64,000 nucleotides of DNA from Dictyobacter arantiisoli (GCF_008326305.1 NZ_BIXY01000025.1:1-64000), one strand, 5' to 3'. Counted from the stretch's first letter, positions 1 through 64,000 are shown. Program-made: numbers and translations. Notes: a model not told the origin generated them from the sequence alone.

Positions 1-48
1 ATTTGAACCCAGGTTTGTTCCACTAGATAACATCTCGATCTGTGAATC

Positions 49-831
49 TTGGCGCTGGTTCACCTCCTATTTTACCTCCTTTTCATCGTTCCGGGTGCTC
101 CGCAGGAGCATGGACTATTTGAAAAGCATAGTATGCTCCAGCCGACGCAGCCCTCCGCCATCAATCCTCAGACCAGAGTGCCGCTTATTTTCCGTCTTGA
201 AATCGGCAAGGGCAAGCAGAGACGCATCCTCCACCTGAGCTTCTTTGACGCCGCTGGTGAGGATATGACCAACCATGCCACCCTTTCAAGCTATAACCGC
301 TATATCTGTGGGGCCGATGGCATTATCTTTCTGCTTGATCCGCTGCAAATGTCAGGCATCCGGCAACGCATGAACACGGCGCAGTTGCCGCCCCTGGATA
401 CAGCGGCAATGCCGGAAAACATCGTACGCGCCTTGCGTGAGCTCTACGAGAGCGTTAACCACATTCCTCCCAAACAAAAAATCAAAACGCCCATCGCCTT
501 CACCTTAGCCAAAACCGACCTCCTCACTTCACTCATAGACGATCCAGGCTCCCCGCTTCTTCAATCCAGCAACCACCTGGGTAAGCTGGAACTGAATGAG
601 CTTCAATCCTTACATACCGATATCAACCATCGTCTCCAGGAGTGGCTCACACCAAATTTCTGCCACACTATCGAAACCAACTTCGCCAATTACAGCTACT
701 TTGGTATCTCTTCCCTGGGCAAACAACCCGACATACGTGGACACATCGACAACATCAGTCCCCGGCGCGTCGAAGAGCCCTTCCTGTGGTTACTCTATCG
801 CAACAACTTAATCAAAGGAAAAATGTATTAA
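49..831 (+). CDS. GTPase-like protein, C-terminal part (N-terminus missing or frameshifted)
   Basis: The product (260 aa from a TTG codon) has a G3-like motif FFDAAGED near residue 67 and a G4-like motif AKTDLL near residue 154. These are the nucleotide-binding signatures of the large bacterial TRAFAC-type ('double-GTPase') proteins. The P-loop that should precede G3 is absent. The frame is closed by stop codons at 4-6 and 43-45, and the first 30 residues are hydrophobic and unlike the rest. I infer that the 5' part lies in another frame or beyond the left edge, so the gene is truncated or frameshifted. A frame open from position 2 to about 230 could carry the missing part, but no P-loop is visible in it. 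The role is unknown; family members are often linked to conflict or signalling systems. Confidence 0.5.
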   Translation: MALVHLLFYLLFIVPGAPQEHGLFEKHSMLQPTQPSAINPQTRVPLIFRLEIGKGKQRRILHLSFFDAAGEDMTNHATLSSYNRYICGADGIIFLLDPLQMSGIRQRMNTAQLPPLDTAAMPENIVRALRELYESVNHIPPKQKIKTPIAFTLAKTDLLTSLIDDPGSPLLQSSNHLGKLELNELQSLHTDINHRLQEWLTPNFCHTIETNFANYSYFGISSLGKQPDIRGHIDNISPRRVEEPFLWLLYRNNLIKGKMY

Positions 832-884
832 AAGAGGAGGGGCAGTACACTATCTGTACAGATAGCGCGCTGCTCCTCCTCTTT
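831..884. terminator. Bidirectional hairpin between convergent genes
   Basis: Arms 831-845 and 870-884 pair over 15 bp with one mismatch, and an inner palindrome (tatctgtacagata, 851-864) extends the stem. It sits between the stop codons of two convergent genes, and the arms end in A- or T-rich tracts on both strands, so it can terminate transcription from either side. Confidence 0.7.
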
Positions 885-906
885 CCTGGCTTGATGTGGA
901 TGGAAA

Positions 907-1758
907 CTATTTAGTTTTTGTGGGTGTATTCAGCTTTTTGGTAGCTTGCTTGTAATCATCGGCACTGCCGGTATGGAAGACAAGCGCGTTGCTCTGGTTG
1001 GTGGCGCCGGCCTGATTTAAGGTCAGGGTATCGTTGTTGGCGTTGATCTTACCCATCAGGGTCGTCGGCTGACCATTGATGGTAACGACGACGTAGATGA
1101 TATGGTTGTCCTTGTTGTACAATCCTACAGTCGGGGCTGTAAGCGACTGTGGGGTGCCATTGGGATTAGCTGCGAGCTGTAGTTGACCCTGCAAATCTCC
1201 GTTCTGGTTTGTCCAGTGAAGATAATAAAGGATTTTTACCGGGGCGCTCGCAGTGGTAGCAGGCGGCGTATAGGTAGAGATCCAGTCGCTTGGCGGATCT
1301 TTAGGACGGTTGAGAAAGAACAGGAGTCCGACCAGCAGGGCAGCCACAACAATGACGCTGGCGATCCCGATCAGGACGCCTCTGTGTATAAATAAGCCCG
1401 GGCGCGACGCTGCTGCAACTGGCTGATATGACTCGTCATCCTCGTCATCCTCCACCGTTGTTGCATCTGAATACACGGTCGAAGTATTTTCTCCATCTGA
1501 TGCAGGCGTTTCACCCTCACCCGTTGCGGAAACTTCGCGCACATCCGATACAGGAGCCTCAACTTCGTGTGATTCTGAGGACAGTGCTGGCTGCGTAGGA
1601 ATATCTTCTTCTGACACAGCAGGCGTTGACTGCAGTTCTGCCTCATTCTCAGGTGAGTCAGCATTGGGCACCGGCTGAATATGCGTTTCTTCAGAGGCAT
1701 GCAATGCAGGCTGCTGCTCTGGTTCCTCTGAAGCAGGTGGCTGGGGGGTCGTATTCAT
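907..1758 (-). CDS. Acidic single-pass membrane protein, unknown function
   Basis: The 283-aa product has a long acidic N-terminal half (about residues 1-125) very rich in Glu, Pro, Ser and Ala. One strong membrane segment follows (GVLIGIASVIVVAALLVGLLF, about 127-149), then a compact C-terminal domain of about 125 residues. The arrangement suggests a cytoplasmic disordered tail, a single anchor and an extracytoplasmic domain. The ATG at 1758 is preceded by AGGAAAGG at good spacing. I do not recognise the C-terminal domain. It has its own promoter region (1759-2048) and shares the hairpin at 831-884 as terminator. Confidence 0.75.
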   Translation of the reverse strand: MNTTPQPPASEEPEQQPALHASEETHIQPVPNADSPENEAELQSTPAVSEEDIPTQPALSSESHEVEAPVSDVREVSATGEGETPASDGENTSTVYSDATTVEDDEDDESYQPVAAASRPGLFIHRGVLIGIASVIVVAALLVGLLFFLNRPKDPPSDWISTYTPPATTASAPVKILYYLHWTNQNGDLQGQLQLAANPNGTPQSLTAPTVGLYNKDNHIIYVVVTINGQPTTLMGKINANNDTLTLNQAGATNQSNALVFHTGSADDYKQATKKLNTPTKTK

Positions 1759-2048
1759 GAAATACTAGATCCTTTCCTATGAGCAAAACGCCGGTCTTTC
1801 ATGCATCAACGCACTATCAGGCGTTTGTAATTTCGAAAAGAGTACATTATCTATTGAACAACGTAAATTGCGCGTTATCTACATTATCTAATTCAATATA
1901 TGCATCTTAGCAAAGTTTACAGTCTCTGTCCAGCGATAGTCAATAACACGTCAGTAAACCAACGCCATTCGAGCAGCATCTCAAGGGATACGATGGAATC
2001 TCTACCTCCAAATAAATTGATCCAGTCACATGAATAAATAGCGAGAAG

Positions 2049-2867
2049 CTAGAACGCCGATCCACCTGTAGAAGGGCTCATTTCGCCTTCATTCCTCTTC
2101 TTCAGGTACCAGTAGTCATAGCATGGCTGGAAGCCGAGTTTGGCGTAGAGTTGTTGGGCGATGAGATTTGTCTCTATGACTTGTAGATAGGCATAGTGAG
2201 CGCCGTGTTGGCGACCCCAGGCGAGCATAGCTGTGACCAGTCGGGTTCCATAGCCTTTTTGTCGTTGTGCCGGATCTGTCACGACATCAAAGATCCCAAA
2301 CATCTCATGTTCCAGGACGCCCAGCCCACAGGCCACGGGAACGCCTTCCAGATAAAGGACCGCATAGAGGAAGGGCGGTGGGATGCGTTCCAGCAGTTCG
2401 CCATGTAGATGCTGGAGCTCGCTATACCGTGTACTAAACTGGCAATAAATCGGCAACCAGCTTGCCAGCGATACATTGTGCAACGCTAGATCGGGCTCTG
2501 TGAGCGTTGAAGAGAGGGTAGTGGACCAGACGTGCGAGCGTTCAAAGGAGTAATAGCCACGCTGCTCCAGGACGCGCTCTAAGGACGCGCTTTCCGCCGC
2601 GAAGGAAGGCAAACGAAAAATCGTTGGGAGCTGCTTCTGCTCGTAAAAACGCTCACAATGATCAATTTTTTCCTCGGACGATAACTGAGAGGGATAGATA
2701 GGTGTAACTGAATTTGCTCGCTTGGTATATCCCCGGGCGAAGCGTATGATCCATCCATCAAAGAGCAACTGCTGGAGCGCAGGCCAGCTATTGAGTCCCG
2801 CCTCCTCAATCCGTCTCTCAAACATATAGTTTCCACTTTCTAGATAGGCCGTTGAGTAATAATTCAT
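2049..2867 (-). CDS. GNAT-family N-acetyltransferase
   Basis: The 272-aa product carries a C-terminal GNAT fold with the acetyl-CoA motif QRQKGYGTRL near residue 200, followed by the typical QVIETNLIAQQLYAKLGF segment. The first 130 residues form a second, weaker domain ending in a strand/helix pattern, as in two-domain GNAT proteins. The substrate is unknown; small amines, antibiotics or protein N-termini are all possible. An internal ATG at 2825 (MFERR...) has a slightly better ribosome-binding site than the first ATG, so the true protein may be 14 residues shorter. It lies in tandem with the downstream-transcribed PhzF gene, but a terminator at 2921-2976 separates them. Confidence 0.88.
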   Translation of the reverse strand: MNYYSTAYLESGNYMFERRIEEAGLNSWPALQQLLFDGWIIRFARGYTKRANSVTPIYPSQLSSEEKIDHCERFYEQKQLPTIFRLPSFAAESASLERVLEQRGYYSFERSHVWSTTLSSTLTEPDLALHNVSLASWLPIYCQFSTRYSELQHLHGELLERIPPPFLYAVLYLEGVPVACGLGVLEHEMFGIFDVVTDPAQRQKGYGTRLVTAMLAWGRQHGAHYAYLQVIETNLIAQQLYAKLGFQPCYDYWYLKKRNEGEMSPSTGGSAF

Positions 2868-2920
2868 TCTTGTAATTATTTATAGTGGCTCTATTTTATA
2901 CTAACAGCACAATATCAGCA

Positions 2921-2976
2921 AGAAAGAGCTCCCTCGCCTTTTCATCTTTCGATAGAGAAGCGAGGGAGCTCTTTCT
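2921..2976 (-). terminator. Rho-independent terminator of the PhzF-family gene
   Basis: Perfect 17-bp arms (2921-2937 and 2960-2976) with a GC-rich centre and A/T-rich outer ends lie 36 bp downstream of the minus-strand gene that stops at 3012. Confidence 0.8.
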
Positions 2977-3011
2977 TTCATGAAGGATGGGCTAAAAAGC
3001 CGCAACAATGA

Positions 3012-3806
3012 TTAGAGCAGTTCGCCGCGCAGGAGTGTGAGGGCCTGACCGCCAAGGCGTACGCGATCACCGTCGAAGAGGACACGGACAATGCCGCCAC
3101 GAGTGGAGGCTTGATATCCAGTGAGCTGCTCACGGCCCAGTTTTTTGTGCCAGAAGGGGCTGAGGACACAGTGAGCAGAGCCAGTTACTGGATCTTCATT
3201 GATGCCGACGCTCGGACAGAAGAAGCGCGAGACAAAATCATATTCTGATGCTGAAGAATCAGCAGCGGCAGTGACGATGATGCCTCGTGCGGGAAGGGAG
3301 GCGATCTTTGCGAAGTCGGGCTGCAAGTTGCGCACAATCTCTTCTGATTCGAGCTCAATCAGATAATCGAGATGGCTCTTGCCAACGTAACGCGGCGTCA
3401 CGCCCAGGCATTCTCGGAAAATGGGGAGTATTTCTGTGGCTTGCTCTGGCTTGGCCGGGAAGTTGAGCTCAATCCATTCTCCATAGCGGTTCGCCGTTAA
3501 GTGACCAGCGCGTGTATAAAAATGGGCAGGCGTATCATTTGTGAGATAGCCCTGCTCCCAGAGCACATGTGCACTGGCTAATGTACCATGTCCACATAAT
3601 TCAAGCTCGACCGCCGCTGAAAACCAGCGCAAATGATAGCCGTCGTCCTGAGGTATCAGAAAGGCGGTGGCCGCGAGATTCATTTCACGTGCCACCTGTT
3701 GCAACCAGAGATCCTCGCGGGGTTGATCCAGCATACAGACGGCGGCGGCGTTGCCTGCAAAAGGGGTCGAGGTGAATGCATCAATGTGAAATAAGGGAAG
3801 GCCCAT
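3012..3806 (-). CDS. PhzF-family isomerase-like protein with altered catalytic residue
   Basis: The 264-aa product has the full PhzF two-lobed signature: DAFTSTPFAGNAAAV near the N-terminus, ELCGHGTLASAHV near residue 72, and EDPVTGSAHC near 210, the last matching the conserved D/P-TGSA loop of the second lobe. Family length is normal (260-300 aa). In PhzF the acid/base Glu45 follows 'MNLS'; here the aligned stretch reads MNLAATAFL, putting Ala at that site. The fold is therefore secure, but the classical isomerisation of dihydro-hydroxyanthranilate is doubtful. No other phenazine gene is nearby, so a stand-alone isomerase or epimerase-like role, or a non-catalytic one, is more likely. Confidence 0.92.
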   Translation of the reverse strand: MGLPLFHIDAFTSTPFAGNAAAVCMLDQPREDLWLQQVAREMNLAATAFLIPQDDGYHLRWFSAAVELELCGHGTLASAHVLWEQGYLTNDTPAHFYTRAGHLTANRYGEWIELNFPAKPEQATEILPIFRECLGVTPRYVGKSHLDYLIELESEEIVRNLQPDFAKIASLPARGIIVTAAADSSASEYDFVSRFFCPSVGINEDPVTGSAHCVLSPFWHKKLGREQLTGYQASTRGGIVRVLFDGDRVRLGGQALTLLRGELL

Positions 3807-3961
3807 GTATTTCTGCTCCTTTATACTCTTTTCATACCATGAGTTCTTTCACTATTATAGAGGAAAAGAGATCGTTTATCTACAGCCAAGTGCGATTTAC
3901 CGCAACAGCCAATGTACAAAGATAAGCTTGCAACATCTCTATTTCCCTATAAATAAAGTAT

Positions 3962-4091
3962 GCAACCGAGGTGCGCTTTCCTCGTCTCGTACGAGAAACT
4001 CTCCCGTAGGCTCTGATCCCATCTGATCCCATCATGTCAGCGCGTTGGGGCGAGATGGTGGTACGTGAACGGGAAAGCGCACCTCGGTTGC
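3962..4091. repeat. Perfect 20-bp inverted repeat with 90-bp spacer
   Basis: Arms 3962-3981 (starting gcaaccgaggtgcgc) and 4072-4091 are exact reverse complements. Just outside the right arm follows 'cggcacgcacctac', which recurs at about 20397-20409. This looks like a mobile intergenic repeat rather than a terminator because the loop is long and no T-run follows. Confidence 0.75.
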
Positions 4092-4147
4092 GACCTCGGC
4101 ACGCACCTACACTTCTCCATCGCCATTCCAGGTATTTGATTGAGCGG

Positions 4148-4176
4148 TATTGCCCTTCACGGGTGGTTCCTACGAA
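4148..4176. repeat. Dispersed intergenic motif (cccttcacgggtgg...)
   Basis: The segment containing 'cccttcacgggtggttcc' has close matches, some inverted, at 20111-20137 and 20214-20240 inside the large palindromic element. It marks a small family of non-coding repeats. Confidence 0.55.
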
Positions 4177-4467
4177 GGGTTAAATAACGGGGTGATTAGC
4201 CCATTATACCTATGTTTCATTGCATATCAACATGTATCAATGTGATTCCTGTTATGCTATACACAACAATAAGCAAGCAGAGATTTCACTGTTCCTTTCA
4301 GGAAGAAGCCAGGAACGGGGGATAGCTTATTGTGAGTGCGAAAAAGGACGCAACAACTATTTGAGCGACCAAATTGCACTCTTCTTCCGCATCCTCATCC
4401 GCCGCCATTGACATGGAATGGTGTCGAGACCCGGCCGAGGATCACTAGCTATGTACAGAGGGTTATC

Positions 4468-5679
4468 ATGTTTATTTCACGTCAGGACAACCGATTGACA
4501 GGGGAAAAAATCCGGACCGCTTACAATGATGTACGCCATAGCATAAATTCCATCCAGCAGGACAGGAGCAAGCGTCTATCTGGCGCTCTTTTACTCCTGA
4601 CGCTGGCCGTCCTTATCCTTCCAGGTTCCGCTTTGCTCTTCTCAAAACAAACGGCAAATGCGGCTCAAACAAATCCATCACATCTCGCATTTGCCAACAC
4701 CCGTGGAGGCAGAGGAGGACGCGCAGTTCCGGGCTTGACCCCACAGGATCTGTGGAAACAATATAATTTGCCCGGAGTCAACGGCGGTGCGGGCCAACTG
4801 CTCGCCGTGGTGATCGATAGCGGGGAACCAAACATCGAGTCTGATCTCACTGCTTACAGTCAGAGATTTGGCCTGCCAACATGCACAGTTGCCAATGGAT
4901 GTCTGACCATCAAAAATCGCGGTGGACAGCCGATCTCTCCTGGTCCAGATGAGGCAGAAGGAACGCTGGATCTTGAGACCATCCATGCCGTCGCGCCACA
5001 GGCAAAACTGCTGCTCTATAGCGTCCAGCACGGTGGCGACGCCCTGGCCCGTGGACCAGCCGATCTCATGAACATGCCTGGATTGAAGGCTATCAATATG
5101 AGCTATGGATTTGGTGGCAATACGCAACAATATCAAGCACTCTTTGCCAATAATCCCCATAATATCTCCCTTTTCGCTGCCAGTGGTGATAGCGGTCATG
5201 GACCAACCGCCCATCCAGCGAGCTATCCAGGCGTGATCGCCGTCGGTGGCACAACGATCACTAACGGTGTCGAGGCAGCCTGGAGAGGGGCTGGTGGCGG
5301 ATTAGCCAGCAATCTGCCAGAGCCAGCTTATCAGAAAACATATGGGATTCCGCAGGCCAACGGGCTACGTGGTGTACCAGATGTCGCAGCGGTCGCGGGC
5401 ACACCGATGACCATCTATCTGAGAGGCCAGTGGAACGCCATGGTTGGCACCAGTGTTGCGGCCCCCATCTGGACCGGCATCGCGGGTCTGGTCAACAAAC
5501 CGATCACCCACGATATGCTGTATAGCCTGGCAAAGAGCCAGCCAGACTCATTCACCGATATCACACGCGGCACCAACGGTAGCTGTGGCTTCCTCTGTAG
5601 CGCGCAAACCGGCTACGACTACATCACGGGACTGGGCACGCCCAAAAACTTCGTGAAAAACGTCAACGCCCTGCCCTAA
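4468..5679 (+). CDS. Secreted sedolisin-type (S53) serine peptidase without pro-domain
   Basis: A start at 4468 gives 404 aa with AGAGGG just upstream; longer frames add implausible sequence. A membrane or signal segment (SGALLLLTLAVLILPGSALLF) lies at about residues 38-58. The catalytic set of sedolisins is complete: Glu164 and Asp168 in an E-x3-D helix, the oxyanion Asp241 in SGDSG, and Ser329 in GTSVAAPIW. The C-terminal Ca2+ site (FTDITRGTNG ... GYDYITGLGTP) is also present. The usual 150-200-residue pro-kumamolisin domain is absent, since the mature-like part begins about 30 residues after the signal. It probably cleaves proteins extracellularly at acidic pH. It is followed by its own terminator. 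Confidence 0.92.
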   Translation: MFISRQDNRLTGEKIRTAYNDVRHSINSIQQDRSKRLSGALLLLTLAVLILPGSALLFSKQTANAAQTNPSHLAFANTRGGRGGRAVPGLTPQDLWKQYNLPGVNGGAGQLLAVVIDSGEPNIESDLTAYSQRFGLPTCTVANGCLTIKNRGGQPISPGPDEAEGTLDLETIHAVAPQAKLLLYSVQHGGDALARGPADLMNMPGLKAINMSYGFGGNTQQYQALFANNPHNISLFAASGDSGHGPTAHPASYPGVIAVGGTTITNGVEAAWRGAGGGLASNLPEPAYQKTYGIPQANGLRGVPDVAAVAGTPMTIYLRGQWNAMVGTSVAAPIWTGIAGLVNKPITHDMLYSLAKSQPDSFTDITRGTNGSCGFLCSAQTGYDYITGLGTPKNFVKNVNALP

Positions 5680-5692
5680 ACGCAGACGGTTC

Positions 5693-5720
5693 GGCAGAAC
5701 AGGATCATCCCTGTTCTGCC
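5693..5720 (+). terminator. Hairpin terminator of the sedolisin gene
   Basis: Perfect 11-bp arms 5693-5703 and 5710-5720 (ggcagaacagg) with a 6-nt loop lie 13 bp after the stop codon and are followed by a pyrimidine-rich tract. Confidence 0.8.
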
Positions 5721-6073
5721 ATCCTCTTCCCCCCATCCGCTTCTCCCTGGACAGGATTATCCTAATAGTAGTCCTTATGCGCTTGTTTTTCTTCTCCACT
5801 TCTATTATACTTGCAAAGCTCTATATACACTCCTTCGCAGCAGCATCTGGAAAACCTCAACAAAATACAAACTCTAAAGATTGCGAAAAGGAGAGATAAG
5901 TCTGCACCGCATTCAAAAATCTGGCTTAAAAAGAAAAGATCCGATGAAGGCTGCACAAAAGAGATTTGGAATGTCCCGATCAAGCCCCTCCTTCAGCTTG
6001 ACAAGTGATGAAAACGCTGCTTATACTTCATGCATACCCATCCCAGGGGGGTGGGATTAGAAGGAATAAAAGG
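5721..6073. other. Intergenic region, nothing further recognised
   Basis: Apart from a pyrimidine-rich tail after the terminator and the ribosome-binding site of the following permease gene, no gene, repeat or clear operator was seen. Confidence 0.5.
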
Positions 6074-7261
6074 ATGAGTTCTATGCAGATTATGCAGAGT
6101 ATTGGGCAGGCATTATTGATGGCATTCAATATGTTCTGGGAGATTCTCTGGCCCTTAATACTTGGTTTTACCCTCTCTGGCATGGTGCAGGCGGTGGTTT
6201 CCCATCAAACGCTGGCCAGAACGCTGGGAGATGATGGACCAAAGAGCCTCACCTTCGCTACGCTGTTTGGGATTACCTCAAGCTCTTGCTCCTATGCCGC
6301 GGTGGCGCTAGCCCGTTCCTTGTTCCAAAAAGGAGCCAGTTTTACATCCGCGATGGTATTTGAACTAGCATCCACGAATCTGGTCATTGAGCTGGGTATC
6401 CTGCTGATCGTGCTGCTGGGATGGCAATTCGCCGCCGCTGAATTCGTCGGGGGCATCCTGATGGTGATCTTGCTTGCTTTAATCTTCCGCTTTACGCTGA
6501 CCCCGCGCCTGATACAAAGCGCAAAGATCCATGCAGAAAAAGGAATAATGGGCAGGATGGAAGGGCATGCCGCTATGGATATGAGCGTGTCCGGCGACTC
6601 GTTCTGGCAGAAACTCCTCAGCCGCAACGATCTGACGGCCATTAGTAACTACTTTGTGATGGATTGGGCGTCGGTCTGGGTGGATATTGTGATCGGGCTC
6701 TTGATTGCTGGTGCATTGGCAGCATGGGTTCCAGATACCTTCTGGCGCATCTTTTTCCTTACGAACCATCCTACCCTGGCAAAGATTGAAGGACCACTGG
6801 TTGGACCATTGGTAGCCATTGTGAGCTTTGTTTGTTCGGTTGGCAATGTGCCGCTGGCGGCTGTGTTATGGAGAGGCGGGATTAGCTTTGGTGGCGTCGT
6901 CAGTTTCATCTTTGCCGACCTGATTATCCTGCCGATCCTCGATATCTATCGCAAATACTATGGCTGGAAAGTGATGGGTTATATCCTGATCACATTTTAC
7001 CTTACCATGGCGGCCGCAGGCTACGTAGTGGAATTCCTCTTTGAGGCCCTGGGGATCATTCCACAGAACCGCAATGTGGTCGCGATCGGCGCGGGAATAC
7101 AGTGGAACTACACTACTATCCTCAATATCATCTTTCTGGCTCTCGCAAGCATCCTGGTGATCCGATTTATACGTACCGGTGGACTACCGATGCTGCGGAT
7201 GATGGGCTCGACCAAACACGAGATGCCTCAGGAACATGCTATGCAGCATCATGATAGATGA
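6074..7261 (+). CDS. COG0701/ArsP-like membrane permease
   Basis: The 395-aa product starts at ATG 6074 behind AGAAGGA; a longer form from 6005 adds 23 non-conserved residues. It has about eight to ten membrane segments arranged as two related halves. The first half contains GITSSSCSYAAVALARSLFQKGASFTSAMVF, split here only by position, which matches the signature region of DUF318 permeases such as ArsP. ArsP members export trivalent organoarsenicals and need Cys residues; only one Cys is kept in the signature region here, so the substrate is uncertain. The cytoplasmic loop (about residues 150-195) is rich in Met and His, and the C-terminus ends in HAMQHHDR, which could bind metal. No ars gene is adjacent. 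Confidence 0.85.
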   Translation: MSSMQIMQSIGQALLMAFNMFWEILWPLILGFTLSGMVQAVVSHQTLARTLGDDGPKSLTFATLFGITSSSCSYAAVALARSLFQKGASFTSAMVFELASTNLVIELGILLIVLLGWQFAAAEFVGGILMVILLALIFRFTLTPRLIQSAKIHAEKGIMGRMEGHAAMDMSVSGDSFWQKLLSRNDLTAISNYFVMDWASVWVDIVIGLLIAGALAAWVPDTFWRIFFLTNHPTLAKIEGPLVGPLVAIVSFVCSVGNVPLAAVLWRGGISFGGVVSFIFADLIILPILDIYRKYYGWKVMGYILITFYLTMAAAGYVVEFLFEALGIIPQNRNVVAIGAGIQWNYTTILNIIFLALASILVIRFIRTGGLPMLRMMGSTKHEMPQEHAMQHHDR

Positions 7262-7326
7262 TTCTGACAGAGGAAAAGTTCATACCCTTGATGCTCAGTT
7301 CTTACTTTGACATCTTCGATGAAAAA

Positions 7327-7372
7327 GCCGTGTGGCCCGTTCTTGTATTGATACAGGAGCGGGCCACACGGC
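7327..7372. terminator. Bidirectional terminator between convergent permease and propeller genes
   Basis: Perfect 13-bp GC-rich arms 7327-7339 and 7360-7372 (gccgtgtggcccg) lie between convergent stop codons, with an A-run on the left flank that serves as the T-run for minus-strand transcription. Confidence 0.75.
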
Positions 7373-7442
7373 TGGATCTTCGCGCTGGCGCTGGCCGTAT
7401 GTCCTCATAGAAAGAGCGACATACAAGCCAGAAGAACAGGTA

Positions 7443-10400
7443 CTACTTGGTCGCGACGGTGAAGACGTGTACCTGTCCGCCAGTTGTGGTGGAGGGCAAT
7501 ATCACCCCTGTAACCGTCTTGCCGGGTTGCAATGTCACATCGACATACAGAACAACCGGTCGAGAAGTTGCCTGCTGACCATTTGGTGTATTGCGGTAGC
7601 CGGTGGTGGCGACTACCTGGTTGCCAAAGGATGGAGCATCGGTACCTGAACCACCCAGGGTCCAGTCACTAAAGCCCAGCGTAAAGGTCTGCGTCGAGCC
7701 ATCGGAATAGGTGATTGTGGCCTGACCACTGCCTGGACCACCCGCGGCTGAGCCGAGGAAGGCCAGCGTGGATGCTCCAGCGACAGGAGTAACAGGAATC
7801 AATTGCCCATTCGCGATATAGTTATCGGGTGTTCCCACCGTTGAACTCGGCCAGGTGAAGTTCACACCATTGAAGGCCACGGTTCCACCGGGCGTGATAT
7901 TGACTGCCGCTAAAGCTTCTGCGGAGTAACTATTGGTCCCATCGAAGTTGCCAGTCGTGGGACTGGTATCGTCACTTGTGGCTGTATTGTTGTAGACAGC
8001 TGGCAGTGGCGTTGGCGTTGGTGTCGATACACTCGGCGTCGGCGTCGGGCTGACTGTCGTAGCGCCAGTTGTCGCCACCGTGAAGACATGAAGCTGTCCG
8101 CCAATTGTGGTGGAAGGTAAGATCACACCAGTAACTGTCTTGCCAGCTTGCAACGCTACATCGGCATACAGGATGGATGGTTTGGATGTGGGCTGCTGAC
8201 CCTTCGGAGTATTGCGATACGCCGTGGTGGCGACCACTTTATTGCCGAAGGATGGGGCATCGGTACCCGAACCGCCCAGGGTCCAGTCGCTGAAGCCCAG
8301 CGTAAAGGTCTGCGTCGAGCCATCAGAATAGACAATCGTGGCCTGACCACTCGCTTTACCGCCAATGGCCGCACCCAGGAAACCCAGGGTAGTGGCATTA
8401 GAGGAGGAATTGATAGAAATCAATTGTCCCTTCGCCACATAGTTGTTATTCGTGCCTGCCGCCGAAATCGGCCAGGTGAAGTTGATACCATTGAAGGCCA
8501 CGGTTCCACCAGGCATGATATTCAGTGCGGCTAACGCCTCTGCTGAATAACTATTGGCTCCATCAAAGTTGCCAGCCGAGGGATTGGTATCGTCACTCAC
8601 ACCCCGGTTGTTGTAGACCGCTGCCGGAGGTGTCGGCGTTGGCGTGACACCAGGGGTCGGCGTGACACCAGGGGTCGGTGTGATACCAGGTGTCGGTGTT
8701 GGCGCTACCGGCGTTGGCGTTGGCGCTACCGGTGTTGGTGTCGGGGTGACAGGGGTTGGCGTCGGGGTGACCGTCGTGCCACCTTTGGTCGCAACCGTGA
8801 AGATGTGCAACTGTCCACCAGTGACTGTGGAAGGTAAGGTTACGCCGGTAACGGTCTTACCGGATGGCAGGGTTACATCGGCATACAGAATGACTGGTTT
8901 GGATGTTACTTGCTGTCCACTCGGGGTATTGCGATACGTCGTAACGGCGACGACCTGGTTCCCGAAGGATGTGGGACCTGTTCCCGAACCGCCCAGGGTC
9001 CAGTCGCTAAAGCCCAGCGTAAAGGTTTGTGTCGTACCATCGGAATAGGTGATCGTAGCCTGACCGCTGGCTTTACCAGCGGTGGCCGATCCCAGGAAGG
9101 CCAGCGTGGTCGCCCCAGAAACTGGCGTGACAGGAAGAAATTGTCCCTTTGCCACATAGTTATTGGGCGTTCCCGGCGCTGAACTCGGCCAGGTAAAGTT
9201 GACCCCATTGAAGACAACCGTACCGCCTGGCGTGATATTCAACGCAGCTAACGCTTCGGCTGAATAACTGTTAGCCCCATCGTAGTTGCCAGTCGAAGGA
9301 CTGGTATCATCACTCGTGCCTTTGTTATTGTACACAGCGGGTGTCGGCGTCGGCGTTGAGGTCACCGGTGTCGGTGTCGGCGTCGTACCAGGTGTTGGTG
9401 TCGTACCAGGTGTTGGTGTTGGTGTCGGCGTCGTACCAGGAGTCGGCGTCGGTGTGACTACAGTACCACCTTTCGTGGTGGCTGCAAAGACGTGAAGTTG
9501 TCCACCATTGAGAACCGAAGGTAGGACAACACCCTGGATCGTTTTACCCGCCTGTAAGGCGATTTCCGCATACAGTACCACGGGCTGTGATGCCGTACTG
9601 GAACCTTTCGGGGTATTGCGATACGCAGTAGTATCAACGATCAGATTGCCAAATTGGACTGAATTGGTGCTGCCAGTCGCTGTCCAGTCACCAAAGCCTA
9701 GTGGGAAATCCTGGCTCGTGCCGTCCGCATACTGGATGGTCGCGACACCGCTGGTTGCTCCACCAGTGGAGGCACCCAGGAAGCAGAGTGTAGTGGCACC
9801 GCTGACAGGGGTGATCGATAATAATTGTCCCTTTGCCACATAGTTATTGTTCTGGCCGGCGGGAATATTAGGCCACGTGAAGGTGGCACCATTGTAGTTG
9901 ATGGTCGCGCCAGGCGTGATGCCTACGGCCTGTAAGGCTTCAGCAGAATAACTATTGGCTCCATCGAAGTTTCCACCCGAGGGATTTGAATCATCGCTGG
10001 TGGCGATATTATTGTAGACGGCTGGCGGTGGTGGACCCTGGTTGGTAGTTACCGCAAAGACATGCATTGTGCCGCCTGTGGCATTCGAGGGCAGGGTCAC
10101 ACTTTTGACCGTTTTATTCGGCTGCATGGTGACATCGGCATAGAGCAGATAGGTATCAGCAGTGGTCTGACCTGTCGGGGTATTATAGTAGGTCATGTAG
10201 GCCATCTTACCATTGCCGTATTGCAAGCCACCCTGCAAGTGCCAGTCGCTAAAGCCAAGTTGAGCAAACTGTGCCGAGCCATCGGTATAGTTCACGGTGA
10301 CCGTGCCCGAGGATGCTCCTCCGGTCGATGCGCCAGCGAAGGCAACGACAGTCGCATTTTTCAAGGGTGTTACTGGGATAGTTTGGCCGTTGGCGATATA

Positions 10401-12362
10401 GTTCTCAGGTTGTCCCGGCACGACGTTCGGCCAGGGGAAAACGGTATGACCAAAGAAGGCGTTGTCACCAGGATTGATGCCGTCGGAACGCAATGCCTGC
10501 TCGGAATAACTATCACCACTGGTATCAAAGTTGCCCGGTGCGGTTGCAGTATCATCAGTAATACCAACATTGTTATAGGTGACACCCGGTGTGGGTGTTA
10601 CGGTTGGAGTACCCGTCGGCGCAGGAGAAGGATTCAAGCCGTAGATTACCAGAGAGTCCTGGGTACCGACAAAGACCTCACCGTTCGCCACGGTCGGGGC
10701 TGAGAATTTGACGTAGTTGTCCAGACCATCACGAGCAGCGTTCAGTTTGCTGGTATAAATCTCCTTGGAGATATCACTGGCATCATACGCTCGCAGGACC
10801 GCGCTCGGATCGATGGTCCACATGACACCACTGCCGCTGGCACTTCCATTGCTAGAGATTACAAGGTTGCCACCGGTAAAGCTGAAGCTATCAGTTGACT
10901 GGGCCACAGGATTGGTCGAAAGGACGCCATTGGTCAATGTAAAGGCTCTGGCATGATCACCAGCACCGGCAATGTAGAACATCGGGCCATTGGGACCATT
11001 CCAATAGGTCGGGGTGCCATAAATACCACCCACTGTGTTTGGCGGCGTCTCTTGCTGTACCTTGTCAACATCGGTACGGTTACGCTCAGTAGTATCACAG
11101 TTCAGCGTTGGATCGCTGGTGAACTTGCCCATATTGTCTTTGTTCATGACATAGATACGCCCCTCCTTACCACCACCAATCACCTCATTAAAGTCATTCA
11201 CAATCAACGGACCACCCGAACCAAGATCCGTATCTTTATTGTTGAGACAGAGCTGATTGAAGGGAGAGAAGTAGTCTTGCGTCTGCAATTGGGCATTCAG
11301 TTTGATATAGCTATCACCGGCCTCGGTCCCGCCAGTGTTGAGGTTGAAGTCACCATTGCCATCAACATAATAGATATTGCCATTATTGTCAGCGGATACC
11401 GCACCACCAGCACCCCAGAGTCCAGCCCCGGCCCCATTGGGAGTATTGTTATAGATCGCTGACTGCACAAATTTTGTCCCATCATAGCTATAACTCATAA
11501 TCCATCCATGATAGGGACCATCATCACAGAAAGAGCCAAAGGGAACGTAGACCTGCCCATTGGCCCCGGTCAAGGCGGCACGCTGCCGTTCCTTTAGAGG
11601 CTTAAACGCAATCTGTCCATTCACGGCTTCATAGTTCGAGCCGGTACCTGGCACAGATCCCTGAATAACAATTGGACTGCCGGGCTTGTCAAGGCCGGTC
11701 GTGAGATCCACGGCGTGCAGGCGATAGACCAGGCCACTATTCTCTTTGGTAAAGGCAACCACATACATTGTGTTGGTGCTGGTATCAATCGTCGGTGTTC
11801 CGGTAATACCAATCTGGGGCTGCAAATCATTACAGGAAACATCGGCTGTCTGGACAATGCTTGCCCCATTTCCTAGATAATTTGTATGCCAGAGAGGAGG
11901 GGTCGTTGTACTTTGATCGGCATCAAAGGCATAGATACTGTCATTCTCAGTGGCTACATAGACGACATTGTGTTGTGTTCCATTTATAATGACATTGGGT
12001 ACAAAAAGTGGTTCGGCATAAACCTGACCATCAACTGGATAAGAGACGCGTTTCCCAAATTGGGTTTGATTAACATTGCTGGTATTCAGAATAGTTTCAT
12101 TCAGAAACGTTCCTGTGCGTGCGTTGTTCCCTTTATAGGTCGTTACCGCCGTATTTGTGGGAGCCGCGCTGGCTGAAGCTGCGTGCGCGGAGAACTGATG
12201 AGCGAAAACGGGGGCGACCAGGCTCCCCCCGGAAAACGCGATCAATAGCAGAACGGTGGAAAGAGAAAGAAGAGTAGAGCGCGTCATTCTTCTTTTCTTG
12301 AAAAGCGATCCCGCTTGCTCAGGGCCGGGATCAGGTTGGATAGACTGTATTCGATTTTGCAT
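7443..12362 (-). CDS. Giant secreted PQQ-like propeller protein with five C-terminal repeat modules
   Basis: The 1639-aa product starts at ATG 12362 behind TAAGGA; a signal peptide covers about residues 25-55. Residues about 70-560 form a PQQ/BamB-like beta-propeller with recurrent 'YVATENDSIYAFDA' type blades. Five modules of about 170 residues follow, each beginning YNN..(T/V)SDD and containing NSYSAEAL and LGFSDWT. These modules are joined by Thr-Pro-rich linkers (TPTPTPG repeats, 8.63-8.77 and 9.34-9.46 kb in DNA). Similar modules are known at the C-termini of secreted actinobacterial glycoside hydrolases, where they are probably carbohydrate binding. No catalytic domain is visible, so an adhesin or wall-associated binding role is inferred. 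The modules nearest the C-terminus are most alike, which suggests recent internal duplication. Confidence 0.85.
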   Translation of the reverse strand: MQNRIQSIQPDPGPEQAGSLFKKRRMTRSTLLSLSTVLLLIAFSGGSLVAPVFAHQFSAHAASASAAPTNTAVTTYKGNNARTGTFLNETILNTSNVNQTQFGKRVSYPVDGQVYAEPLFVPNVIINGTQHNVVYVATENDSIYAFDADQSTTTPPLWHTNYLGNGASIVQTADVSCNDLQPQIGITGTPTIDTSTNTMYVVAFTKENSGLVYRLHAVDLTTGLDKPGSPIVIQGSVPGTGSNYEAVNGQIAFKPLKERQRAALTGANGQVYVPFGSFCDDGPYHGWIMSYSYDGTKFVQSAIYNNTPNGAGAGLWGAGGAVSADNNGNIYYVDGNGDFNLNTGGTEAGDSYIKLNAQLQTQDYFSPFNQLCLNNKDTDLGSGGPLIVNDFNEVIGGGKEGRIYVMNKDNMGKFTSDPTLNCDTTERNRTDVDKVQQETPPNTVGGIYGTPTYWNGPNGPMFYIAGAGDHARAFTLTNGVLSTNPVAQSTDSFSFTGGNLVISSNGSASGSGVMWTIDPSAVLRAYDASDISKEIYTSKLNAARDGLDNYVKFSAPTVANGEVFVGTQDSLVIYGLNPSPAPTGTPTVTPTPGVTYNNVGITDDTATAPGNFDTSGDSYSEQALRSDGINPGDNAFFGHTVFPWPNVVPGQPENYIANGQTIPVTPLKNATVVAFAGASTGGASSGTVTVNYTDGSAQFAQLGFSDWHLQGGLQYGNGKMAYMTYYNTPTGQTTADTYLLYADVTMQPNKTVKSVTLPSNATGGTMHVFAVTTNQGPPPPAVYNNIATSDDSNPSGGNFDGANSYSAEALQAVGITPGATINYNGATFTWPNIPAGQNNNYVAKGQLLSITPVSGATTLCFLGASTGGATSGVATIQYADGTSQDFPLGFGDWTATGSTNSVQFGNLIVDTTAYRNTPKGSSTASQPVVLYAEIALQAGKTIQGVVLPSVLNGGQLHVFAATTKGGTVVTPTPTPGTTPTPTPTPGTTPTPGTTPTPTPVTSTPTPTPAVYNNKGTSDDTSPSTGNYDGANSYSAEALAALNITPGGTVVFNGVNFTWPSSAPGTPNNYVAKGQFLPVTPVSGATTLAFLGSATAGKASGQATITYSDGTTQTFTLGFSDWTLGGSGTGPTSFGNQVVAVTTYRNTPSGQQVTSKPVILYADVTLPSGKTVTGVTLPSTVTGGQLHIFTVATKGGTTVTPTPTPVTPTPTPVAPTPTPVAPTPTPGITPTPGVTPTPGVTPTPTPPAAVYNNRGVSDDTNPSAGNFDGANSYSAEALAALNIMPGGTVAFNGINFTWPISAAGTNNNYVAKGQLISINSSSNATTLGFLGAAIGGKASGQATIVYSDGSTQTFTLGFSDWTLGGSGTDAPSFGNKVVATTAYRNTPKGQQPTSKPSILYADVALQAGKTVTGVILPSTTIGGQLHVFTVATTGATTVSPTPTPSVSTPTPTPLPAVYNNTATSDDTSPTTGNFDGTNSYSAEALAAVNITPGGTVAFNGVNFTWPSSTVGTPDNYIANGQLIPVTPVAGASTLAFLGSAAGGPGSGQATITYSDGSTQTFTLGFSDWTLGGSGTDAPSFGNQVVATTGYRNTPNGQQATSRPVVLYVDVTLQPGKTVTGVILPSTTTGGQVHVFTVATK

Positions 12363-13093
12363 CCAGGTATTCCTTACGTACGCATCATAGATTGAATAAG
12401 AAACATAATCATAAGTCTAAAACTAAAACTAAAACTAAAATGGATTCATAACAGGGAAGAGGGAACGGCGAATCCATAGAACAGGGTGTTCAGGGGTATT
12501 TTGTGAGCGTGCTCCTTTTCGCCAATAAATGCATATATACCTATTAAAAAGTATACGTAGGTGAGAAATAAGGGTCAATGATGATAGGCATATAGTCCTA
12601 AAAAAGGCGTGGAACAGAATATTTTGGCGCACCTCGCTAAACTGAAAGTTATGGCATGGAAAATTCTAAACAATATTTAGCTTTAATGGATAAAAAAAGT
12701 GTAGTCAACACTCTTTTTTTGTCGATTAGAGCTAGCCTTTCATGATCTTCAACGAGGTAGCACAGAGAGAGATTCTCCCTAAAAATTTATTGTTCCTATG
12801 CTAAAACGCTTAAATGGAACAAAATTCGTCCATGATAATGAAAGAATATGAACGAGAAGGATACAAATGCCAGGGTCACTTCTTACGTTTATGGGGTGAA
12901 ATAATACAAAATGCAACAACCGAGATGCTGATTTGAAACATGACTTCTAGTTCGATTGCTTGAAAAAGCTTTGAGACAATGCTATGTTAATAACATCATC
13001 CATTGCATATATTTTATTCGTAGAGCATATGTGAAATGCTTGTATATATTTGTTGCTTGTAGAGTGTTAGATAATTATTGTATTTGATAGCTA
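12363..13093. other. AT-rich intergenic region between divergent genes
   Basis: This 730-bp stretch has no convincing coding frame. It contains a four-fold 'aaaact' microrepeat at about 12417-12438 and an A7/T7 hairpin at about 12692-12720 (stem agtgt/acact) that could act as a bidirectional terminator. Promoters for both flanking genes are expected here but no single strong -35/-10 pair stood out. Confidence 0.5.
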
Positions 13094-14821
13094 ATGGATA
13101 AAATGAGTAGAGAACAGTCTGCACCGTCACGACGGCAATTTATACGCCCAATGTCGCCGCTGCGAGATATACTGTCAGGGAGTACTCCCGAGCCGCTGAA
13201 GCCCTACCCGCCATCTCAACCAGCAGCAAATAAGGAGATGTATCCAACGCAGTGGGACCAGCATCAGATAATGGCTGATAGGACCGCAGAGGCGTCGCGA
13301 CAGCCATTATCTCCCCACGCCCTTATTTTGGAAAACCAGGATACCATTCCTACAGCGCAAATAAAACCGTCTGCATCCGTCAAACTCGCACCTCAAAATG
13401 AAGCTGATCATGCTAACATCTTTCGCACCTCACCGGGTGGCGTATCACAATTAGAGGATTTCACCTCGAAATCCTGGGCCATGCCGCAACACGTAGAGAC
13501 ATTACAGCCCGAGGAATCCCAGATGAATGGGACTCCAATAGAAACCGGACATGACTCCGCCTTATTATCGTGGATGATTCCTCCTCCGGCACCTCATCCA
13601 CTACAAACACAAGAAACAAAGCGCCACGTCAGTCAGAAGCAGGGGCAAAAAAAGCAAAAACGACAAAATTCGCGCAAAAAGCGTGTCCCAGTCTGGCTGG
13701 TAGCGGTCAGCATCCTCACGATTCTGGCAATTGTGTTAACCCAGGGTAACGGCGTGGCCGGTGCGTGGGCCGCCGATGAGTTCCGTGCCATTGCCGGACC
13801 AGTGGCGGCCGCCCAGGTTGAAGCCTGGTATCTCAGTGCCCAAAACACGGCGAACAAATTGGAGTATCAGCTCGGCTTCCAACACATTTCCGCGCCCCAC
13901 ACGAAATTGAAGGTCGTAAAACTGGCCCGACCAGCAAAAGCCCTGCTAAAGCCGATGGCATTAACAGCCATGCAACCCATGCTCTTGCCCGCACTCGACG
14001 GCGAGGGAACATGGAATACGCTCGAAGCTGCGCCCGGAACCTATAACTACCTCCCACTGGATGCCAAAGCCTTTATTCGGCCTGATCCCAACACGTCTTA
14101 TGCTGTTGTCTCGCTATTACAATTCGACGCACGTTTTATGAGACTGCACATTGTAGCGGGCACGCAAGAGCCAGGTGGGCCGCTCGCCATGTATGGCACC
14201 GGAATTATCCCTCAAGCGGATCAAGCAGGGAACGCGCTCCTTGCCACCTTAAATGGCGGATTTAAATATGCGGATGGTGCGTTCGGTCTGATGTCTGATG
14301 GTAAGGTGTATGTGCCGCCGCAACCAAATGCCGCCACCATTGCCATCACCAAAAGTGGAAAACTAATAATAGGGAGCTGGGGGGTCAATCCCCAACTCAC
14401 CAGCAACAACAAAAATCTGGTCGCCTGGCGTCAGAATGCAGGATTGCTGATCGATAAGGGAGAGATCAGCACTCTGGCCAAAGACGGCGCAGCCTGGGGC
14501 GGCACAATCTTGAATAGCGAATACACCTGGCGGTCAGGGCTAGGGCTCACAGCCGAGGGCAACCTGATCTATGCCGCTGGCAATGCGTTGCTCCCGGAAA
14601 CACTGGGGAAAGCCCTCAAAGCGGCTGGCGCAGTCATGGCGATGGAGATAGACATCAATCCATTCTGGACGCGAGCCTTCCTCTATCAACAGGACAAAAA
14701 CGGGGCGCTCACCATCAACAAACTCAGCACCGATATGCAAGGGACCGGCAGAGAATACCTGACCCCCAACCTGCGCGACTTCTTCTATCTCACCCGCTAC
14801 ACCCCCACTCCCCCCAAATAA
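13094..14821 (+). CDS. Membrane-anchored phosphodiester glycosidase-domain (NAGPA/DUF2233) protein
   Basis: The 575-aa product has a Gln/Pro-rich cytoplasmic N-terminus (about 1-190) ending in a Lys/Arg cluster. One membrane segment follows (VPVWLVAVSILTILAIVL, about 197-215), and then an extracellular domain. From about residue 370 to the end it matches the phosphodiester alpha-GlcNAcase fold: LNGGFKYADGAFGL, the LLIDKGE strand, WRSGLGL and AMEIDINPFW. Family members remove covering sugars or act on cell-wall polymers, so a wall-polysaccharide role is inferred. A T-run terminator lies downstream. Confidence 0.82.
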   Translation: MDKMSREQSAPSRRQFIRPMSPLRDILSGSTPEPLKPYPPSQPAANKEMYPTQWDQHQIMADRTAEASRQPLSPHALILENQDTIPTAQIKPSASVKLAPQNEADHANIFRTSPGGVSQLEDFTSKSWAMPQHVETLQPEESQMNGTPIETGHDSALLSWMIPPPAPHPLQTQETKRHVSQKQGQKKQKRQNSRKKRVPVWLVAVSILTILAIVLTQGNGVAGAWAADEFRAIAGPVAAAQVEAWYLSAQNTANKLEYQLGFQHISAPHTKLKVVKLARPAKALLKPMALTAMQPMLLPALDGEGTWNTLEAAPGTYNYLPLDAKAFIRPDPNTSYAVVSLLQFDARFMRLHIVAGTQEPGGPLAMYGTGIIPQADQAGNALLATLNGGFKYADGAFGLMSDGKVYVPPQPNAATIAITKSGKLIIGSWGVNPQLTSNNKNLVAWRQNAGLLIDKGEISTLAKDGAAWGGTILNSEYTWRSGLGLTAEGNLIYAAGNALLPETLGKALKAAGAVMAMEIDINPFWTRAFLYQQDKNGALTINKLSTDMQGTGREYLTPNLRDFFYLTRYTPTPPK

Positions 14822-14910
14822 AAATTGGATACTGCATACATCAGGTTCAACAAAATGGAAGGAGAGATTATGGATGTAGACCCATTTTTCCGATTGGTTC
14901 TTTCTTTTTT

Positions 14911-14932
14911 GCACCTATTGGTGCTTTTTTTC
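14911..14932 (+). terminator. Short Rho-independent terminator
   Basis: Stem gcacc/ggtgc (14911-14915, 14920-14924) is followed by a run of seven T. It lies 90 bp after the stop of the preceding gene and before the next start. Confidence 0.65.
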
Positions 14933-14998
14933 TCTCTACATTTCTGGTAGTATATCCGCAAGGAATAATCTTTCGGCAAGGAATGAAAGGGAAAAACG

Positions 14999-15574
14999 AT
15001 GTTAGCGTATGTGTTCTGGCACCAGCGGGCAAGTGAAATAGCGCGAGAGGAATACCAGGAAAAACTGGCCGCATTTCATCAGATATTGCAAGAGCGGCAA
15101 CCAGAGGGCTTTGCGGGTTCAATGGTCCTGGAGATGCCACAGGTGCCGTGGATGTCGGCAGCGAGTGAGGTCTATGAAGATTGGTATCTGGTTGAGAATT
15201 CGGCTGCTCTTGATTTGTTGGATGAGGCAGCGGTTACCGGGATCTGTCGAGAGCCGCATAATCGGGTTGCACGCCTGGCTGATAATGGGACTGGTGGCCT
15301 GTATCGTTTGAAAGAGGAAACCATCGATCTTGCCCGACTGTCTGAAATTCGTTCCGCCATCTGGTTCAGTAAACCAACGGGCATGAGTTACGACAAGCTC
15401 TATGAAATTTTACAGCCGAGTCGAACTGAGCAGCCAGGCATCTTATGGCAGCGGCAGATGACAATGGGGCCAGCACTGGAATTCTGCATACATAGTTCAC
15501 AGAAAAGCCTATTGGTGGATGAAATACAGGGAGTACAGGTAGAAGCACAACCAATCTTCACGCCTGGCCGATAA
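14999..15574 (+). CDS. Conserved-looking hypothetical protein (191 aa)
   Basis: The product starts LAYVFWHQRA and contains two halves of similar length, with the segment EIAREEYQEKLAAFHQ near the N-terminus and YDKLYEILQPS near residue 140. Codon usage matches its neighbours and the frame is compact, so it is very likely a real gene. The pattern of a short strand, a long helix and then WYLVENSAALD suggests a duplicated small alpha/beta (ferredoxin-like) fold, but I do not recognise the family and assign no function. It stands alone between a terminator and a convergent TetR gene. Confidence 0.7.
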   Translation: MLAYVFWHQRASEIAREEYQEKLAAFHQILQERQPEGFAGSMVLEMPQVPWMSAASEVYEDWYLVENSAALDLLDEAAVTGICREPHNRVARLADNGTGGLYRLKEETIDLARLSEIRSAIWFSKPTGMSYDKLYEILQPSRTEQPGILWQRQMTMGPALEFCIHSSQKSLLVDEIQGVQVEAQPIFTPGR

Positions 15575-15841
15575 GCAAAGAAGGCCCGAACCCTTGCAGT
15601 CAATACCACTCAAAGAACGAGAAGGAAAGGCCAGCGAATGAACGACTATCAGCGATTAGCCCCCATCCAGAGAAATGCCAGTCACCTGATGGTTGCCTAC
15701 CTCTTCCTACACAGGACGTGATTTGGTATCCACATCTCGGGATGGCGGAAAGCGAGAACATCCAGATTACAGCTCATGGAAGCGATCGTACCGACGCAGA
15801 TGAACACCTAGTGAGGAAAAAGGAGAGAGCCCGTGCCATTC

Positions 15842-16435
15842 CTACCGACTCACCTTCAAGAGATCAACGATGCATTGAACATCTGGGACAGGAGCATCAG
15901 GAACCCACAGACGCATTTCAGCAATACCTTGAATAGCACCCCAAAAAGCGAGAGTTAAAGACCATGGATCTCCTTGTTTGATTTCCCCTAGGTGTTGCCC
16001 CTTGAGAATAAGCGGAATGCTGGCCCTCACCGCTTCCTGTGAACTCACCAACTGTTTGATCTGTTCGGGGATGGATTCCAGGGTGTTGATCTGATTGACC
16101 AGTAAAAACAAACGGGATGCAGCAGGCTCTTCCAGATACTGAAAACTCATCTCCACAATCTGTTCGAAAATGTGGAGCGGTGGGAATGGAGCAGCGAGGA
16201 GGTCCCTGGCTAATGACGTCCCCACAGAAGCAAGCGTGGCGAGTTCTTCTAAGATTGCCTGTTTGGTCGGAAAATAGTGAAATACCAACCCAACGCTGAT
16301 ATCGGCTTTTTCTGCAATATCCCTGACGGTCGTTCCATGATACCCCCTGCGGACAAATAGATCGAGGCTTACATCTAGTAGGTTTTGCCTTTGTTTCTCT
16401 TTTTGTTCTGCGCGTTTCCCCATGCCCTTCTGCAC
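15842..16435 (-). CDS. TetR/AcrR-family transcriptional regulator
   Basis: The 197-aa product has the TetR helix-turn-helix near the N-terminus (GYHGTTVRDIAEKADISVG, then LVFHYFPTKQAILEEL), followed by an all-helical ligand/dimer domain. The start is either GTG 16435 or ATG 16423; both have weak ribosome-binding sites. The promoter upstream contains a 15-bp palindrome overlapping the -35 box, so it probably represses itself. The target may also be the membrane-protein gene directly upstream on the same strand. Ligand unknown. Confidence 0.92.
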   Translation of the reverse strand: MQKGMGKRAEQKEKQRQNLLDVSLDLFVRRGYHGTTVRDIAEKADISVGLVFHYFPTKQAILEELATLASVGTSLARDLLAAPFPPLHIFEQIVEMSFQYLEEPAASRLFLLVNQINTLESIPEQIKQLVSSQEAVRASIPLILKGQHLGEIKQGDPWSLTLAFWGAIQGIAEMRLWVPDAPVPDVQCIVDLLKVSR

Positions 16436-16466
16436 CTTCGTCTTTTTTCGTATGTGCTCTCCTCAG

Positions 16467-16494
16467 ATTGTATCACAAGTTGCCTAACAGGCAA
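16467..16494 (-). promoter_or_regulatory. Promoter with TetR-type operator
   Basis: On the minus strand a -35 TTGCCT (16494-16489) and a -10 TACAAT (16472-16467) are 16 bp apart. The palindrome TTGCCTAACAGGCAA (16480-16494) covers the -35 box. It lies about 30-60 bp upstream of the tetR start, the expected place for an autorepressor site. Confidence 0.65.
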
Positions 16495-16549
16495 GCCCTC
16501 CGCCCCAGGACGCGAGGGCCGTGAGGCGGAGAGGCACAAGGTGATGTGC

Positions 16550-17035
16550 TTAGAAACTTTGCTGTCCCACTTTGTGGCGCGGCTGACGCAGAAGCTTGAC
16601 CATGGCCACGTAGCAGAACGGGCTGAGGAGCACCGCGAGGTAGGTCAGGTAAATCCAGGGGAATTGCCCAACATAAAAGTCGTGTGGGCTGAGTGAGATC
16701 GGACTGGGGATCAGAACAAAACCCACAAAATCAACTGGCAAGGCAATAACTAGCCAGAGGGCACCTAAGGCAAGGGCTTCCTTGTAATTACTCCTTTGTT
16801 GGGCTCGCTGGCTAAAGTAAAAGGCGGCACCTGCCATCCAGCATGCCAGATTCATCAGTGGTTCATAAGGGAGGGTCAATTGAAAACCCAGATCTTTCAT
16901 GCCAGCCGTTGCTGATGGGGCGTGCAGGAGCCCATCGACCAAAAAGCTAAATGCCACAGCTACAATGGTAACACCAATATAAGCTAAGAGAAATATGACC
17001 AAGGCCCGCTTGTAACGGAGTGTCTGTTTTGTCAT
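16550..17035 (-). CDS. Four-helix membrane protein, unknown function
   Basis: Starting at ATG 17035 behind AAAGGAA gives 161 aa; an upstream in-frame extension to 17149 lacks a ribosome-binding site. The product has four hydrophobic segments (about 10-32, 50-70, 82-105, 125-148) and a basic C-terminal tail. It lies upstream of, and co-directional with, a tetR gene that has its own promoter. A hairpin (ctccgcc/ggcggag, about 16498-16532) lies in the gap between them. I do not recognise the family; small regulated membrane proteins next to tetR are often transport or stress related, which is only context. Confidence 0.7.
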   Translation of the reverse strand: MTKQTLRYKRALVIFLLAYIGVTIVAVAFSFLVDGLLHAPSATAGMKDLGFQLTLPYEPLMNLACWMAGAAFYFSQRAQQRSNYKEALALGALWLVIALPVDFVGFVLIPSPISLSPHDFYVGQFPWIYLTYLAVLLSPFCYVAMVKLLRQPRHKVGQQSF

Positions 17036-17221
17036 AGTTGTTATTCCTTTACTTGATCTTATGAAAACTGCTATAGATTGATGAGCTTCTATGTAATGAA
17101 CTAATGTACAATTGAAGCATGTGTAAGGATATGCACGTGATTTTGTCATTCTTCAGAGATGTTGTGAAGATCATCCCACCTGAGGGTGAACCTCGTTGCG
17201 AGCGCCCTGAAGAGATAGTCC

Positions 17222-17304
17222 ATTTCATTAATCATTTGCTCAATGAGATAATACCATAAATATTCCGCAAAATCAATAATAATTGAGCAAATGATTAATG
17301 AAAT
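17222..17304. repeat. Perfect 23-bp inverted repeat
   Basis: Arms 17222-17244 (beginning atttcattaatcatttgc) and 17282-17304 match exactly in reverse complement, enclosing 37 bp. The arms are AT-rich, so this is unlike a normal terminator; a tiny MITE or an operator pair are alternatives. Confidence 0.75.
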
Positions 17305-17512
17305 TCGCTTGAGGCGGACATGTGGCAACGATCGCCCTCAAATCCCTTCTGCTGGAACGGGGAGACTTTAGTATCACCTTTTCAGATGACCCTGTTCGCA
17401 AGGTTCGTAGAAAACCCTCCGCATGAAAGCGAGAAAAGCTGGGCTTTCCAGCCCCTCTCGTTCATACATCAAAAGTCAGAAGTATTTGGCAAAAGAGGCC
17501 TTCTTTAAAGGA

Positions 17513-17573
17513 TTGACATTTTACTTCAGTGAGTATATTATTGTGAATATTGAATGATTTTGAAAAATATTCA
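17513..17573 (+). promoter_or_regulatory. Strong promoter and putative TetR operator
   Basis: TTGACA (17513-17518) and TATTAT (17536-17541) are separated by 17 bp. Immediately downstream, TGAATATT (17544-17551) and AATATTCA (17566-17573) form an inverted repeat just before the tetR start at 17585, fitting autorepression of the tetR-P450 pair. Confidence 0.65.
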
Positions 17574-17584
17574 AACAAAAGTGA

Positions 17585-18304
17585 ATGGCAATGAAAAAAA
17601 TTGAGGCGCCCTCCAGACAGCAAGAGCGTGTGGAACTCATTTTACGTGTGGCTGCCGAACAACTTGTGCGCTGGGGCTACAAAAAAATAACCATTAATGA
17701 TATCGCGCAGCAGGCCGGTATTGGGACGGGTACTATCTACCTCCACTGGAAGACCAGGGAGTCCCTGTTTCAGGCCGTGATGTTGCGTGAAATCAGCGCG
17801 GTCTGGGATGAGATGCTGGAACGTATGCGCCATGATTACAGGGAGTTTTATCCTCATCGCATGATGCGCTCCCTCTTGCTTATCACCATGCAGAGGCCGA
17901 TTGCACATGCCATGTTTATCGGCGATGGAGAACTGCTGGGGAAGCTCGTGCAGAACAAGCTGGCAATACAGACGCGTATGATGCGTACGCCTGATCAGTT
18001 TGTTACCTTACTGCGCGATCAGGGGCTGATGCAAACGAACATGAGCGTGCATATGCAACAGTATGCTTTAAGTGCTGCTGTTACCGGCTTTTGCCTTGTT
18101 GATCCACTGATTGCTGAAGAAGACCGTGTATCGCTTGAGGAAAGGGTGGATGCTCTGGCTTATGTGATACGCCAATCCTTTGAACCTCCTGAGTTGGTAG
18201 CTGATGATGTGATGCGTGAAGTCGTGGCGCCCAGGATGCTCACGTTTTTTGAACAGATGAATACAGACCTTTCTCAACAGTTACAAATGATGATGTCTCT
18301 CTAA
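17585..18304 (+). CDS. TetR/AcrR-family regulator of the adjacent P450
   Basis: The 239-aa product has a classical TetR DNA-binding domain: YKKITINDIAQQAGIGTG followed by TIYLHWKTRESLFQAVM (about residues 35-68). A long helical C-terminal domain follows. It starts 32 bp upstream of a cytochrome P450 gene in the same direction, so the two form an operon behind one strong promoter with an inverted repeat. Repression relieved by the P450 substrate or a related lipophilic compound is a reasonable inference. Confidence 0.92.
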   Translation: MAMKKIEAPSRQQERVELILRVAAEQLVRWGYKKITINDIAQQAGIGTGTIYLHWKTRESLFQAVMLREISAVWDEMLERMRHDYREFYPHRMMRSLLLITMQRPIAHAMFIGDGELLGKLVQNKLAIQTRMMRTPDQFVTLLRDQGLMQTNMSVHMQQYALSAAVTGFCLVDPLIAEEDRVSLEERVDALAYVIRQSFEPPELVADDVMREVVAPRMLTFFEQMNTDLSQQLQMMMSL

Positions 18305-18336
18305 AAGAAATATGCTTCGCTGCATATTGGAGGTAC

Positions 18337-19761
18337 ATGATGGCAAAAAGCACAGTAATTTCGCAGACCAGATCGTCTCTTCCCGGTCCACAGGGCCTCC
18401 CACTGCTCGGTGGGAAAGTGGGTATGTTACAGCTTTATCAGCAACCTGTCACGTACTTACGACATATGTACAATACCTATGGCGATATTGTGGTGGTCAC
18501 GAAGAATGATCCAATGTTTGTCTTCGCCTTTGGCCCTCAATACAATTTTCGCCTGCTCTCCGATCCAGATCTTTTCCATGTGAGCACTGATAAGACGTTT
18601 AAGAAGGTACCACATGGGACAGCACTGACCCGCCTGTGGTTCAATAATTTGCAGCGCATGAACGGGGATCAGCATAAGCAGCAACGCCGTTTGATGATGC
18701 CATCCTTCCATAAGAAACAAATTGTCCATTACCACAATGACATGATCGATCAGACACAACGTATGCTTGATCAATGGCAAGCTAACACTGGCAGTGAGCT
18801 GAATCTGTTACTGGAGATGCAGCGACTCACGCAGGCCGTGACTGTCAAGACGTTATTCGGGCTTGATGATGATGTAAAAGTGAAAAGCCTTGGCGATCAG
18901 ATGCAGAATCTGGTAAAAATCACATCGCTGGGTTTATTGATACCGATCGATTTCCCTGGCTCACCATATCGCCAGGCATTGAAAGCTGCGCAAAAGTTTG
19001 AGGCGGAAATTCGTGCTATTATTGAGCAGAAGCGGGCGCAACCGGAGGCGACCGATGTCATGGCGATGCTGATCCAGGCGCACGATGAGGATGGCGAGAA
19101 GCTCAATGAGGACAATCTCATCGGCCACGCATTCGCCTTATATGTCGCCGGGCACGAGACGACCGCGAATGCTCTGACCTGGACGCATTTCCTGCTGGAG
19201 CAGCATCCACACTCCCTTGCCGACCTGCTCGATGAACTAGATGCGAAACTGCATGGCGCGCCCCCGACCATCGAGCAATTGAGTCAGTTGCCGCTGCTGG
19301 AAAGTGTTGTGAAGGAGAGCATGCGCCTGTTTCCTCCTGCAATGGCAGGTCTGAGAATTACGACTGAAGCATGTGAACTGGGGGGGTTCGAGCTCGCTGC
19401 CAACACGAATATCATGTATAGCGAGTTCATCACCCATCGTATGCCCGAGCTCTATGAGGAGCCAGATCGCTTCAAGCCTGAGCGCTGGTTGGCACTGGAC
19501 CGTTCGCCCTATGAATACCTGCCTTTTAGTGCGGGACATCATATGTGTATCGCGGCGTCATTTGCCATGCAAGAATTGAAGATTGTGCTGGCGATGATGC
19601 TTCAGCGCTATCGCCTGGCGGTGCGGCCCAATGTGAAGATCTCCACGAATCTCAGGATGCATGCACAACCTGGCATGCCTGTCCGCATCTTCGCCCAGGA
19701 TCGACAATTTAAGCGTACCCCGGTGCGCGGTCCAATCCAGAGCATGGTAGATATAAGGTAA
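18337..19761 (+). CDS. Cytochrome P450 (operon with tetR)
   Basis: The 474-aa product starts at the first of two adjacent ATGs behind TTGGAGG. It has the I-helix AGHETT (271-276), the K-helix E327-x-x-R330, FKPERW near 379-384, and the haem loop FSAGHHMC with Cys404 as iron ligand. The haem loop is a variant: His replaces the usual Arg two residues before Cys, and Ala replaces the Gly that normally follows at +2. Length and PERW motif place it nearer the CYP102/CYP110-like fatty-acid or lipid hydroxylases than the short actinobacterial type. No ferredoxin or reductase gene is in the window, so its electron donor is encoded elsewhere. Confidence 0.93.
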   Translation: MMAKSTVISQTRSSLPGPQGLPLLGGKVGMLQLYQQPVTYLRHMYNTYGDIVVVTKNDPMFVFAFGPQYNFRLLSDPDLFHVSTDKTFKKVPHGTALTRLWFNNLQRMNGDQHKQQRRLMMPSFHKKQIVHYHNDMIDQTQRMLDQWQANTGSELNLLLEMQRLTQAVTVKTLFGLDDDVKVKSLGDQMQNLVKITSLGLLIPIDFPGSPYRQALKAAQKFEAEIRAIIEQKRAQPEATDVMAMLIQAHDEDGEKLNEDNLIGHAFALYVAGHETTANALTWTHFLLEQHPHSLADLLDELDAKLHGAPPTIEQLSQLPLLESVVKESMRLFPPAMAGLRITTEACELGGFELAANTNIMYSEFITHRMPELYEEPDRFKPERWLALDRSPYEYLPFSAGHHMCIAASFAMQELKIVLAMMLQRYRLAVRPNVKISTNLRMHAQPGMPVRIFAQDRQFKRTPVRGPIQSMVDIR

Positions 19762-20522
19762 ATCCCAGGAGAAGCTTTTGCATAATTTCTAAGGCGGGCC
19801 ATGCATAAATTCCGCCTTGCTCGTTGAACACAAACGGTGTCAGAATATCAATCGGTGGATCGATGTACTATGTATGTCTTGAGATAGCCCCACTCTTTTC
19901 CAGGAAGAGGTCACCGTTCTGTGGTTGAAAGGAATGATAAAACAAAAAGGGAGGGGAATTTGGCCACCTACTCCACCAAATGGGGGTGAAGCAAGAGCTC
20001 CCTGCCTGCTGACGGAATCTGTGTACTGATCCTGGCATGCTTGCAAGCGTTTTTTTGGGTGTGCACTACCATACCGCTTCATGAAGAGGAATGAAGGCGA
20101 GAGGAGCCATCCGTAGGAACCACCCTTCACGGGTGGAGGGCCACGATCCTCTCGCACTGGCTCTCCTTCCCGCCTGCTCTGGTGCGGCTTTGGGGCGTGA
20201 TGGCAATGCCCCTCCGCCCGTGAAGGGTGGCATCTACGGATGCATCGGCATTCCACATTCTCCTTATTGAAGCGGTATGGGGGTGCACTCCCTCTTCAGA
20301 TGGCGGCTGCACTCCGGTGCTGTCAACAAAGGGTGCCTCCTTTTTCTCTGGGTTGTCTTCCTCTTTCCCTCATTTGTTGGAGTAGGTGGGAATTTGGCAC
20401 GCACCTACGTTTTTGATCATCATTCCAGGCATGTGAACCGTATTGGGGCACAGCCCTAGACCCCAGTCAAGGAGCTTGCTGCCCCTTGCATCCCCGCTTT
20501 TCAAATGAAAGGTAACGCAGTA
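19762..20522. other. Intergenic region dominated by a palindromic element
   Basis: No gene is supported. The centre is the concentric palindrome 19962-20390; to its right 'ggcacgcacctac' (about 20396-20409) repeats a motif found at about 4097. Confidence 0.6.
19962..20390. repeat. Large concentric imperfect palindrome (about 430 bp)
   Basis: Three nested inverted repeats share one centre at about 20175: 19962-19986 with 20367-20390, 20061-20093 with 20256-20288, and 20111-20137 with 20214-20240. Unpaired stretches separate them. No transposase frame is present. The folded form would be a long branched hairpin, as in palindromic MITE-like or REP-derived elements. Confidence 0.7.
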
Positions 20523-21749
20523 CTAGAACGTTATGGGCAGGCTCGTGAGGCCACGCAGGATAGGATTCTGGGTCCAGGTGAGTTGCGCAGCCGAACTTGC
20601 CTTTCGCAGGTTGGGCAGGCGTTGCAGTAAGGTGCCAATAGCGATCTGTCCTTCCAGACGCGCCAGGGGTGCTCCCAGGCAGTAATGGATGCCCTTGCCA
20701 AAGGCCACATGCTGATGCTCCTGGCGCAGAATATTCAGCACGGCTGGATCAGAAAACTGCTGCGGATCTGTATCCGCTCCGATCAAGGAAACAAATACCA
20801 TCTCACCCTTGCGAATCACCTGACCATGTATGGAGATGTCCGAGCTTGCCCAACGCGGCGAGGAGAGACTCACCGGAGCTGTGTAGCGCAACAATTCCTC
20901 GATGGCTCCTGCAAGCAAGGTAGCGTCGGCACGGAGCAGACGCATCTGCTCAGGATGCTCCAGTAACGCCAGCATGCCGTTGCCGATCAAATTGACAGTT
21001 GTCTCATGCCCGGCAACGATGAGTAGGAAGATGGTGGAAATGAGTTCGGTTTCACTGAGGGTATCTCCACTTTCCTCAGCCTGGACCAGACCACTTATCA
21101 GATCACTGCCAGGATGGGCTCGCTTTTCGGCGAGGAACGTTTTAATATACTGGACAAACTCCTCCAGAGCAGCGAGCTTGTCCTCCATTTGAGGCCCTAT
21201 AGGGGCATTCACGATCGTTTGCGTCCAGCTGCGGAATTGCGCGCGATCCGCGATGGGAATCCCCAGCATCTCTGAAATGACGGTGATAGGCAGTGGGAAG
21301 GCAAAGTCAGTAATGAGGTCCATCTTTCCCTGTGCCTCTACACCCTCCAACAGCTCGTCCGCAATCTGCTGAATACGTGGGCGGAGCTGCTCGATCATAC
21401 GCGGCGTGAAGGCTTTGGAGACCAGACCTCGCAGACGGGTATGATCGGGTGGATCGACCGTGAGCATATCCCGCCTCCAGGTAATGAAGCGCGGGAGAAC
21501 GGATGCGCCCTCGTCGACTGTATTCTGCCCCTCTGAAGGTGACGAGACTTTCTGTATGTCTTTGATGAAACGCGGGTCTTTGAGAAGCGCGATGCCATCA
21601 TCATAGGTCGTCACGATCCAGCTCACCCCCGGTGCCAAAGGGCTGTTAAAAGGGATGAGTGGCCCCTGTTCACGTAAACGAGTATAAAAGGCAATCGGGT
21701 CGTGCTTGGTTTCTTGCGCGAGCAAATCGGCGAAGGTAATCTGTCCCAT
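20523..21749 (-). CDS. Cytochrome P450, short bacterial class
   Basis: The start at ATG 21749 (preceded by GGGAG) gives 408 aa; a GTG at 21785 would add 12 residues. Motifs are canonical: VDPPDHTRLRGLVSKAFTP near residue 100, I-helix AGHETT near 246-251, ExxR in EELLRYTAPV, and the haem loop FGKGIHYCLGAPLAR. This is the soluble ferredoxin-dependent type common in secondary metabolism or xenobiotic turnover. It is convergent with the other P450 gene but shares no operon with it. A palindrome upstream of the start may be its operator. No redox partner is adjacent. Confidence 0.95.
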   Translation of the reverse strand: MGQITFADLLAQETKHDPIAFYTRLREQGPLIPFNSPLAPGVSWIVTTYDDGIALLKDPRFIKDIQKVSSPSEGQNTVDEGASVLPRFITWRRDMLTVDPPDHTRLRGLVSKAFTPRMIEQLRPRIQQIADELLEGVEAQGKMDLITDFAFPLPITVISEMLGIPIADRAQFRSWTQTIVNAPIGPQMEDKLAALEEFVQYIKTFLAEKRAHPGSDLISGLVQAEESGDTLSETELISTIFLLIVAGHETTVNLIGNGMLALLEHPEQMRLLRADATLLAGAIEELLRYTAPVSLSSPRWASSDISIHGQVIRKGEMVFVSLIGADTDPQQFSDPAVLNILRQEHQHVAFGKGIHYCLGAPLARLEGQIAIGTLLQRLPNLRKASSAAQLTWTQNPILRGLTSLPITF

Positions 21750-21821
21750 CGTGTTCAGCTCCCATTCATTCATCCTTATATTCACATCAATAGTCTGTCT
21801 ACGAGCGTCATGTCCTAATCA

Positions 21822-21850
21822 ATAAGAATGGGTATAACATAGATTCTTAT
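21822..21850 (-). promoter_or_regulatory. Inverted repeat upstream of P450, possible operator
   Basis: ATAAGAAT (21822-21829) and ATTCTTAT (21843-21850) are perfect 8-bp arms with a 13-bp spacer, about 75-100 bp upstream of the P450 start on the minus strand. Regulator unknown. Confidence 0.45.
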
Positions 21851-22017
21851 GAAACGCAACGGTTTCGTACCAATTCTCAGGGCCGTTTAAAAGCATGTGC
21901 GAGAAAAGCGCAGAAACCGAGAAAAGCGCCAATGTCTCTTTTCTGCGTGAGTTCATTTCATTCCATTTTCTGGGCGAGTATGCTATAGTTCATGAAGAGC
22001 TCATCCTTACATTTTGA

Positions 22018-22219
22018 CAAAGTGTTTGATTCCCATCACCAGCGGGATCTTGCTGCTGACTCGCTGGCAGGCGCTTGCGCTCCAGCGCCCTTTTTAGTGT
22101 GTGGTGCAGGAAAGGTGCTGTGCACCTTTCCTCCACCACACACTAAAAAGATATTTGAGCACCGCAGGTGCGAAACCTCATACACAGAGATCGTAGAGAG
22201 CATGGGAATCAAGCACTTT
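22018..22219 (+). repeat. Palindromic repeat, copy A
   Basis: The repeat is bounded by caaagtgtttgattcccat (22018-22036) and its reverse complement-like atgggaatcaagcacttt (22202-22219). Its centre is a strong hairpin around 22092-22150 (ttttagtgtgtggtg... / ...ccaccacacactaaaa). An inverted copy lies at 25811-26015. Confidence 0.85.
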
Positions 22220-22223
22220 CTGA

Positions 22224-22321
22224 GCTCGACTTTGTACAATTTTGAAAACGTGAGCTCAAAAATGCGTCACACTCGCCCTTTTTCTCAGGCTCAAAAGCCT
22301 AAAAATGTACAAAGTCGAGCT
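22224..22321. repeat. Inverted repeat next to copy A
   Basis: Arms 22224-22243 (agctcgactttgtacaattt) and about 22302-22321 pair with one mismatch around a 58-bp spacer. It abuts the palindromic repeat and may be part of the same element family. Confidence 0.65.
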
Positions 22322-22415
22322 GAGCTGTTAGAAGATTCCCATTGTAGCAAGATTGGATTCTTTTATTTCATTCCTTTGGGACTTTGGAACTTTTAAATAG
22401 TCCTGTGTGCGGGGC

Positions 22416-22458
22416 TTGACATAATATTGACATATTTATATAAATATGTCAATATTAT
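22416..22458 (+). promoter_or_regulatory. Promoter overlapped by a perfect 38-bp palindrome
   Basis: A TTGACA box (22416-22421) is followed after 17 bp by TATAAA (22439-22444). The whole interval 22421-22458 is an exact palindrome with half-site ataatattgacatatttat. A dimeric or tetrameric repressor bound here would block the promoter of the 1035-aa gene starting at 22646. Confidence 0.65.
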
Positions 22459-22645
22459 ATAAATAAGAATATATTTTACTACTACTGTAACAATTGAAAG
22501 TTCTAAAGTATATTGCCGGGAGCAATATACTAACACGTGTGAGGCAACTGGACTACACCTTTGCATTACGATTTACTAATAAGCATTGCAGGATTAATTT
22601 ACTTATATACTTTATTTTGCAGATAATAGGGCAGAGGGAAACACC

Positions 22646-25600
22646 ATGGCTTTAGAATCCAGGCTAACGACAGGGTTCATACCCAGGGAGTTAGAGGCAG
22701 TGGCGTTAGAGGAAGTAGGGATCAAACCCAAGATAAATGATAACAAGCCCGAAGGTGATGATGCCCCCAAGCTCAAAGGTGATGATGCCCCCAAGCCCAA
22801 TGATGAAAATATCGCCAGGCCCAAAGGTGATGATGCCCCCAAGCCTAATAGTGAAGATGCTAGCAAGCGCCCGGAGGAATTTGGTAGAAAAAAACTTCAA
22901 AAAGGAGACAACTCACCAAAAAATATCAAATTAGTTCGTGACCTTGCGACGAAGTTTAATGATGCCAAAGAAATACCACAAGAACTAATAGACACAGTGA
23001 GAAAAAAGTCTCTCTCTTCTTCACCTGTCCCCAAACCATTTTATAAGGATTTGCTAAATGTTACCGAACTAGCACAGCAAAAGGCACCCATTGAATCGTG
23101 GGCGGAGGTGGGTGCTGCGGAAAAGGCCTTGCAGTGGTATCGCAATTACACGAGAACTAACAACATTGATAGTAAAAGTATTATAGATAATGCACAACAA
23201 TATTTAACTGATAAAAGAATGTCGTTGCCGACACCCAGGGAGATGGCCTTTAACCTGATTTCCACTGACAAGGTCCCCTTTGACCTGACTTCCTCTGACA
23301 GGGTCCCTTTTGACCTGACGCGTTTTGATAAGGATATTTCTACGTCAGAATCACAGCCATCTACATCCGCTGCTAAGACGATAGAAATCACTAAAATGCA
23401 AAGAACTGCCAATGATGAGACCTCAAAAATAAATACACAGTATGCAGTTTTTGCAGAGCAGTATCTCCCTGCACTTGCTGAAAAAATTACAAAAAAAGAA
23501 ACCTATATTGGTAGAGTCGCCAATCCCGATAACGACAAGATGCGAGCAGAGATCATGCCAGGTGAGACGCCTAATGCAGCATCTCAGATAGCTGATAGAG
23601 ATATCATAGAAAAAAAATTAGGGAGGGTAGAGGAATCTCTCAGACAAATAGATGTAGAGAAACATAACTTGTCGACCATAAAAGATAATCGTATAGCAAT
23701 CGAGCAAAAATTAAGCGAGACAGGACGTATATCGAAGTTCTTTAGTTACTCTCTTCGCAAATTGGAAAGAAGCATTCAGAATTTGCCAAATGATGAAGCT
23801 ATTGATAAAAGATTATCAGACATTGAGGAGCGGGAACAGAAGAAACTGGTTACAGGTAAAGCACTCCTCTATGCACTTGGTAAAGGAGAGGCGAAGGATG
23901 AAACATATTATACAGCATATCTCTTGAGGCAACAAGAAAAATTGAAAGATATGCAACTACAATTCACAAAAGTAGTTATGGGCAACAATATAGAGGCAAT
24001 AGGTCTCAAATTTGATCAGCTTCACACCACTGATACCTTGTCTGATCAAAGCGCAGGATTGCAGATGCTCAGCTCATTTGTCAAAGATAATTACGTCCCT
24101 AAGCTGTTTGACGGCTTATCTACTCACCTTTGGATCGGAGAGCCAATGATGTACGAGGGATTGGGAATCACGGTCGCTCTCCAGAACCACGGCGTTGGAG
24201 TGAATTTTGGGGCAACGATAGCGGATAGAGAGGGGGGATATAGTACATTAGGCGTTCTCTACCTTGTTAATACTGCTATACATGCTGTAAAAGGTTTCGC
24301 AAGCTATAAATTGCAAGGACGCTATGAACGAGCACTACAACAATTCAAACAAGGCTTTACAGAAGAGCAGTTTTATCAGGTGAAGCAACTTCCAGACGAA
24401 CACCAGTGGATTATCAATCGAGACGAAATCTCCCAGAAGAAGCAAAAATCTCCCTTCAAGATTGATTATGATAAAGCGTGGAACCGCTATAAAGCCCTTT
24501 CAAAGCCTTCAGAAGAGAAGGGGCAGGAGGGCGTTTTATTACCCGCAGATAATCTCAAAAAGCATGATCTTGAATCCCGACAGCAACTTAAAGAGATATT
24601 GTTCTTGCATATGATGAAACACTATCGGGGTATCAAACCATTCAAACGTTCTATGGAAAGTGTGGCGACTTCTCTGGCTTTTGGGGCCGGAGCTATTACC
24701 TATGCAACGGTTGGCCTGGGGGCAGGAGTGTTCGGGTATGCAGCGGCTGCTCTGGCGCATGTAGCTATAACGGATACGAGATATTTTAAACATGACATGC
24801 GTGGCAGACACGCGCGCGCGATAATTAAAAGCGAAAATTCCATAACAAGGGATATGGCAACAATAATAGATCAGACAGAAACAGGTCAAGAGATAAAGGC
24901 TGCAAAGGCGGAGATTGTTGGTGCTAATAAGCAATCCTGGCTTTCTACGAAGAAGACGGAGAAGACAGCAGAGAATAGTCAGCCTACCGAGCGTGGCACA
25001 AATAATGATGGGAAAATAGATAAAAAATATGTGCCCGATGATAACGTTGCAGCCGAAAATCGGCGTTACTATGATGCTATTAATCGTGCCTTGCAGAGGA
25101 CAGAAGAGGTTGTACAAAACAAGCACACCTTCTTCTCGGAAAATGTGAAAAAACAATATGTTGATGATCTTTTTGATAGGAATCTAAAGGAAGAACTGAA
25201 TCAACTGGCCAGGGATGAAGTTAAAGCAGAGTCGTGGTTTTCTATGCGCAAGCGCTTTAATCCTGATAGGGATGAGGAAACACGGCAGAAGCTCAGTTTT
25301 TGTGCTCAAACTGCTTCAGAGATGGTCAGAAACCTGTTGTCTTCTTCAGAGAAGACCCCTCAACAGAATGCTCATCTTTCTCAGGTGCCCTCCGAGCAGC
25401 AAAAATCTATCAACATCCATGTGTTAGAGGCGGTTTCTGAGAAGGATGCTCTCGATAAGCTGGCGGCCAGGGGCTTTACCTTTACTGATCCAACAGGAAT
25501 GAAGCACGAACCAACAGAAGTTATGGATGCTTTTGTACGCTATAAAACGGCCATGGCACTGCTTACCGACGGTGGCGCAATCAAAGCGGAGAAGAATATA

Positions 25601-25753
25601 CGCGGAAATATCAGGAAAGCGGCAATGTCTATAAATAAGATAGCAGTATCTAAAAACACCGGTAACGAAGATACAAAGATAATAGAAGAAAGTCCGTTTG
25701 AGGGTCTGGAAAAACGAACTGATGCCGCGATGAAAGGTCTTCCCATAAGCTGA
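22646..25753 (+). CDS. Unrecognised 1035-aa coiled-coil/membrane-associated protein
   Basis: The gene starts at ATG 22646 with a GAGGG element 8-12 bp upstream. Residues about 35-75 contain tandem copies of a KGDDAPKP unit, whose DNA (about 22752-22840) repeats nearly exactly. Long charged helical stretches follow (about 240-440), likely coiled coil. Two hydrophobic regions follow: one weak around 540-560 (GYSTLGVLYLVNTAIHAVKGF) and a stronger one at about 670-705 (VATSLAFGAGAITYATVGLG onward). A charged C-terminal third, rich in Lys and Glu, ends the protein. I recognise no catalytic motif and no family. The gene is visibly more AT-rich than its neighbours and is enclosed by inverted palindromic repeats, which suggests transfer as a unit. 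A toxin, phage-related or structural role cannot be told apart. Confidence 0.8.
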   Translation: MALESRLTTGFIPRELEAVALEEVGIKPKINDNKPEGDDAPKLKGDDAPKPNDENIARPKGDDAPKPNSEDASKRPEEFGRKKLQKGDNSPKNIKLVRDLATKFNDAKEIPQELIDTVRKKSLSSSPVPKPFYKDLLNVTELAQQKAPIESWAEVGAAEKALQWYRNYTRTNNIDSKSIIDNAQQYLTDKRMSLPTPREMAFNLISTDKVPFDLTSSDRVPFDLTRFDKDISTSESQPSTSAAKTIEITKMQRTANDETSKINTQYAVFAEQYLPALAEKITKKETYIGRVANPDNDKMRAEIMPGETPNAASQIADRDIIEKKLGRVEESLRQIDVEKHNLSTIKDNRIAIEQKLSETGRISKFFSYSLRKLERSIQNLPNDEAIDKRLSDIEEREQKKLVTGKALLYALGKGEAKDETYYTAYLLRQQEKLKDMQLQFTKVVMGNNIEAIGLKFDQLHTTDTLSDQSAGLQMLSSFVKDNYVPKLFDGLSTHLWIGEPMMYEGLGITVALQNHGVGVNFGATIADREGGYSTLGVLYLVNTAIHAVKGFASYKLQGRYERALQQFKQGFTEEQFYQVKQLPDEHQWIINRDEISQKKQKSPFKIDYDKAWNRYKALSKPSEEKGQEGVLLPADNLKKHDLESRQQLKEILFLHMMKHYRGIKPFKRSMESVATSLAFGAGAITYATVGLGAGVFGYAAAALAHVAITDTRYFKHDMRGRHARAIIKSENSITRDMATIIDQTETGQEIKAAKAEIVGANKQSWLSTKKTEKTAENSQPTERGTNNDGKIDKKYVPDDNVAAENRRYYDAINRALQRTEEVVQNKHTFFSENVKKQYVDDLFDRNLKEELNQLARDEVKAESWFSMRKRFNPDRDEETRQKLSFCAQTASEMVRNLLSSSEKTPQQNAHLSQVPSEQQKSINIHVLEAVSEKDALDKLAARGFTFTDPTGMKHEPTEVMDAFVRYKTAMALLTDGGAIKAEKNIRGNIRKAAMSINKIAVSKNTGNEDTKIIEESPFEGLEKRTDAAMKGLPIS

Positions 25754-25810
25754 TATTCTTTATATCCTTGCATGAGATATCCTTGCGTGAGAGTTGCCAG
25801 CAAAGCACTA

Positions 25811-26015
25811 ACAAAGTGTTTGATTCCCATGCTCTCCACGATCTCTGTGCATGAGGTTTCGCACCTGCGGTGCTCAAAACAGTTTTTAGTATGTGGTGCA
25901 GGAAAGGTGCAGTGCACCTTTCCTGCACCACATACTAAAAAGGGCGCAGGCGCGCACGCGCCTGCCAGCAGGTGAGCAGCAAGATCCCGCTGGTGATGGG
26001 AATCAAGCACTTTGT
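25811..26015 (-). repeat. Palindromic repeat, copy B (inverted relative to copy A)
   Basis: Boundaries acaaagtgtttgattcccat (25811-25830) and atgggaatcaagcactttgt (25996-26015) are exact reverse complements. The interior matches copy A read backwards: the 'cagcaagatcccgctggtg' segment at the right here is the reverse complement of the left side of copy A. It ends 22 bp before the sigma-factor start. Confidence 0.85.
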
Positions 26016-26037
26016 AAGAATGAGAAATGAATAGAGG

Positions 26038-26913
26038 ATGAACAAACCACAATACACTGCGCAAATCTTTCAGCACTATCGCCTGCTTCTCTTCTCCATC
26101 GCCTATCGTATGCTTGGCAGCGCAACCGACGCCGAGGATATCGTCCAGGATGCTTTTCTGCGCTGGCTTCAGGCCTCCGACAAAGATGTGCAGTCTCCCA
26201 AAGCCTATCTCTCAACGATTGTTGTCCGCCTCTGCCTCAATCAACTGAACTCGGCCAGAGAACAGCGAGAGGTCTATGTGGGTCCCTGGCTTCCCGAGCC
26301 CATAGCAACGGGCCAGATGCCTGAACTGGCTGAGACAGTTGCGCAGGCAGAATCGCTTTCGCTGGCCTTTCTCTTGATGCTGGAAAAGCTCAATCCTCTG
26401 GAGCGGGCTGTTTTCCTCCTGCACGAGGTTTTCGAGTACGAATACAGTGAGATCGCCGCCATCGTCGAAAAAAGCACAGTCAACTGCCGCCAGATCTTTC
26501 ACCGCGCCCAACAACATCTTGATAAGCACCCCGCACGATTCTCAGCCTCACGCGAGCAGCAGGAGCACATCACCAACAGTTTTCTCCAGGCCAGCCTCAA
26601 CGGTGATATGCAGGAACTGCTCAGCCTGCTAAGCAACGACATTGTCTCGATGGGCGATAGCGGCGGTAAAGCCGCGCTGAAAGCTGGCCTGTTGCCAATC
26701 TATGGATCCCAGAAAGTCTCCCGTGGCTATCTTGGTGCCCTGCGTAGCTTACCCCCCGGCGTGGTTACACGTATCACCGAGGTCAACGGCCAGCCAGCCA
26801 TCGTCGCCTATCTCAACGAAAAACCTGTCGGTGCAATTCTCTTCCAGATCAAGAACGGGCAGATTTCGCAGCTCTATTACATAGTCAATCCTGATAAGCT
26901 GAACTGGTTGTAA
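26038..26913 (+). CDS. sigJ: ECF41-type RNA polymerase sigma factor with SnoaL-like C-terminal domain
   Basis: The 291-aa product has sigma-2 (YRMLGSATDAEDIVQDAFLRW, about residues 22-42, listed as a motif region) and sigma-4 (VFEYEYSEIAAIVEKSTVNCRQ) domains followed by a SnoaL-like domain. All three ECF41 marks are visible: WLPEP in the linker, an SGGKAAL form of the DGGGK motif, and NPDKL at the C-terminus. In ECF41 the C-terminal domain controls activity in place of an anti-sigma factor. The usual partner is an adjacent oxidoreductase, carboxymuconolactone decarboxylase or DUF1772-type gene; here only a remnant follows. The start lies 22 bp after a palindromic repeat and AGAGG directly abuts the ATG, so the original promoter region may have been displaced. 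Confidence 0.93.
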   Translation: MNKPQYTAQIFQHYRLLLFSIAYRMLGSATDAEDIVQDAFLRWLQASDKDVQSPKAYLSTIVVRLCLNQLNSAREQREVYVGPWLPEPIATGQMPELAETVAQAESLSLAFLLMLEKLNPLERAVFLLHEVFEYEYSEIAAIVEKSTVNCRQIFHRAQQHLDKHPARFSASREQQEHITNSFLQASLNGDMQELLSLLSNDIVSMGDSGGKAALKAGLLPIYGSQKVSRGYLGALRSLPPGVVTRITEVNGQPAIVAYLNEKPVGAILFQIKNGQISQLYYIVNPDKLNWL

Positions 26914-26941
26914 CCGTGGCCGAACTGTACTCACCTGGATC

Positions 26942-27105
26942 TTGATCAGGGTTATCGGTACCATCCCTATCAACAGTGCCACACTCACCTGGCAGCCGGG
27001 CGCGCCACCAAAGAATTGGAAAGCGCTCGTCAACCACGCGGAGCGGTTCCATATTGTTGATGTCTGGGCGGCAGTCATGGCATCTGCGTGCTTCTTGACT
27101 AGCCG
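26942..27105 (+). pseudogene. Remnant of a DUF1772 (anthrone oxygenase-like) membrane protein
   Basis: The translation VIGTIPINSATLTWQPGA then PPKNWKALVNHAERFHIVDVW and a hydrophobic tail matches the C-terminal end of DUF1772 proteins (T-x-P-I-N ... W ... RxHxVR). The frame is open upstream into the sigma gene without a start codon, so the first two thirds are missing. It was probably the regulated partner of the ECF41 factor and was lost by deletion. Confidence 0.55.
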
Positions 27106-27228
27106 TGGCACTCAAGCTAGCCACTCATCGAGCATTGAGAAAGCAGCCTCAATTCATGAAACAGATATACGTGACATATCTCATCGCAACACGCTCGGCT
27201 TTGTCTTTATGACGGAAAGCCTGACTAC

Positions 27229-27631
27229 TTACAGGATCCTCTTTCGGATCGATCTCTCTGCAACTTCAAGAATGCTTGAAGAATATTCAAGCCTGGCCCC
27301 ATCTTTCAGGATCCTCTTTCGGATCGATTCCTCTGCAACCCCAGACTATCCACCATACATCGTACTTGAGCCAGCTTACAGGATCCTCTTTCGGGTCGAT
27401 ACCTCTGCAACTAATCTGCCAGAAAGCCGAAGAGAGAAACATATATTCTTACAGGATCCTCTTTCGGATCGATTCCTCTGCAACTCATAACGCGATTGTC
27501 CCCATGCTGGCCGGAAAGAATGCTTACAGGATCCTCTTTCGGATCGATTCCTCTGCAACATCAATAGCCTTGATAAGCGTGTTGATAACAAAGTCTTACA
27601 GGATCCTCTTTCGGATCGATTCCTCTGCAAC
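27229..27631 (-). CRISPR. Orphan CRISPR array, 6 repeats and 5 spacers
   Basis: Six 36-nt repeats start at 27229, 27304, 27376, 27449, 27524 and 27596; spacers are 39, 36, 37, 39 and 36 nt. On the minus strand the repeat begins GTTGCAGAGGAATCG and ends GAGGATCCTGTAA. Repeats 4-6 are identical, while repeats 1-3 carry substitutions. The degenerate end is therefore on the left, which places the leader to the right and transcription on the minus strand. No cas gene is present in the 64-kb window. Open frames across the array are artefacts of its regular length. Confidence 0.95.
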
Positions 27632-27957
27632 CGAGGGCTTTGTCAGTACTTTTTTTGACACATATGCCATTGAGATTGAGCAAGGCCCTTGTTTTGGCTT
27701 CTCAGAGCTACATGTTCTCTCTTGTTATACGCGATTTTGGCGTTGTGGTCAAGCTTTTTCGAAAATCGATTTTTGTCTGCAAACAAGAGAGGATTTTCGG
27801 ATGCACTTTTGCGTTTTAAATCCATTCATACTATCTTATCCATGGTGTCAGGGAGCCAATCAGGACTGATTTCTGTCCTGATTACGAGGGATATCTGGAT
27901 ACTAGCGTGTTTGAGGAAGGGAGAATAGACTATCTACAAAAACAGGGCTAGCTCACA
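27632..27957. other. Probable CRISPR leader and hairpin region
   Basis: This AT-richer stretch to the right of the conserved repeats is the likely leader (inferred from repeat decay). It contains a perfect 9-bp hairpin at 27858-27866 / 27875-27883. No gene is supported. Confidence 0.4.
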
Positions 27958-28011
27958 CAGATGGCTTCTCACCTGTTCGCTTTGCTCCAAAAACAGGTGA
28001 GAAGCCATCTG
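27958..28011 (-). terminator. Perfect 20-bp hairpin downstream of the CHAT/PLDc_N genes
   Basis: Arms 27958-27977 and 27992-28011 pair without mismatch around a 14-nt loop. On the minus strand it lies 50 bp after the small PLDc_N-like gene and is followed, after a short gap, by a T-rich stretch. Confidence 0.6.
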
Positions 28012-28061
28012 TCCATTATGGCGAGAATCCTGATGACTGGAAGGTCTTTCTGAATGATCTT

Positions 28062-28190
28062 CTACGGTGTCTGTTTTTTGGGGCGCCCGATAAGGGCGTA
28101 GAGAATGGCACCGATGATGTGACTGAAGAGGATAAAAAGGAGCCAGAGAACTTTCTGGTCGAGTTCAGACACCCGTTCGTTGGTCTTCAT
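28062..28190 (-). CDS. PLDc_N-like single-helix microprotein (42 aa)
   Basis: The minus-strand frame from ATG 28190 to TAG 28062 encodes 42 residues: a short charged start, then VLWLLFILFSHIIGAILYAL and a basic end GRPKKQTP. This matches the PLDc_N membrane motif (W..L.....GAILY...GR) seen at the N-terminus of cardiolipin synthases and in free-standing small proteins. It lies 31 bp downstream of the TPR-CHAT gene in the same direction and upstream of a hairpin, so it may be co-transcribed. The ribosome-binding site is weak, which is the main doubt. A membrane anchor or immunity-type role is only a guess. Confidence 0.55.
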   Translation of the reverse strand: MKTNERVSELDQKVLWLLFILFSHIIGAILYALIGRPKKQTP

Positions 28191-28221
28191 AAGGCTGATT
28201 ATGTTAGAGTACGCTCAATTG

Positions 28222-31200
28222 CTACCAGCCGATCACCTGAAATCCGGCCCAATAGTAGGGATCTGCATATGGTTGAGCAAACGGATCCTCTTTTTCCGCA
28301 TCAAGACGGACGATGACCTGGGCATCATCATCGTGCCAGCGCAACGATCGTCCCCGCACAGTAATGCGTTGCCATGAGCGCGTGATATGCTGCTCTGGTA
28401 ATCGTGTCATGGGGACGAACCCGGTAGCCATTGGCATTGTTCTGTACCACACGGCTAATTCTGCGTTCGTAACACAACGCAGCCATGTCTGTGCGCGTGT
28501 TAAAGCCATTACAGGTGGTTCCTGTTCCAGGTGGGGGAACCATTCCTGAACAAAGCGTACCATCAGGAGATATGTTGCCTTATCATCGACTGCCCATTGC
28601 GCGGCAATCACGGCCTGTGCTCCTGCCTGAAGCATCGCAACAGCCAGGCTATGGGCCTCATCACGGGCTCCTTGCAAATCGAGCAACGCAGTCTGGCAAG
28701 CGGAGAGAAGCAACAGACGTACCCCCCGTAAATCAGCGAGATGATTAAGCATCTCTGCCATGGTGATACGTCCTTTCCCCGCCAGGAGCAAAGCGGATTG
28801 TAAGAAGTCCTGCGTATCAAATATCCCATGACAACACACATTTACAATCCATCGACTCTTAAGTGCGGCAAGCAATCGCTCACGGGTAGCCCGTTTTTTG
28901 AGATGAACCTCGGCAGGGAGGGCTGCGCGACGAGCCAATGTGGTGAGAGCCAGCGCCTCTGCCTCACTCCAGCCCAAATTCTCATGAGGATCACCGAGAG
29001 TTGCGATACCAGCCCGATGGCTGCGCAATGGCGTTGTGCGGAGGAGAGAACGCGCACTGGGAGCTACACTGGTGGGAAATATCTCTCCTACTAACCGTCC
29101 ATCTGCAAGAATAGTAGTAGTCAAAGGAAAGGATGCAAGCTGTCCACAAGGGATAATCGTGAGGCTCGTCGTTCCCTGCTCTTGCAGCCAGGTCATCACA
29201 GGAGAGAGAACTGAAGAACTCAGCAATTGCAAGCATCTGCTGAGTTCTTGTTGGAGGAAAAAAGCATCGAAGGTGGCGGCTAAGAGATGACGGTCTTCAC
29301 GAGTGAGCGAGGTAAGCGGTTGGTAGGCCAGTGCAGCAAACAAGGGACAAGTCATTGCTCTGTGTGTAGCCTCCTCCATAGTGCTATGCTGCTGTGCGTT
29401 GCGACATGCAGTCTGTAATGTTTGTACCTTAGACTGCAATGTTTCCCCTTCCCACTCTTGACACAGGTGCTCAAATCCTTCTCCTATCTGAGCAAGCATA
29501 AAGCCGCCAATGAACTGTTCTGGTCCGCTGCTTAAGCGTGTCTCAATTAATGAATTGACAAATGATTCAGTCAGATCTGGCAGATCCAGGGAGGCAAATT
29601 GAGATGAAGATGATTTTTGTCCACGTCCACCATGGGCTGCCACCGCTACTCCACCCCATGGAGTTGCTACGAGATACACCAGGGTATGTCCTGGCCCAAT
29701 ATGAGTGGCAGCACGAAGAATGGTTGTAGCATCAAGAGAAGTGCTCAAAAAATCGTCGGGGTCATGAGCGTCACGGATCTCTGTCACAAGCGCATCAAAG
29801 GTAGCTTTGACATGTCGGTATGTGCCTGTACGCTCTAGATCCAGATGACGTCGCCCATGCTCATCCAGATCATGTGGGATGAGTGTATGGAGGTCAACTT
29901 GCGCGGCAACCAACTCTGCTCGTGTAGCCGTATAGCGTGACCGGCGTGCTTCCTGAGTGATGAGAGCCGGATCAGCAGCATCAAAGGCCATGGCTTCGGC
30001 GAGTCCGCGAGCACGCCCTTGTTCGATAACGACGGCTGCCTCTCTCACCTGTCCTAAACGATGAAACACATACCCTTGACGCATAGCAGCATCGCGCCCC
30101 TCTTTAAGAATAGCATCGCGTCCCAGAGTGCCAGTTCCAAGGATGATCAGCAGGTCTTCAGCCTGTAGCGCAGCGGCATAGGCAGCCTGTGCCTCTTTCC
30201 AATTTGCACGTTGGGCCTCGATTTCGGCAAGTTGCAAAAACACCTCACGAGCCACGCGTGGAAAAGCTTCTACAGTAGAGATGCGCAAGGCTTCATGAAA
30301 ACACATGATAGCTTGTTGGAGGTTTTCCCTTTGCTCTCCTACAAAGCGCATTCTATATGTAATACCCAGATTCAGCTGTATGCTAGCATAGTAGAATGGA
30401 AAGGCATCCAGCGTCCACACACGTAGGGCTTCATGAAAACAGGCAATCGCTTGTTCAAAGTTTTCCTGCCGTTTACCCGCTACACGTTCCCGATAGGTAT
30501 TGCCAAGGTTTTGCTGTGCCATGGCGTAAGAGAACGGAAAGGCATCCAGCGTCCACACACGTAGGGCTTCGTGGTAACAAACGATTGCTCGCTCAAGGCT
30601 TTCCCGTCGCTCTTCCACAAGACATTCATGATAAGCAACACCCAGGTTGTTCTGCGTTCGTGCATACTCGAATGGGAAGGCATCCAGCGTATGCACACGC
30701 AAGGCTTCATGAAAACAAACAATCGCTCGCTCAAGGTTTTCCCGTCGCTCTCCCGCTACACGTTCCCAATATCCCAGACCAAGATTGTTTTGTGCTCTTG
30801 CATACTCGAACGGGAAGGTATCCAGTGTATGCACACGCAAAGCTTCGTGATAACAAACAATCGCTCGCTCAAGGTTTTCCCGTCGTTCTCCCGCTACACG
30901 GTCTTCATAAGCAACACCCAGACTGTTTTGCGTTGTCGCATACTCGAGTGGGTAGATGGCAAGAGTGCGTACACGCAAGGCTTCGTGATAACAAGCAATC
31001 GCCTGCTCTAAATTGTCTCGTCTCTTTCCAGTAGTATACTCCCAGTACGCACGAGCCCGGCTGTGTTGCGCTTTTGCATATTGATAAGGATAGTCGACCA
31101 GAGTATAGATACGTAAGACTTTCTCACACAGGTCGATTGCTGTTTCGAGCGCCTGGATACGATCAGCGTGGGGATGGTATATCCAGGCGCTGGCCAATTC

Positions 31201-31731
31201 ATAACAGAGAGTCGCAAGAAGCTCTGGTGATGTGCTTGCATTTCCTTGAACTTGTTCCAACGCTTCCTCTAAAAGAGCTACACGCATCTCTGCTGTTTCG
31301 TCTGGACGATTTAGCATGAGCAATTTGGACACCTGTTGCGCGACCGTTTCCAGCCAGGGCGGCAGGTCGAGACCAAAGCCACCATACAGATTCACATAGG
31401 CTTCACGAACAGCCTCTACTGTTCCTCCACGCCTTTTCGCATCTTGCAGCAGAATGGAAGCCTCATAGTTTCTTTGCGCTTGCTCTGTATCTTCGAGTTC
31501 CTGGGCACGTTGTCTGCGAAGAATCTGTTCATTGTACTCAGTGAGCAGAACACTATGGTTTTCGAGAAAGCAACGTTGTTCACGCGTGGTTGGAAGATCC
31601 AGCCACAACTGGAGCAGATAGGGATAACCACCAGGAAGATTTGAGGACAGAGCGGGAGGAAGCGCTTGAGAAGAAGTGGCATTTTCGCTGCTGATCGTAG
31701 TATATGCTTCCTGATAAACACGTTCATCCAT
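28222..31731 (-). CDS. TPR-CHAT caspase-like protein
   Basis: The ATG at 31731 is chosen because AAGGAG sits at proper distance; a GTG 12 bp upstream overlaps that site. In the 1169-aa product an N-terminal helical region (1-200) precedes seven or so TPR-like repeats (about 215-500) containing the recurring CYHEALRV/CFHEALRV unit, nearly identical in the middle copies. The CHAT protease domain spans about 690-1085 with His968 in VCCHG and Cys1012 in LSACQTA (12 lower than the longer reading), the caspase-type dyad. A short C-terminal extension ends PYYWAGFQVIG, typical of CHAT proteins. It probably acts as a protein-triggered cytosolic protease in stress, death or defence signalling. A divergent HTH-like gene lies upstream; a CRISPR array lies downstream. 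Confidence 0.92.
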   Translation of the reverse strand: MDERVYQEAYTTISSENATSSQALPPALSSNLPGGYPYLLQLWLDLPTTREQRCFLENHSVLLTEYNEQILRRQRAQELEDTEQAQRNYEASILLQDAKRRGGTVEAVREAYVNLYGGFGLDLPPWLETVAQQVSKLLMLNRPDETAEMRVALLEEALEQVQGNASTSPELLATLCYELASAWIYHPHADRIQALETAIDLCEKVLRIYTLVDYPYQYAKAQHSRARAYWEYTTGKRRDNLEQAIACYHEALRVRTLAIYPLEYATTQNSLGVAYEDRVAGERRENLERAIVCYHEALRVHTLDTFPFEYARAQNNLGLGYWERVAGERRENLERAIVCFHEALRVHTLDAFPFEYARTQNNLGVAYHECLVEERRESLERAIVCYHEALRVWTLDAFPFSYAMAQQNLGNTYRERVAGKRQENFEQAIACFHEALRVWTLDAFPFYYASIQLNLGITYRMRFVGEQRENLQQAIMCFHEALRISTVEAFPRVAREVFLQLAEIEAQRANWKEAQAAYAAALQAEDLLIILGTGTLGRDAILKEGRDAAMRQGYVFHRLGQVREAAVVIEQGRARGLAEAMAFDAADPALITQEARRSRYTATRAELVAAQVDLHTLIPHDLDEHGRRHLDLERTGTYRHVKATFDALVTEIRDAHDPDDFLSTSLDATTILRAATHIGPGHTLVYLVATPWGGVAVAAHGGRGQKSSSSQFASLDLPDLTESFVNSLIETRLSSGPEQFIGGFMLAQIGEGFEHLCQEWEGETLQSKVQTLQTACRNAQQHSTMEEATHRAMTCPLFAALAYQPLTSLTREDRHLLAATFDAFFLQQELSRCLQLLSSSVLSPVMTWLQEQGTTSLTIIPCGQLASFPLTTTILADGRLVGEIFPTSVAPSARSLLRTTPLRSHRAGIATLGDPHENLGWSEAEALALTTLARRAALPAEVHLKKRATRERLLAALKSRWIVNVCCHGIFDTQDFLQSALLLAGKGRITMAEMLNHLADLRGVRLLLLSACQTALLDLQGARDEAHSLAVAMLQAGAQAVIAAQWAVDDKATYLLMVRFVQEWFPHLEQEPPVMALTRAQTWLRCVTNAELAVWYRTMPMATGFVPMTRLPEQHITRSWQRITVRGRSLRWHDDDAQVIVRLDAEKEDPFAQPYADPYYWAGFQVIGW

Positions 31732-31860
31732 GAAGTCTATCACTCCTTGAGCAGAGCTGTGTATGCATGTGTTCCTTAAACTATGATTGCGTTTTCGAAT
31801 GCAATAGAAGCTAAAATAGATATTAATATTATAACATGATGTTACATATTTTTCAAAATA

Positions 31861-31882
31861 CTAGTCACATATCTGTGACTAG
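31861..31882. promoter_or_regulatory. Palindrome in the divergent TPR-CHAT / HTH promoter region
   Basis: ctagtcaca (31861-31869) and tgtgactag (31874-31882) form a perfect 9-bp inverted repeat with a 4-bp loop, followed by A8. It lies centrally in the 210-bp divergent region and could be an operator or a leader hairpin. Confidence 0.5.
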
Positions 31883-31942
31883 AAAAAAAAGCAGAAAGAC
31901 AGCTATAGTAGAAACAAAAGGAAGGAAGGAGAGGAGAAACCT

Positions 31943-32626
31943 ATGAAGCAGCATGCAGAGGAGAGTGCACGATGGAATCTCTTTGCACGTGAACTTGAGG
32001 ATCGCTTGCGTGAGCATGGATGGAATTTCAATGATCTGGTGAGCGAGGCAGGATTGCATCCAGAGAAAGTTCGTCGGCTCAAGCGATCGTTGATACAACC
32101 CAAGTTTCATATCCTCAATCCCGAAGAACTTGAGCAGGTGAGTATGTGCTTTGCCTTCACGGGAGATGAACAAATTCGACTCCGTGCAGCGATTCTCGCG
32201 ACAGCGGTAGAGGAAACACTCATGAACCGCATCGATCCAGAGAATGCTCTGCATGCCGCAGAGGAATTGTTTCCAGTGTTGATCAGGGCATTACAGCAAC
32301 GCTTTGGGCAGTTCAGAGGCTTAGCGGCAACAAGGAGAATGCTGGTGATTGAGGAATCATCACCCATACATGAGGCAATAGATCTGATTTTAGAGCGCTT
32401 TGATCAGGCGATGCTGGCATTGTACCTGAGCCGACAAAGCCAGAGAGATTATGAGCATTTGGAACAGGCAACCCTGGCACACACACGATTCGCAGATGTC
32501 TTGTCCGACTTAAATGCTTTATGCGCAGCAGATCCGTCACTGGCGAGGGATGAAACCTGGCTTTTCTGGCACCAGGAAACGCAAAAAAACTTGCAGGCGG
32601 TTGAGGAAGATCTCTCACCACTCTGA
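31943..32626 (+). CDS. HTH-like protein divergent from TPR-CHAT
   Basis: The 227-aa product starts behind a strong purine-rich site (AGGAGAGGAG). Its N-terminal 60 residues (DRLREHGWNFNDLVSEAGLH, then PEKVRRLKRSL) have the spacing of a degenerate XRE-type helix-turn-helix. The rest is fully helical and Leu/Glu/Arg-rich, with no enzyme motif. Such proteins often accompany TPR-CHAT or TPR-NTPase genes in filamentous bacteria and are thought to regulate them; divergence across a shared palindrome supports that here. The assignment as regulator is inference. Confidence 0.6.
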   Translation: MKQHAEESARWNLFARELEDRLREHGWNFNDLVSEAGLHPEKVRRLKRSLIQPKFHILNPEELEQVSMCFAFTGDEQIRLRAAILATAVEETLMNRIDPENALHAAEELFPVLIRALQQRFGQFRGLAATRRMLVIEESSPIHEAIDLILERFDQAMLALYLSRQSQRDYEHLEQATLAHTRFADVLSDLNALCAADPSLARDETWLFWHQETQKNLQAVEEDLSPL

Positions 32627-32680
32627 CCATAAGTATACGATTTCTACGAAGATACGATCAAAATCTGATTTTTTTCATTT

Positions 32681-32975
32681 TTGTAGAGCATTAGCATCTT
32701 ACGCTATAATTCGGGCGTAAGTAGAGAGTGCTACGATTTTCATACGTATTATTTGGATCTCCGTCCTTGCGGGTGAAAGCGGGGTACAGGGGCGGCAGCT
32801 CATGACGGAGCGCGATGGCAGGCATGCCGGGGGCATGACAGTCCTCGCAAACTCTCCTTCCTCTCAATCCCCCGGAAGGAGAGAGAGCCTATTATTTGCC
32901 AAAAAGTACGTATCTTGTTTCATACATTTCAATACTTTCTTAGCGATTATCAATGCACATGAAAGGAATCATAGT
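32681..32975 (+). promoter_or_regulatory. Promoter and long structured 5' leader of the CHAP gene
   Basis: A perfect -10 TATAAT (32705-32710) lies 18 bp after TTGTAG (32681-32686). Transcription from it would leave a leader of about 260 nt. The leader contains a 7-bp closing stem (32759-32765 / 32804-32810) around GGGTGAAAGCGGGG and GGCGGCAGCT, then a palindrome near 32817-32826, and a 10-bp stem (32852-32861 / 32874-32883) before the ribosome-binding site. GGGTGAA and GGCAGCT recall the c-di-AMP (ydaO) riboswitch, which often precedes wall-hydrolase genes, but the spacing between them is far too short for that class. I call it a candidate cis-regulatory RNA of unknown class. Confidence 0.4.
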
Positions 32976-35294
32976 ATGCACATTCAAAAACCGTTGTCTG
33001 CCCATCGTTTTTCCTGGCACGGAATCTCCTGTGGACAAGCGATAGTGCTCCTGATCAGCCTGCTTTTTATGGGCCTGGCAAGCATGATAGCTACTCCCGC
33101 TTACGCAGCATCAACTTCAACAATTCCTAAATCGACATATATCAATAAGACACTGGGTTTTAGCTTACAACTCCCCACAGGCTGGGTAGCCACACCGCAT
33201 ACGAGTATCCACAATACTGGCAATGCTGATGTGATCTTTACAAATACTGCATTACCAGGTACACACCTGGAGATCAACGTTGAACGTAGTTCAGCTGCCC
33301 CGGCCAATTTCGCTCGGCAAGGCAAAGCGAAATTGGCCATTGGCGGTTACCCTGCATTTCAAATGGATACGCATGGAGGAAAAAATGTCGCTTTTCCTTG
33401 CCTGGTACGTGTTCTGTTGGCACATAATGATATAGTGACAGCCTCATGGTGTGCGAAAGATGCCTCTGCCCATGTTGCACAATTTGAGAGCATGCTGGCA
33501 ACCTATCATGATCATGCTATTACATCAGCGAACTCAAAGGCAATGCCTCAAACACAAACCCCGGTTAATTCTGTACAGAGCTGTGGCCAAATCATGCAAA
33601 ATCCTGGTCCAGAGATGTGGGGGAATTTTCCTACCGGTGATGCGACATTTGGGGGACAGATGGTCTCTCCGAACGATCCCAATTGGACGAACAGTTTTGG
33701 TGAAGGAGTTGCGGTCTGTAACGACTACTATTCTGGTGGCGGATATATGTGGGAGTCCAGCTATCTGTTCCAGTGTACAGAATTGGCAAACCGTTTCATC
33801 AATGAGGAGTGGAATCTTCCCGAAATTGGGGTTGATGCGTTTGCCTACTACGACTCCTACCAAAATGGGGTTGAGGTGCCAGGTGCAGCACGTGGAGCCG
33901 GATATGGCGCGACACTTGTTGATGACGCAAGCCAGGGGAACAACTCGGCTCCCCCTGTTCCAGGTGATCTCCTGGTTTTCCAGGATGTCACCGACGGTGT
34001 ACACTGGACCTCTGGCCAAATCGCAGGCGATCCTGGTCATATTGTTGTCGTTACCGGTGTAACGTCCAACACAGTAAACGTCGTACAGCAGAACTGGCAT
34101 AATGGTGAAACCCATTCTTTTGCGCTGGAACACCTGAGCAACGGATATCACATCGTCGATAATAGCGGCTGGACTGGCCGTATCACTCGTGGCTGGATTC
34201 ATTTCTCAGCGAATGGGGGCAGCGGGACTCCACCACCTCCCACTCCATCCAAAGCAAATGCGTCACCGACCTTGATTACCTATGCCGATGGCTCCAAGGA
34301 TCTTATTGCCGTTGGCTCAGATGGGCGCATGTGGCACAACTGGACCTCCAGCTCTAATAAATGGATCGGGTGGAACTGGTGGAGCAACAGCACTCCTTTT
34401 GCGAATGCAACTCCGACGCTCATCAAATATGCCAATGGCTCTATGGATCTCATTGCGGTAGGCTCGGATGGACGTATGTGGCACAACTGGACCTCTGGCT
34501 CCGAAAATAGCTGGATCGGCTGGAACTGGTGGAGCACCAATACTCCCTTTGCTGCCGCCGCCCCCACTCTGATCACCTATGCTGATGGCTCCAAGGATCT
34601 CATCGCCGTTGGCACTGATGGACGTATGTGGCACAACTGGACCTCCAGCTCCAATAGCTGGATCGGCTGGAACTGGTGGAGCACCAATACTCCCTTTGCT
34701 GCCGCCGCCCCCACGCTGGTTACCTATGCTGATGGCTCCAAGGACCTCATCGCCGTTGGCACTGATGGACGTATGTGGCACAACTGGACCTCCAGCTCCA
34801 ATAGCTGGATCGGCTGGAACTGGTGGAGCACCAATACTCCCTTTGCTGCCGCCTCGCCAACTTTGATTACGTACACCGATGGCTCCAAAGATCTCATCGC
34901 CGTTGGCACTGATGGGCGTATATGGCACAACTGGACCTCCAGCTCCAATAGCTGGATCGGCTGGAACTGGTGGAGCACCAATACGGTCTATGCTACAGCG
35001 CCAACAACCCTGATCACCTATACCGATGGCTCCAAGGATCTCATTGCCGTTGGCAAAGATGGGCGCATGTGGCACAACTGGACCTCTGGCTCCGAAAGTA
35101 GCTGGATCGGTTGGAACTGGTGGAGCACCAATACTCCCTTTGCCGCTGCTGCTCCAACCCTGATCACCTATACCGATGGCTCCAAGGATCTCATCGCGGT
35201 AGGCTCGGATGGGCGCATGTGGCACAACTGGACCTCCAGCTCCAATAGCTGGATCGGCTGGAACTGGTGGAGCAACAATACTCCCTTTGTGTAG
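32976..35294 (+). CDS. Secreted CHAP-domain amidase with seven-bladed propeller
   Basis: The ATG at 32976 (behind GAAAGGA) gives 772 aa with an N-terminal signal peptide ending at PAYAAS (about 45). Residues about 50-185 form a PsbP/LpqN-like domain (GFSLQLPTGWVATP). A CHAP cysteine amidase domain follows (about 200-425) with Cys in FQCTELANRF and His in GDPGHIVVVTG. After a short linker, seven near-identical repeats of 46-49 aa (PTLITYADGSKDLIAVG ... MWHNW ... WIGWNWW) fill the rest, enough for one complete seven-bladed lectin-like propeller (PLL type). It probably cleaves peptidoglycan stem or cross-bridge peptides, with the propeller binding wall sugars. Confidence 0.92.
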   Translation: MHIQKPLSAHRFSWHGISCGQAIVLLISLLFMGLASMIATPAYAASTSTIPKSTYINKTLGFSLQLPTGWVATPHTSIHNTGNADVIFTNTALPGTHLEINVERSSAAPANFARQGKAKLAIGGYPAFQMDTHGGKNVAFPCLVRVLLAHNDIVTASWCAKDASAHVAQFESMLATYHDHAITSANSKAMPQTQTPVNSVQSCGQIMQNPGPEMWGNFPTGDATFGGQMVSPNDPNWTNSFGEGVAVCNDYYSGGGYMWESSYLFQCTELANRFINEEWNLPEIGVDAFAYYDSYQNGVEVPGAARGAGYGATLVDDASQGNNSAPPVPGDLLVFQDVTDGVHWTSGQIAGDPGHIVVVTGVTSNTVNVVQQNWHNGETHSFALEHLSNGYHIVDNSGWTGRITRGWIHFSANGGSGTPPPPTPSKANASPTLITYADGSKDLIAVGSDGRMWHNWTSSSNKWIGWNWWSNSTPFANATPTLIKYANGSMDLIAVGSDGRMWHNWTSGSENSWIGWNWWSTNTPFAAAAPTLITYADGSKDLIAVGTDGRMWHNWTSSSNSWIGWNWWSTNTPFAAAAPTLVTYADGSKDLIAVGTDGRMWHNWTSSSNSWIGWNWWSTNTPFAAASPTLITYTDGSKDLIAVGTDGRIWHNWTSSSNSWIGWNWWSTNTVYATAPTTLITYTDGSKDLIAVGKDGRMWHNWTSGSESSWIGWNWWSTNTPFAAAAPTLITYTDGSKDLIAVGSDGRMWHNWTSSSNSWIGWNWWSNNTPFV
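34255..35291 (+). repeat. Seven tandem 144-147-bp coding repeats
   Basis: The DNA encoding the propeller blades is repeated seven times with very high identity, especially copies 3 and 4, which implies recent amplification or gene conversion. Recombination could change blade number. Confidence 0.9.
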
Positions 35295-35338
35295 CTCTCT
35301 CTTCATTTGACATGAAATGGGGCACAGCTCTTTGAGCG

Positions 35339-35370
35339 TGCGGGGAGCCACCTCTTGCTGGCTCCCCACA
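35339..35370 (+). terminator. Terminator of the CHAP-propeller gene
   Basis: Twelve-base arms 35339-35350 and 35359-35370 (tgcggggagcca / tggctccccaca, one mismatch) with an 8-nt loop lie 45 bp after the stop codon and precede a T-containing tract. Confidence 0.7.
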
Positions 35371-35393
35371 TCTTACTGCTTCTCCCTGAGGAA

Positions 35394-35874
35394 ATGATCA
35401 CGGCCCCCTGGGAAGACGAAACAAACGACGCCCCGACCATTATCCTCCCGTACCAATCTGACTTCTATGGACCCCCAGACTGGCAGGGCGTGTCACAGCC
35501 AGAGAAGCGGCTTGAGGCACTCCTTCCTGGGGAATCGTCCTGTATACAGTCCTGGTGGCACCAGGCATGATATTCCTCTTAGCGAGAGAGCCTCTTTTGC
35601 CAAAAAAATTGGCATACGTCAAGCATCATTAAAACGACTCATAAACGGTCAGATACCAGAATATAATGGCTGGACGACAACACCAAAGCAGGACATGAAT
35701 ACACTAGCTGCCCCACCATTACCTCCACATCCACCAGAGGAAGATCCGCATGTTTCCAGGTTGCGCAAGCACAGCCTTCTTGGAACCTCACGCCTCGATC
35801 CTGTAACAGATCCCGTCGGCTCTGTAAGGACTGAGCCGATGAATAGGCCCTGGGATGAGAACAGCGGGGAATGA
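35394..35874 (+). pseudogene. Possible frameshifted small gene with HTH-like segment
   Basis: A frame from ATG 35394 gives a protein-like stretch (ITAPWEDETNDAPTIILPYQ and on) that stops at about 35570. The +1 frame then continues with DIPLSERASFAKKIGIRQ, SLKRLINGQIPEYNGWT, which has the spacing of a small helix-turn-helix or NUMOD-like DNA-binding unit. The two halves together look like one gene broken by a frameshift near 35530. The tail to 35874 is Pro-rich and less convincing. Function unknown. Confidence 0.3.
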
Positions 35875-36360
35875 GCTCTTTGGTGTGAGACACATATGAA
35901 TGCCACTCAACAAATGCATTAGTGAATGTAAATCTAGAAGAGATCTCCTGGCTATTTCTGCGAAGAGGCCTCTTTTTAAGATCACGACGCTACTCATTTA
36001 TACCGTAAAATAAATACAGGTGCTTATGACAAATTAGAAGAATTATGGTAACAGAGGTGGATCAGCAAAAAAAGAGCAATGCTCTTCAAGGGGCTCGATT
36101 ACCAATCTTGCTGGATGGAATTACCTTCGGGGCGAGATGATTGGGAGCGGTAGGTAGGGTGTAGGTCTTCGGGGCGCGGGGCTCGTGCGATTCACGGACG
36201 CGCGGACCTACGCGACGCTTCGTGCCACACCTACGTTATTGTTCATTTGATGCTATGGCGAGCGTCTGGACGAGATGATATGTTTTCTCTCTTGCAGAGA
36301 TTAGAATAGCACAACGATTTTCCTGTTGTATAGAGAGAAACGTATTTTGCGGCTGCTAAC
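35875..36360. other. Intergenic region with repeat-like GC-rich segment
   Basis: No gene is supported. A short palindrome with T-run (aagaggcctcttttt, about 35963-35977) could terminate transcription. A GC-rich, partly self-complementary segment at about 36145-36235 ends in 'gtgccacacctacg', resembling the ends of the intergenic repeats near 4.1 and 20.4 kb. Confidence 0.45.
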
Positions 36361-36411
36361 AAACAAAAAAGAGGGGATCAAGGCCGTGCCTGCTAGTGGC
36401 ACAAGCTTGAT
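36361..36411 (-). terminator. Rho-independent terminator of the defence operon
   Basis: Outer arms atcaag/cttgat (36377-36382, 36406-36411) and inner arms gtgcc/ggcac (36386-36390, 36398-36402) form a hairpin. On the minus strand it is followed by a T-rich run (36372-36361). It lies 130 bp after the stop of the methyltransferase gene. Confidence 0.75.
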
Positions 36412-36539
36412 ACCCGGCAAAGGTTGATAACGCTCATCAGGAAGAGATCAGGCTGGCCTGTTTCAGACCATCACTCAAGATCTGGCTTGCAGGGGATAAG
36501 TGATGGCTACTGGTACACGGAAAGATTTACCTCCCCAGA

Positions 36540-39500
36540 TCAAATGGAAGGCCAGGCTTCAATCCTGGCCCGAGGCGGATGCGCCACCGCAGGATCAGCT
36601 GGCGGCGGATCGAGCCGCGTCTGATAGGGCACTCCCGACTCAATTGCCCGCTGCATCTCATCATAGATATCCAAAATCACCCGCTTCGTACGATACTCGC
36701 CCTTGCCTTCCGCATCGATATATTGCTTCTCATCTTTGCGCTTCACAATCGGGAAGGTTTCCATAATGTAATCCACATCAGCGCGCTGGATGCCATACAG
36801 GTGGAAATAGGCAGCATCAAGTTCACAACGCAACAGGAAACGCCGCTCTTCATCCCAGCGGAACGGAGGACCATCGTAGCCACAATCCTGAGCGAAAGCC
36901 TCCAGATCCCAGGCATTATATATGAGTTCTAGAGTACGGGTAAAAACCCAATCATATAAACTAATATCTTCATCCCATTGAGGAGGTAATAAATACTTTT
37001 CAGATTCTATAGCAGGCAATTGCTTCAAAATAGAAAATGTCATATGCATACCCCCCACTTTCTGGCGAGCAACATAATCAAAAACAAAACTATTTAAATT
37101 AGCACTTAAAACATTAGCATTAATTATTGAAGAAAAGCCTAAAGCAGGACAAGTCACTGATGCTAAAGTTTTAGGGATAATGGTTGCAATACACGTTCTT
37201 TCGTTAGTGGCATTCGTTACATCACGCCATAGTAGTAGCCAGGGATGAGTATAACTCGGATATTTATCAAACAATTCGTGGGCAAAATTGGAGGATAAAT
37301 AGTATCTTGCTATAATGCTTTGATTTGGATCTTCTTTCTCTGGATAAGTTAACTTTCTAGCTTGTCCAGCAATACAATCTTTTTCATTTACATCAGCAAA
37401 TGTACAATATCGATGATCGAATATATTGACTAATTTCGACTCATATAAAGGATTTAACCAGTTTTCTTTCCCAACCTCCCATTTAAAATGAACCTGATCT
37501 GCATGATCACCTAAATGAACTAAACGTATATAATAGATACCCCAATTATTAATGTTGTTAACTTCATCTACAAAAGCTGGCAAATTCCTGTAAATCGATA
37601 GGTTTAACTCTGCATCACGACGTGAGCGAAAAATTGGGCATGTCTTTGTATTTGGATTAAGTAGAGCAATATCATCCGCGCTGAGTGTAAAACGCCGAGC
37701 ATCATCCTTTAAATCTTCAACTGTGTGAGCAAAGAACATAAAATCAATACCAGGATTATTCCGTTGCGAAGAGCCAGTCAATGTAAGTAAACAAAATTTG
37801 ACACGACTATCAACCGCAGGAAATATCTTAGATCGATTTTCAAAATCGAACAAGCTTACAAGATGATTACCCTCTATTAAATATTGAAAGAAATATTTCG
37901 TTGTATCATCTGTCGCTATGCCGGATGGTACGATACAGCCAACGCGCCCTTTAGGTGCACAGGCCCCTAGTAAATTTTCAGAGAAGACGGCATAGGTATT
38001 GATGTCGCCGCGACCACATAAGGGATAGCGGTCACTATCACGCAGAAAGTGCCCTTCACCTTCTGATTTACGCCGATCATCCAAGAAGTTAGCATACATA
38101 TATGGATCTTCTTGAGCCAGTTTCTTGATGAGTTGCTGCCGCTGTGCGCCATTAGCAGCATTAGCTATACCGCGATGCCGCGATGCGAACCATTCTTTCT
38201 CTTGAAATTTGATGCGTTCCCAGGGTGGATTTCCTAATACTACGTCGAAGCCGCCGGACCAGCCGGTCTGTTCGTTTGTGGGGGTTTCGTCTTTGGCGGG
38301 GAGGTGGAAGACTTTGGGGAAGGCGAGGTGCCAGTGGAAGAAGTGATACTGGTCGGCGAGGCGCTTAATCTCGTCTTTCATCCAGCCGACGCTGCTATAG
38401 GGATTTTGCTCAAGCTGGCGAAAGATTTCCTGTGTGATGGGATAGGCGAATTCGCTGTTCTTTTTCCAGACAAAGGCGGCGCACCAGGCGTCGGCAAGCA
38501 GTTTGCTGTTTTCGTAGTTACTGGAGGTGAGCAGGCTGTTATATTGCTCCTCTTTGCGATGAATCGCTTCTACGGTAGTATCATCCATCTCTTCCATCTG
38601 CAACATGCTGACGGCCAGGTTGTCCTGGCGCACCCAGGGCACCTCACCCGCTGCATCGAAGAGTGTGAACTGTCCGGCGTTGCGAAAATCCTTGTTTTCC
38701 TTTTTGAATTTGCTCACAATTTTTTTGTCGTCGCCTTCAATAAAATCAAAGGCGCTATCGGGGATGCCGCTGCGCAGGAGGGCCGGGGTGGTGCCGAGCA
38801 GGCTGTTGCCACACTGGATATGGGCATCGAGGAAGGAGAGCGGCTTGCCGGGCTCGATAGCTTCCATCCACAGGTTGACTTTACACAGTTCGACGGCCAT
38901 CGGATTGATGTCCACGCCATAGATACAGTGGCTGACCACCTGGCGCAGGGCGGCCCGACGTGCGGCAGCATCGGGCTCTTCGCTATCCGTGAGTACCGCT
39001 GCCAGACGGCGCGCAATACGATGCGCAGCCGCGATCAGGAAGTGTCCACTACCACAGGCGGGATCACAGACCTTGAGGTCCAGAATAGCTTTTTGAGCCT
39101 CGTCTTTGCTCTTACCGCGACAGGCTTCATCCAGAACGGGATCAAGGGCCGAGTCGAGCAGGCAGTCGATCAGACTGGTAGGCGTGTAGTAACTGCCAGT
39201 GGTCTTGCGCTCATTGCCACTGGCCGTCGTCAATTCAAAGCGACCAGCTTCGATATCCAGTTCAGGATGCAGTTCCAGCAAGGATTCATAGACGCTCCCC
39301 AGTTCTTCAGAGCCAAGGTTTTTGTAGTCCACATGGCGCGGCACATTATTATCCCAGGTTTGTGAGAGCGAGCGCACCGCTTTTAAGAGGTCGTGGTTAG
39401 CCAGTTGACAGCCAACCAGGTCAAGGGCTGATTTAGAGGAGAAGAGGAAACCATTGAGGGCAGGCAGTCCAAGGCCAGGACAACCCTCAAAGCCTGCTTC

Positions 39501-40586
39501 GCCACCGATCTGTTCCATGACCAGCCAGAGCACCTGATAGAGATCGGCATGGCGGGTGCCCACACGCTGCTCGGCAGAGCGACGCAGGCGGGCCGTCGAA
39601 TAATAGCGGAGATAGCGAGCCTTCGCCTGCTCATCGGCAGCGGGCGCAAACAGAACATCGCGATCCTCAGCCACAAAGAGCACGATCATACGATAGACAA
39701 AGCGCAGCACCTGCCGATAGTAATCCTGTGGCAGCAAGACGCCATCGCGCAACTTCTGCTTCAGCACGTTATTGGCGGGATGGGCCAGATAGCCTGAGCC
39801 CAGCGTATTAATCGCCGTCGTCACCCCATCGCGCAACTTATCAAGGATACGCATCCCCTGATCCTGAGCCATGCGCGACCACTTCTCCAGCCAACAATCG
39901 CCGGGACGCTCAGCCTCGATCCGCGACTGATGGCAAAGCAACCAGAGCAGCACAAAGTCAGCATAGAGTTCGCCACGCAACATCGTATCCAGATCAAATT
40001 CGACATACGATAAGCGTGTCAGGCTGATATTCTTACGCAGGAGCCGCAGTTGCAGACCATTCGAGACCATCCCCCAGAGATGGTCCGTGGAGCGATTCAA
40101 TAACTCCTGCACCAGACTAGAGGGACTGCGCTTCGCGCTCCCTGAGCCACCCGCAGCCAGCGTAGTGCCCCGACTCAACTGATCCAGATCCACCTTATAG
40201 CTCACAAGATGGATCGGCAGGTGTTGCCAGCCATGCGAGATCGGATAGCTGTTCTCGCCTACCTCCAGGGGCTTCATAGTAAATAAACGTCCATAACCCA
40301 GCTCAGAAAAAAGCGGCAACAACCAGTACTCACGCGTCTGAGTGGTCCCGCTCTGACTCTCCGACAGGTTATCAGTAGCATGCTGAAATTTCTGCCAGGA
40401 GCGCAGCACCTTCGACCACGAAGCACTGATCACTTCATTCAGCTTCTCACCCTCATGATAATAGTCCTGTGGTCGCAGCCCGCTCAGATCAGGATCAAGC
40501 TGAGCGATACGTTGCAAGACATCCATGGGCAAGAGTGCCCCTTCACTGGTCACAGTAGGAAAGGTTGACCGCTGACGATTACGCAT
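36540..40586 (-). CDS. Large adenine-specific DNA methyltransferase (DISARM DrmMI/PglX-like)
   Basis: The ATG at 40586 lies 25 bp after the preceding gene's stop, with GAGAGAGGA upstream; longer in-frame extensions are implausible Cys-rich sequence. The 1348-aa product has an N-terminal region of about 480 residues, then SAM-binding motif I DPACGSGHF near residue 505 and the catalytic motif IV NPPW near 785. GVDINPMAVELCKVNLW follows motif I as in the Eco57I/COG1002 class. A target-recognition region follows, with FRWDEERRFLLRCELDAAYF near the C-terminus, as in PglX and DrmMI proteins. It should make N6-methyladenine and mark self DNA. No nuclease motif is visible, so it is a methylase rather than a type IIG fusion. 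It is the last gene of the operon. Confidence 0.92.
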   Translation of the reverse strand: MRNRQRSTFPTVTSEGALLPMDVLQRIAQLDPDLSGLRPQDYYHEGEKLNEVISASWSKVLRSWQKFQHATDNLSESQSGTTQTREYWLLPLFSELGYGRLFTMKPLEVGENSYPISHGWQHLPIHLVSYKVDLDQLSRGTTLAAGGSGSAKRSPSSLVQELLNRSTDHLWGMVSNGLQLRLLRKNISLTRLSYVEFDLDTMLRGELYADFVLLWLLCHQSRIEAERPGDCWLEKWSRMAQDQGMRILDKLRDGVTTAINTLGSGYLAHPANNVLKQKLRDGVLLPQDYYRQVLRFVYRMIVLFVAEDRDVLFAPAADEQAKARYLRYYSTARLRRSAEQRVGTRHADLYQVLWLVMEQIGGEAGFEGCPGLGLPALNGFLFSSKSALDLVGCQLANHDLLKAVRSLSQTWDNNVPRHVDYKNLGSEELGSVYESLLELHPELDIEAGRFELTTASGNERKTTGSYYTPTSLIDCLLDSALDPVLDEACRGKSKDEAQKAILDLKVCDPACGSGHFLIAAAHRIARRLAAVLTDSEEPDAAARRAALRQVVSHCIYGVDINPMAVELCKVNLWMEAIEPGKPLSFLDAHIQCGNSLLGTTPALLRSGIPDSAFDFIEGDDKKIVSKFKKENKDFRNAGQFTLFDAAGEVPWVRQDNLAVSMLQMEEMDDTTVEAIHRKEEQYNSLLTSSNYENSKLLADAWCAAFVWKKNSEFAYPITQEIFRQLEQNPYSSVGWMKDEIKRLADQYHFFHWHLAFPKVFHLPAKDETPTNEQTGWSGGFDVVLGNPPWERIKFQEKEWFASRHRGIANAANGAQRQQLIKKLAQEDPYMYANFLDDRRKSEGEGHFLRDSDRYPLCGRGDINTYAVFSENLLGACAPKGRVGCIVPSGIATDDTTKYFFQYLIEGNHLVSLFDFENRSKIFPAVDSRVKFCLLTLTGSSQRNNPGIDFMFFAHTVEDLKDDARRFTLSADDIALLNPNTKTCPIFRSRRDAELNLSIYRNLPAFVDEVNNINNWGIYYIRLVHLGDHADQVHFKWEVGKENWLNPLYESKLVNIFDHRYCTFADVNEKDCIAGQARKLTYPEKEDPNQSIIARYYLSSNFAHELFDKYPSYTHPWLLLWRDVTNATNERTCIATIIPKTLASVTCPALGFSSIINANVLSANLNSFVFDYVARQKVGGMHMTFSILKQLPAIESEKYLLPPQWDEDISLYDWVFTRTLELIYNAWDLEAFAQDCGYDGPPFRWDEERRFLLRCELDAAYFHLYGIQRADVDYIMETFPIVKRKDEKQYIDAEGKGEYRTKRVILDIYDEMQRAIESGVPYQTRLDPPPADPAVAHPPRARIEAWPSI

Positions 40587-40611
40587 AGACTGACCGCATC
40601 CTCTCTCAAGT

Positions 40612-43521
40612 TTAGCCCTGCATTGGCAGATACACATAGACACCCAGCACATCGGGTGGCAACTGCGGCTCAACCGCGACATTCCGAATACTTAAGGATG
40701 AAGCGCGGCGCACGCGCCGATGGGCGTCCTTTAAGGCTACAGCCCGTGAACAGGCCAGTTCCTGCAAATGGGGAGACAGATGCTCATGATAGCCATTGAG
40801 CACCTGCTTCAAGAAGTGTTGAATCTGGATCGCGGGCATATTGGCCCCGGACGTGGCAGAGAGCAGCTCCTCAATCGCCTGTTCATCATCCAGCCAGCGA
40901 GCAGCGGCGGGCATGCCCTCAAAGGCAAAGATTCGACAATCCTCGGCCAGCAGCGGCTGCGCCTCACTGCCAGGACGCTGCGGAGTCGTAATATGGAAGC
41001 GCATACGCACCAGCAACAACGTCGTACGCGTCTTCACCTGACTGGTCTTAATCACCCCACAGCGGCGCGCCAGAGCAGGATTCTTCTCATCCACCACACT
41101 ATCCAGCGAGGTATCCATCACATATCCCGCCAGCCCCTCAACCAGAGGATGCGTTCGATTGATATACAGCGTTTCAGGCAGTCCAGGGCGACTAAAACTC
41201 AGCAGCAGATGCTTATCTTCACCCTTGAGCGCATAGTGTTGCGCCCCAATCGCATCCATCACCGGCAACGGCACATCCTTCAGACGATAATTCACAATCT
41301 CGCCACTGGCCGAGGTACTGACAAAGGCACGATACGCCTGCAACACCTCGCTGGTAAACTGCGAGACATCGGTTGCGATACCAATCGCCGAGCGCACCGC
41401 CTCCAATTCCCGCCGCACCTCATCTATCTTCAGACTATGGTGGGCAAAGAGCGAGCGCGACACCTGCTCACGCTCCGCCTCTACATCCCAACGCTTAAAC
41501 AGCTCCTCGCGCTGCGTATGGATCGGATTAGCAAAGCCCGGCAACTGCTGCTGCTCCGACAGATCCTCGTCATGGGTCAACACGCTCTCAAAGAGCGCCT
41601 CTACCACCTGCTCAGTATTCAGCGGCACCGGCACCGAGATACCCAGCGTACTACGGATCTTACGATGCTTATTGATCAACACATCGAGCACGATACTATC
41701 CACAATATTATTCTTGCCATAGTAGGTCAGCACGCGCACCTGTGGATGCGCCTGCCCAAAGCGATCCACGCGCCCCTCACGCTGCTCATGACGCGTCGGA
41801 TTCCAGGACAGATCATAGTGAAAGACAGCATTGAAAGATTCCTGGAGATTGATCCCTTCACTCAGGCAGTCAGTACACACCAGGACACGCTGGGGAGATT
41901 GCGCTAACTGCTCGACGCGCTGCTCTCGCTCGGTTGGAGGCAGAACACCAGTCACCGCCGCAATCTCCACCGTTTTCGGCAGATATTTGCGTAGTTCCTG
42001 CGCCACATACTCAGCCGTCGGAATAAAGCGGCAGAAGACAATCGGCTGATAACCATCCCTGACCATCTGCCCGATCAGCGCTATCGCCTGCTGCAACTTG
42101 GCATCCTTCGCGCCATGGAGCGACTCAGCCTCACGGGCCATCGCCAGCAAGCGCTGACGCGTCTTCATCTTCTTCTCACCCCCGGCAGTAGCATCATCAT
42201 CATCAAAATCACTACCCGGCGTAATATCAATGCCCTCCGTCGTATCGCTATCCGTCAGATCCAGCACGGTACGCTGACCGATGGCATCGGCCTCCGACTC
42301 GCTCTCAGCCCCCGCAACCTGAGCACGATTGCGCAGAGTCGTAGCCGCCGCAGCCGGACTTGAAGCCATCGAGCGCAAGAGCGCAAGCACTGACCACCAG
42401 CGCACCCGCTGATGCCTACGCCCTCCACTGGTATCCCGCACCGTCTCACGCGCATAGCTCATAATCTTATCAACCAGGCGGCGATATTCCGGCGTCAAAA
42501 TATAATGCTGCTCCTGATCATCCCGGCCAGGAAACGGCGTCTCTAGCTGCGTCTCCTGCTTCAGAAAGGCCTGGATATCCGCCCGACGGCGCTGCACAAA
42601 ATGTTCAGCCAGTTGCTGGCGATACCGCTCATTCTGCCGCCCGCTCAGGTCGTCCGGCAACGCCTTAAAATCCTCAGCCAACAAGGTCAATAAAGAACGA
42701 AAGGCCTGCTCATCGCCACTATGCGGGGTCGCCGTCACCAGGATTATATGGCGCTCCTGACGCGCAGCCAGGCTGGTCAGCAGTTGATAGCGCTGGTGAC
42801 GCCCGCCACGAGCCTCATTGGAAAAGGCGCAGGTATGGGCCTCATCCACAATCACCAGATCGGGACAGGCATCCACAAACTCAGTGCGCCGCTTATCAGC
42901 CTTAATAAAATCAATCGAAATAATCACAAAAGGATAATGCTGGAACAGCGATTCATCCCGACGGCAGTGGCGTTCCAACTGAGCCGCCGTACTGGACAAC
43001 ACCAGGACCGCATCGATATGAAATTTCTCCTGTAACTCTGCCTGCCACTGCTCCGCCAGATGTGGTGGACACAAGACCGCCAGGCGATCCACCTCACGCC
43101 GATCCAGCAATTCGCGCGCAATCAGGCCAGCCTCAACCGTCTTGCCGATCCCAACATCATCGGCGATCAACAGGCGCACCGGGTCCAGGCGCAACGCCAT
43201 CAGCAACGGGACCAACTGATAGGGACGTGGCTCCACAGCGATATGCGCGAACGAGCGAAAAGGTCCGGCGCTTGAGCGAAAGCCCAGACGCACCGCATCG
43301 CGTAGCAAGCGGCAGGAACGATAATCCCCCCACTGCGTCGGATCGGGCAACTCAAACTGAGCAGACGTCACAGACTGCCCCTCCAGCGGCAAAAAGATCC
43401 CGGAAACCTCCTCATCCGTCCCACCCAGAGGCCGCACAATCAACATCTCCTCATCCGACTCTGGCAAGACCACCCACTCACGTCCCCGTGCCCTGACCAG
43501 CGAACCAACCGCGTATATCAT
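40612..43521 (-). CDS. SNF2/RapA-type helicase (DISARM DrmD-like)
   Basis: ATG 43521 overlaps the upstream stop as ATGA and has AGGAGG 5 nt before it. The 969-aa product has a small N-terminal beta domain, then Walker A DDVGIGKT near residue 124, DEAH near 225 and TATPHSG. The second RecA lobe contains VLVCTDCLSEGINLQ and the arginine-finger motif HEQREGRVDRFGQ. The C-terminal 300 residues are helical. It is a double-stranded DNA translocase, and its pairing with a downstream Eco57I-like adenine methylase is the signature of class 1 DISARM (drmD-drmMI). The 4-bp overlap shows translational coupling with the large helicase gene. Confidence 0.92.
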   Translation of the reverse strand: MIYAVGSLVRARGREWVVLPESDEEMLIVRPLGGTDEEVSGIFLPLEGQSVTSAQFELPDPTQWGDYRSCRLLRDAVRLGFRSSAGPFRSFAHIAVEPRPYQLVPLLMALRLDPVRLLIADDVGIGKTVEAGLIARELLDRREVDRLAVLCPPHLAEQWQAELQEKFHIDAVLVLSSTAAQLERHCRRDESLFQHYPFVIISIDFIKADKRRTEFVDACPDLVIVDEAHTCAFSNEARGGRHQRYQLLTSLAARQERHIILVTATPHSGDEQAFRSLLTLLAEDFKALPDDLSGRQNERYRQQLAEHFVQRRRADIQAFLKQETQLETPFPGRDDQEQHYILTPEYRRLVDKIMSYARETVRDTSGGRRHQRVRWWSVLALLRSMASSPAAAATTLRNRAQVAGAESESEADAIGQRTVLDLTDSDTTEGIDITPGSDFDDDDATAGGEKKMKTRQRLLAMAREAESLHGAKDAKLQQAIALIGQMVRDGYQPIVFCRFIPTAEYVAQELRKYLPKTVEIAAVTGVLPPTEREQRVEQLAQSPQRVLVCTDCLSEGINLQESFNAVFHYDLSWNPTRHEQREGRVDRFGQAHPQVRVLTYYGKNNIVDSIVLDVLINKHRKIRSTLGISVPVPLNTEQVVEALFESVLTHDEDLSEQQQLPGFANPIHTQREELFKRWDVEAEREQVSRSLFAHHSLKIDEVRRELEAVRSAIGIATDVSQFTSEVLQAYRAFVSTSASGEIVNYRLKDVPLPVMDAIGAQHYALKGEDKHLLLSFSRPGLPETLYINRTHPLVEGLAGYVMDTSLDSVVDEKNPALARRCGVIKTSQVKTRTTLLLVRMRFHITTPQRPGSEAQPLLAEDCRIFAFEGMPAAARWLDDEQAIEELLSATSGANMPAIQIQHFLKQVLNGYHEHLSPHLQELACSRAVALKDAHRRVRRASSLSIRNVAVEPQLPPDVLGVYVYLPMQG

Positions 43522-46500
43522 GCATCCCTCCTGAATAGCTCCGCGTACTCCGCGAACACAGCATCCCATTGCTCACGCGCGCCAAAGCGCACCACCATAT
43601 AACCGGCGTTCTCCAGTTCTTCAATCAGAGCGCCATCGCGCTCCCCACGCTGCGGCTCATCCCCATCCACATAGACCGCCAGGGCACGACCATCCTGCGT
43701 ATACAGAAAATCGGGGCACGTCGATGTAGTGGGAACAACGCCATGATGCTGATCAGGCGAGACAAACTGACGAGCATGCGCCTGTGTCAGCCACTCCTGC
43801 TCAAGCGCAGAAAGCCCGGAATCAACCGTTATCAGCTCAGTCGCATCAATCACAGGCGTGCTGCCGATCAGGCGTTGCAGATACGGCTTGATGGATTGGC
43901 GATCCAGGAAACGATGATCCTTCTGGTTAGCATAGGTCATCAGGCAGTGGTAGCAGGCAGCGACACACTCTTCCAGCGCCCGCTCAGCCTTCCCGAAGTC
44001 CTCACCCGTCTGAGGATCAAAATGACACAGTTCCAGCGCCACCGCAGCCACCTCGGCGACAGCTAACGGAGCATCGATCAACTGGCGCAAGACGCCCGCG
44101 CCACCCTCCGAAGCCTCATACAGCAAAATCATGCTCCGCTTTCGCGCATCCGGCATTGGCTCGGCAGCCAGCTCATTATCTTCAAGCTGAAAGCGCACCT
44201 GAATAGCATTCTTCAAGGCAGCCTGCAACGAGATCATGCGGGTAGCATCCAGCGAGACCAGCGGCTCAAACAACAGACAATTACGGGTATCTTCGACATA
44301 AGGGATCACGCGCAGCCGACTGCCCGACATCGCATCGCCAGGATCATCCGCCGACTCATCCTCCTTGCCCCAATAACCGCGCTCCGTATCCAATACAAAG
44401 CCATGAACATCTTTATCTTTGCGACGCACCGGACCAAGGTTGATGCGCCACAGAGAGGCAGCCTGTCCATAGGTTAATCTGGCGATGCGCTCGCCATGTG
44501 CATCCTCGACATAGGCCACAAAAAACGAAGGCTTGCCATCACGGCGATTAGGGAAACGCACGCCTGTCCGAATATCATAACCCTGCCGCTGACGCTCCTC
44601 TTCATCCGAATTAATCTTGTCCCGCCGCCGGGTCGAAACATTCTGCAAGCGATAGAGGGTCGTCAATGTTGAAAGCTTGTCATGTTTACAGCGCACACAG
44701 ACATCCACCGAGTGGGTCATATCCAGTGGATGCAGATAGCCACAACGATCACACTGCTTGATCGAGCTGGTCAGCACCCCCGAACGATCCTCACGCACCG
44801 AGAGGATAGAACGATTGATAATGTAGCGAGACCCTTCGTGGTAGACAATCGCACGGGGTGCAAACTCCGAGATCGCCAGAAAGCGGGGGCGGGAAAGATA
44901 CTCATCCCGTTGTCTGGCGCGCCGCGCCGGAATATAAGCCGAGAGAGGCAAGCGAGGGAAATTATAACCGGGCAAAAAGCCCTCGCTGGCAAAGTAGCGA
45001 TAGCTATAGAATTCCGAGAACTCGATACGCTCGGAAGAACTACTGGCCGTCAGGAGCTCCAACTGAGCCTCAGCCTCTGAGCGGAGGCGCCTGGCTTTTT
45101 GCTTATCCTCCTCGCTACGTGAAGCATCGCGGATAATACTATTTTGCGTATCGCGTTGCGCCTGGGCCGCTCGATACAGCCCGCGCCAACGGTCGGCGGC
45201 AGCATCAAAACTCTGCTCAATCGTATCCAGTTGCACCCGCACCCAATCAGAGGTAAACCAGGGAGCAGTATCTTCAGTCAAATCGTTCTCCAGGGTTTGC
45301 AGTACCCGGCGCGCATGCAAATTAGCCCGCTGGCGGGCCGAAGGATCACGCAGGGCATGCAGAATGGGTGGCTGCAACTGCAAACCTGGCTCATCCCCCT
45401 CTACATCCAGCAAATCCTTCAGCGACTCACCCAGCGAAAGATGCGTTTCCGCCAGCCAGATTGCATACACATGGGCACGCAACAGATCCTCATTCGTTAA
45501 ATCCAGTCGTGGCGGACTGACCGCGCCACTGACCATAGTGCCGGGATGTTGGAAGAAATATTGGTCATGGGAACTGCCGGTAGAACAATAGGAGAAGACC
45601 AGCGCGGGCTGTCCACTGCGTCCGGCGCGCCCACTGCGTTGCGCGTAATTGGCTGGTGTTGGCGGCACATTACGCATATTCACCACATTTAGCTCGGCGA
45701 TATCCACGCCCAGTTCCATAGTTGGTGAACAATAAAGGATCGGCAGCTCATTGGCGCGGAACGCATTCTCGCGCTCCTCACGCCTCTGCGCCGGAACCTG
45801 CGCCGTATGCTCGGCCGCATGCAAGTCTTCCATATGCTGGAGATCAGCCGCATTATCCTGATAAAATTGCAAGAAAAATTGATTGACACGTTTCTCCGGC
45901 ACATCTGGGAGATTGGGTGTACGCAAAGGATCATGATACGGCTCAGTCCCATCACCGGCATACCAGATAATCGAGGACGCCGCGAGCTGATACCCACCAA
46001 CCGGAATCTCGTCTGTCGCGGACTCCCCATTTTTGCCCTTCCTTTTTGGACGGGGAGGTCGCACCTCTTCAACCAGATCTGCCGTCGACAAGGCTGCGAG
46101 CAGATCTCTGATCACATTCTGCGTCTCATCCGCCTTGAGGGAAAAACCAAAGCCACGCAGAATAGCGCGTACATAGCGACCATAGCTACTCAAGCCAGAC
46201 AGATAACGCTCGCTGCGATCATCCTCTTTGCCACGTGAGCGGGGATACAAACGGGTCGCATAGAGCAACTCCTCATTCTCATCCAGCCCCCACGGAGCAA
46301 TCAGGTGCTGGCTACTCTGCTGCTTAAACTCGGACTGCCTGGTATCGTCCAGATAATCCACCCGAATCGCCAGTTCGCGCCGCATATGATCCAGCAATGT
46401 ACGACAAAGCTTATAACGTGCGTCCGCAGGAATGGAGCGTAGTGCCTCATGATACAGCACTTTCACTTTCTGATCCCCTACTTGATGAGGCTCCCGCCAG

Positions 46501-48833
46501 AATTCCTGATCCGCGCAGATCTCATGCAGATCCTGATATTCAATGCGCAGCAAGCCACATTGTTCCAGGTTAGGAGAAGTAATACGCCAGCCGCGCCGCA
46601 AATCCAGATAGAGCCGATAGCCCAGGATATTGCGCAACGCCTGCTCGGTCTTGATCTTCGCGCTATATTTAGCCTCAGGACTGGCGGCATATTTATCAGG
46701 GCGCAACTGCAACACATCAAAGACCTGCTGCGTCAGAGTATCATGCTGGATACCAGCGTCTCCGGCCTTTTTCACGGCACAATAGAGTGCTGAACGCAAC
46801 TGACCAATCTCGACAAAATCATTGAAGTGACCGGCCTGTAAAGAGGCATCCTGGCGATTATCGGTAAAGCTCAACATCTTGGCGGCCATCTGTAAAGCAT
46901 CGCCGTGCTCCTGCGCCTCACGCAAATGCCGAATCGCCGACAAACTCAGAATCGTGGTGGCAGTACTGCGCCCCTCCGAGCTCAACTCAGTCAGCTTCTC
47001 AAAGTCATTATCGACATAAGAGTTATAGGAAACACCACAATGTAGACAGAAACGGAACGGAGCTGGCACAAAATGGCAGAGCATGCCCTCATCAGCATCC
47101 ATTTCCAGCACCTGCCCCGCAGGACTGACATAATAGGGCTGTGGCACATTCTTGCGCATTGAAGAAGAGATCAAACGCTCTTTGTTATTGTGGACCTCTT
47201 TCCATTCGCCAGGCACACGGGCCAGAATACCATCCGGATCAGCAGGCCATTGCTCCTGATCATTCTGCGAAAAATACAGGAAACCAGGAACGCCAACCAG
47301 CGATCTTTTATCAGTGACGATCCCCTCGCCGGTATAGCGCAACTGATCCTGCACATCGCGCTCCACAAACGAATGCTCATCCTGCCAGCGCACCGAGTAA
47401 TATTCCTGACCACAGGCGCGGCAGAACACCAACGGGAAAAGGACCCGCTCACGTCCACCGGGCGCGAACTGTTGCCGCTGCAACGTAATATGGCGCTCAG
47501 GATCAAGCTCCAGCGTGCTATAGACCGTATCCCCTTTACTGATAAACTGATGCAGGCGAAAAGCGAAGGGGGCTCGACCGGTCAAAGGACTGCTGATCCT
47601 CTCATTGCCGGACAACAATCCCTGGGTGATGGCAGCGATACATTGCTGCTCAGACGCGCCCGTGGCCCGTTGCAGCAGGGCAGCCGCACACTCAGACTCG
47701 CCGGTTCCAGTAATACGCAGCGGCTTTTTGCGACCCAGGCGGCCATCCGCTTGCCGCTGCACTCCAAAGGTGCTCTCAATCCAGATCGAGAGCGGATCAT
47801 GCTGGAACTCGCTATAGTGCTGCGGCTGCGATTGTTGATAGTGCGCCACCCGTTGCGTGAGCACGCCGCGGAATTCGGGAGAAGCCTCATCGACCTCATC
47901 GGTAACGCGCACCAGGGTCTCCCCAATCACATGCGCGGGCTGAACCTCACACCCAAAGATACGCGAAGCCATCACCGAAACGTCCTGCCGCTGCTGCGCA
48001 TAAGTGCCTGCGCTCGCCAGAGTAGCCGAAGTACCGATACACTGCAACGCAGCCCCCTTCGCAGTCAGCCGCTCCCGTACCCGGCGCACCAACAGTGCCA
48101 CATCGGCCCCCTGACGACCACGATACGTATGGAGTTCATCCAGCACCAGGAAGCGCAACTGTGCATTCTGCATCAAGCGCCGCTCGCGTAAACGCGTCAA
48201 CACCAGTTCCAGCATCACATAATTCGTCAACAAAATATCAGGGGGATGAGCAATAATCTCCTCGCGCTCGCTCTGTCGCTCCTGACCCGTATAGCGACGG
48301 AACGTCACCTCGCGGGCAGAAGCAGGGAAATTGAATTGGATATACTTATTGAGCTCACCAAGCTGACTATTCGCCAGCGCATTCATCGGATAGACCACAA
48401 TGGCCTTAATGCCTGGCTGCTCAGGATGACGCAGCACATAATCCACAATCGGAATAATATAAGAAAGGCTTTTCCCCGAACCTGTGCCGGTCGTCAACAC
48501 ATAACTCTGCCCCTCGCGGGCCACCCGAATCGCCTCATCCTGATGCGTATGCAAGCGCAAAGGCTCACCCAGAGGATGCTCCTCATCCTTGCCGCGACGA
48601 AAGATACGAGCACAGGCCGGATGCAAAATCCCTTCCGTCACCAGTTCATCAATGGTATGGCCTGGTTCAAAGACAGGATTCAACTGAATCAATGGATCAG
48701 GCCAGAGCATACTTTTATGAAACAATTCATTTTGTACATATTCACGAATGCGAGGAGTTCTAATCTGAATAAAGCTTTTAATATAGGAAGAGTAATCATC
48801 AATCAACTGACGACGTAGATCAAAAATATTCAT
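43518..48833 (-). CDS. Giant helicase-DUF1998-Vsr-like nuclease fusion (DrmA-DrmB/DruE-like)
   Basis: The ATG at 48833 (MNIFDLRRQL, with GAGGG upstream) gives 1771 aa. A DEAD/DEAH helicase occupies the first part: TTGTGSGKS near residue 120, LDELHTYRG near 235, IGTSATLAS, then YCSPTMELGVDIAELNVVNM and AQRSGRAGRSG. Cys pairs FCRACG and FCLHCG lie inside, and a zinc ribbon CDRC...CVRC lies near 1370-1400. The DUF1998/MrfA-like domain (about 1560-1650) ends with clustered cysteines ECVAACYHC. The last 80-90 residues (CPDFLYTQDGRALAVYVDGD, RDGALIEELENAGYMVVRF) have the Vsr/DUF559 PD-(D/E)XK pattern. Known DISARM uses separate DrmA and DrmB; Druantia has a DruE of similar size. The fused nuclease could replace DrmC or another effector. 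First gene of the operon. Confidence 0.9.
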   Translation of the reverse strand: MNIFDLRRQLIDDYSSYIKSFIQIRTPRIREYVQNELFHKSMLWPDPLIQLNPVFEPGHTIDELVTEGILHPACARIFRRGKDEEHPLGEPLRLHTHQDEAIRVAREGQSYVLTTGTGSGKSLSYIIPIVDYVLRHPEQPGIKAIVVYPMNALANSQLGELNKYIQFNFPASAREVTFRRYTGQERQSEREEIIAHPPDILLTNYVMLELVLTRLRERRLMQNAQLRFLVLDELHTYRGRQGADVALLVRRVRERLTAKGAALQCIGTSATLASAGTYAQQRQDVSVMASRIFGCEVQPAHVIGETLVRVTDEVDEASPEFRGVLTQRVAHYQQSQPQHYSEFQHDPLSIWIESTFGVQRQADGRLGRKKPLRITGTGESECAAALLQRATGASEQQCIAAITQGLLSGNERISSPLTGRAPFAFRLHQFISKGDTVYSTLELDPERHITLQRQQFAPGGRERVLFPLVFCRACGQEYYSVRWQDEHSFVERDVQDQLRYTGEGIVTDKRSLVGVPGFLYFSQNDQEQWPADPDGILARVPGEWKEVHNNKERLISSSMRKNVPQPYYVSPAGQVLEMDADEGMLCHFVPAPFRFCLHCGVSYNSYVDNDFEKLTELSSEGRSTATTILSLSAIRHLREAQEHGDALQMAAKMLSFTDNRQDASLQAGHFNDFVEIGQLRSALYCAVKKAGDAGIQHDTLTQQVFDVLQLRPDKYAASPEAKYSAKIKTEQALRNILGYRLYLDLRRGWRITSPNLEQCGLLRIEYQDLHEICADQEFWREPHQVGDQKVKVLYHEALRSIPADARYKLCRTLLDHMRRELAIRVDYLDDTRQSEFKQQSSQHLIAPWGLDENEELLYATRLYPRSRGKEDDRSERYLSGLSSYGRYVRAILRGFGFSLKADETQNVIRDLLAALSTADLVEEVRPPRPKRKGKNGESATDEIPVGGYQLAASSIIWYAGDGTEPYHDPLRTPNLPDVPEKRVNQFFLQFYQDNAADLQHMEDLHAAEHTAQVPAQRREERENAFRANELPILYCSPTMELGVDIAELNVVNMRNVPPTPANYAQRSGRAGRSGQPALVFSYCSTGSSHDQYFFQHPGTMVSGAVSPPRLDLTNEDLLRAHVYAIWLAETHLSLGESLKDLLDVEGDEPGLQLQPPILHALRDPSARQRANLHARRVLQTLENDLTEDTAPWFTSDWVRVQLDTIEQSFDAAADRWRGLYRAAQAQRDTQNSIIRDASRSEEDKQKARRLRSEAEAQLELLTASSSSERIEFSEFYSYRYFASEGFLPGYNFPRLPLSAYIPARRARQRDEYLSRPRFLAISEFAPRAIVYHEGSRYIINRSILSVREDRSGVLTSSIKQCDRCGYLHPLDMTHSVDVCVRCKHDKLSTLTTLYRLQNVSTRRRDKINSDEEERQRQGYDIRTGVRFPNRRDGKPSFFVAYVEDAHGERIARLTYGQAASLWRINLGPVRRKDKDVHGFVLDTERGYWGKEDESADDPGDAMSGSRLRVIPYVEDTRNCLLFEPLVSLDATRMISLQAALKNAIQVRFQLEDNELAAEPMPDARKRSMILLYEASEGGAGVLRQLIDAPLAVAEVAAVALELCHFDPQTGEDFGKAERALEECVAACYHCLMTYANQKDHRFLDRQSIKPYLQRLIGSTPVIDATELITVDSGLSALEQEWLTQAHARQFVSPDQHHGVVPTTSTCPDFLYTQDGRALAVYVDGDEPQRGERDGALIEELENAGYMVVRFGAREQWDAVFAEYAELFRRDA

Positions 48834-48933
48834 CGCAAACCCTCGTTGAGGAAACACAACTCTGCTTGTGCATTATAGCCAGCACATTCCTTATTGTCAA
48901 TAAATACCAAATGAATCAGAAGACACTTTTTAC

Positions 48934-48962
48934 TTGACTTTTCCCTGTAATTACAGTAAAGT
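48934..48962 (+). promoter_or_regulatory. Promoter with palindromic operator before the McrB-like gene
   Basis: TTGACT (48934-48939) and TAAAGT (48957-48962) are 17 bp apart. The spacer contains the perfect 12-bp palindrome ctgtaattacag (48945-48956), ending exactly at the -10 box. It lies in the 208-bp divergent region between the two defence operons and about 80 bp upstream of the McrB-like start, so a repressor here could control one or both. Confidence 0.6.
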
Positions 48963-49041
48963 GAGAAAACCATAGTGAAACCTATCGCGGCGCTCATTTT
49001 GCTTATACTTCCATATATTCAAATTTACAGAAAGCTGAGAT

Positions 49042-50421
49042 ATGAGTAAATCCTACCTCCTGTATCTCTCTTCATCCTCCAGCTCCAGGCCCATCTCGGC
49101 ACAGCAGTCACGCCTGCTGCTGAATCAGCATGCCACGCACATGCAGGTTGGAGATCGTATCCTACTGGTTCAAGATCAGAAAGAAAAAAACATATTGCCG
49201 GTCGTTTATATTGTTGAAGCGCTCAACCGTGGTACAGGTGCGCTCACACTGAAGCGGGACAAGATTTACAATCAAACGGTAAAGCTAGCAGATATCGCGA
49301 CAATCCCTTCGCTTCAACGCAATAGCATCCAGAACAGCACACAGCAATTAAGCGACAACGACCTCACGTTTGTGATAGAGACAATGATGGGTGGAAGCAG
49401 GATGGAAGAAAGATCACTCCTCGATACAATTGCAGCGTATATTACAGATCGAGGCTACTATTTTGAACGGGAAACGCTCGACAATTATCATATCTGCCTG
49501 AAAACCAGGCCCTTTGCCATTCTAGCGGGACTCTCAGGCACCGGGAAATCCAAGCTCTCGCAGCTCTACGCCGAGGCGCTAGGCCATAAAAAACACTATC
49601 TCCGCCTGCCCGTCAGTCCCAACTGGTATAGCGACCAGGCCCTGCTCGGCTATTTTGATACGATCAGCGGCCAATATATCACCGAGCAGGCTGCGGACTT
49701 TATTCTCAAAGCCAACCAGGACACAGACAACCTGTATTTCATCTGCCTGGACGAAATGAACCTGGCCCACGTCGAACACTACTTCGCGCAATTCTTGAGC
49801 GCCATGGAAGAAGAAGATCCTGAAGAGCGTACCGTACGCCTGATGGCAGACAACGTATACCAGCGGCTGGAAGAAAAGGCAAGCTTGCAACCGAAGCTCC
49901 AACTGCCTACCAACCTCTTTTTTACCGGCACCATCAATGTCGACGAAACCACAAAGTCTATCAGCGACAAAGTCATCGACCGAGCCAACACCCTGGAGTT
50001 CTTCAGTGTTGACCTGGAAAAAGCGCCATTGCCAGCGGAGATTCCGCCCTCACCACTCAACATCTCAGCCTATACCTGGCAAAGCTATGTCAGCACCAGG
50101 AGAGATACCACCTTTCGGCCACAGCTCAGCGAGATCAGTAAAATCCTCAACCGCGCTGACATGGGCCTGGGCTTCCGTATCCTCCACGACATCGAACGCT
50201 ACCTGGCAAATAGTCAAGAACTCCTGGAACCAGGCGTCGCCTTTGATCTCCAGGTCAAGCAGCGCATCCTTCCCCGTGTCCGGGGCACCGAAACCATCAA
50301 AAAAAACATCGACGAACTGCACGCCTTTGCCCGCAACAACGGCCTGAGCCGTACCGAAAACCGTCTAGATGCAATGAAATACAGGTTACAACGCGATGGC
50401 TACACCAGTTTCTGGCGCTAA
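49042..50421 (+). CDS. McrB-like AAA+ GTPase
   Basis: The 459-aa product has an N-terminal domain of about 110 residues with a GDRILLVQ strand pattern, possibly an EVE/PUA-like modified-base reader. The AAA+ core follows: Walker A GLSGTGKS (163-170), Walker B YFICLDEMNLAHVEHYF, and GTINVDETTKSISDKVIDR as sensor segment. These are the features of McrB-type proteins that form GTP-driven rings on DNA containing modified bases. Its stop overlaps the next gene's start by 26 bp, so the two are translated together. It is divergent from the helicase-methylase operon. Confidence 0.9.
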   Translation: MSKSYLLYLSSSSSSRPISAQQSRLLLNQHATHMQVGDRILLVQDQKEKNILPVVYIVEALNRGTGALTLKRDKIYNQTVKLADIATIPSLQRNSIQNSTQQLSDNDLTFVIETMMGGSRMEERSLLDTIAAYITDRGYYFERETLDNYHICLKTRPFAILAGLSGTGKSKLSQLYAEALGHKKHYLRLPVSPNWYSDQALLGYFDTISGQYITEQAADFILKANQDTDNLYFICLDEMNLAHVEHYFAQFLSAMEEEDPEERTVRLMADNVYQRLEEKASLQPKLQLPTNLFFTGTINVDETTKSISDKVIDRANTLEFFSVDLEKAPLPAEIPPSPLNISAYTWQSYVSTRRDTTFRPQLSEISKILNRADMGLGFRILHDIERYLANSQELLEPGVAFDLQVKQRILPRVRGTETIKKNIDELHAFARNNGLSRTENRLDAMKYRLQRDGYTSFWR

Positions 50422-52123
50422 CAGCTGGCTCTCAATCCAGGGACGTTTACTATTTTTCCGTCCCGAAGAAGAAAATCAGCAGCTCGAACTTCAAGAATAC
50501 GGCGACTACACCATCAAGGTCACTCCGTATGCTCCTGAGGATGTATCACTCTACCTGGATGATGAAAAAGTGGAGAGTGAACATTATGGTCTGTGGAAAT
50601 TTCATCCCTCTCATTATGCAGGACTCTATAAAGTGATCGCCAGGGCCCCTGGTCAGCCAGATCAAGCAACCTGGCTACGAGTTTTTCCCCACAAATTCAC
50701 TCAAAGGGCCTACGAACATATGAAGGATGAGCTCAGTAGGACCGCCATCGACCTGCTCTTTCATCTCAATTCGCCGGCCCTGGAACGCGCCAGCTATACA
50801 TCCCATAGCAGGGAAACCTCAGCCCTGCATGACTATCAGCAGATACGTAGAATTATCGGAGAGATGCGCGATATCATATTGCGCATACGCCTGGCACCAC
50901 AGACCATCCTGCATACCGAACTCGTCCAGCAAAAGCTGCAGCAAATCAGGCACTTCTCACCGGACATGCAACCTGTACCAGGAGCAAGGATAGCTGTACC
51001 CGCACGAAACGGTCAGGCAGTGCAGCGGGAGCGAGTCATTCCCCAGGAGTGGATGACGCGGCGCACCATCCTGAGCTACGATAGCTACGAGAACCGGTTG
51101 CTCAAACACTTTATCAAACAACAACTGCTTCCCAGGCTGGGAAGCATACAAGAGCGAGCAGAGCAAGAGAAGATAAAAGTAAACGACAACTATCACCGTT
51201 ACCATAATAAGGAAGATTTGCAACTTGTGGGCAAGCTCGAACAGGCGATCAAGCAATGCGAAGAGATGAAGCAGCGTTGCCTGTATTGGACCAATGAGCC
51301 CTTTTTGCAAGCAGCCCAACCGCTCGGTATACCCGGACATGTCACCCAGATCCTACAAAAAGATCCCACCTACAGCCGCTTTTATCGCCTCTATTTACAA
51401 TTTCAGCAACGTCTCCAGACCACCATTGAGACTGACAAATATATTACCGCCATCTCCCTCAGAAGGGTGAGCGCCCTCTATGAAATGTGGAGCATATTTG
51501 GTGTCACGCGTCTGATCACCGACATCCTGGAAAAAGAAGGCTACCAGATGACCGCTAATAACACATTTGAAATCGCCGAAAACCTCTTCCACTTCAGCGT
51601 CAAAACCAACACCGCCAGTATCATCCTGAAGAAAGGCGACACCCGCGTCGTAATCAAATATGAACCCTATTATCACAATATAAACGAGCGTGGACTCGCG
51701 TTCCCAGCCATCGTCTCCACGACTATCAAGGGAGGTCAACTCACACCCGACATGGCGGTCGAAGTATATAGAGGAGCAGAAGCACAAACCGCCTTAATCT
51801 TCGACGCCAAATATCGCTGGAAACGCCATGGCACGAACACCTTCGTCCCCAATCCAGATGACATGGATACGATGCATAATTACTTCAATAGCATCCGGTA
51901 TCAACGATCCGCGCCCACACCCACCACTCACCGATCAAGAGGAGCCTTACCACCATCGTTTGTCAGTAGCGCCTACAGCATCTATCCAGGCAGCAAGATA
52001 CACATCCAGGACAATGATCGCATCGGGGCGCTCCCATTTTTTCCCAACATCTCAGAAGGCAAGCTCCACGACATCCAGGAAAAGCTCAAAGACCTTCTCT
52101 ACTACGCCTACGTGATCGACTAG
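50396..52123 (+). CDS. DUF2357/DUF524 PD-(D/E)XK nuclease, McrC-like partner
   Basis: The 575-aa product has an N-terminal beta-rich DUF2357 region (about 1-110), a long helical middle containing YDSYENRLLKHFIKQQLLP, and a C-terminal nuclease. In the nuclease part, TPDMAVEVY (Asp) and LIFDAKYRWK (Asp-x-Lys near residue 469) form the PD-(D/E)XK active site, followed by DDMDTMHNYFNSIRY. This architecture is the known replacement of McrC beside McrB-like GTPases in type IV restriction systems, which cleave modified DNA. The 26-bp overlap with the GTPase gene supports complex formation. It ends the plus-strand defence operon. Confidence 0.9.
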   Translation: MATPVSGANSWLSIQGRLLFFRPEEENQQLELQEYGDYTIKVTPYAPEDVSLYLDDEKVESEHYGLWKFHPSHYAGLYKVIARAPGQPDQATWLRVFPHKFTQRAYEHMKDELSRTAIDLLFHLNSPALERASYTSHSRETSALHDYQQIRRIIGEMRDIILRIRLAPQTILHTELVQQKLQQIRHFSPDMQPVPGARIAVPARNGQAVQRERVIPQEWMTRRTILSYDSYENRLLKHFIKQQLLPRLGSIQERAEQEKIKVNDNYHRYHNKEDLQLVGKLEQAIKQCEEMKQRCLYWTNEPFLQAAQPLGIPGHVTQILQKDPTYSRFYRLYLQFQQRLQTTIETDKYITAISLRRVSALYEMWSIFGVTRLITDILEKEGYQMTANNTFEIAENLFHFSVKTNTASIILKKGDTRVVIKYEPYYHNINERGLAFPAIVSTTIKGGQLTPDMAVEVYRGAEAQTALIFDAKYRWKRHGTNTFVPNPDDMDTMHNYFNSIRYQRSAPTPTTHRSRGALPPSFVSSAYSIYPGSKIHIQDNDRIGALPFFPNISEGKLHDIQEKLKDLLYYAYVID

Positions 52124-52310
52124 CTTGCCTGGTTATATCGCTGCACTAGCGCGAAAGCCGGGCAATGGTCTGCTGGAGCACACGCAGGCCAAAACCAACT
52201 TTCTGTGTGTCTCATTTCAACGCACCTGTTATGGTTTTTATAAATGTTATATAATCCAAACAAGTAAATATTCATATATAACGATACTAAATATTTGCAG
52301 GAGAACAGGA

Positions 52311-52634
52311 ATGAAGCATCTGGTAGAATTTCCGCTAGATACAGGCGAACATATTGTCATCGAGGTAAACGAGCCTGACACAGGTGGGACTGTGCGTGCT
52401 GGTAGAGGAGAGAGAATAGAGAAGGCAAAAGAAACATTTGAGGCAGCTCTTGATCGTGTATTGCCGGCCACCCGTCGCATTGTCGAGAAGTTACGTTCCA
52501 CAACAGACAAACCTGATGAAATTGAAATCTCTTTTGGCGTCAATCTCGGCTCTGAGGCTGGCGCATTTATCGCCTCTGCCAGCGTCGAAGCAAACTTTTC
52601 CGTTACTGTGCGCTGGCAGAAAAGCGATAAATAA
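52311..52634 (+). CDS. Trypsin-co-occurring domain 1 (Trypco1, CU044_2847 family) protein
   Basis: ATG 52311 follows AGGAG at 7 nt and gives 107 aa. The product begins LVEFPLDTGEHIVIEV and ends EIEISFGVNLGSEAGAFIAS then EANFSVTVRWQK, which is the Trypco1 signature. A -10-like tataat lies about 65 bp upstream. Trypco1 proteins occur with trypsin-like proteases in predicted conflict or signalling systems; the convergent gene pair just downstream encodes such a protease, so a functional link is likely. Molecular role not established. Confidence 0.85.
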   Translation: MKHLVEFPLDTGEHIVIEVNEPDTGGTVRAGRGERIEKAKETFEAALDRVLPATRRIVEKLRSTTDKPDEIEISFGVNLGSEAGAFIASASVEANFSVTVRWQKSDK

Positions 52635-52666
52635 GAGCAACTGTGTCTGGTGTTAAGGTTATGCAA

Positions 52667-53611
52667 CTAGAGACACCAGCTATTCGGTGCATTAAGGGGG
52701 ATCAGATAAAAGAGATTGTTGCGGAGCTGGTAACAACTCATTTGCTCTGGTTTGGCAAAGGCTATTGCGGTCTTTTGTAAGATCGGATAGTCTTTGTTTC
52801 CATCAGGCAACTGAATAGATGCAGTGGCGGTTATATTATAGATGAAGTTTTGTTGTGAACTTATATGAATGGTGGCAACAAGCGTATCTTGAGGATTAAG
52901 ATAGGTATCAGTACATAGTGGCTGATTATCGGTATTCATTGTGGTACCAACAAAGGTTGTCGCAGTATTCTTCAAGAGAATAGTATCTTCACATGTATAT
53001 ATTCTCGATGGCGTATCTCCCCCTCCAGCGCCACATTGTGTACAGGTCGGTGGTGTACAGGTCGTCGGATTTAAGGCTCCCAGCGAGCAATAATCCAGCA
53101 GGTGATACACAGCATCGTTTTTCACGGGCGTTTGTATTTCCCTGACAGTAATATTATGGAACAAAAAGGGCTGATTGCTACTATTTACTAATGTTAACGT
53201 CATCGAACAACCATTTTGTGCAGTTCCCCCCGTTGTGGTGCCATACATCCACTCCAGTGCCGCAGGCATTGTTTCGGGATGCGCGATGCCATTCTGGCTG
53301 ATATTCCCTACAGCGGCTTTCTGAACATAGGCTTTGATTTGTTGTATTTCACCGCTATCATATTGTGTCTGATCCGTCTTTAACACCAGATTATTCGATG
53401 GTTGCTTGATAGCGGTTCTATCCGGGCAGTAGATACTTTGTGCGTTCACGGTAATAGTAGATGCAGTATTCTTCATGGGTGTCGCTGTATTTGGTCCGTT
53501 CGAGCCACAGCCTGTAAGAAGGAATAAGATAGAACAACAGAAAAGAAAAAAGATATTGTGCTTACCGTATCTATATGATGCCGTCATGAGTAACTCCTTC
53601 ATACTTCTCAT
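52667..53611 (-). CDS. Secreted lipoprotein coupled to the trypsin-like protease
   Basis: The 314-aa product has a lipobox signal (FLFCCSILFLLTGC) with the lipidated Cys at about residue 35, so it is membrane-anchored outside the cell. The mature part is Thr/Asn-rich and probably beta-sandwich, with a Cys-rich loop (about 185-215, CSLGALNPTTCTPPTC) that may form disulphides. Its ATG overlaps the protease stop as ATGA, which shows translational coupling. Function unknown; a partner or substrate-recruiting subunit of the protease is plausible. Confidence 0.8.
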   Translation of the reverse strand: MRSMKELLMTASYRYGKHNIFFLFCCSILFLLTGCGSNGPNTATPMKNTASTITVNAQSIYCPDRTAIKQPSNNLVLKTDQTQYDSGEIQQIKAYVQKAAVGNISQNGIAHPETMPAALEWMYGTTTGGTAQNGCSMTLTLVNSSNQPFLFHNITVREIQTPVKNDAVYHLLDYCSLGALNPTTCTPPTCTQCGAGGGDTPSRIYTCEDTILLKNTATTFVGTTMNTDNQPLCTDTYLNPQDTLVATIHISSQQNFIYNITATASIQLPDGNKDYPILQKTAIAFAKPEQMSCYQLRNNLFYLIPLNAPNSWCL

Positions 53612-55113
53612 GATTTGTTAGCTACAAATTTTCCACCTGCCCCTATGGGCTGATAGAAATGCCAATTGTGTTCATCGCTAACGAAGAACACATGGAATAT
53701 CTGTGAGGATGATGCCGTATATGTGTGATTGAGTGTCTGGTACGTAATCGTTATTGAGAAATCCAATGCGGCAGGCCATGTGGAACTGAGACCAATATCC
53801 AACGATTGATGTTGACCAGGATAGATGATCGGTTGCTGATTGCTGTTTGCCGGATAAGCTTCTATAAGTAGCCCTGCGGTATCAGAACTATGATACTCCG
53901 CCGTATAAAGGTCGGAAGAATATGGCTGTGGTGCTGGTTGATGCCAGACGTTGAGGCGTGCAGGGAGAGTAGATACAGTAACAATATGGCATGAGACAGC
54001 GTTGATGGTCAAAATATCATGATTCTGGCTCTGGTTACTTGCATCCACAATAACGTGGTACATAGGAATAGTTGAGGGTGGATTGTGGGCATTAAAAATA
54101 TGCACAATGCCAATTTGTGACGCTGTCTGCAAATTCTGTGTTGTTGCATTTTCGGGAACTTTCGCTGGTATTTGTATATCTGGACTGATCGTATCGCGCC
54201 AGGAGATTGCGAGTGCCGGTGTGGGGCTCGTTGCTCCGGTTGTTGTTTTCGTGAAGAATAATGTACTGTAGTTGAGCATAAAAAAGAGCAGCATACAGAG
54301 CAGCAGGAGACTAAGTCCATATATGGTAATATGTTTGGCGGTGAAGTATTTTTTTTCGATACGCAGTTGAAAAATGGTACTGGGAACTATTTTTTTGTGC
54401 CTTACTGGCTGCTCAATGCTCAGAAATTTTCGACCGAGTCGTGCGCTAATATCTTGTATCAGTAGAGTAGGGAGCATAAAAGCAGTTTTTGTCGCACTTT
54501 GTCTATCGGCCTCAACAATCACACCCACCACGGCATTTGCCTGTTCGTCCCATACCGGAGTGCCGCTGAAGCCTTGCTCGATGCGATGTCCCGTGACATG
54601 TGTGCTTTCTAGTTGCACAAAGCCCCTATTATCGCGTCCTAGGATTCTCCCACTGGTCCAGACCCCATTATCGTAACGATCAGGAAAACCAAAAGCGCGA
54701 AACGTATGGTTCCACATATCCTCATAGGGAACTACGACCATACAGGTTGCATTGGCGACGTCCGGGTACGCTTTCTCTAAACGCAACACAGCAAGATCTT
54801 TATCTCCCTGTGGATACCATTCTCTTACCGTGGCGTAGCGTTGCTCTAGCGGAGCGGATTTGAAGCCAACAATCAACGTGTGTTGTGGAAGAGCCTGTCT
54901 ATGATCGTTATCCTCATGCAGCTCAAGTGCTTGTGCTATGACATGCGCACAGGTGAGAATCTCCATGTTTGAAATGAGAAAGCCTGCACCAATCACATAC
55001 TTTCCGGTTGCGTCCATAATATAGACAATTGAAGTATCAAAGGAAGATGGCATGATTCGCAAATTCACCTGCACCATTTTACTACTAGCACGTCCTATAC
55101 AAAACAATACCAT
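53608..55113 (-). CDS. Membrane-anchored trypsin-like serine protease
   Basis: The 501-aa product begins with the protease domain (about 25-220): His in LTCAHVIAQ, Asp in GDKDLAVLRL, Ser in GFSGTPVWD, all in trypsin order. No signal peptide precedes it. A membrane segment (ITIYGLSLLLLCMLLFFML, about 265-285) follows, then an extracellular beta-rich domain of about 200 residues. The protease domain is therefore predicted to be cytoplasmic, which fits intracellular trypsin-like proteases of signalling systems. It is translationally coupled to the lipoprotein and convergent with the Trypco1 gene. Confidence 0.87.
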   Translation of the reverse strand: MVLFCIGRASSKMVQVNLRIMPSSFDTSIVYIMDATGKYVIGAGFLISNMEILTCAHVIAQALELHEDNDHRQALPQHTLIVGFKSAPLEQRYATVREWYPQGDKDLAVLRLEKAYPDVANATCMVVVPYEDMWNHTFRAFGFPDRYDNGVWTSGRILGRDNRGFVQLESTHVTGHRIEQGFSGTPVWDEQANAVVGVIVEADRQSATKTAFMLPTLLIQDISARLGRKFLSIEQPVRHKKIVPSTIFQLRIEKKYFTAKHITIYGLSLLLLCMLLFFMLNYSTLFFTKTTTGATSPTPALAISWRDTISPDIQIPAKVPENATTQNLQTASQIGIVHIFNAHNPPSTIPMYHVIVDASNQSQNHDILTINAVSCHIVTVSTLPARLNVWHQPAPQPYSSDLYTAEYHSSDTAGLLIEAYPANSNQQPIIYPGQHQSLDIGLSSTWPAALDFSITITYQTLNHTYTASSSQIFHVFFVSDEHNWHFYQPIGAGGKFVANKS

Positions 55114-55261
55114 ATCTACCTTTTATTGACAACAAAGTATGAGCTAGTATAGTATAAAATAACAAGTAAATATTCGTAGTAGTAATTTCTATGGCATTAT
55201 TCATTGCTAGCTGCTATGAAAAAACTATAAGATATGCGATGCCTTTTGTATGGAGTACAGA

Positions 55262-56659
55262 ATGGGAAGAGCGCCATTAGCAGCAATAGTAAAAAAGCGT
55301 TTTATCCTGGTTGGCATGTCCTTTTGTTTGATAACGACTCTCTTTCTGGTATGTACCAGTGCCAGTGCCATAGGGGTAAACTTACTCTCCGGCTTTACTC
55401 CAGCCGCAGCTCCTCATTTCTATTTGCATGGTGTCGATGATGCGGTATATACAGTCAATGCGGCTACCGGCGCGGTAGAAGGTCACTATAATTTCAATTA
55501 TCGAGATCCTACGCTGGGCACTCTCTCTCCCAATCCAGGATATGTAAAGCAGGATCCGGTATTGGTTGATCATGAAGTGGTCTATTACGATGGATACCGA
55601 GGTATCTATGCGGCTCATTTACGCGATGGCACACCACTCTGGAAACATAATTTGTCCGCGGTTTCCTTTGGAGACAATCGTCCTTTACAGGTTAGCGGAA
55701 ATGTGCTTTATGTGTTTACAGCAAGTAGTGACATGCTTTCTGCCTTACACACTAGTGATGGAGCGCTGCTATGGCACCATACTGCTGCTGAAGGGATTCA
55801 AGGGGCTCCTGCTGATTTTCACACCCGTATATTCAATATTGCTATCGTAAATAATGTGCTTTATTATACCCTATCATATACCCTAAAAGCTGATACCATT
55901 AGCATATTTTTTGCGCTCAATGCACGAAGTGGAGCACTCCTTTGGAACAAAACAATCAGTGGATCGCTGGTTATAACAAGTGATAAAGGAGCTATCTACA
56001 TTGCGGGGGATGCGACATTGTATGCATATCGATTGCAAGATGGTCACCTTCTCTGGCAGCGCAAAGGGCTAGCTCAGATTGTGTCTGTAACTACCGTCTC
56101 CGGGCTTATTCTTGTCTGTGATACAGAGGATGTCTTTGCCTTACATGAAAACGATCATAGCTTCGCATGGATTGTGCCTAGAAAAAATGCCATTCCTGGT
56201 GAAAATGTCTTTTCTATTTTCCATGGTATAGCCTATATAGATTCATCCGCGATCGATATCTCTTCAGGAAGACAATTATGGCAATTTCCTGCTGCAAATC
56301 TGGTTGTCGATGACATTGATCAGTTTGATGGGAGCAGCCATCTGTTCAACACCAAACAGAATTTCATCTATATCACACGTGCAATTTCTCTGCCTGAAAG
56401 CAACAGTAGCGGCCTCTCGCTGGAAGCGGTAGATTATTCTACAGGAGGAACAGCGTGGTGGCAGGATATTTCCAGTACGAGTGTTACAGATGAAGTGTTT
56501 ATAAATGGAACACTTCTGATGCACTATCAAAATAAAATTTATGCCTATATGGCAAATACAGGACAATTCCTTTGGGAAAAGCAGTACAAGACTATTGGCA
56601 GTCTAGCAGCGTCAAATAGCTATTTCTACTTGTTCGGCAATGATAATACATACGCATGA
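55262..56659 (+). CDS. Secreted PQQ/BamB-like beta-propeller protein
   Basis: Start at ATG 55262 (GGAG upstream) gives 465 aa with a signal peptide or anchor ending near TSASA. The rest contains repeated blades of the form 'VYTVNAATGAVEGHY', 'ALHTSDGALLWHH', 'ALNARSGALLWN', 'YRLQDGHLLWQR', typical of PQQ-like/BamB propellers. Enzymatic PQQ-binding residues are not evident, so it is more likely a scaffold or binding protein. It is divergent from the protease-lipoprotein operon and shares its upstream region. Confidence 0.85.
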   Translation: MGRAPLAAIVKKRFILVGMSFCLITTLFLVCTSASAIGVNLLSGFTPAAAPHFYLHGVDDAVYTVNAATGAVEGHYNFNYRDPTLGTLSPNPGYVKQDPVLVDHEVVYYDGYRGIYAAHLRDGTPLWKHNLSAVSFGDNRPLQVSGNVLYVFTASSDMLSALHTSDGALLWHHTAAEGIQGAPADFHTRIFNIAIVNNVLYYTLSYTLKADTISIFFALNARSGALLWNKTISGSLVITSDKGAIYIAGDATLYAYRLQDGHLLWQRKGLAQIVSVTTVSGLILVCDTEDVFALHENDHSFAWIVPRKNAIPGENVFSIFHGIAYIDSSAIDISSGRQLWQFPAANLVVDDIDQFDGSSHLFNTKQNFIYITRAISLPESNSSGLSLEAVDYSTGGTAWWQDISSTSVTDEVFINGTLLMHYQNKIYAYMANTGQFLWEKQYKTIGSLAASNSYFYLFGNDNTYA

Positions 56660-56666
56660 AGGATAC

Positions 56667-56702
56667 GAGAATAATAGAACTACGCGTAGCTCTATTATTC
56701 TC
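56667..56702. terminator. Near-perfect 36-bp palindrome between convergent genes
   Basis: The whole interval reads the same on both strands except one base pair and is centred on tacgcgta. It lies 8 bp after one stop codon and 33 bp from the convergent one, so it can terminate both. Confidence 0.65.
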
Positions 56703-56734
56703 ATCTATTCCTGTGGAGTGATAGAGTACTGACA

Positions 56735-58258
56735 TTATTTGCGAACTTTTCGTGTTCTCCAAATATGGACAGTGGTATCGCGGCTACCCGAAGCGATGAG
56801 CAGACCATTCGGTGACCAGGCGATGGCTGTGATAGCGTGCGTGTGCGCCAGATGGCGAGTGAGTATCTTCTCAGTCTCTACATTCCAGAGCAAGGCTGTT
56901 TGATCTGTACTACCAGAAGCGATCATTTTGCTGTTAGGAGACCAGGCGAGCGCGCAAATCGTTGCAGTATGGCCTTGATAACGATGGATGGTTTTGCCGA
57001 GCGCAGCATCCCAGGTACGAATGGTTTTGTCATCGCCTCCCGACGCTACCAGTTTGCTATCAACCGACCATGCCAGTGTATAGATTGCCCCTGTGTGATC
57101 TTTATGCGTGGTACTGGTAGTGCCCAATACTGTATCCCAAACATGTATCGTCCCTTCTTTGTCTCCAGAAGCGATCAACGTACCATTAGGAGACCAGGCA
57201 AGTGCGAGAACATCAGCCACATGCTCTTTATATTCGAGCAGAGCCTTCCCATTATGTGCGTAACAGATACAGATCGTACGACCATCTATCACGAGAGCGA
57301 TAAATTTACCGTTAGGTGACCATATAGGTGCGACGTTGTCACCGACAAGAGACGTTGTAAATCCTTCAGAGCTGGTAATCTGAAATGGCATATCCCCGGT
57401 AATGTGCAGAACCTTAACCGACTGGCTGGCTACCGCGAGAGAGAAGCCCTGCGAAGAACAGTTGACCGTGCCTGGGACGACGATAGGATCATGCGAATAG
57501 ATTGTCTCACCCGTCTGTGTATCACTGATGCAGACATGATGTGAACTGATGGATATGAGCTGTTTTCCATTGCGCGACCAGGAAAGAGACGATACTGGTC
57601 CGAGATGATCTCCCAGGCGCAAATATGCTGTGGTATGCCGTTGCCGAGGGATATTTCTCAGAAAGACGAGAAGATACAACAGTAATGAGTTCACCGGTGT
57701 AGGTGAGATAACGATTGAGATACTCGAAAACTGGAAGGAGATTGCAATGAGCAATACTGCGAGCCAACCACCACAGAGTGGAGCAAAGCCTGTCACCAGA
57801 ATAGTATCTGCTGGCAGGCTTTTCAAAGGAAAAGAGGATATACTTATAATAAGATAAAGCTCTTCAATAGGCGTGCGGGCCAGGACGGTCAACAAGAGCA
57901 GTATAATAATGACAAGTGATATCCCTAAAATCATCAGGAAGCCTATCATCCCGATATATTTGCGTGTGGATGGACGTAATGCGCGAAAATAAAAAGTACT
58001 AATTATCAGAGCAAAAAGCAAACCAGCCAGCACCCCATCCGTAAAAAAGCCAGTTTCGCGATAGAGGGCACCAAAGAGATACGAGAGACATATGTCGACG
58101 TTTTGTACCAACACGCCGCCGACGATGCCACCTACGCATCCAATAAAGCTAACTTCCAGATACTGTCGTATGCCTTTGCCCATGTGAAAGCCAACGAGCA
58201 ACATACAGCACAGACCACTGACAATCCCAACGATTGCCCAGATCAAAATAACGACCAT
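56735..58258 (-). CDS. Multi-pass membrane protein with cytoplasmic WD40 propeller
   Basis: ATG 58258 with AAGGGA upstream gives 507 aa; a TTG start 27 bp earlier is less likely. The N-terminal 200 residues contain six or seven membrane segments with a Gly-rich stretch (FIGCVGGIVGGVLVQ). From about residue 215 to the end there are WD40 blades; the last four are classical (ALAWSPNGTLIASG, IHVWD, TIRTWD, LLWNVE, HIWRT). It probably senses or scaffolds at the membrane, as other WD40-membrane fusions of these bacteria are thought to do. It is close to, but not co-transcribed with, the trypsin group. Confidence 0.87.
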   Translation of the reverse strand: MVVILIWAIVGIVSGLCCMLLVGFHMGKGIRQYLEVSFIGCVGGIVGGVLVQNVDICLSYLFGALYRETGFFTDGVLAGLLFALIISTFYFRALRPSTRKYIGMIGFLMILGISLVIIILLLLTVLARTPIEELYLIISISSFPLKSLPADTILVTGFAPLCGGWLAVLLIAISFQFSSISIVISPTPVNSLLLYLLVFLRNIPRQRHTTAYLRLGDHLGPVSSLSWSRNGKQLISISSHHVCISDTQTGETIYSHDPIVVPGTVNCSSQGFSLAVASQSVKVLHITGDMPFQITSSEGFTTSLVGDNVAPIWSPNGKFIALVIDGRTICICYAHNGKALLEYKEHVADVLALAWSPNGTLIASGDKEGTIHVWDTVLGTTSTTHKDHTGAIYTLAWSVDSKLVASGGDDKTIRTWDAALGKTIHRYQGHTATICALAWSPNSKMIASGSTDQTALLWNVETEKILTRHLAHTHAITAIAWSPNGLLIASGSRDTTVHIWRTRKVRK

Positions 58259-58440
58259 ACAGGTATCCCTTATAGCATTGATCAAAACAGCAGGTAGAGA
58301 AAATGCCTTTTAATTGACATTTGAGCAGGTATTCTTTACAATTATGTTAATTCATACATGTGTATACGTGGTTTTGTCAAGTTTTTTTACGTTATTATGA
58401 AGATATAAATAGCAATTGAAGAAGATGAAGAAGAAGACAT

Positions 58441-59070
58441 ATGGAGCGCACATCTTACCAGCTGAAACCCTGGTTGCCTTATATCGGAGTGATTGGTATC
58501 CTTTGTCTCCTTGTGGTATTGATTAGCCCTACTATTCTCATGGCACATGCCAATGCACAACCACAGAGTTCCTCCCAAACCTTGACTGCTTTCCAGGCAA
58601 GAGGGATAGATGGTGAGCTGTTAACGCCAACGCCAACGCACCTTGCATCTCCTCCTGTACTGACTCCGACTCCCATGTCATTTCCCTTTTCCCTTAAAAC
58701 TACACCGAACAAAACAGCTCAGACGGTCGCCCCTTTTGTTGGTCTGTGGATTGCTCATTATGGCTCCATTGAGATCAAAGCCGATGGTCATGCTCATCTT
58801 GAAGCCAGAACATATCAATGGTGTACCGACCCGGGTAGCAAACCTCCTTGTGATTCTCTAAATGGGAACATGATTGTCGATGGCATTCAAGAGGATATAG
58901 TGTTTACAGCGGTGAAAATCGGTGTCGCGTATGGCAAGATTGTCAAAAGTACCCTGGATAATACCGGCCAACCAGTCACCGCAATGTTGACTATGGATGA
59001 TGCTCTTGTTATAAGTGACGGAAATATATTCTGTGGACCTCAAGCACCTGAAGGATCTTGTGGTGCTTAA
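58441..59070 (+). CDS. Secreted or anchored protein, unknown function
   Basis: The 209-aa product has an N-terminal signal/anchor (YIGVIGILCLLVVLISPTIL, about 14-33), a Thr-Pro-rich linker (LTPTPTHLA, VLTPTPMS) and a C-terminal domain of about 115 residues. That domain starts FVGLWIAHYGSIEIKADGHA and contains conserved-looking Cys pairs (WCTDPGSKPPCD and FCGPQAPEGSC). This looks like a small extracellular lipocalin-like or beta-barrel domain found in secreted actinobacterial proteins, but I cannot name it. A purine-rich GAAGAAGA tract precedes the ATG. Confidence 0.7.
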   Translation: MERTSYQLKPWLPYIGVIGILCLLVVLISPTILMAHANAQPQSSSQTLTAFQARGIDGELLTPTPTHLASPPVLTPTPMSFPFSLKTTPNKTAQTVAPFVGLWIAHYGSIEIKADGHAHLEARTYQWCTDPGSKPPCDSLNGNMIVDGIQEDIVFTAVKIGVAYGKIVKSTLDNTGQPVTAMLTMDDALVISDGNIFCGPQAPEGSCGA

Positions 59071-59093
59071 AATCACATAAAAAAAGAGAAAAA

Positions 59094-59127
59094 GGCTCTC
59101 CGTCCTTCTTCGGAAGGACGGAGAGCC
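59094..59127 (+). terminator. Terminator with TTCG tetraloop
   Basis: Perfect 15-bp arms 59094-59108 and 59113-59127 close a ttcg loop, 23 bp after the stop codon. An A-run precedes it, so it also works as a terminator for the opposite strand. Confidence 0.85.
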
Positions 59128-59283
59128 CTACTTCCTTCATAGAATACACATCGGAGAGCCATAGACCTTAAAGGATTGTATTTTCTTTTAAATTCATATA
59201 TTCTTTTTTAAGAACTTATCGGCAAAGAACATTTTTAGCACGCCTACTTTGAATGTTTTTGCCCATAGCGGAGAAAAAGAGAC

Positions 59284-59865
59284 ATGCATATTTCGATCCA
59301 TACCCCACCTTTAGCAACTGCGCCCGTAATCGTTGGGCTTCTCGTCCTTATACTCGCCATTATTTATCTTAGAACGCGCCCTCGACGTAGACGAGGACAT
59401 AGCTCAACCAGGGGTCAAGCTCCCGCTCGGAAACGTACTTCGATCAATGAGAAAGGCATTCCGAAGGTAAATGGACGCATTCCATCCTGGCAAAAAGATC
59501 CTGGTGCCAGAATTGCTAATCAATATGGCAGAGCTCGCAGTCCGGAGTGGCCGAGAGTAGCTCATGAGCATCTCAGCCATCAGCCAGCTTGTGTGGTCTG
59601 TGGTCACCGAGGAAAAGGATTACAGGTTCATCATATCAAACCATTCCATCTCTACCCGGAACTCGAACTTGACCCAAATAACTTAATCACTCTCTGCGAA
59701 ATCAGGGGCCGCACGCATCACCTACTGATTGGTCACCTTGATAATTGGGAATCGTACAACAAACGTGTACGAGAAGACACAAAGCGTTACTCCCATCAAA
59801 GTGCTGCCGCGATCAAGGCCAATGTGACCTGGCAGAAAGAGGTAGCTCAACGCCCGATGCCTTAA
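59284..59865 (+). CDS. Membrane-anchored HNH endonuclease
   Basis: The 193-aa product has an N-terminal membrane segment (VIVGLLVLILAIIYL, about 16-31) followed by an Arg-rich stop-transfer run, a basic linker and an HNH domain (about 95-165). The HNH motif is complete: CVVCG zinc knuckle, LQVHHIKPFHLYPEL (catalytic HH), DPNNLITLCE (Asn) and a final HHLLIGH. HNH nucleases anchored by a helix are unusual; with N-terminus out the domain would be cytoplasmic, with the reverse it would be extracellular, and the positive-inside rule favours the nuclease inside. A role in degrading incoming DNA is possible. Confidence 0.88.
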   Translation: MHISIHTPPLATAPVIVGLLVLILAIIYLRTRPRRRRGHSSTRGQAPARKRTSINEKGIPKVNGRIPSWQKDPGARIANQYGRARSPEWPRVAHEHLSHQPACVVCGHRGKGLQVHHIKPFHLYPELELDPNNLITLCEIRGRTHHLLIGHLDNWESYNKRVREDTKRYSHQSAAAIKANVTWQKEVAQRPMP

Positions 59866-60261
59866 CATGAACGAGTTCTCTATAAACATCGTCAGTAGAT
59901 AAAACGTCTTGTGCCGAAAGACCTCCATATCCTAGAAGAGACCATTGCGATCTGGCGTCCCAATATCCATCGGTAATAGATTTGGCGGAGCTGTTGGGCA
60001 ATTGAGTATGAAGTGACGTCTTGTGCTCGCGATCCAGCGTGATCAACAGATCAATACGTATCACATTTTGGCCCATTTCATTCCGTGATTGACACTTCAT
60101 TACCAGTACCGGAAGTGGCTATAACTGCCAAAAATAGGACCGTCTCTTGCTCAAAGAAGAAACAAGCGTTACTTCTTGGCTCAGAAGACGTTTTCTAAAT
60201 ATGTATGCATTATCTTCAATACATACATATTTTATTTTTGAAGAACGAAAGAAGAATTCTC
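59866..60261. other. Intergenic region with an uncertain minus-strand frame
   Basis: A minus-strand frame (60100 to 59813) has a protein-like stretch (QNVIRIDLLITLDREHKTSL) but no ribosome-binding site, and it overlaps the HNH gene, so it may be an old fragment. Nothing else was recognised. Confidence 0.3.
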
Positions 60262-60429
60262 ATGAAAGTTGGTTCCCTTGTCGTTGCAGTGATTGGAATT
60301 CTTGCCGTCATAGTTGGCATAATTCTGAAAGTGTCCAGCCAGGCGCATGGTCTCACAGTTCTGATAATTGGCGCTGTGCTGTTGATCCTTGGCCTGGTGG
60401 GCGCATTTGTTCTCAAGCCCAAAGCTTAA
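60262..60429 (+). CDS. Small two-helix membrane protein (55 aa)
   Basis: ATG 60262 gives 55 residues with two hydrophobic helices (VGSLVVAVIGILAVIVGII and LTVLIIGAVLLILGLVGAFV) joined by a short polar turn and ending in LKPKA. An AGAAG tract precedes the start. Small proteins of this form are common and often stress induced; no function can be assigned. Its stop codon lies within a 19-bp tandem duplication. Confidence 0.7.
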   Translation: MKVGSLVVAVIGILAVIVGIILKVSSQAHGLTVLIIGAVLLILGLVGAFVLKPKA

Positions 60430-60455
60430 GAGTTCTCCCAAAGCTTAAGAGTTCT
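60418..60455 (+). repeat. Exact 19-bp tandem duplication over a stop codon
   Basis: cccaaagcttaagagttct occurs at 60418-60436 and again at 60437-60455. The first copy includes the last codons and TAA of the 55-aa gene. Confidence 0.9.
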
Positions 60456-60477
60456 AACGATCTCTCAGTTCACGAGG

Positions 60478-60517
60478 AAGCCCTCCCCACTGCTCACAAG
60501 AGGCAGGAGGAGGGCTT
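60478..60517 (+). terminator. Terminator of the small membrane protein gene
   Basis: Arms 60478-60486 (aagccctcc) and 60509-60517 (ggagggctt) pair perfectly and are followed by a T-rich tract. Confidence 0.65.
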
Positions 60518-60686
60518 TCTCTTGCCACAGGCAAGGCAGGAGACCCCCCCACAGAATACGCAACGTGTAAAAGCCTATTAGGCCCGAATGAATATGGGCC
60601 GAGGTAATCGGTGACAGATGCTCCAGGTTGCTGTCCTGGACCGGATAGCCTGTGGCTTGCAGGTGATCAGATGAGCTTCATCTGTT

Positions 60687-61211
60687 TTATTCCTTCCTTT
60701 CCTCGCTTCCCAGTGGAGAGGGCTTGAGCATCGTCAGGATGATGCTCGCATCGGGGAAATGCTGATGGTAACGCTCCGGGTTGCTCACCACCAGTCTCGT
60801 TAACCCATCAAGAGTTGCCGACACCACAGTCAAAAGCTGATCGGGATCGGCATCGATGACGGACCCCTCGGCCTGGCCTTCGACGATCAACTGCCGGAGC
60901 AGGTCAGCGAACGCCTGATTCACCTGCCTCGCCTGTTCACGCAGGTCAGGTGGCGTGGCCTCAGCGCTTTGCACTTGCTCGTGTAATTGGGCAACTTCTG
61001 GATGCTCACGCCGGTTTTCGATGAGCCGTGTCAGCAAAAAGTCCAGGCGCTCCCCAGGCGGCAGGAGGATCGCCAAAAAACGCTGGAGGGCGGCGCGACG
61101 TTCCTGGAGAGTTTGCAGGTTGGAACGCCGCTGTGTTCCGTGGCGAGTCGATGCCATCATAACGGGATATGGCACGCGAAGTTTGATCTGCTGCGGCAAC
61201 GAATACTTCAC
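60687..61211 (-). pseudogene. TetR-family regulator lacking its DNA-binding domain
   Basis: The 174-aa frame contains a TetR-like ligand domain from about residue 35 (ERRAALQRFLAILLPPGERL through LLTVVSATLDGLTRLVVSNP). The N-terminal helix-turn-helix is missing: the first 30 residues do not resemble it, and no other frame just upstream restores it. Either the 5' part was deleted, or the frame is expressed as a truncated dimerisation partner. It lies 67 bp downstream of a GyrI-like gene on the same strand. Confidence 0.6.
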
Positions 61212-61278
61212 ACCGCTTGATGTCTCTCAAGAAGACAGAGGTCAGCCCGAGTGCCGAGTTGACACGTGGGACAGACGG

Positions 61279-61785
61279 CTATCGGGGTTGAGGGTCTGCC
61301 AGCCGAATCGCCACCTCGGTTTCCCATTTCGCTTGATCCGGCTCCTCGTTTGGATCGGTGAGCAAGGACATCAGACGTGCACCAAATGCCTGGCCCTTCT
61401 CCGTTTCCCAGGCATCCCACACCAGACCCTGCTTCGCTCCCCAGTCCAGCAGCGCTGCATTGGCTTCGATGCCTCTGTCCCACTCGGTGTAGACGAGCGA
61501 GGCATACAAACCTGCTGGCAGAACCCCCGCCCTGACGCGGTCATCGGGAGACTCGACACTCACGACTGGAATGCCCACCTCGATATCGAGCAGCGCCTCC
61601 ATATCGATGACACGATTGCGCAGGAAAGGCGCTCCGGTTGGCGCTATACCCTGATGCGCTATCCAGGCCAACACTTCCCTGCGGAGGTACTGGATCGTGG
61701 TATCCAATTCTTGCATCGTGACCTGGGTTCGAATCGCCACGTAGTGTTGCTCATGGCGATTCTCCAATTTTGGTTCGGTAATCAT
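61279..61785 (-). CDS. GyrI-like/effector-binding domain protein
   Basis: ATG 61785 behind AAGGGAA gives 168 aa. The product begins ITEPKLENRHEQHYVAIRTQ and contains DIEVGIPV, LPAGLYASLVYTEW and a C-terminal EVAIRL strand, which is the GyrI-like (SHS2 duplicate) fold used by BmrR, Rob and SbmC to bind small molecules. There is no attached DNA-binding domain, so it is a stand-alone binder or cyclopropanase-like hydrolase. A truncated TetR gene follows on the same strand. Confidence 0.85.
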   Translation of the reverse strand: MITEPKLENRHEQHYVAIRTQVTMQELDTTIQYLRREVLAWIAHQGIAPTGAPFLRNRVIDMEALLDIEVGIPVVSVESPDDRVRAGVLPAGLYASLVYTEWDRGIEANAALLDWGAKQGLVWDAWETEKGQAFGARLMSLLTDPNEEPDQAKWETEVAIRLADPQPR

Positions 61786-61920
61786 AGAAGTTTCCCTTTT
61801 CCTTTTTCTGATACTGCTGAAAATAGGACAATACACAAGTGCTATTCCAGTTATCAGGGGGAAAATCGGTAACTGGTTTGCATGTATGCTGGCTCATCAG
61901 AGGCCCCTTTTCCTGTTCAG

Positions 61921-62070
61921 TTATGGAATCTCGTTGCGCATCCCGTGGGCAAGCCAATCAGATGCGTATTGCGTGGCAGGGAAAAGCGCTTGAATCGACA
62001 AACTATGCTGCTTGCACAGGTCATCGACCATGACGTAGAGTACAGTTAGAAAGGTATCCAGGTGTTCCAT
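61921..62070 (-). pseudogene. N-terminal fragment of an IS transposase
   Basis: A minus-strand frame of 49 residues begins EHLDTFLTVLYVMVDDLCK, resembling the first residues of IS4/IS5/IS982-type transposases, then runs into unrelated sequence and stops. Only about the first 20-25 residues look original. The remainder of the element is absent. Confidence 0.5.
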
Positions 62071-62125
62071 TGTAAGCTCCTAGAAGGTTCTTAATTTCAG
62101 CTTACTTTAGAGCCTGGATACCTTT
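62050..62125. repeat. 13-bp inverted repeat at the transposase fragment
   Basis: aaaggtatccagg (62050-62062) and cctggatacctttt (62113-62126) are exact inverted copies flanking the fragment's start codon region. The right arm, followed by T, may be the remains of an insertion-sequence end or a protective hairpin. Confidence 0.6.
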
Positions 62126-62182
62126 TTTTCAAGTATTTTCTAACTTACACCAAGCGTTCATATATGCTGCGTCTGCCTTCTG

Positions 62183-62770
62183 CTACTTTGCCGAGCGATC
62201 CGGTTCGTAGCGCAGGGCCACAACTCCACTCTGAAAGGTCTTTGAGGCCAGCAGTTTGAGCGGGAATGAACGGGTGACGCCAGCAAAGAGGGCCTTGCCC
62301 TCACCAAGGACCGTTGGATTGATATTGATGCGATATTCGTCAATCAGATCCAGTTCCATAAATGTGCGCGCCAGCATGGGACTGCCGAGGAACCAGATAT
62401 CCTTGCCTGGCTGCTGTTTGATGGCATTAATTTCTTCGGCGATGTGATCCTTGATCAGCACGGTATTCTGTGCATTGTTCCATGCAACGCGCTCCAATGT
62501 GCGCGAAACCACAATCTTGGTGGCAGCATCCAGAAAGCGCGCGTGTTCGAGTTCGGCTGGAGTGCTGGCGGGATTGCCTGGCACCGTGAGCCAGTAGCTG
62601 GCCATGCCTTCATACGTTCTACGCCCCCAGATCACGGCGTCTGTGAGCACGTGCAAGGAATGGGCATCCTGCTCCAATTCGTGATCATACGCAATCCAAT
62701 CCAATTCGTCATTGGGACCCGAGGTAAAGCCATTCAGCGAAAGATGGATCAGAGAAATGATTTTTCTCAT
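62183..62770 (-). CDS. Dihydrofolate reductase-family (RibD C-terminal) protein
   Basis: The 195-aa product starts RKIISLIHLSLNGFTSGPND and contains WGRRTYEGMASYW, KIVVSRTLE, IWFLGSPMLARTFMEL and DEYRININPTVLGEGKALF, the standard pattern of the small NADPH-dependent RibD_C/DHFR-like family. It has its own ribosome-binding site (AGGAGCATGCTATG region). Members are rarely true DHFRs; a reductase of unknown substrate is the safe call. It stands alone among decayed genes. Confidence 0.9.
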   Translation of the reverse strand: MRKIISLIHLSLNGFTSGPNDELDWIAYDHELEQDAHSLHVLTDAVIWGRRTYEGMASYWLTVPGNPASTPAELEHARFLDAATKIVVSRTLERVAWNNAQNTVLIKDHIAEEINAIKQQPGKDIWFLGSPMLARTFMELDLIDEYRININPTVLGEGKALFAGVTRSFPLKLLASKTFQSGVVALRYEPDRSAK

Positions 62771-63018
62771 AGCATGCTCCTTTTATCGTTCAACTCTGAT
62801 TTAACCAGTGTAGCCGCTTTCTTCACATGAAGAGTTAGCAACACGAGTATACTCTAACAGAGAGGGAGCGTCTTGAAGAAAATGGCCATCCAATAAAGTT
62901 TTATCAACAAGCGTCAGCCCATAAGGAGAGTCCGAACCTCTCCCCTCAAAATACGTCTCCAATAGGCACTCTATTATGCTACTCCATTCGTTGTATTGCT
63001 CTTACGGTTAAAGGAAAA

Positions 63019-63300
63019 TCATGCTATGACACAAAGTGAAAAGGCTGTCACCCCAGGACCAACCTCTTCGACCACACCTGCCAGTTCTATGCCGGGAGTA
63101 GAGGGAAACACCACAGGCCTGACATCTTTCAGCAAGCCCTGACGGATCTTCCAGTCGATCTGATTCACGCCCGCCGCGTGGACTCGCACCAGCACTTCGC
63201 CCGCCTGGGGCGCTTTCCGTGGCTTCTCCTCCAGCTTGAGCACTTCAGGTCCACCATAGTGATGAAATTGAATCACACGCATGGTTTTCGTTGCTGTCAT
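63019..63300 (-). pseudogene. N-terminal fragment of a zinc-type alcohol dehydrogenase/quinone oxidoreductase
   Basis: The frame encodes RVIQFHHYGGPEVLKLEE, VLVRVHAAGVNQIDWKIRQG and PGIELAGVVEEVGPGVTAF, the N-terminal third of the MDR (QOR-like) family, then stops after about 90 residues. Family length is 300-330 aa, and the NAD(P)-binding domain is missing. Deletion is inferred. Confidence 0.85.
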
Positions 63301-63426
63301 CGCTCTCATTCTCATTTCTCTTTTTAGTGTCGTCAACAAATTGCTCTACATAAACTGCTACCGTTTCTATCGTTCTCCCATTGAGGGGAAACATTTCAGT
63401 GAGTGTTGTCATATACTTATATCCTG

Positions 63427-63582
63427 TCATTGGACAATGACTGTCAAATTCATGCCAGGATGGATCGGACAATAGAACCGAAAGGTACCAGAGGAGGTAA
63501 AGGGGCCAATCGTGGCCTGCGCGCTTCCGTTGATCTGCATAGATTTCATCTCTGGCGCATAATGAACTTTTTCACCATCATA
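63427..63582 (-). pseudogene. Cupredoxin (plastocyanin-like) C-terminal fragment
   Basis: A 51-codon minus-strand frame contains MQINGSAQATIGPFTS, GTFRFYCPIHPGM and NLTVIVQ. The C-x2-H-x2-M spacing is the blue-copper ligand loop of cupredoxins. There is no proper start in this frame, but an ATG with AAGGAG lies 1 base out of frame just upstream (about 63577), so a single-base loss in an A-run may have broken a very small gene. The N-terminal His-bearing strand of a full cupredoxin is absent. Confidence 0.6.
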
Positions 63583-63735
63583 CTATCTCCTTACTGATCG
63601 CATGAGCTACGGCTGTCTGCTCATCTCATAGTCACTTTGTTTAAGGCGCAGGCAGTGCATTCCGGTGTTGCCAGGCAAAGCGAATGCGCCCAGGCCAACG
63701 AGCAGATAAGCCGTAAAAACTTTCCCTTTCTGCTT
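63583..63735. other. Short intergenic stretch, nothing assigned
   Basis: A hydrophobic minus-strand frame here (TAYLLVGLGAFALPG) could be a shifted tail of the following membrane-protein gene, but this cannot be settled from the window. Confidence 0.3.
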
Positions 63736-63990
63736 TCAAGCCGTCCTGCGAGCGGTTTCAGATTGCGTCCGCGCAACAAGAGGAACCTGGATTGGCACAA
63801 CTTCTGACCGGACAATCACCACCCCCAGAAGGACCCAGAAAAGGCCACAGAGATCGACGAGTGGAGCAAAAACCAGATGCCCCTTGCTCAGAAAGAAAGG
63901 AATCTGGATAAGGATCAGTTGGGCGATGAAATACAGACCAACGAGGAGAGGTGTCCATGCTTGCCAACCAGACACCTTCTTTCCCAACAA
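63736..63990 (-). CDS. Membrane protein, partial at the window edge
   Basis: The 84-aa frame has two hydrophobic helices (PLLVGLYFIAQLILIQIPFFL and VDLCGLFWVLLGVVIV) and a basic tail. The frame remains open to position 64000, so the N-terminus may lie outside the window; the TTG at 63990 is only a nominal start. Family not recognised. Confidence 0.5.
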   Translation of the reverse strand: MLGKKVSGWQAWTPLLVGLYFIAQLILIQIPFFLSKGHLVFAPLVDLCGLFWVLLGVVIVRSEVVPIQVPLVARTQSETARRTA

Positions 63991-64000
63991 CGTCGCTCTT

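Follow-up and report, generated by a model that had tools for sequence, protein, structure and literature searches.

A Divergent NxD McrBC Pair and ARMADA Type I Cassette Form a Candidate Inherited Anti-Phage Unit in Dictyobacter arantiisoli

Results

The Divergent Operons

The window, a stretch of 64,000 nucleotides from Dictyobacter arantiisoli, a soil-type bacterium, contains two operons that point away from each other (Table 1). Genes for an McrB-like GTPase and an McrC-like partner (49042–52123, plus strand) lie opposite a three-gene operon (36540–48833, minus strand). Gene calls, Pfam, and PADLOC confirm the initial annotation of an McrB/DUF2357 pair beside a "methylase operon," with the qualification that the methylase is the third gene, behind two large helicases. 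The reported gap of 208 bp between the operons is also borne out if YprA starts at the ATG at 48833; the feature as first delimited began at 48834, the first base of this gap. What the earlier reading overlooked was the ARMADA identity of the minus-strand operon and the NxD motif of McrB.

Table 1. Genes and promoter elements of the divergent locus (window coordinates)
Feature	Position	Strand	Basis
McrB-like AAA GTPase, 459 aa	49042..50421	+	Pfam AAA_5 2e-5; PADLOC PDC-M26A 7e-49
McrC-like protein, 575 aa	50396..52123	+	Pfam DUF2357 5e-18, PDDEXK_7 2e-13
Divergent promoter region, 208 bp, with two back-to-back promoters	48834..49041	.	Promoter motif scan
Predicted promoter towards YprA	48900-48872	-	TTGACA-17-TATAAT, sigma-70-like, 12/12
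Predicted promoter towards McrB	48934-48962	+	TTGACT-17-TAAAGT, sigma-70-like, 9/12
YprA-family DEAD helicase with MZB/DUF1998, 1779 aa, likely ATG at 48833	43518..48857	-	Pfam DEAD, Helicase_C, MZB; PADLOC DruE1/2/3
BrxHII/RapA (SNF2)-like helicase, 985 aa	40612..43569	-	Pfam SNF2-rel_dom, Helicase_C
PglX-like N6-adenine methylase (ARMADA MTase), 1380 aa	36540..40682	-	Pfam Eco57I 5e-23; PADLOC DrmMI 204 bits

The −35 boxes of the two predicted promoters are 33 bp apart. A site that is directed towards McrB and scores at least 9/12 occurs in all eight loci compared, and one directed towards YprA in five of the eight. Directly after McrC stands a gene for a trypsin-co-occurring (Trypco1) protein, with a trypsin-like protease gene further on, on the opposite strand (52125–55113), and an HNH endonuclease-like gene follows at 59284–59865. 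To the left of the minus-strand operon are genes for a CHAT-domain TPR protein (28222–31743) and a sigma-70 family factor (26038–26913).

An McrBC Pair of the NxD Form

McrB displays Walker A (GLSGTGKS) and Walker B (CLDEMN) motifs and an NxD motif in the sequence GTINVDE, and its gene overlaps that of McrC by 26 bp. The PD-(D/E)xK catalytic pattern of McrC, TPDMAVEVYRGAEAQTALIFDAKY, is intact, and PD...D-x-K is retained in the homologues that were aligned. A GTPase with Walker A/B and Nx(x)D motifs, partnered by a DUF2357–PD-(D/E)xK protein, places the pair in the McrBC family. Assignment to canonical (NxxD) McrBC is ruled out by GTINVDE in the window protein; the NVDE form recurs in McrB of all 15 pairs from Ktedonobacteria and in that of Chlorohelix.

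According to Bell et al. 2024 (PMC11090510), NxD McrB proteins are uncharacterised, many of them are associated with methylases, and the linkage to ARMADA described there concerns canonical non-CoCoNuT McrBC. Since the McrB found here is of the NxD form, the present family is the NxD counterpart of that reported linkage. The published DISARM-like cassette (PMC11090510, Figure 2 green) resembles the window in setting an McrB GTPase and McrC beside YprA, DUF1998, SWI2/SNF2, and PglX. It differs in its NxxD motif, whereas the window has NVDE and a divergent orientation, and a DUF2357–PDDEXK_7 type McrC takes the place of PF10117. CoCoNuT systems share the NxD GTPase motif and the DUF2357 partner, but the window McrB is short, with no large insertion, and the McrC nuclease motif is intact. 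CoCoNuTs are further marked by a coiled-coil fused to the NxD GTPase and by an RNase/HEPN partner, and no match to such a partner was found in the neighbouring genes scanned.

Searches of PDB sequences gave marginal McrB matches for the McrB profile and nothing useful for the McrC profile, and the viral contigs searched yielded three distant relatives of McrB. A structure prediction for full-length McrB was set aside (mean pLDDT 42.6).

A Putative Base Reader in McrB

About 90 N-terminal residues of the ARMADA-linked Ktedonobacterial McrB proteins belong to a single family (hhalign 97%, E 1.6e-11), which has no Pfam match. An AlphaFold2 model of residues 1–121, built from two closely similar sequences and to be taken as a hint (mean pLDDT 66.7), has as its top Foldseek matches 2ar1, 1zce, and 2g2x, which we take to be EVE proteins; YTH domains and VcaM4I, an EVE-HNH enzyme, come next. 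VcaM4I reads 5mC/5hmC through its EVE domain (PMC7897488), and T. gammatolerans McrB reads 6mA through a YTH domain (cited in PMC7897488). A profile comparison of the McrB N-terminus with EVE-containing relatives gave no match (hhalign probability 0.7%). The fold model thus weakly suggests an EVE/YTH-like base reader. The proposal that this domain be examined for binding of 5mC/5hmC rather than m6A has accordingly been narrowed, in that the model points to the PUA superfamily, while the m6A motif of the neighbouring methylase is disfavoured as a target (see below). Two orphan McrB proteins have a different N-terminus, one of which faintly matches VcaM4I by sequence.

The ARMADA Cassette

As judged from gene content and order, the minus-strand operon belongs to ARMADA Type I, a class described in 2025 by Bell et al. 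(PMC12458937). YprA and DUF1998/MZB are joined in a single polypeptide, and the genes follow in the order YprA, BrxHII-like, PglX-like. In a tree of YprA sequences, the window protein is placed among YprA–BrxHII–PglX cassettes, and the best plasmid matches, in Deinococcota and Actinomycetota, have the gene order of the window. The likeness to Type I includes fusion of YprA to a Vsr-like C-terminus; the differences are that the Vsr active-site histidine is lost here and that a head-to-head NxD McrBC is attached. In the methylase, the SAM motif DPACGSGHF occurs at residue 540 and NPPW at 818, with the putative target-recognition region within about residues 850–1256.

Taken singly, PADLOC matches would place the operon in DISARM, Druantia, or Dpd; these labels were rejected because the genes match three different systems and their order fits ARMADA. 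The BrxHII-like helicase, for example, has DpdE PDLC02853 as its best profile (872 bits) and also matches DrmD and BrxHI/II. A single fused YprA, with no PLD gene (DrmC) among the five genes, sets the operon apart from DISARM class 1, where the helicase DrmA and the DUF1998 protein DrmB are encoded separately.

Recurrence and Limits of the Five-Gene Unit

The initial annotation had suggested a search for the arrangement in related genomes, reasoning that operons never found together elsewhere would count against any connection. They are found together in Ktedonobacteria, on a Chlorohelix plasmid, and in Nocardioides. Among 47 Ktedonobacteria genomes, with Dictyobacter kobayashii as the nearest named relative, 11 contain a total of 15 McrBC pairs of the window kind. 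Nine of these, from eight genomes, stand head to head with YprA–BrxHII–PglX, two of them in the D. arantiisoli genome itself with different methylases; the other six have no ARMADA beside them. The head-to-head copies have diverged to as little as 50–55% identity in McrB, 41–46% in McrC, and 59–61% in YprA. The McrBC-linked cassettes of Ktedonobacteria form one clade of the YprA tree (support 100), so most of the recurrences share a single origin.

A second gain of NxD McrBC is indicated by the Chlorohelix plasmid, where an EVE-fused McrB of the same subfamily (54% identity) follows the ARMADA methylase on the same strand. The YprA there, at about 40–43% identity, lies far off on the tree, and by this placement the plasmid represents an independent joining of this McrBC subfamily with a distant ARMADA. 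In Nocardioides pNOCA01, ARMADA is followed by a canonical-type McrBC. McrBC of the window kind was not found at most other Chloroflexota ARMADA loci examined, within surroundings of at most 20 kb each, some of them limited by contig ends. Because six of the 15 pairs are free of ARMADA and most other Chloroflexota ARMADA loci are free of McrBC, neither system needs the other.

The limits of the unit are seen most clearly in comparison with D. kobayashii. DNA homology of 83–88% spans 36559–52122, its outer limits lying at the stops of the methylase and of McrC; a single internal gap falls in the methylase. No other DNA homology to D. kobayashii was found in the rest of the window from 20001 to 64000. 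The left flank has its best match, at 67% identity, about 1.2 Mb away in the D. kobayashii genome, which has no counterpart of the right flank. The McrC stop also marks the end of homology in the G038–G040 and G000:C93–G025 pairs of loci. Such gene-exact boundaries suggest that the five genes were transferred or retained jointly in differing chromosomal contexts. Three of the D. kobayashii genes, those for McrC, BrxHII, and the methylase, are each broken into two frames, through either decay or sequencing error.

These data bear on whether the two operons are chance neighbours, captured independently in a defence island. In favour of such a view, Ktedonobacterial ARMADA loci also adjoin further defence genes, among them CBASS, GmrSD, and a second YprA-like helicase. 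It must, however, contend with a head-to-head layout kept over roughly 40–50% protein divergence, with homology that stops exactly at the outer genes, and with a second independent joining, as well as with canonical-type McrBC accompanying ARMADA elsewhere. Recurrence has already largely refuted the idea of chance neighbours, which we regard as improbable. Taken together, recurrence, the homology limits, and the Chlorohelix joining argue for one inherited unit and against two chance captures. Of the two readings first offered, coordination or independent capture, the former has thus gained, in that the operons belong together, and gene-exact homology limits disfavour the latter.

The surroundings of related cassettes vary. 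G025 has a second YprA cassette, with CBASS genes and a fragment of an integrase nearby, and in G007 and G032 the YprA cassette is either cut or truncated. Genes for a NERD/UvrD-like helicase and for GmrSD and DUF5655 (type IV-like) adjoin the second McrBC–ARMADA unit of the D. arantiisoli genome (L018:5125-9871). Immediately behind the ARMADA methylase of D. kobayashii lies a second McrBC (AAA_5 and PF10117 McrC; L040:8808-12559). For two orphan McrBC pairs, a short divergent gap separates the genes from one for a GIY-YIG domain protein (L020:5312-7117, L021:13299-15185), and in G179 a gene for a Cas10/Cmr2-like protein is closely upstream of an ARMADA cassette (L099:1552-3612).

Exchange of a Methylase Segment beside a Constant McrB

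Two closely related loci, G037 and G039, provide an informative comparison. They are identical in McrB and McrC (100%) and nearly so in YprA (99.7%) and BrxHII (99.8%), yet their methylases share 21–58% identity over about residues 1021–1200, against 95–100% over most of the remainder. The exchanged DNA amounts to about 530 bp and is cleanly delimited (L045:8507-9039 versus L046). A similar pattern separates the window from D. kobayashii (G024): identity is about 93% for YprA, about 94% for BrxHII, and 90% for McrB (82–87% over the first 80 residues, in the N-terminal domain), but falls to 20–51% over methylase residues of about 930–1230, with better-conserved flanks. The variable segment follows the catalytic domain and is hypervariable in the pairs compared, which suggests that it is the target-recognition domain. 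If so, the host would have changed its m6A motif with McrB unaltered, and McrB is probably not tuned to the neighbouring methylase.

The initial annotation had paired a system that modifies DNA with m6A and one that should cut modified DNA. The pairing of the operons stands, but replacement of the segment beside a 100% identical McrB argues against McrB reading the methylated motif of its neighbour; it leaves room for the reading of another base or for a role independent of sequence. The same replacement argues against cognate restriction–modification, in which an McrBC-like enzyme would cut unmethylated sites that the neighbouring methylase protects. Such McrBC-like enzymes do exist beside methylases in PcaI (PMC8989522) and LlaJI, and the methylase association of many NxD McrB proteins is in keeping with a similar arrangement. 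In those systems, however, the methylase is cognate, whereas here McrB and the variable methylase segment change independently, and in G037 and G039 the swap should have exposed host sites to cutting. The methylase of PcaI is, moreover, a Dcm-like cytosine enzyme (PMC8989522), and that of the window is of the adenine/PglX type. Cognate cutting is therefore considered quite improbable.

Still harder to credit is epigenetic exclusion, in which McrBC would read m6A laid down by foreign relatives of the methylase and so exclude DNA from cells with a rival ARMADA. The 6mA-reading YTH domain of T. gammatolerans McrB and the YTH domains among the Foldseek matches offer a possible basis for it. Against it stand the coexistence of two units with different methylases in the D. 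arantiisoli genome and the tolerance, in G039, of a replaced methylase segment beside an unchanged McrB.

State of the YprA Nuclease

The C-terminal Vsr-like region of the window YprA retains PDF and VDG but lacks the histidine of DGxxH, which makes its activity doubtful; PDF...(V/I)DGxxH comprises what we take to be the Vsr catalytic residues. Motif states were counted by eye in the alignment, in which automatic labels were wrong for L101, L102, and L106 (marked kept) and for L107 (marked lost); L019, with DGDAAH rather than DGxxH, was counted as lost despite its label "kept." By this count the histidine is present in 0 of 10 YprA proteins linked to NxD McrBC, whereas the full motif is kept in 22 of 28 BrxHII-linked YprA proteins with no NxD McrBC, including those of the sister loci G023, G034, and G025. 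In G023 and G034, the divergent slot is occupied by a RelE-like and UvrD helicase fusion that fits the description of ArmD from ARMADA Type II. At L032:7896-9974 and L033:7866-9950, a RelE-like and UvrD/GajB-like fusion of this description lies in the divergent slot of a cassette with Type I order.

Retention of the PD-DxK motif in McrC makes a hand-over of nuclease function from YprA to McrBC possible. McrBC might then be the nuclease arm of ARMADA itself, replacing the degraded Vsr of YprA and occupying the place of ArmD, so that five proteins would serve one pathway. Besides the 0-of-10 count and the sister clade, this proposal draws on the gene-exact boundaries of the unit and on the finding that ArmD is essential in ARMADA Type II (PMC12458937), a system with proven non-abortive defence (PMC12458937). 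However, the Vsr motif is also lost in six ARMADA loci with no NxD McrBC, the Chlorohelix YprA clade is generally motif-free, and orphan McrBC pairs exist. An active Vsr nuclease is predicted at the end of ARMADA YprA typically but not as a strict requirement, and YprA branches with no active nuclease have been described (Bell et al., PMC12458937). Given the motif-free Chlorohelix clade and the six McrBC-free losses, the association amounts to one clear coincidence on the tree, without statistical support; a test on independent pairs had no power. A single shared pathway is rather unlikely, though it is the strongest of the rival explanations. Similarly doubtful is the evolutionary course in which McrBC became the nuclease of ARMADA once the YprA Vsr was lost, with NxD McrBC cutting helicase-exposed or modified DNA as the type IV-like core subunit of a five-gene system.

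Discussion

The reading toward which the evidence inclines, if by no great distance, is that the five genes make up a single inherited unit directed against phage, in which an ARMADA Type I core is joined across a divergent promoter to a dedicated, complementary, modification-dependent NxD McrBC. The two helicases and the m6A methylase would tell host and incoming DNA apart and directly block the DNA of phages. The EVE/YTH-like N-terminal reader of McrB would bind a DNA modification other than the m6A of its neighbour, a 5mC/5hmC-type modification being the likelier target. The GTPase of McrB would then drive movement along DNA until the McrC nuclease cuts, and phages with modified DNA might thereby also be covered. 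The sequences themselves show the catalytic motifs, the gene content, the limits of the unit, its recurrence, and the independence of McrB from the variable methylase segment, while base specificity, cutting, and protection from phage are inferred.

Complementary layers are favoured by the independent variation of methylase and McrB, by the separate promoters, by the existence of each part alone, and by the precedent of BREX and BrxU. A PglX-type m6A system on pEFER is likewise paired with a type IV enzyme, and the two give complementary protection (Picton et al. 2021, PMC8565348). The parallel is incomplete, since BrxU is a GmrSD-type enzyme rather than McrBC and BREX has no YprA.

Coupling of McrBC to ARMADA has already been noted in the literature, with no test of the coupling in the papers found. 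The present family of loci allows a test of whether an m6A-based defence can include a modification-dependent enzyme as an integral part rather than as a neighbour. It provides natural controls, in that some cores carry McrBC, some an ArmD-like gene, and some neither of the two; methylase segment swaps beside unchanged McrBC and a degraded YprA nuclease are further ones. Methylase fragments were also observed on both sides of an McrBC–ARMADA locus and on other contigs (L028:3-2615 and G043 contigs C72 and C6), and these are possibly tandem cassettes or recombining recognition segments.
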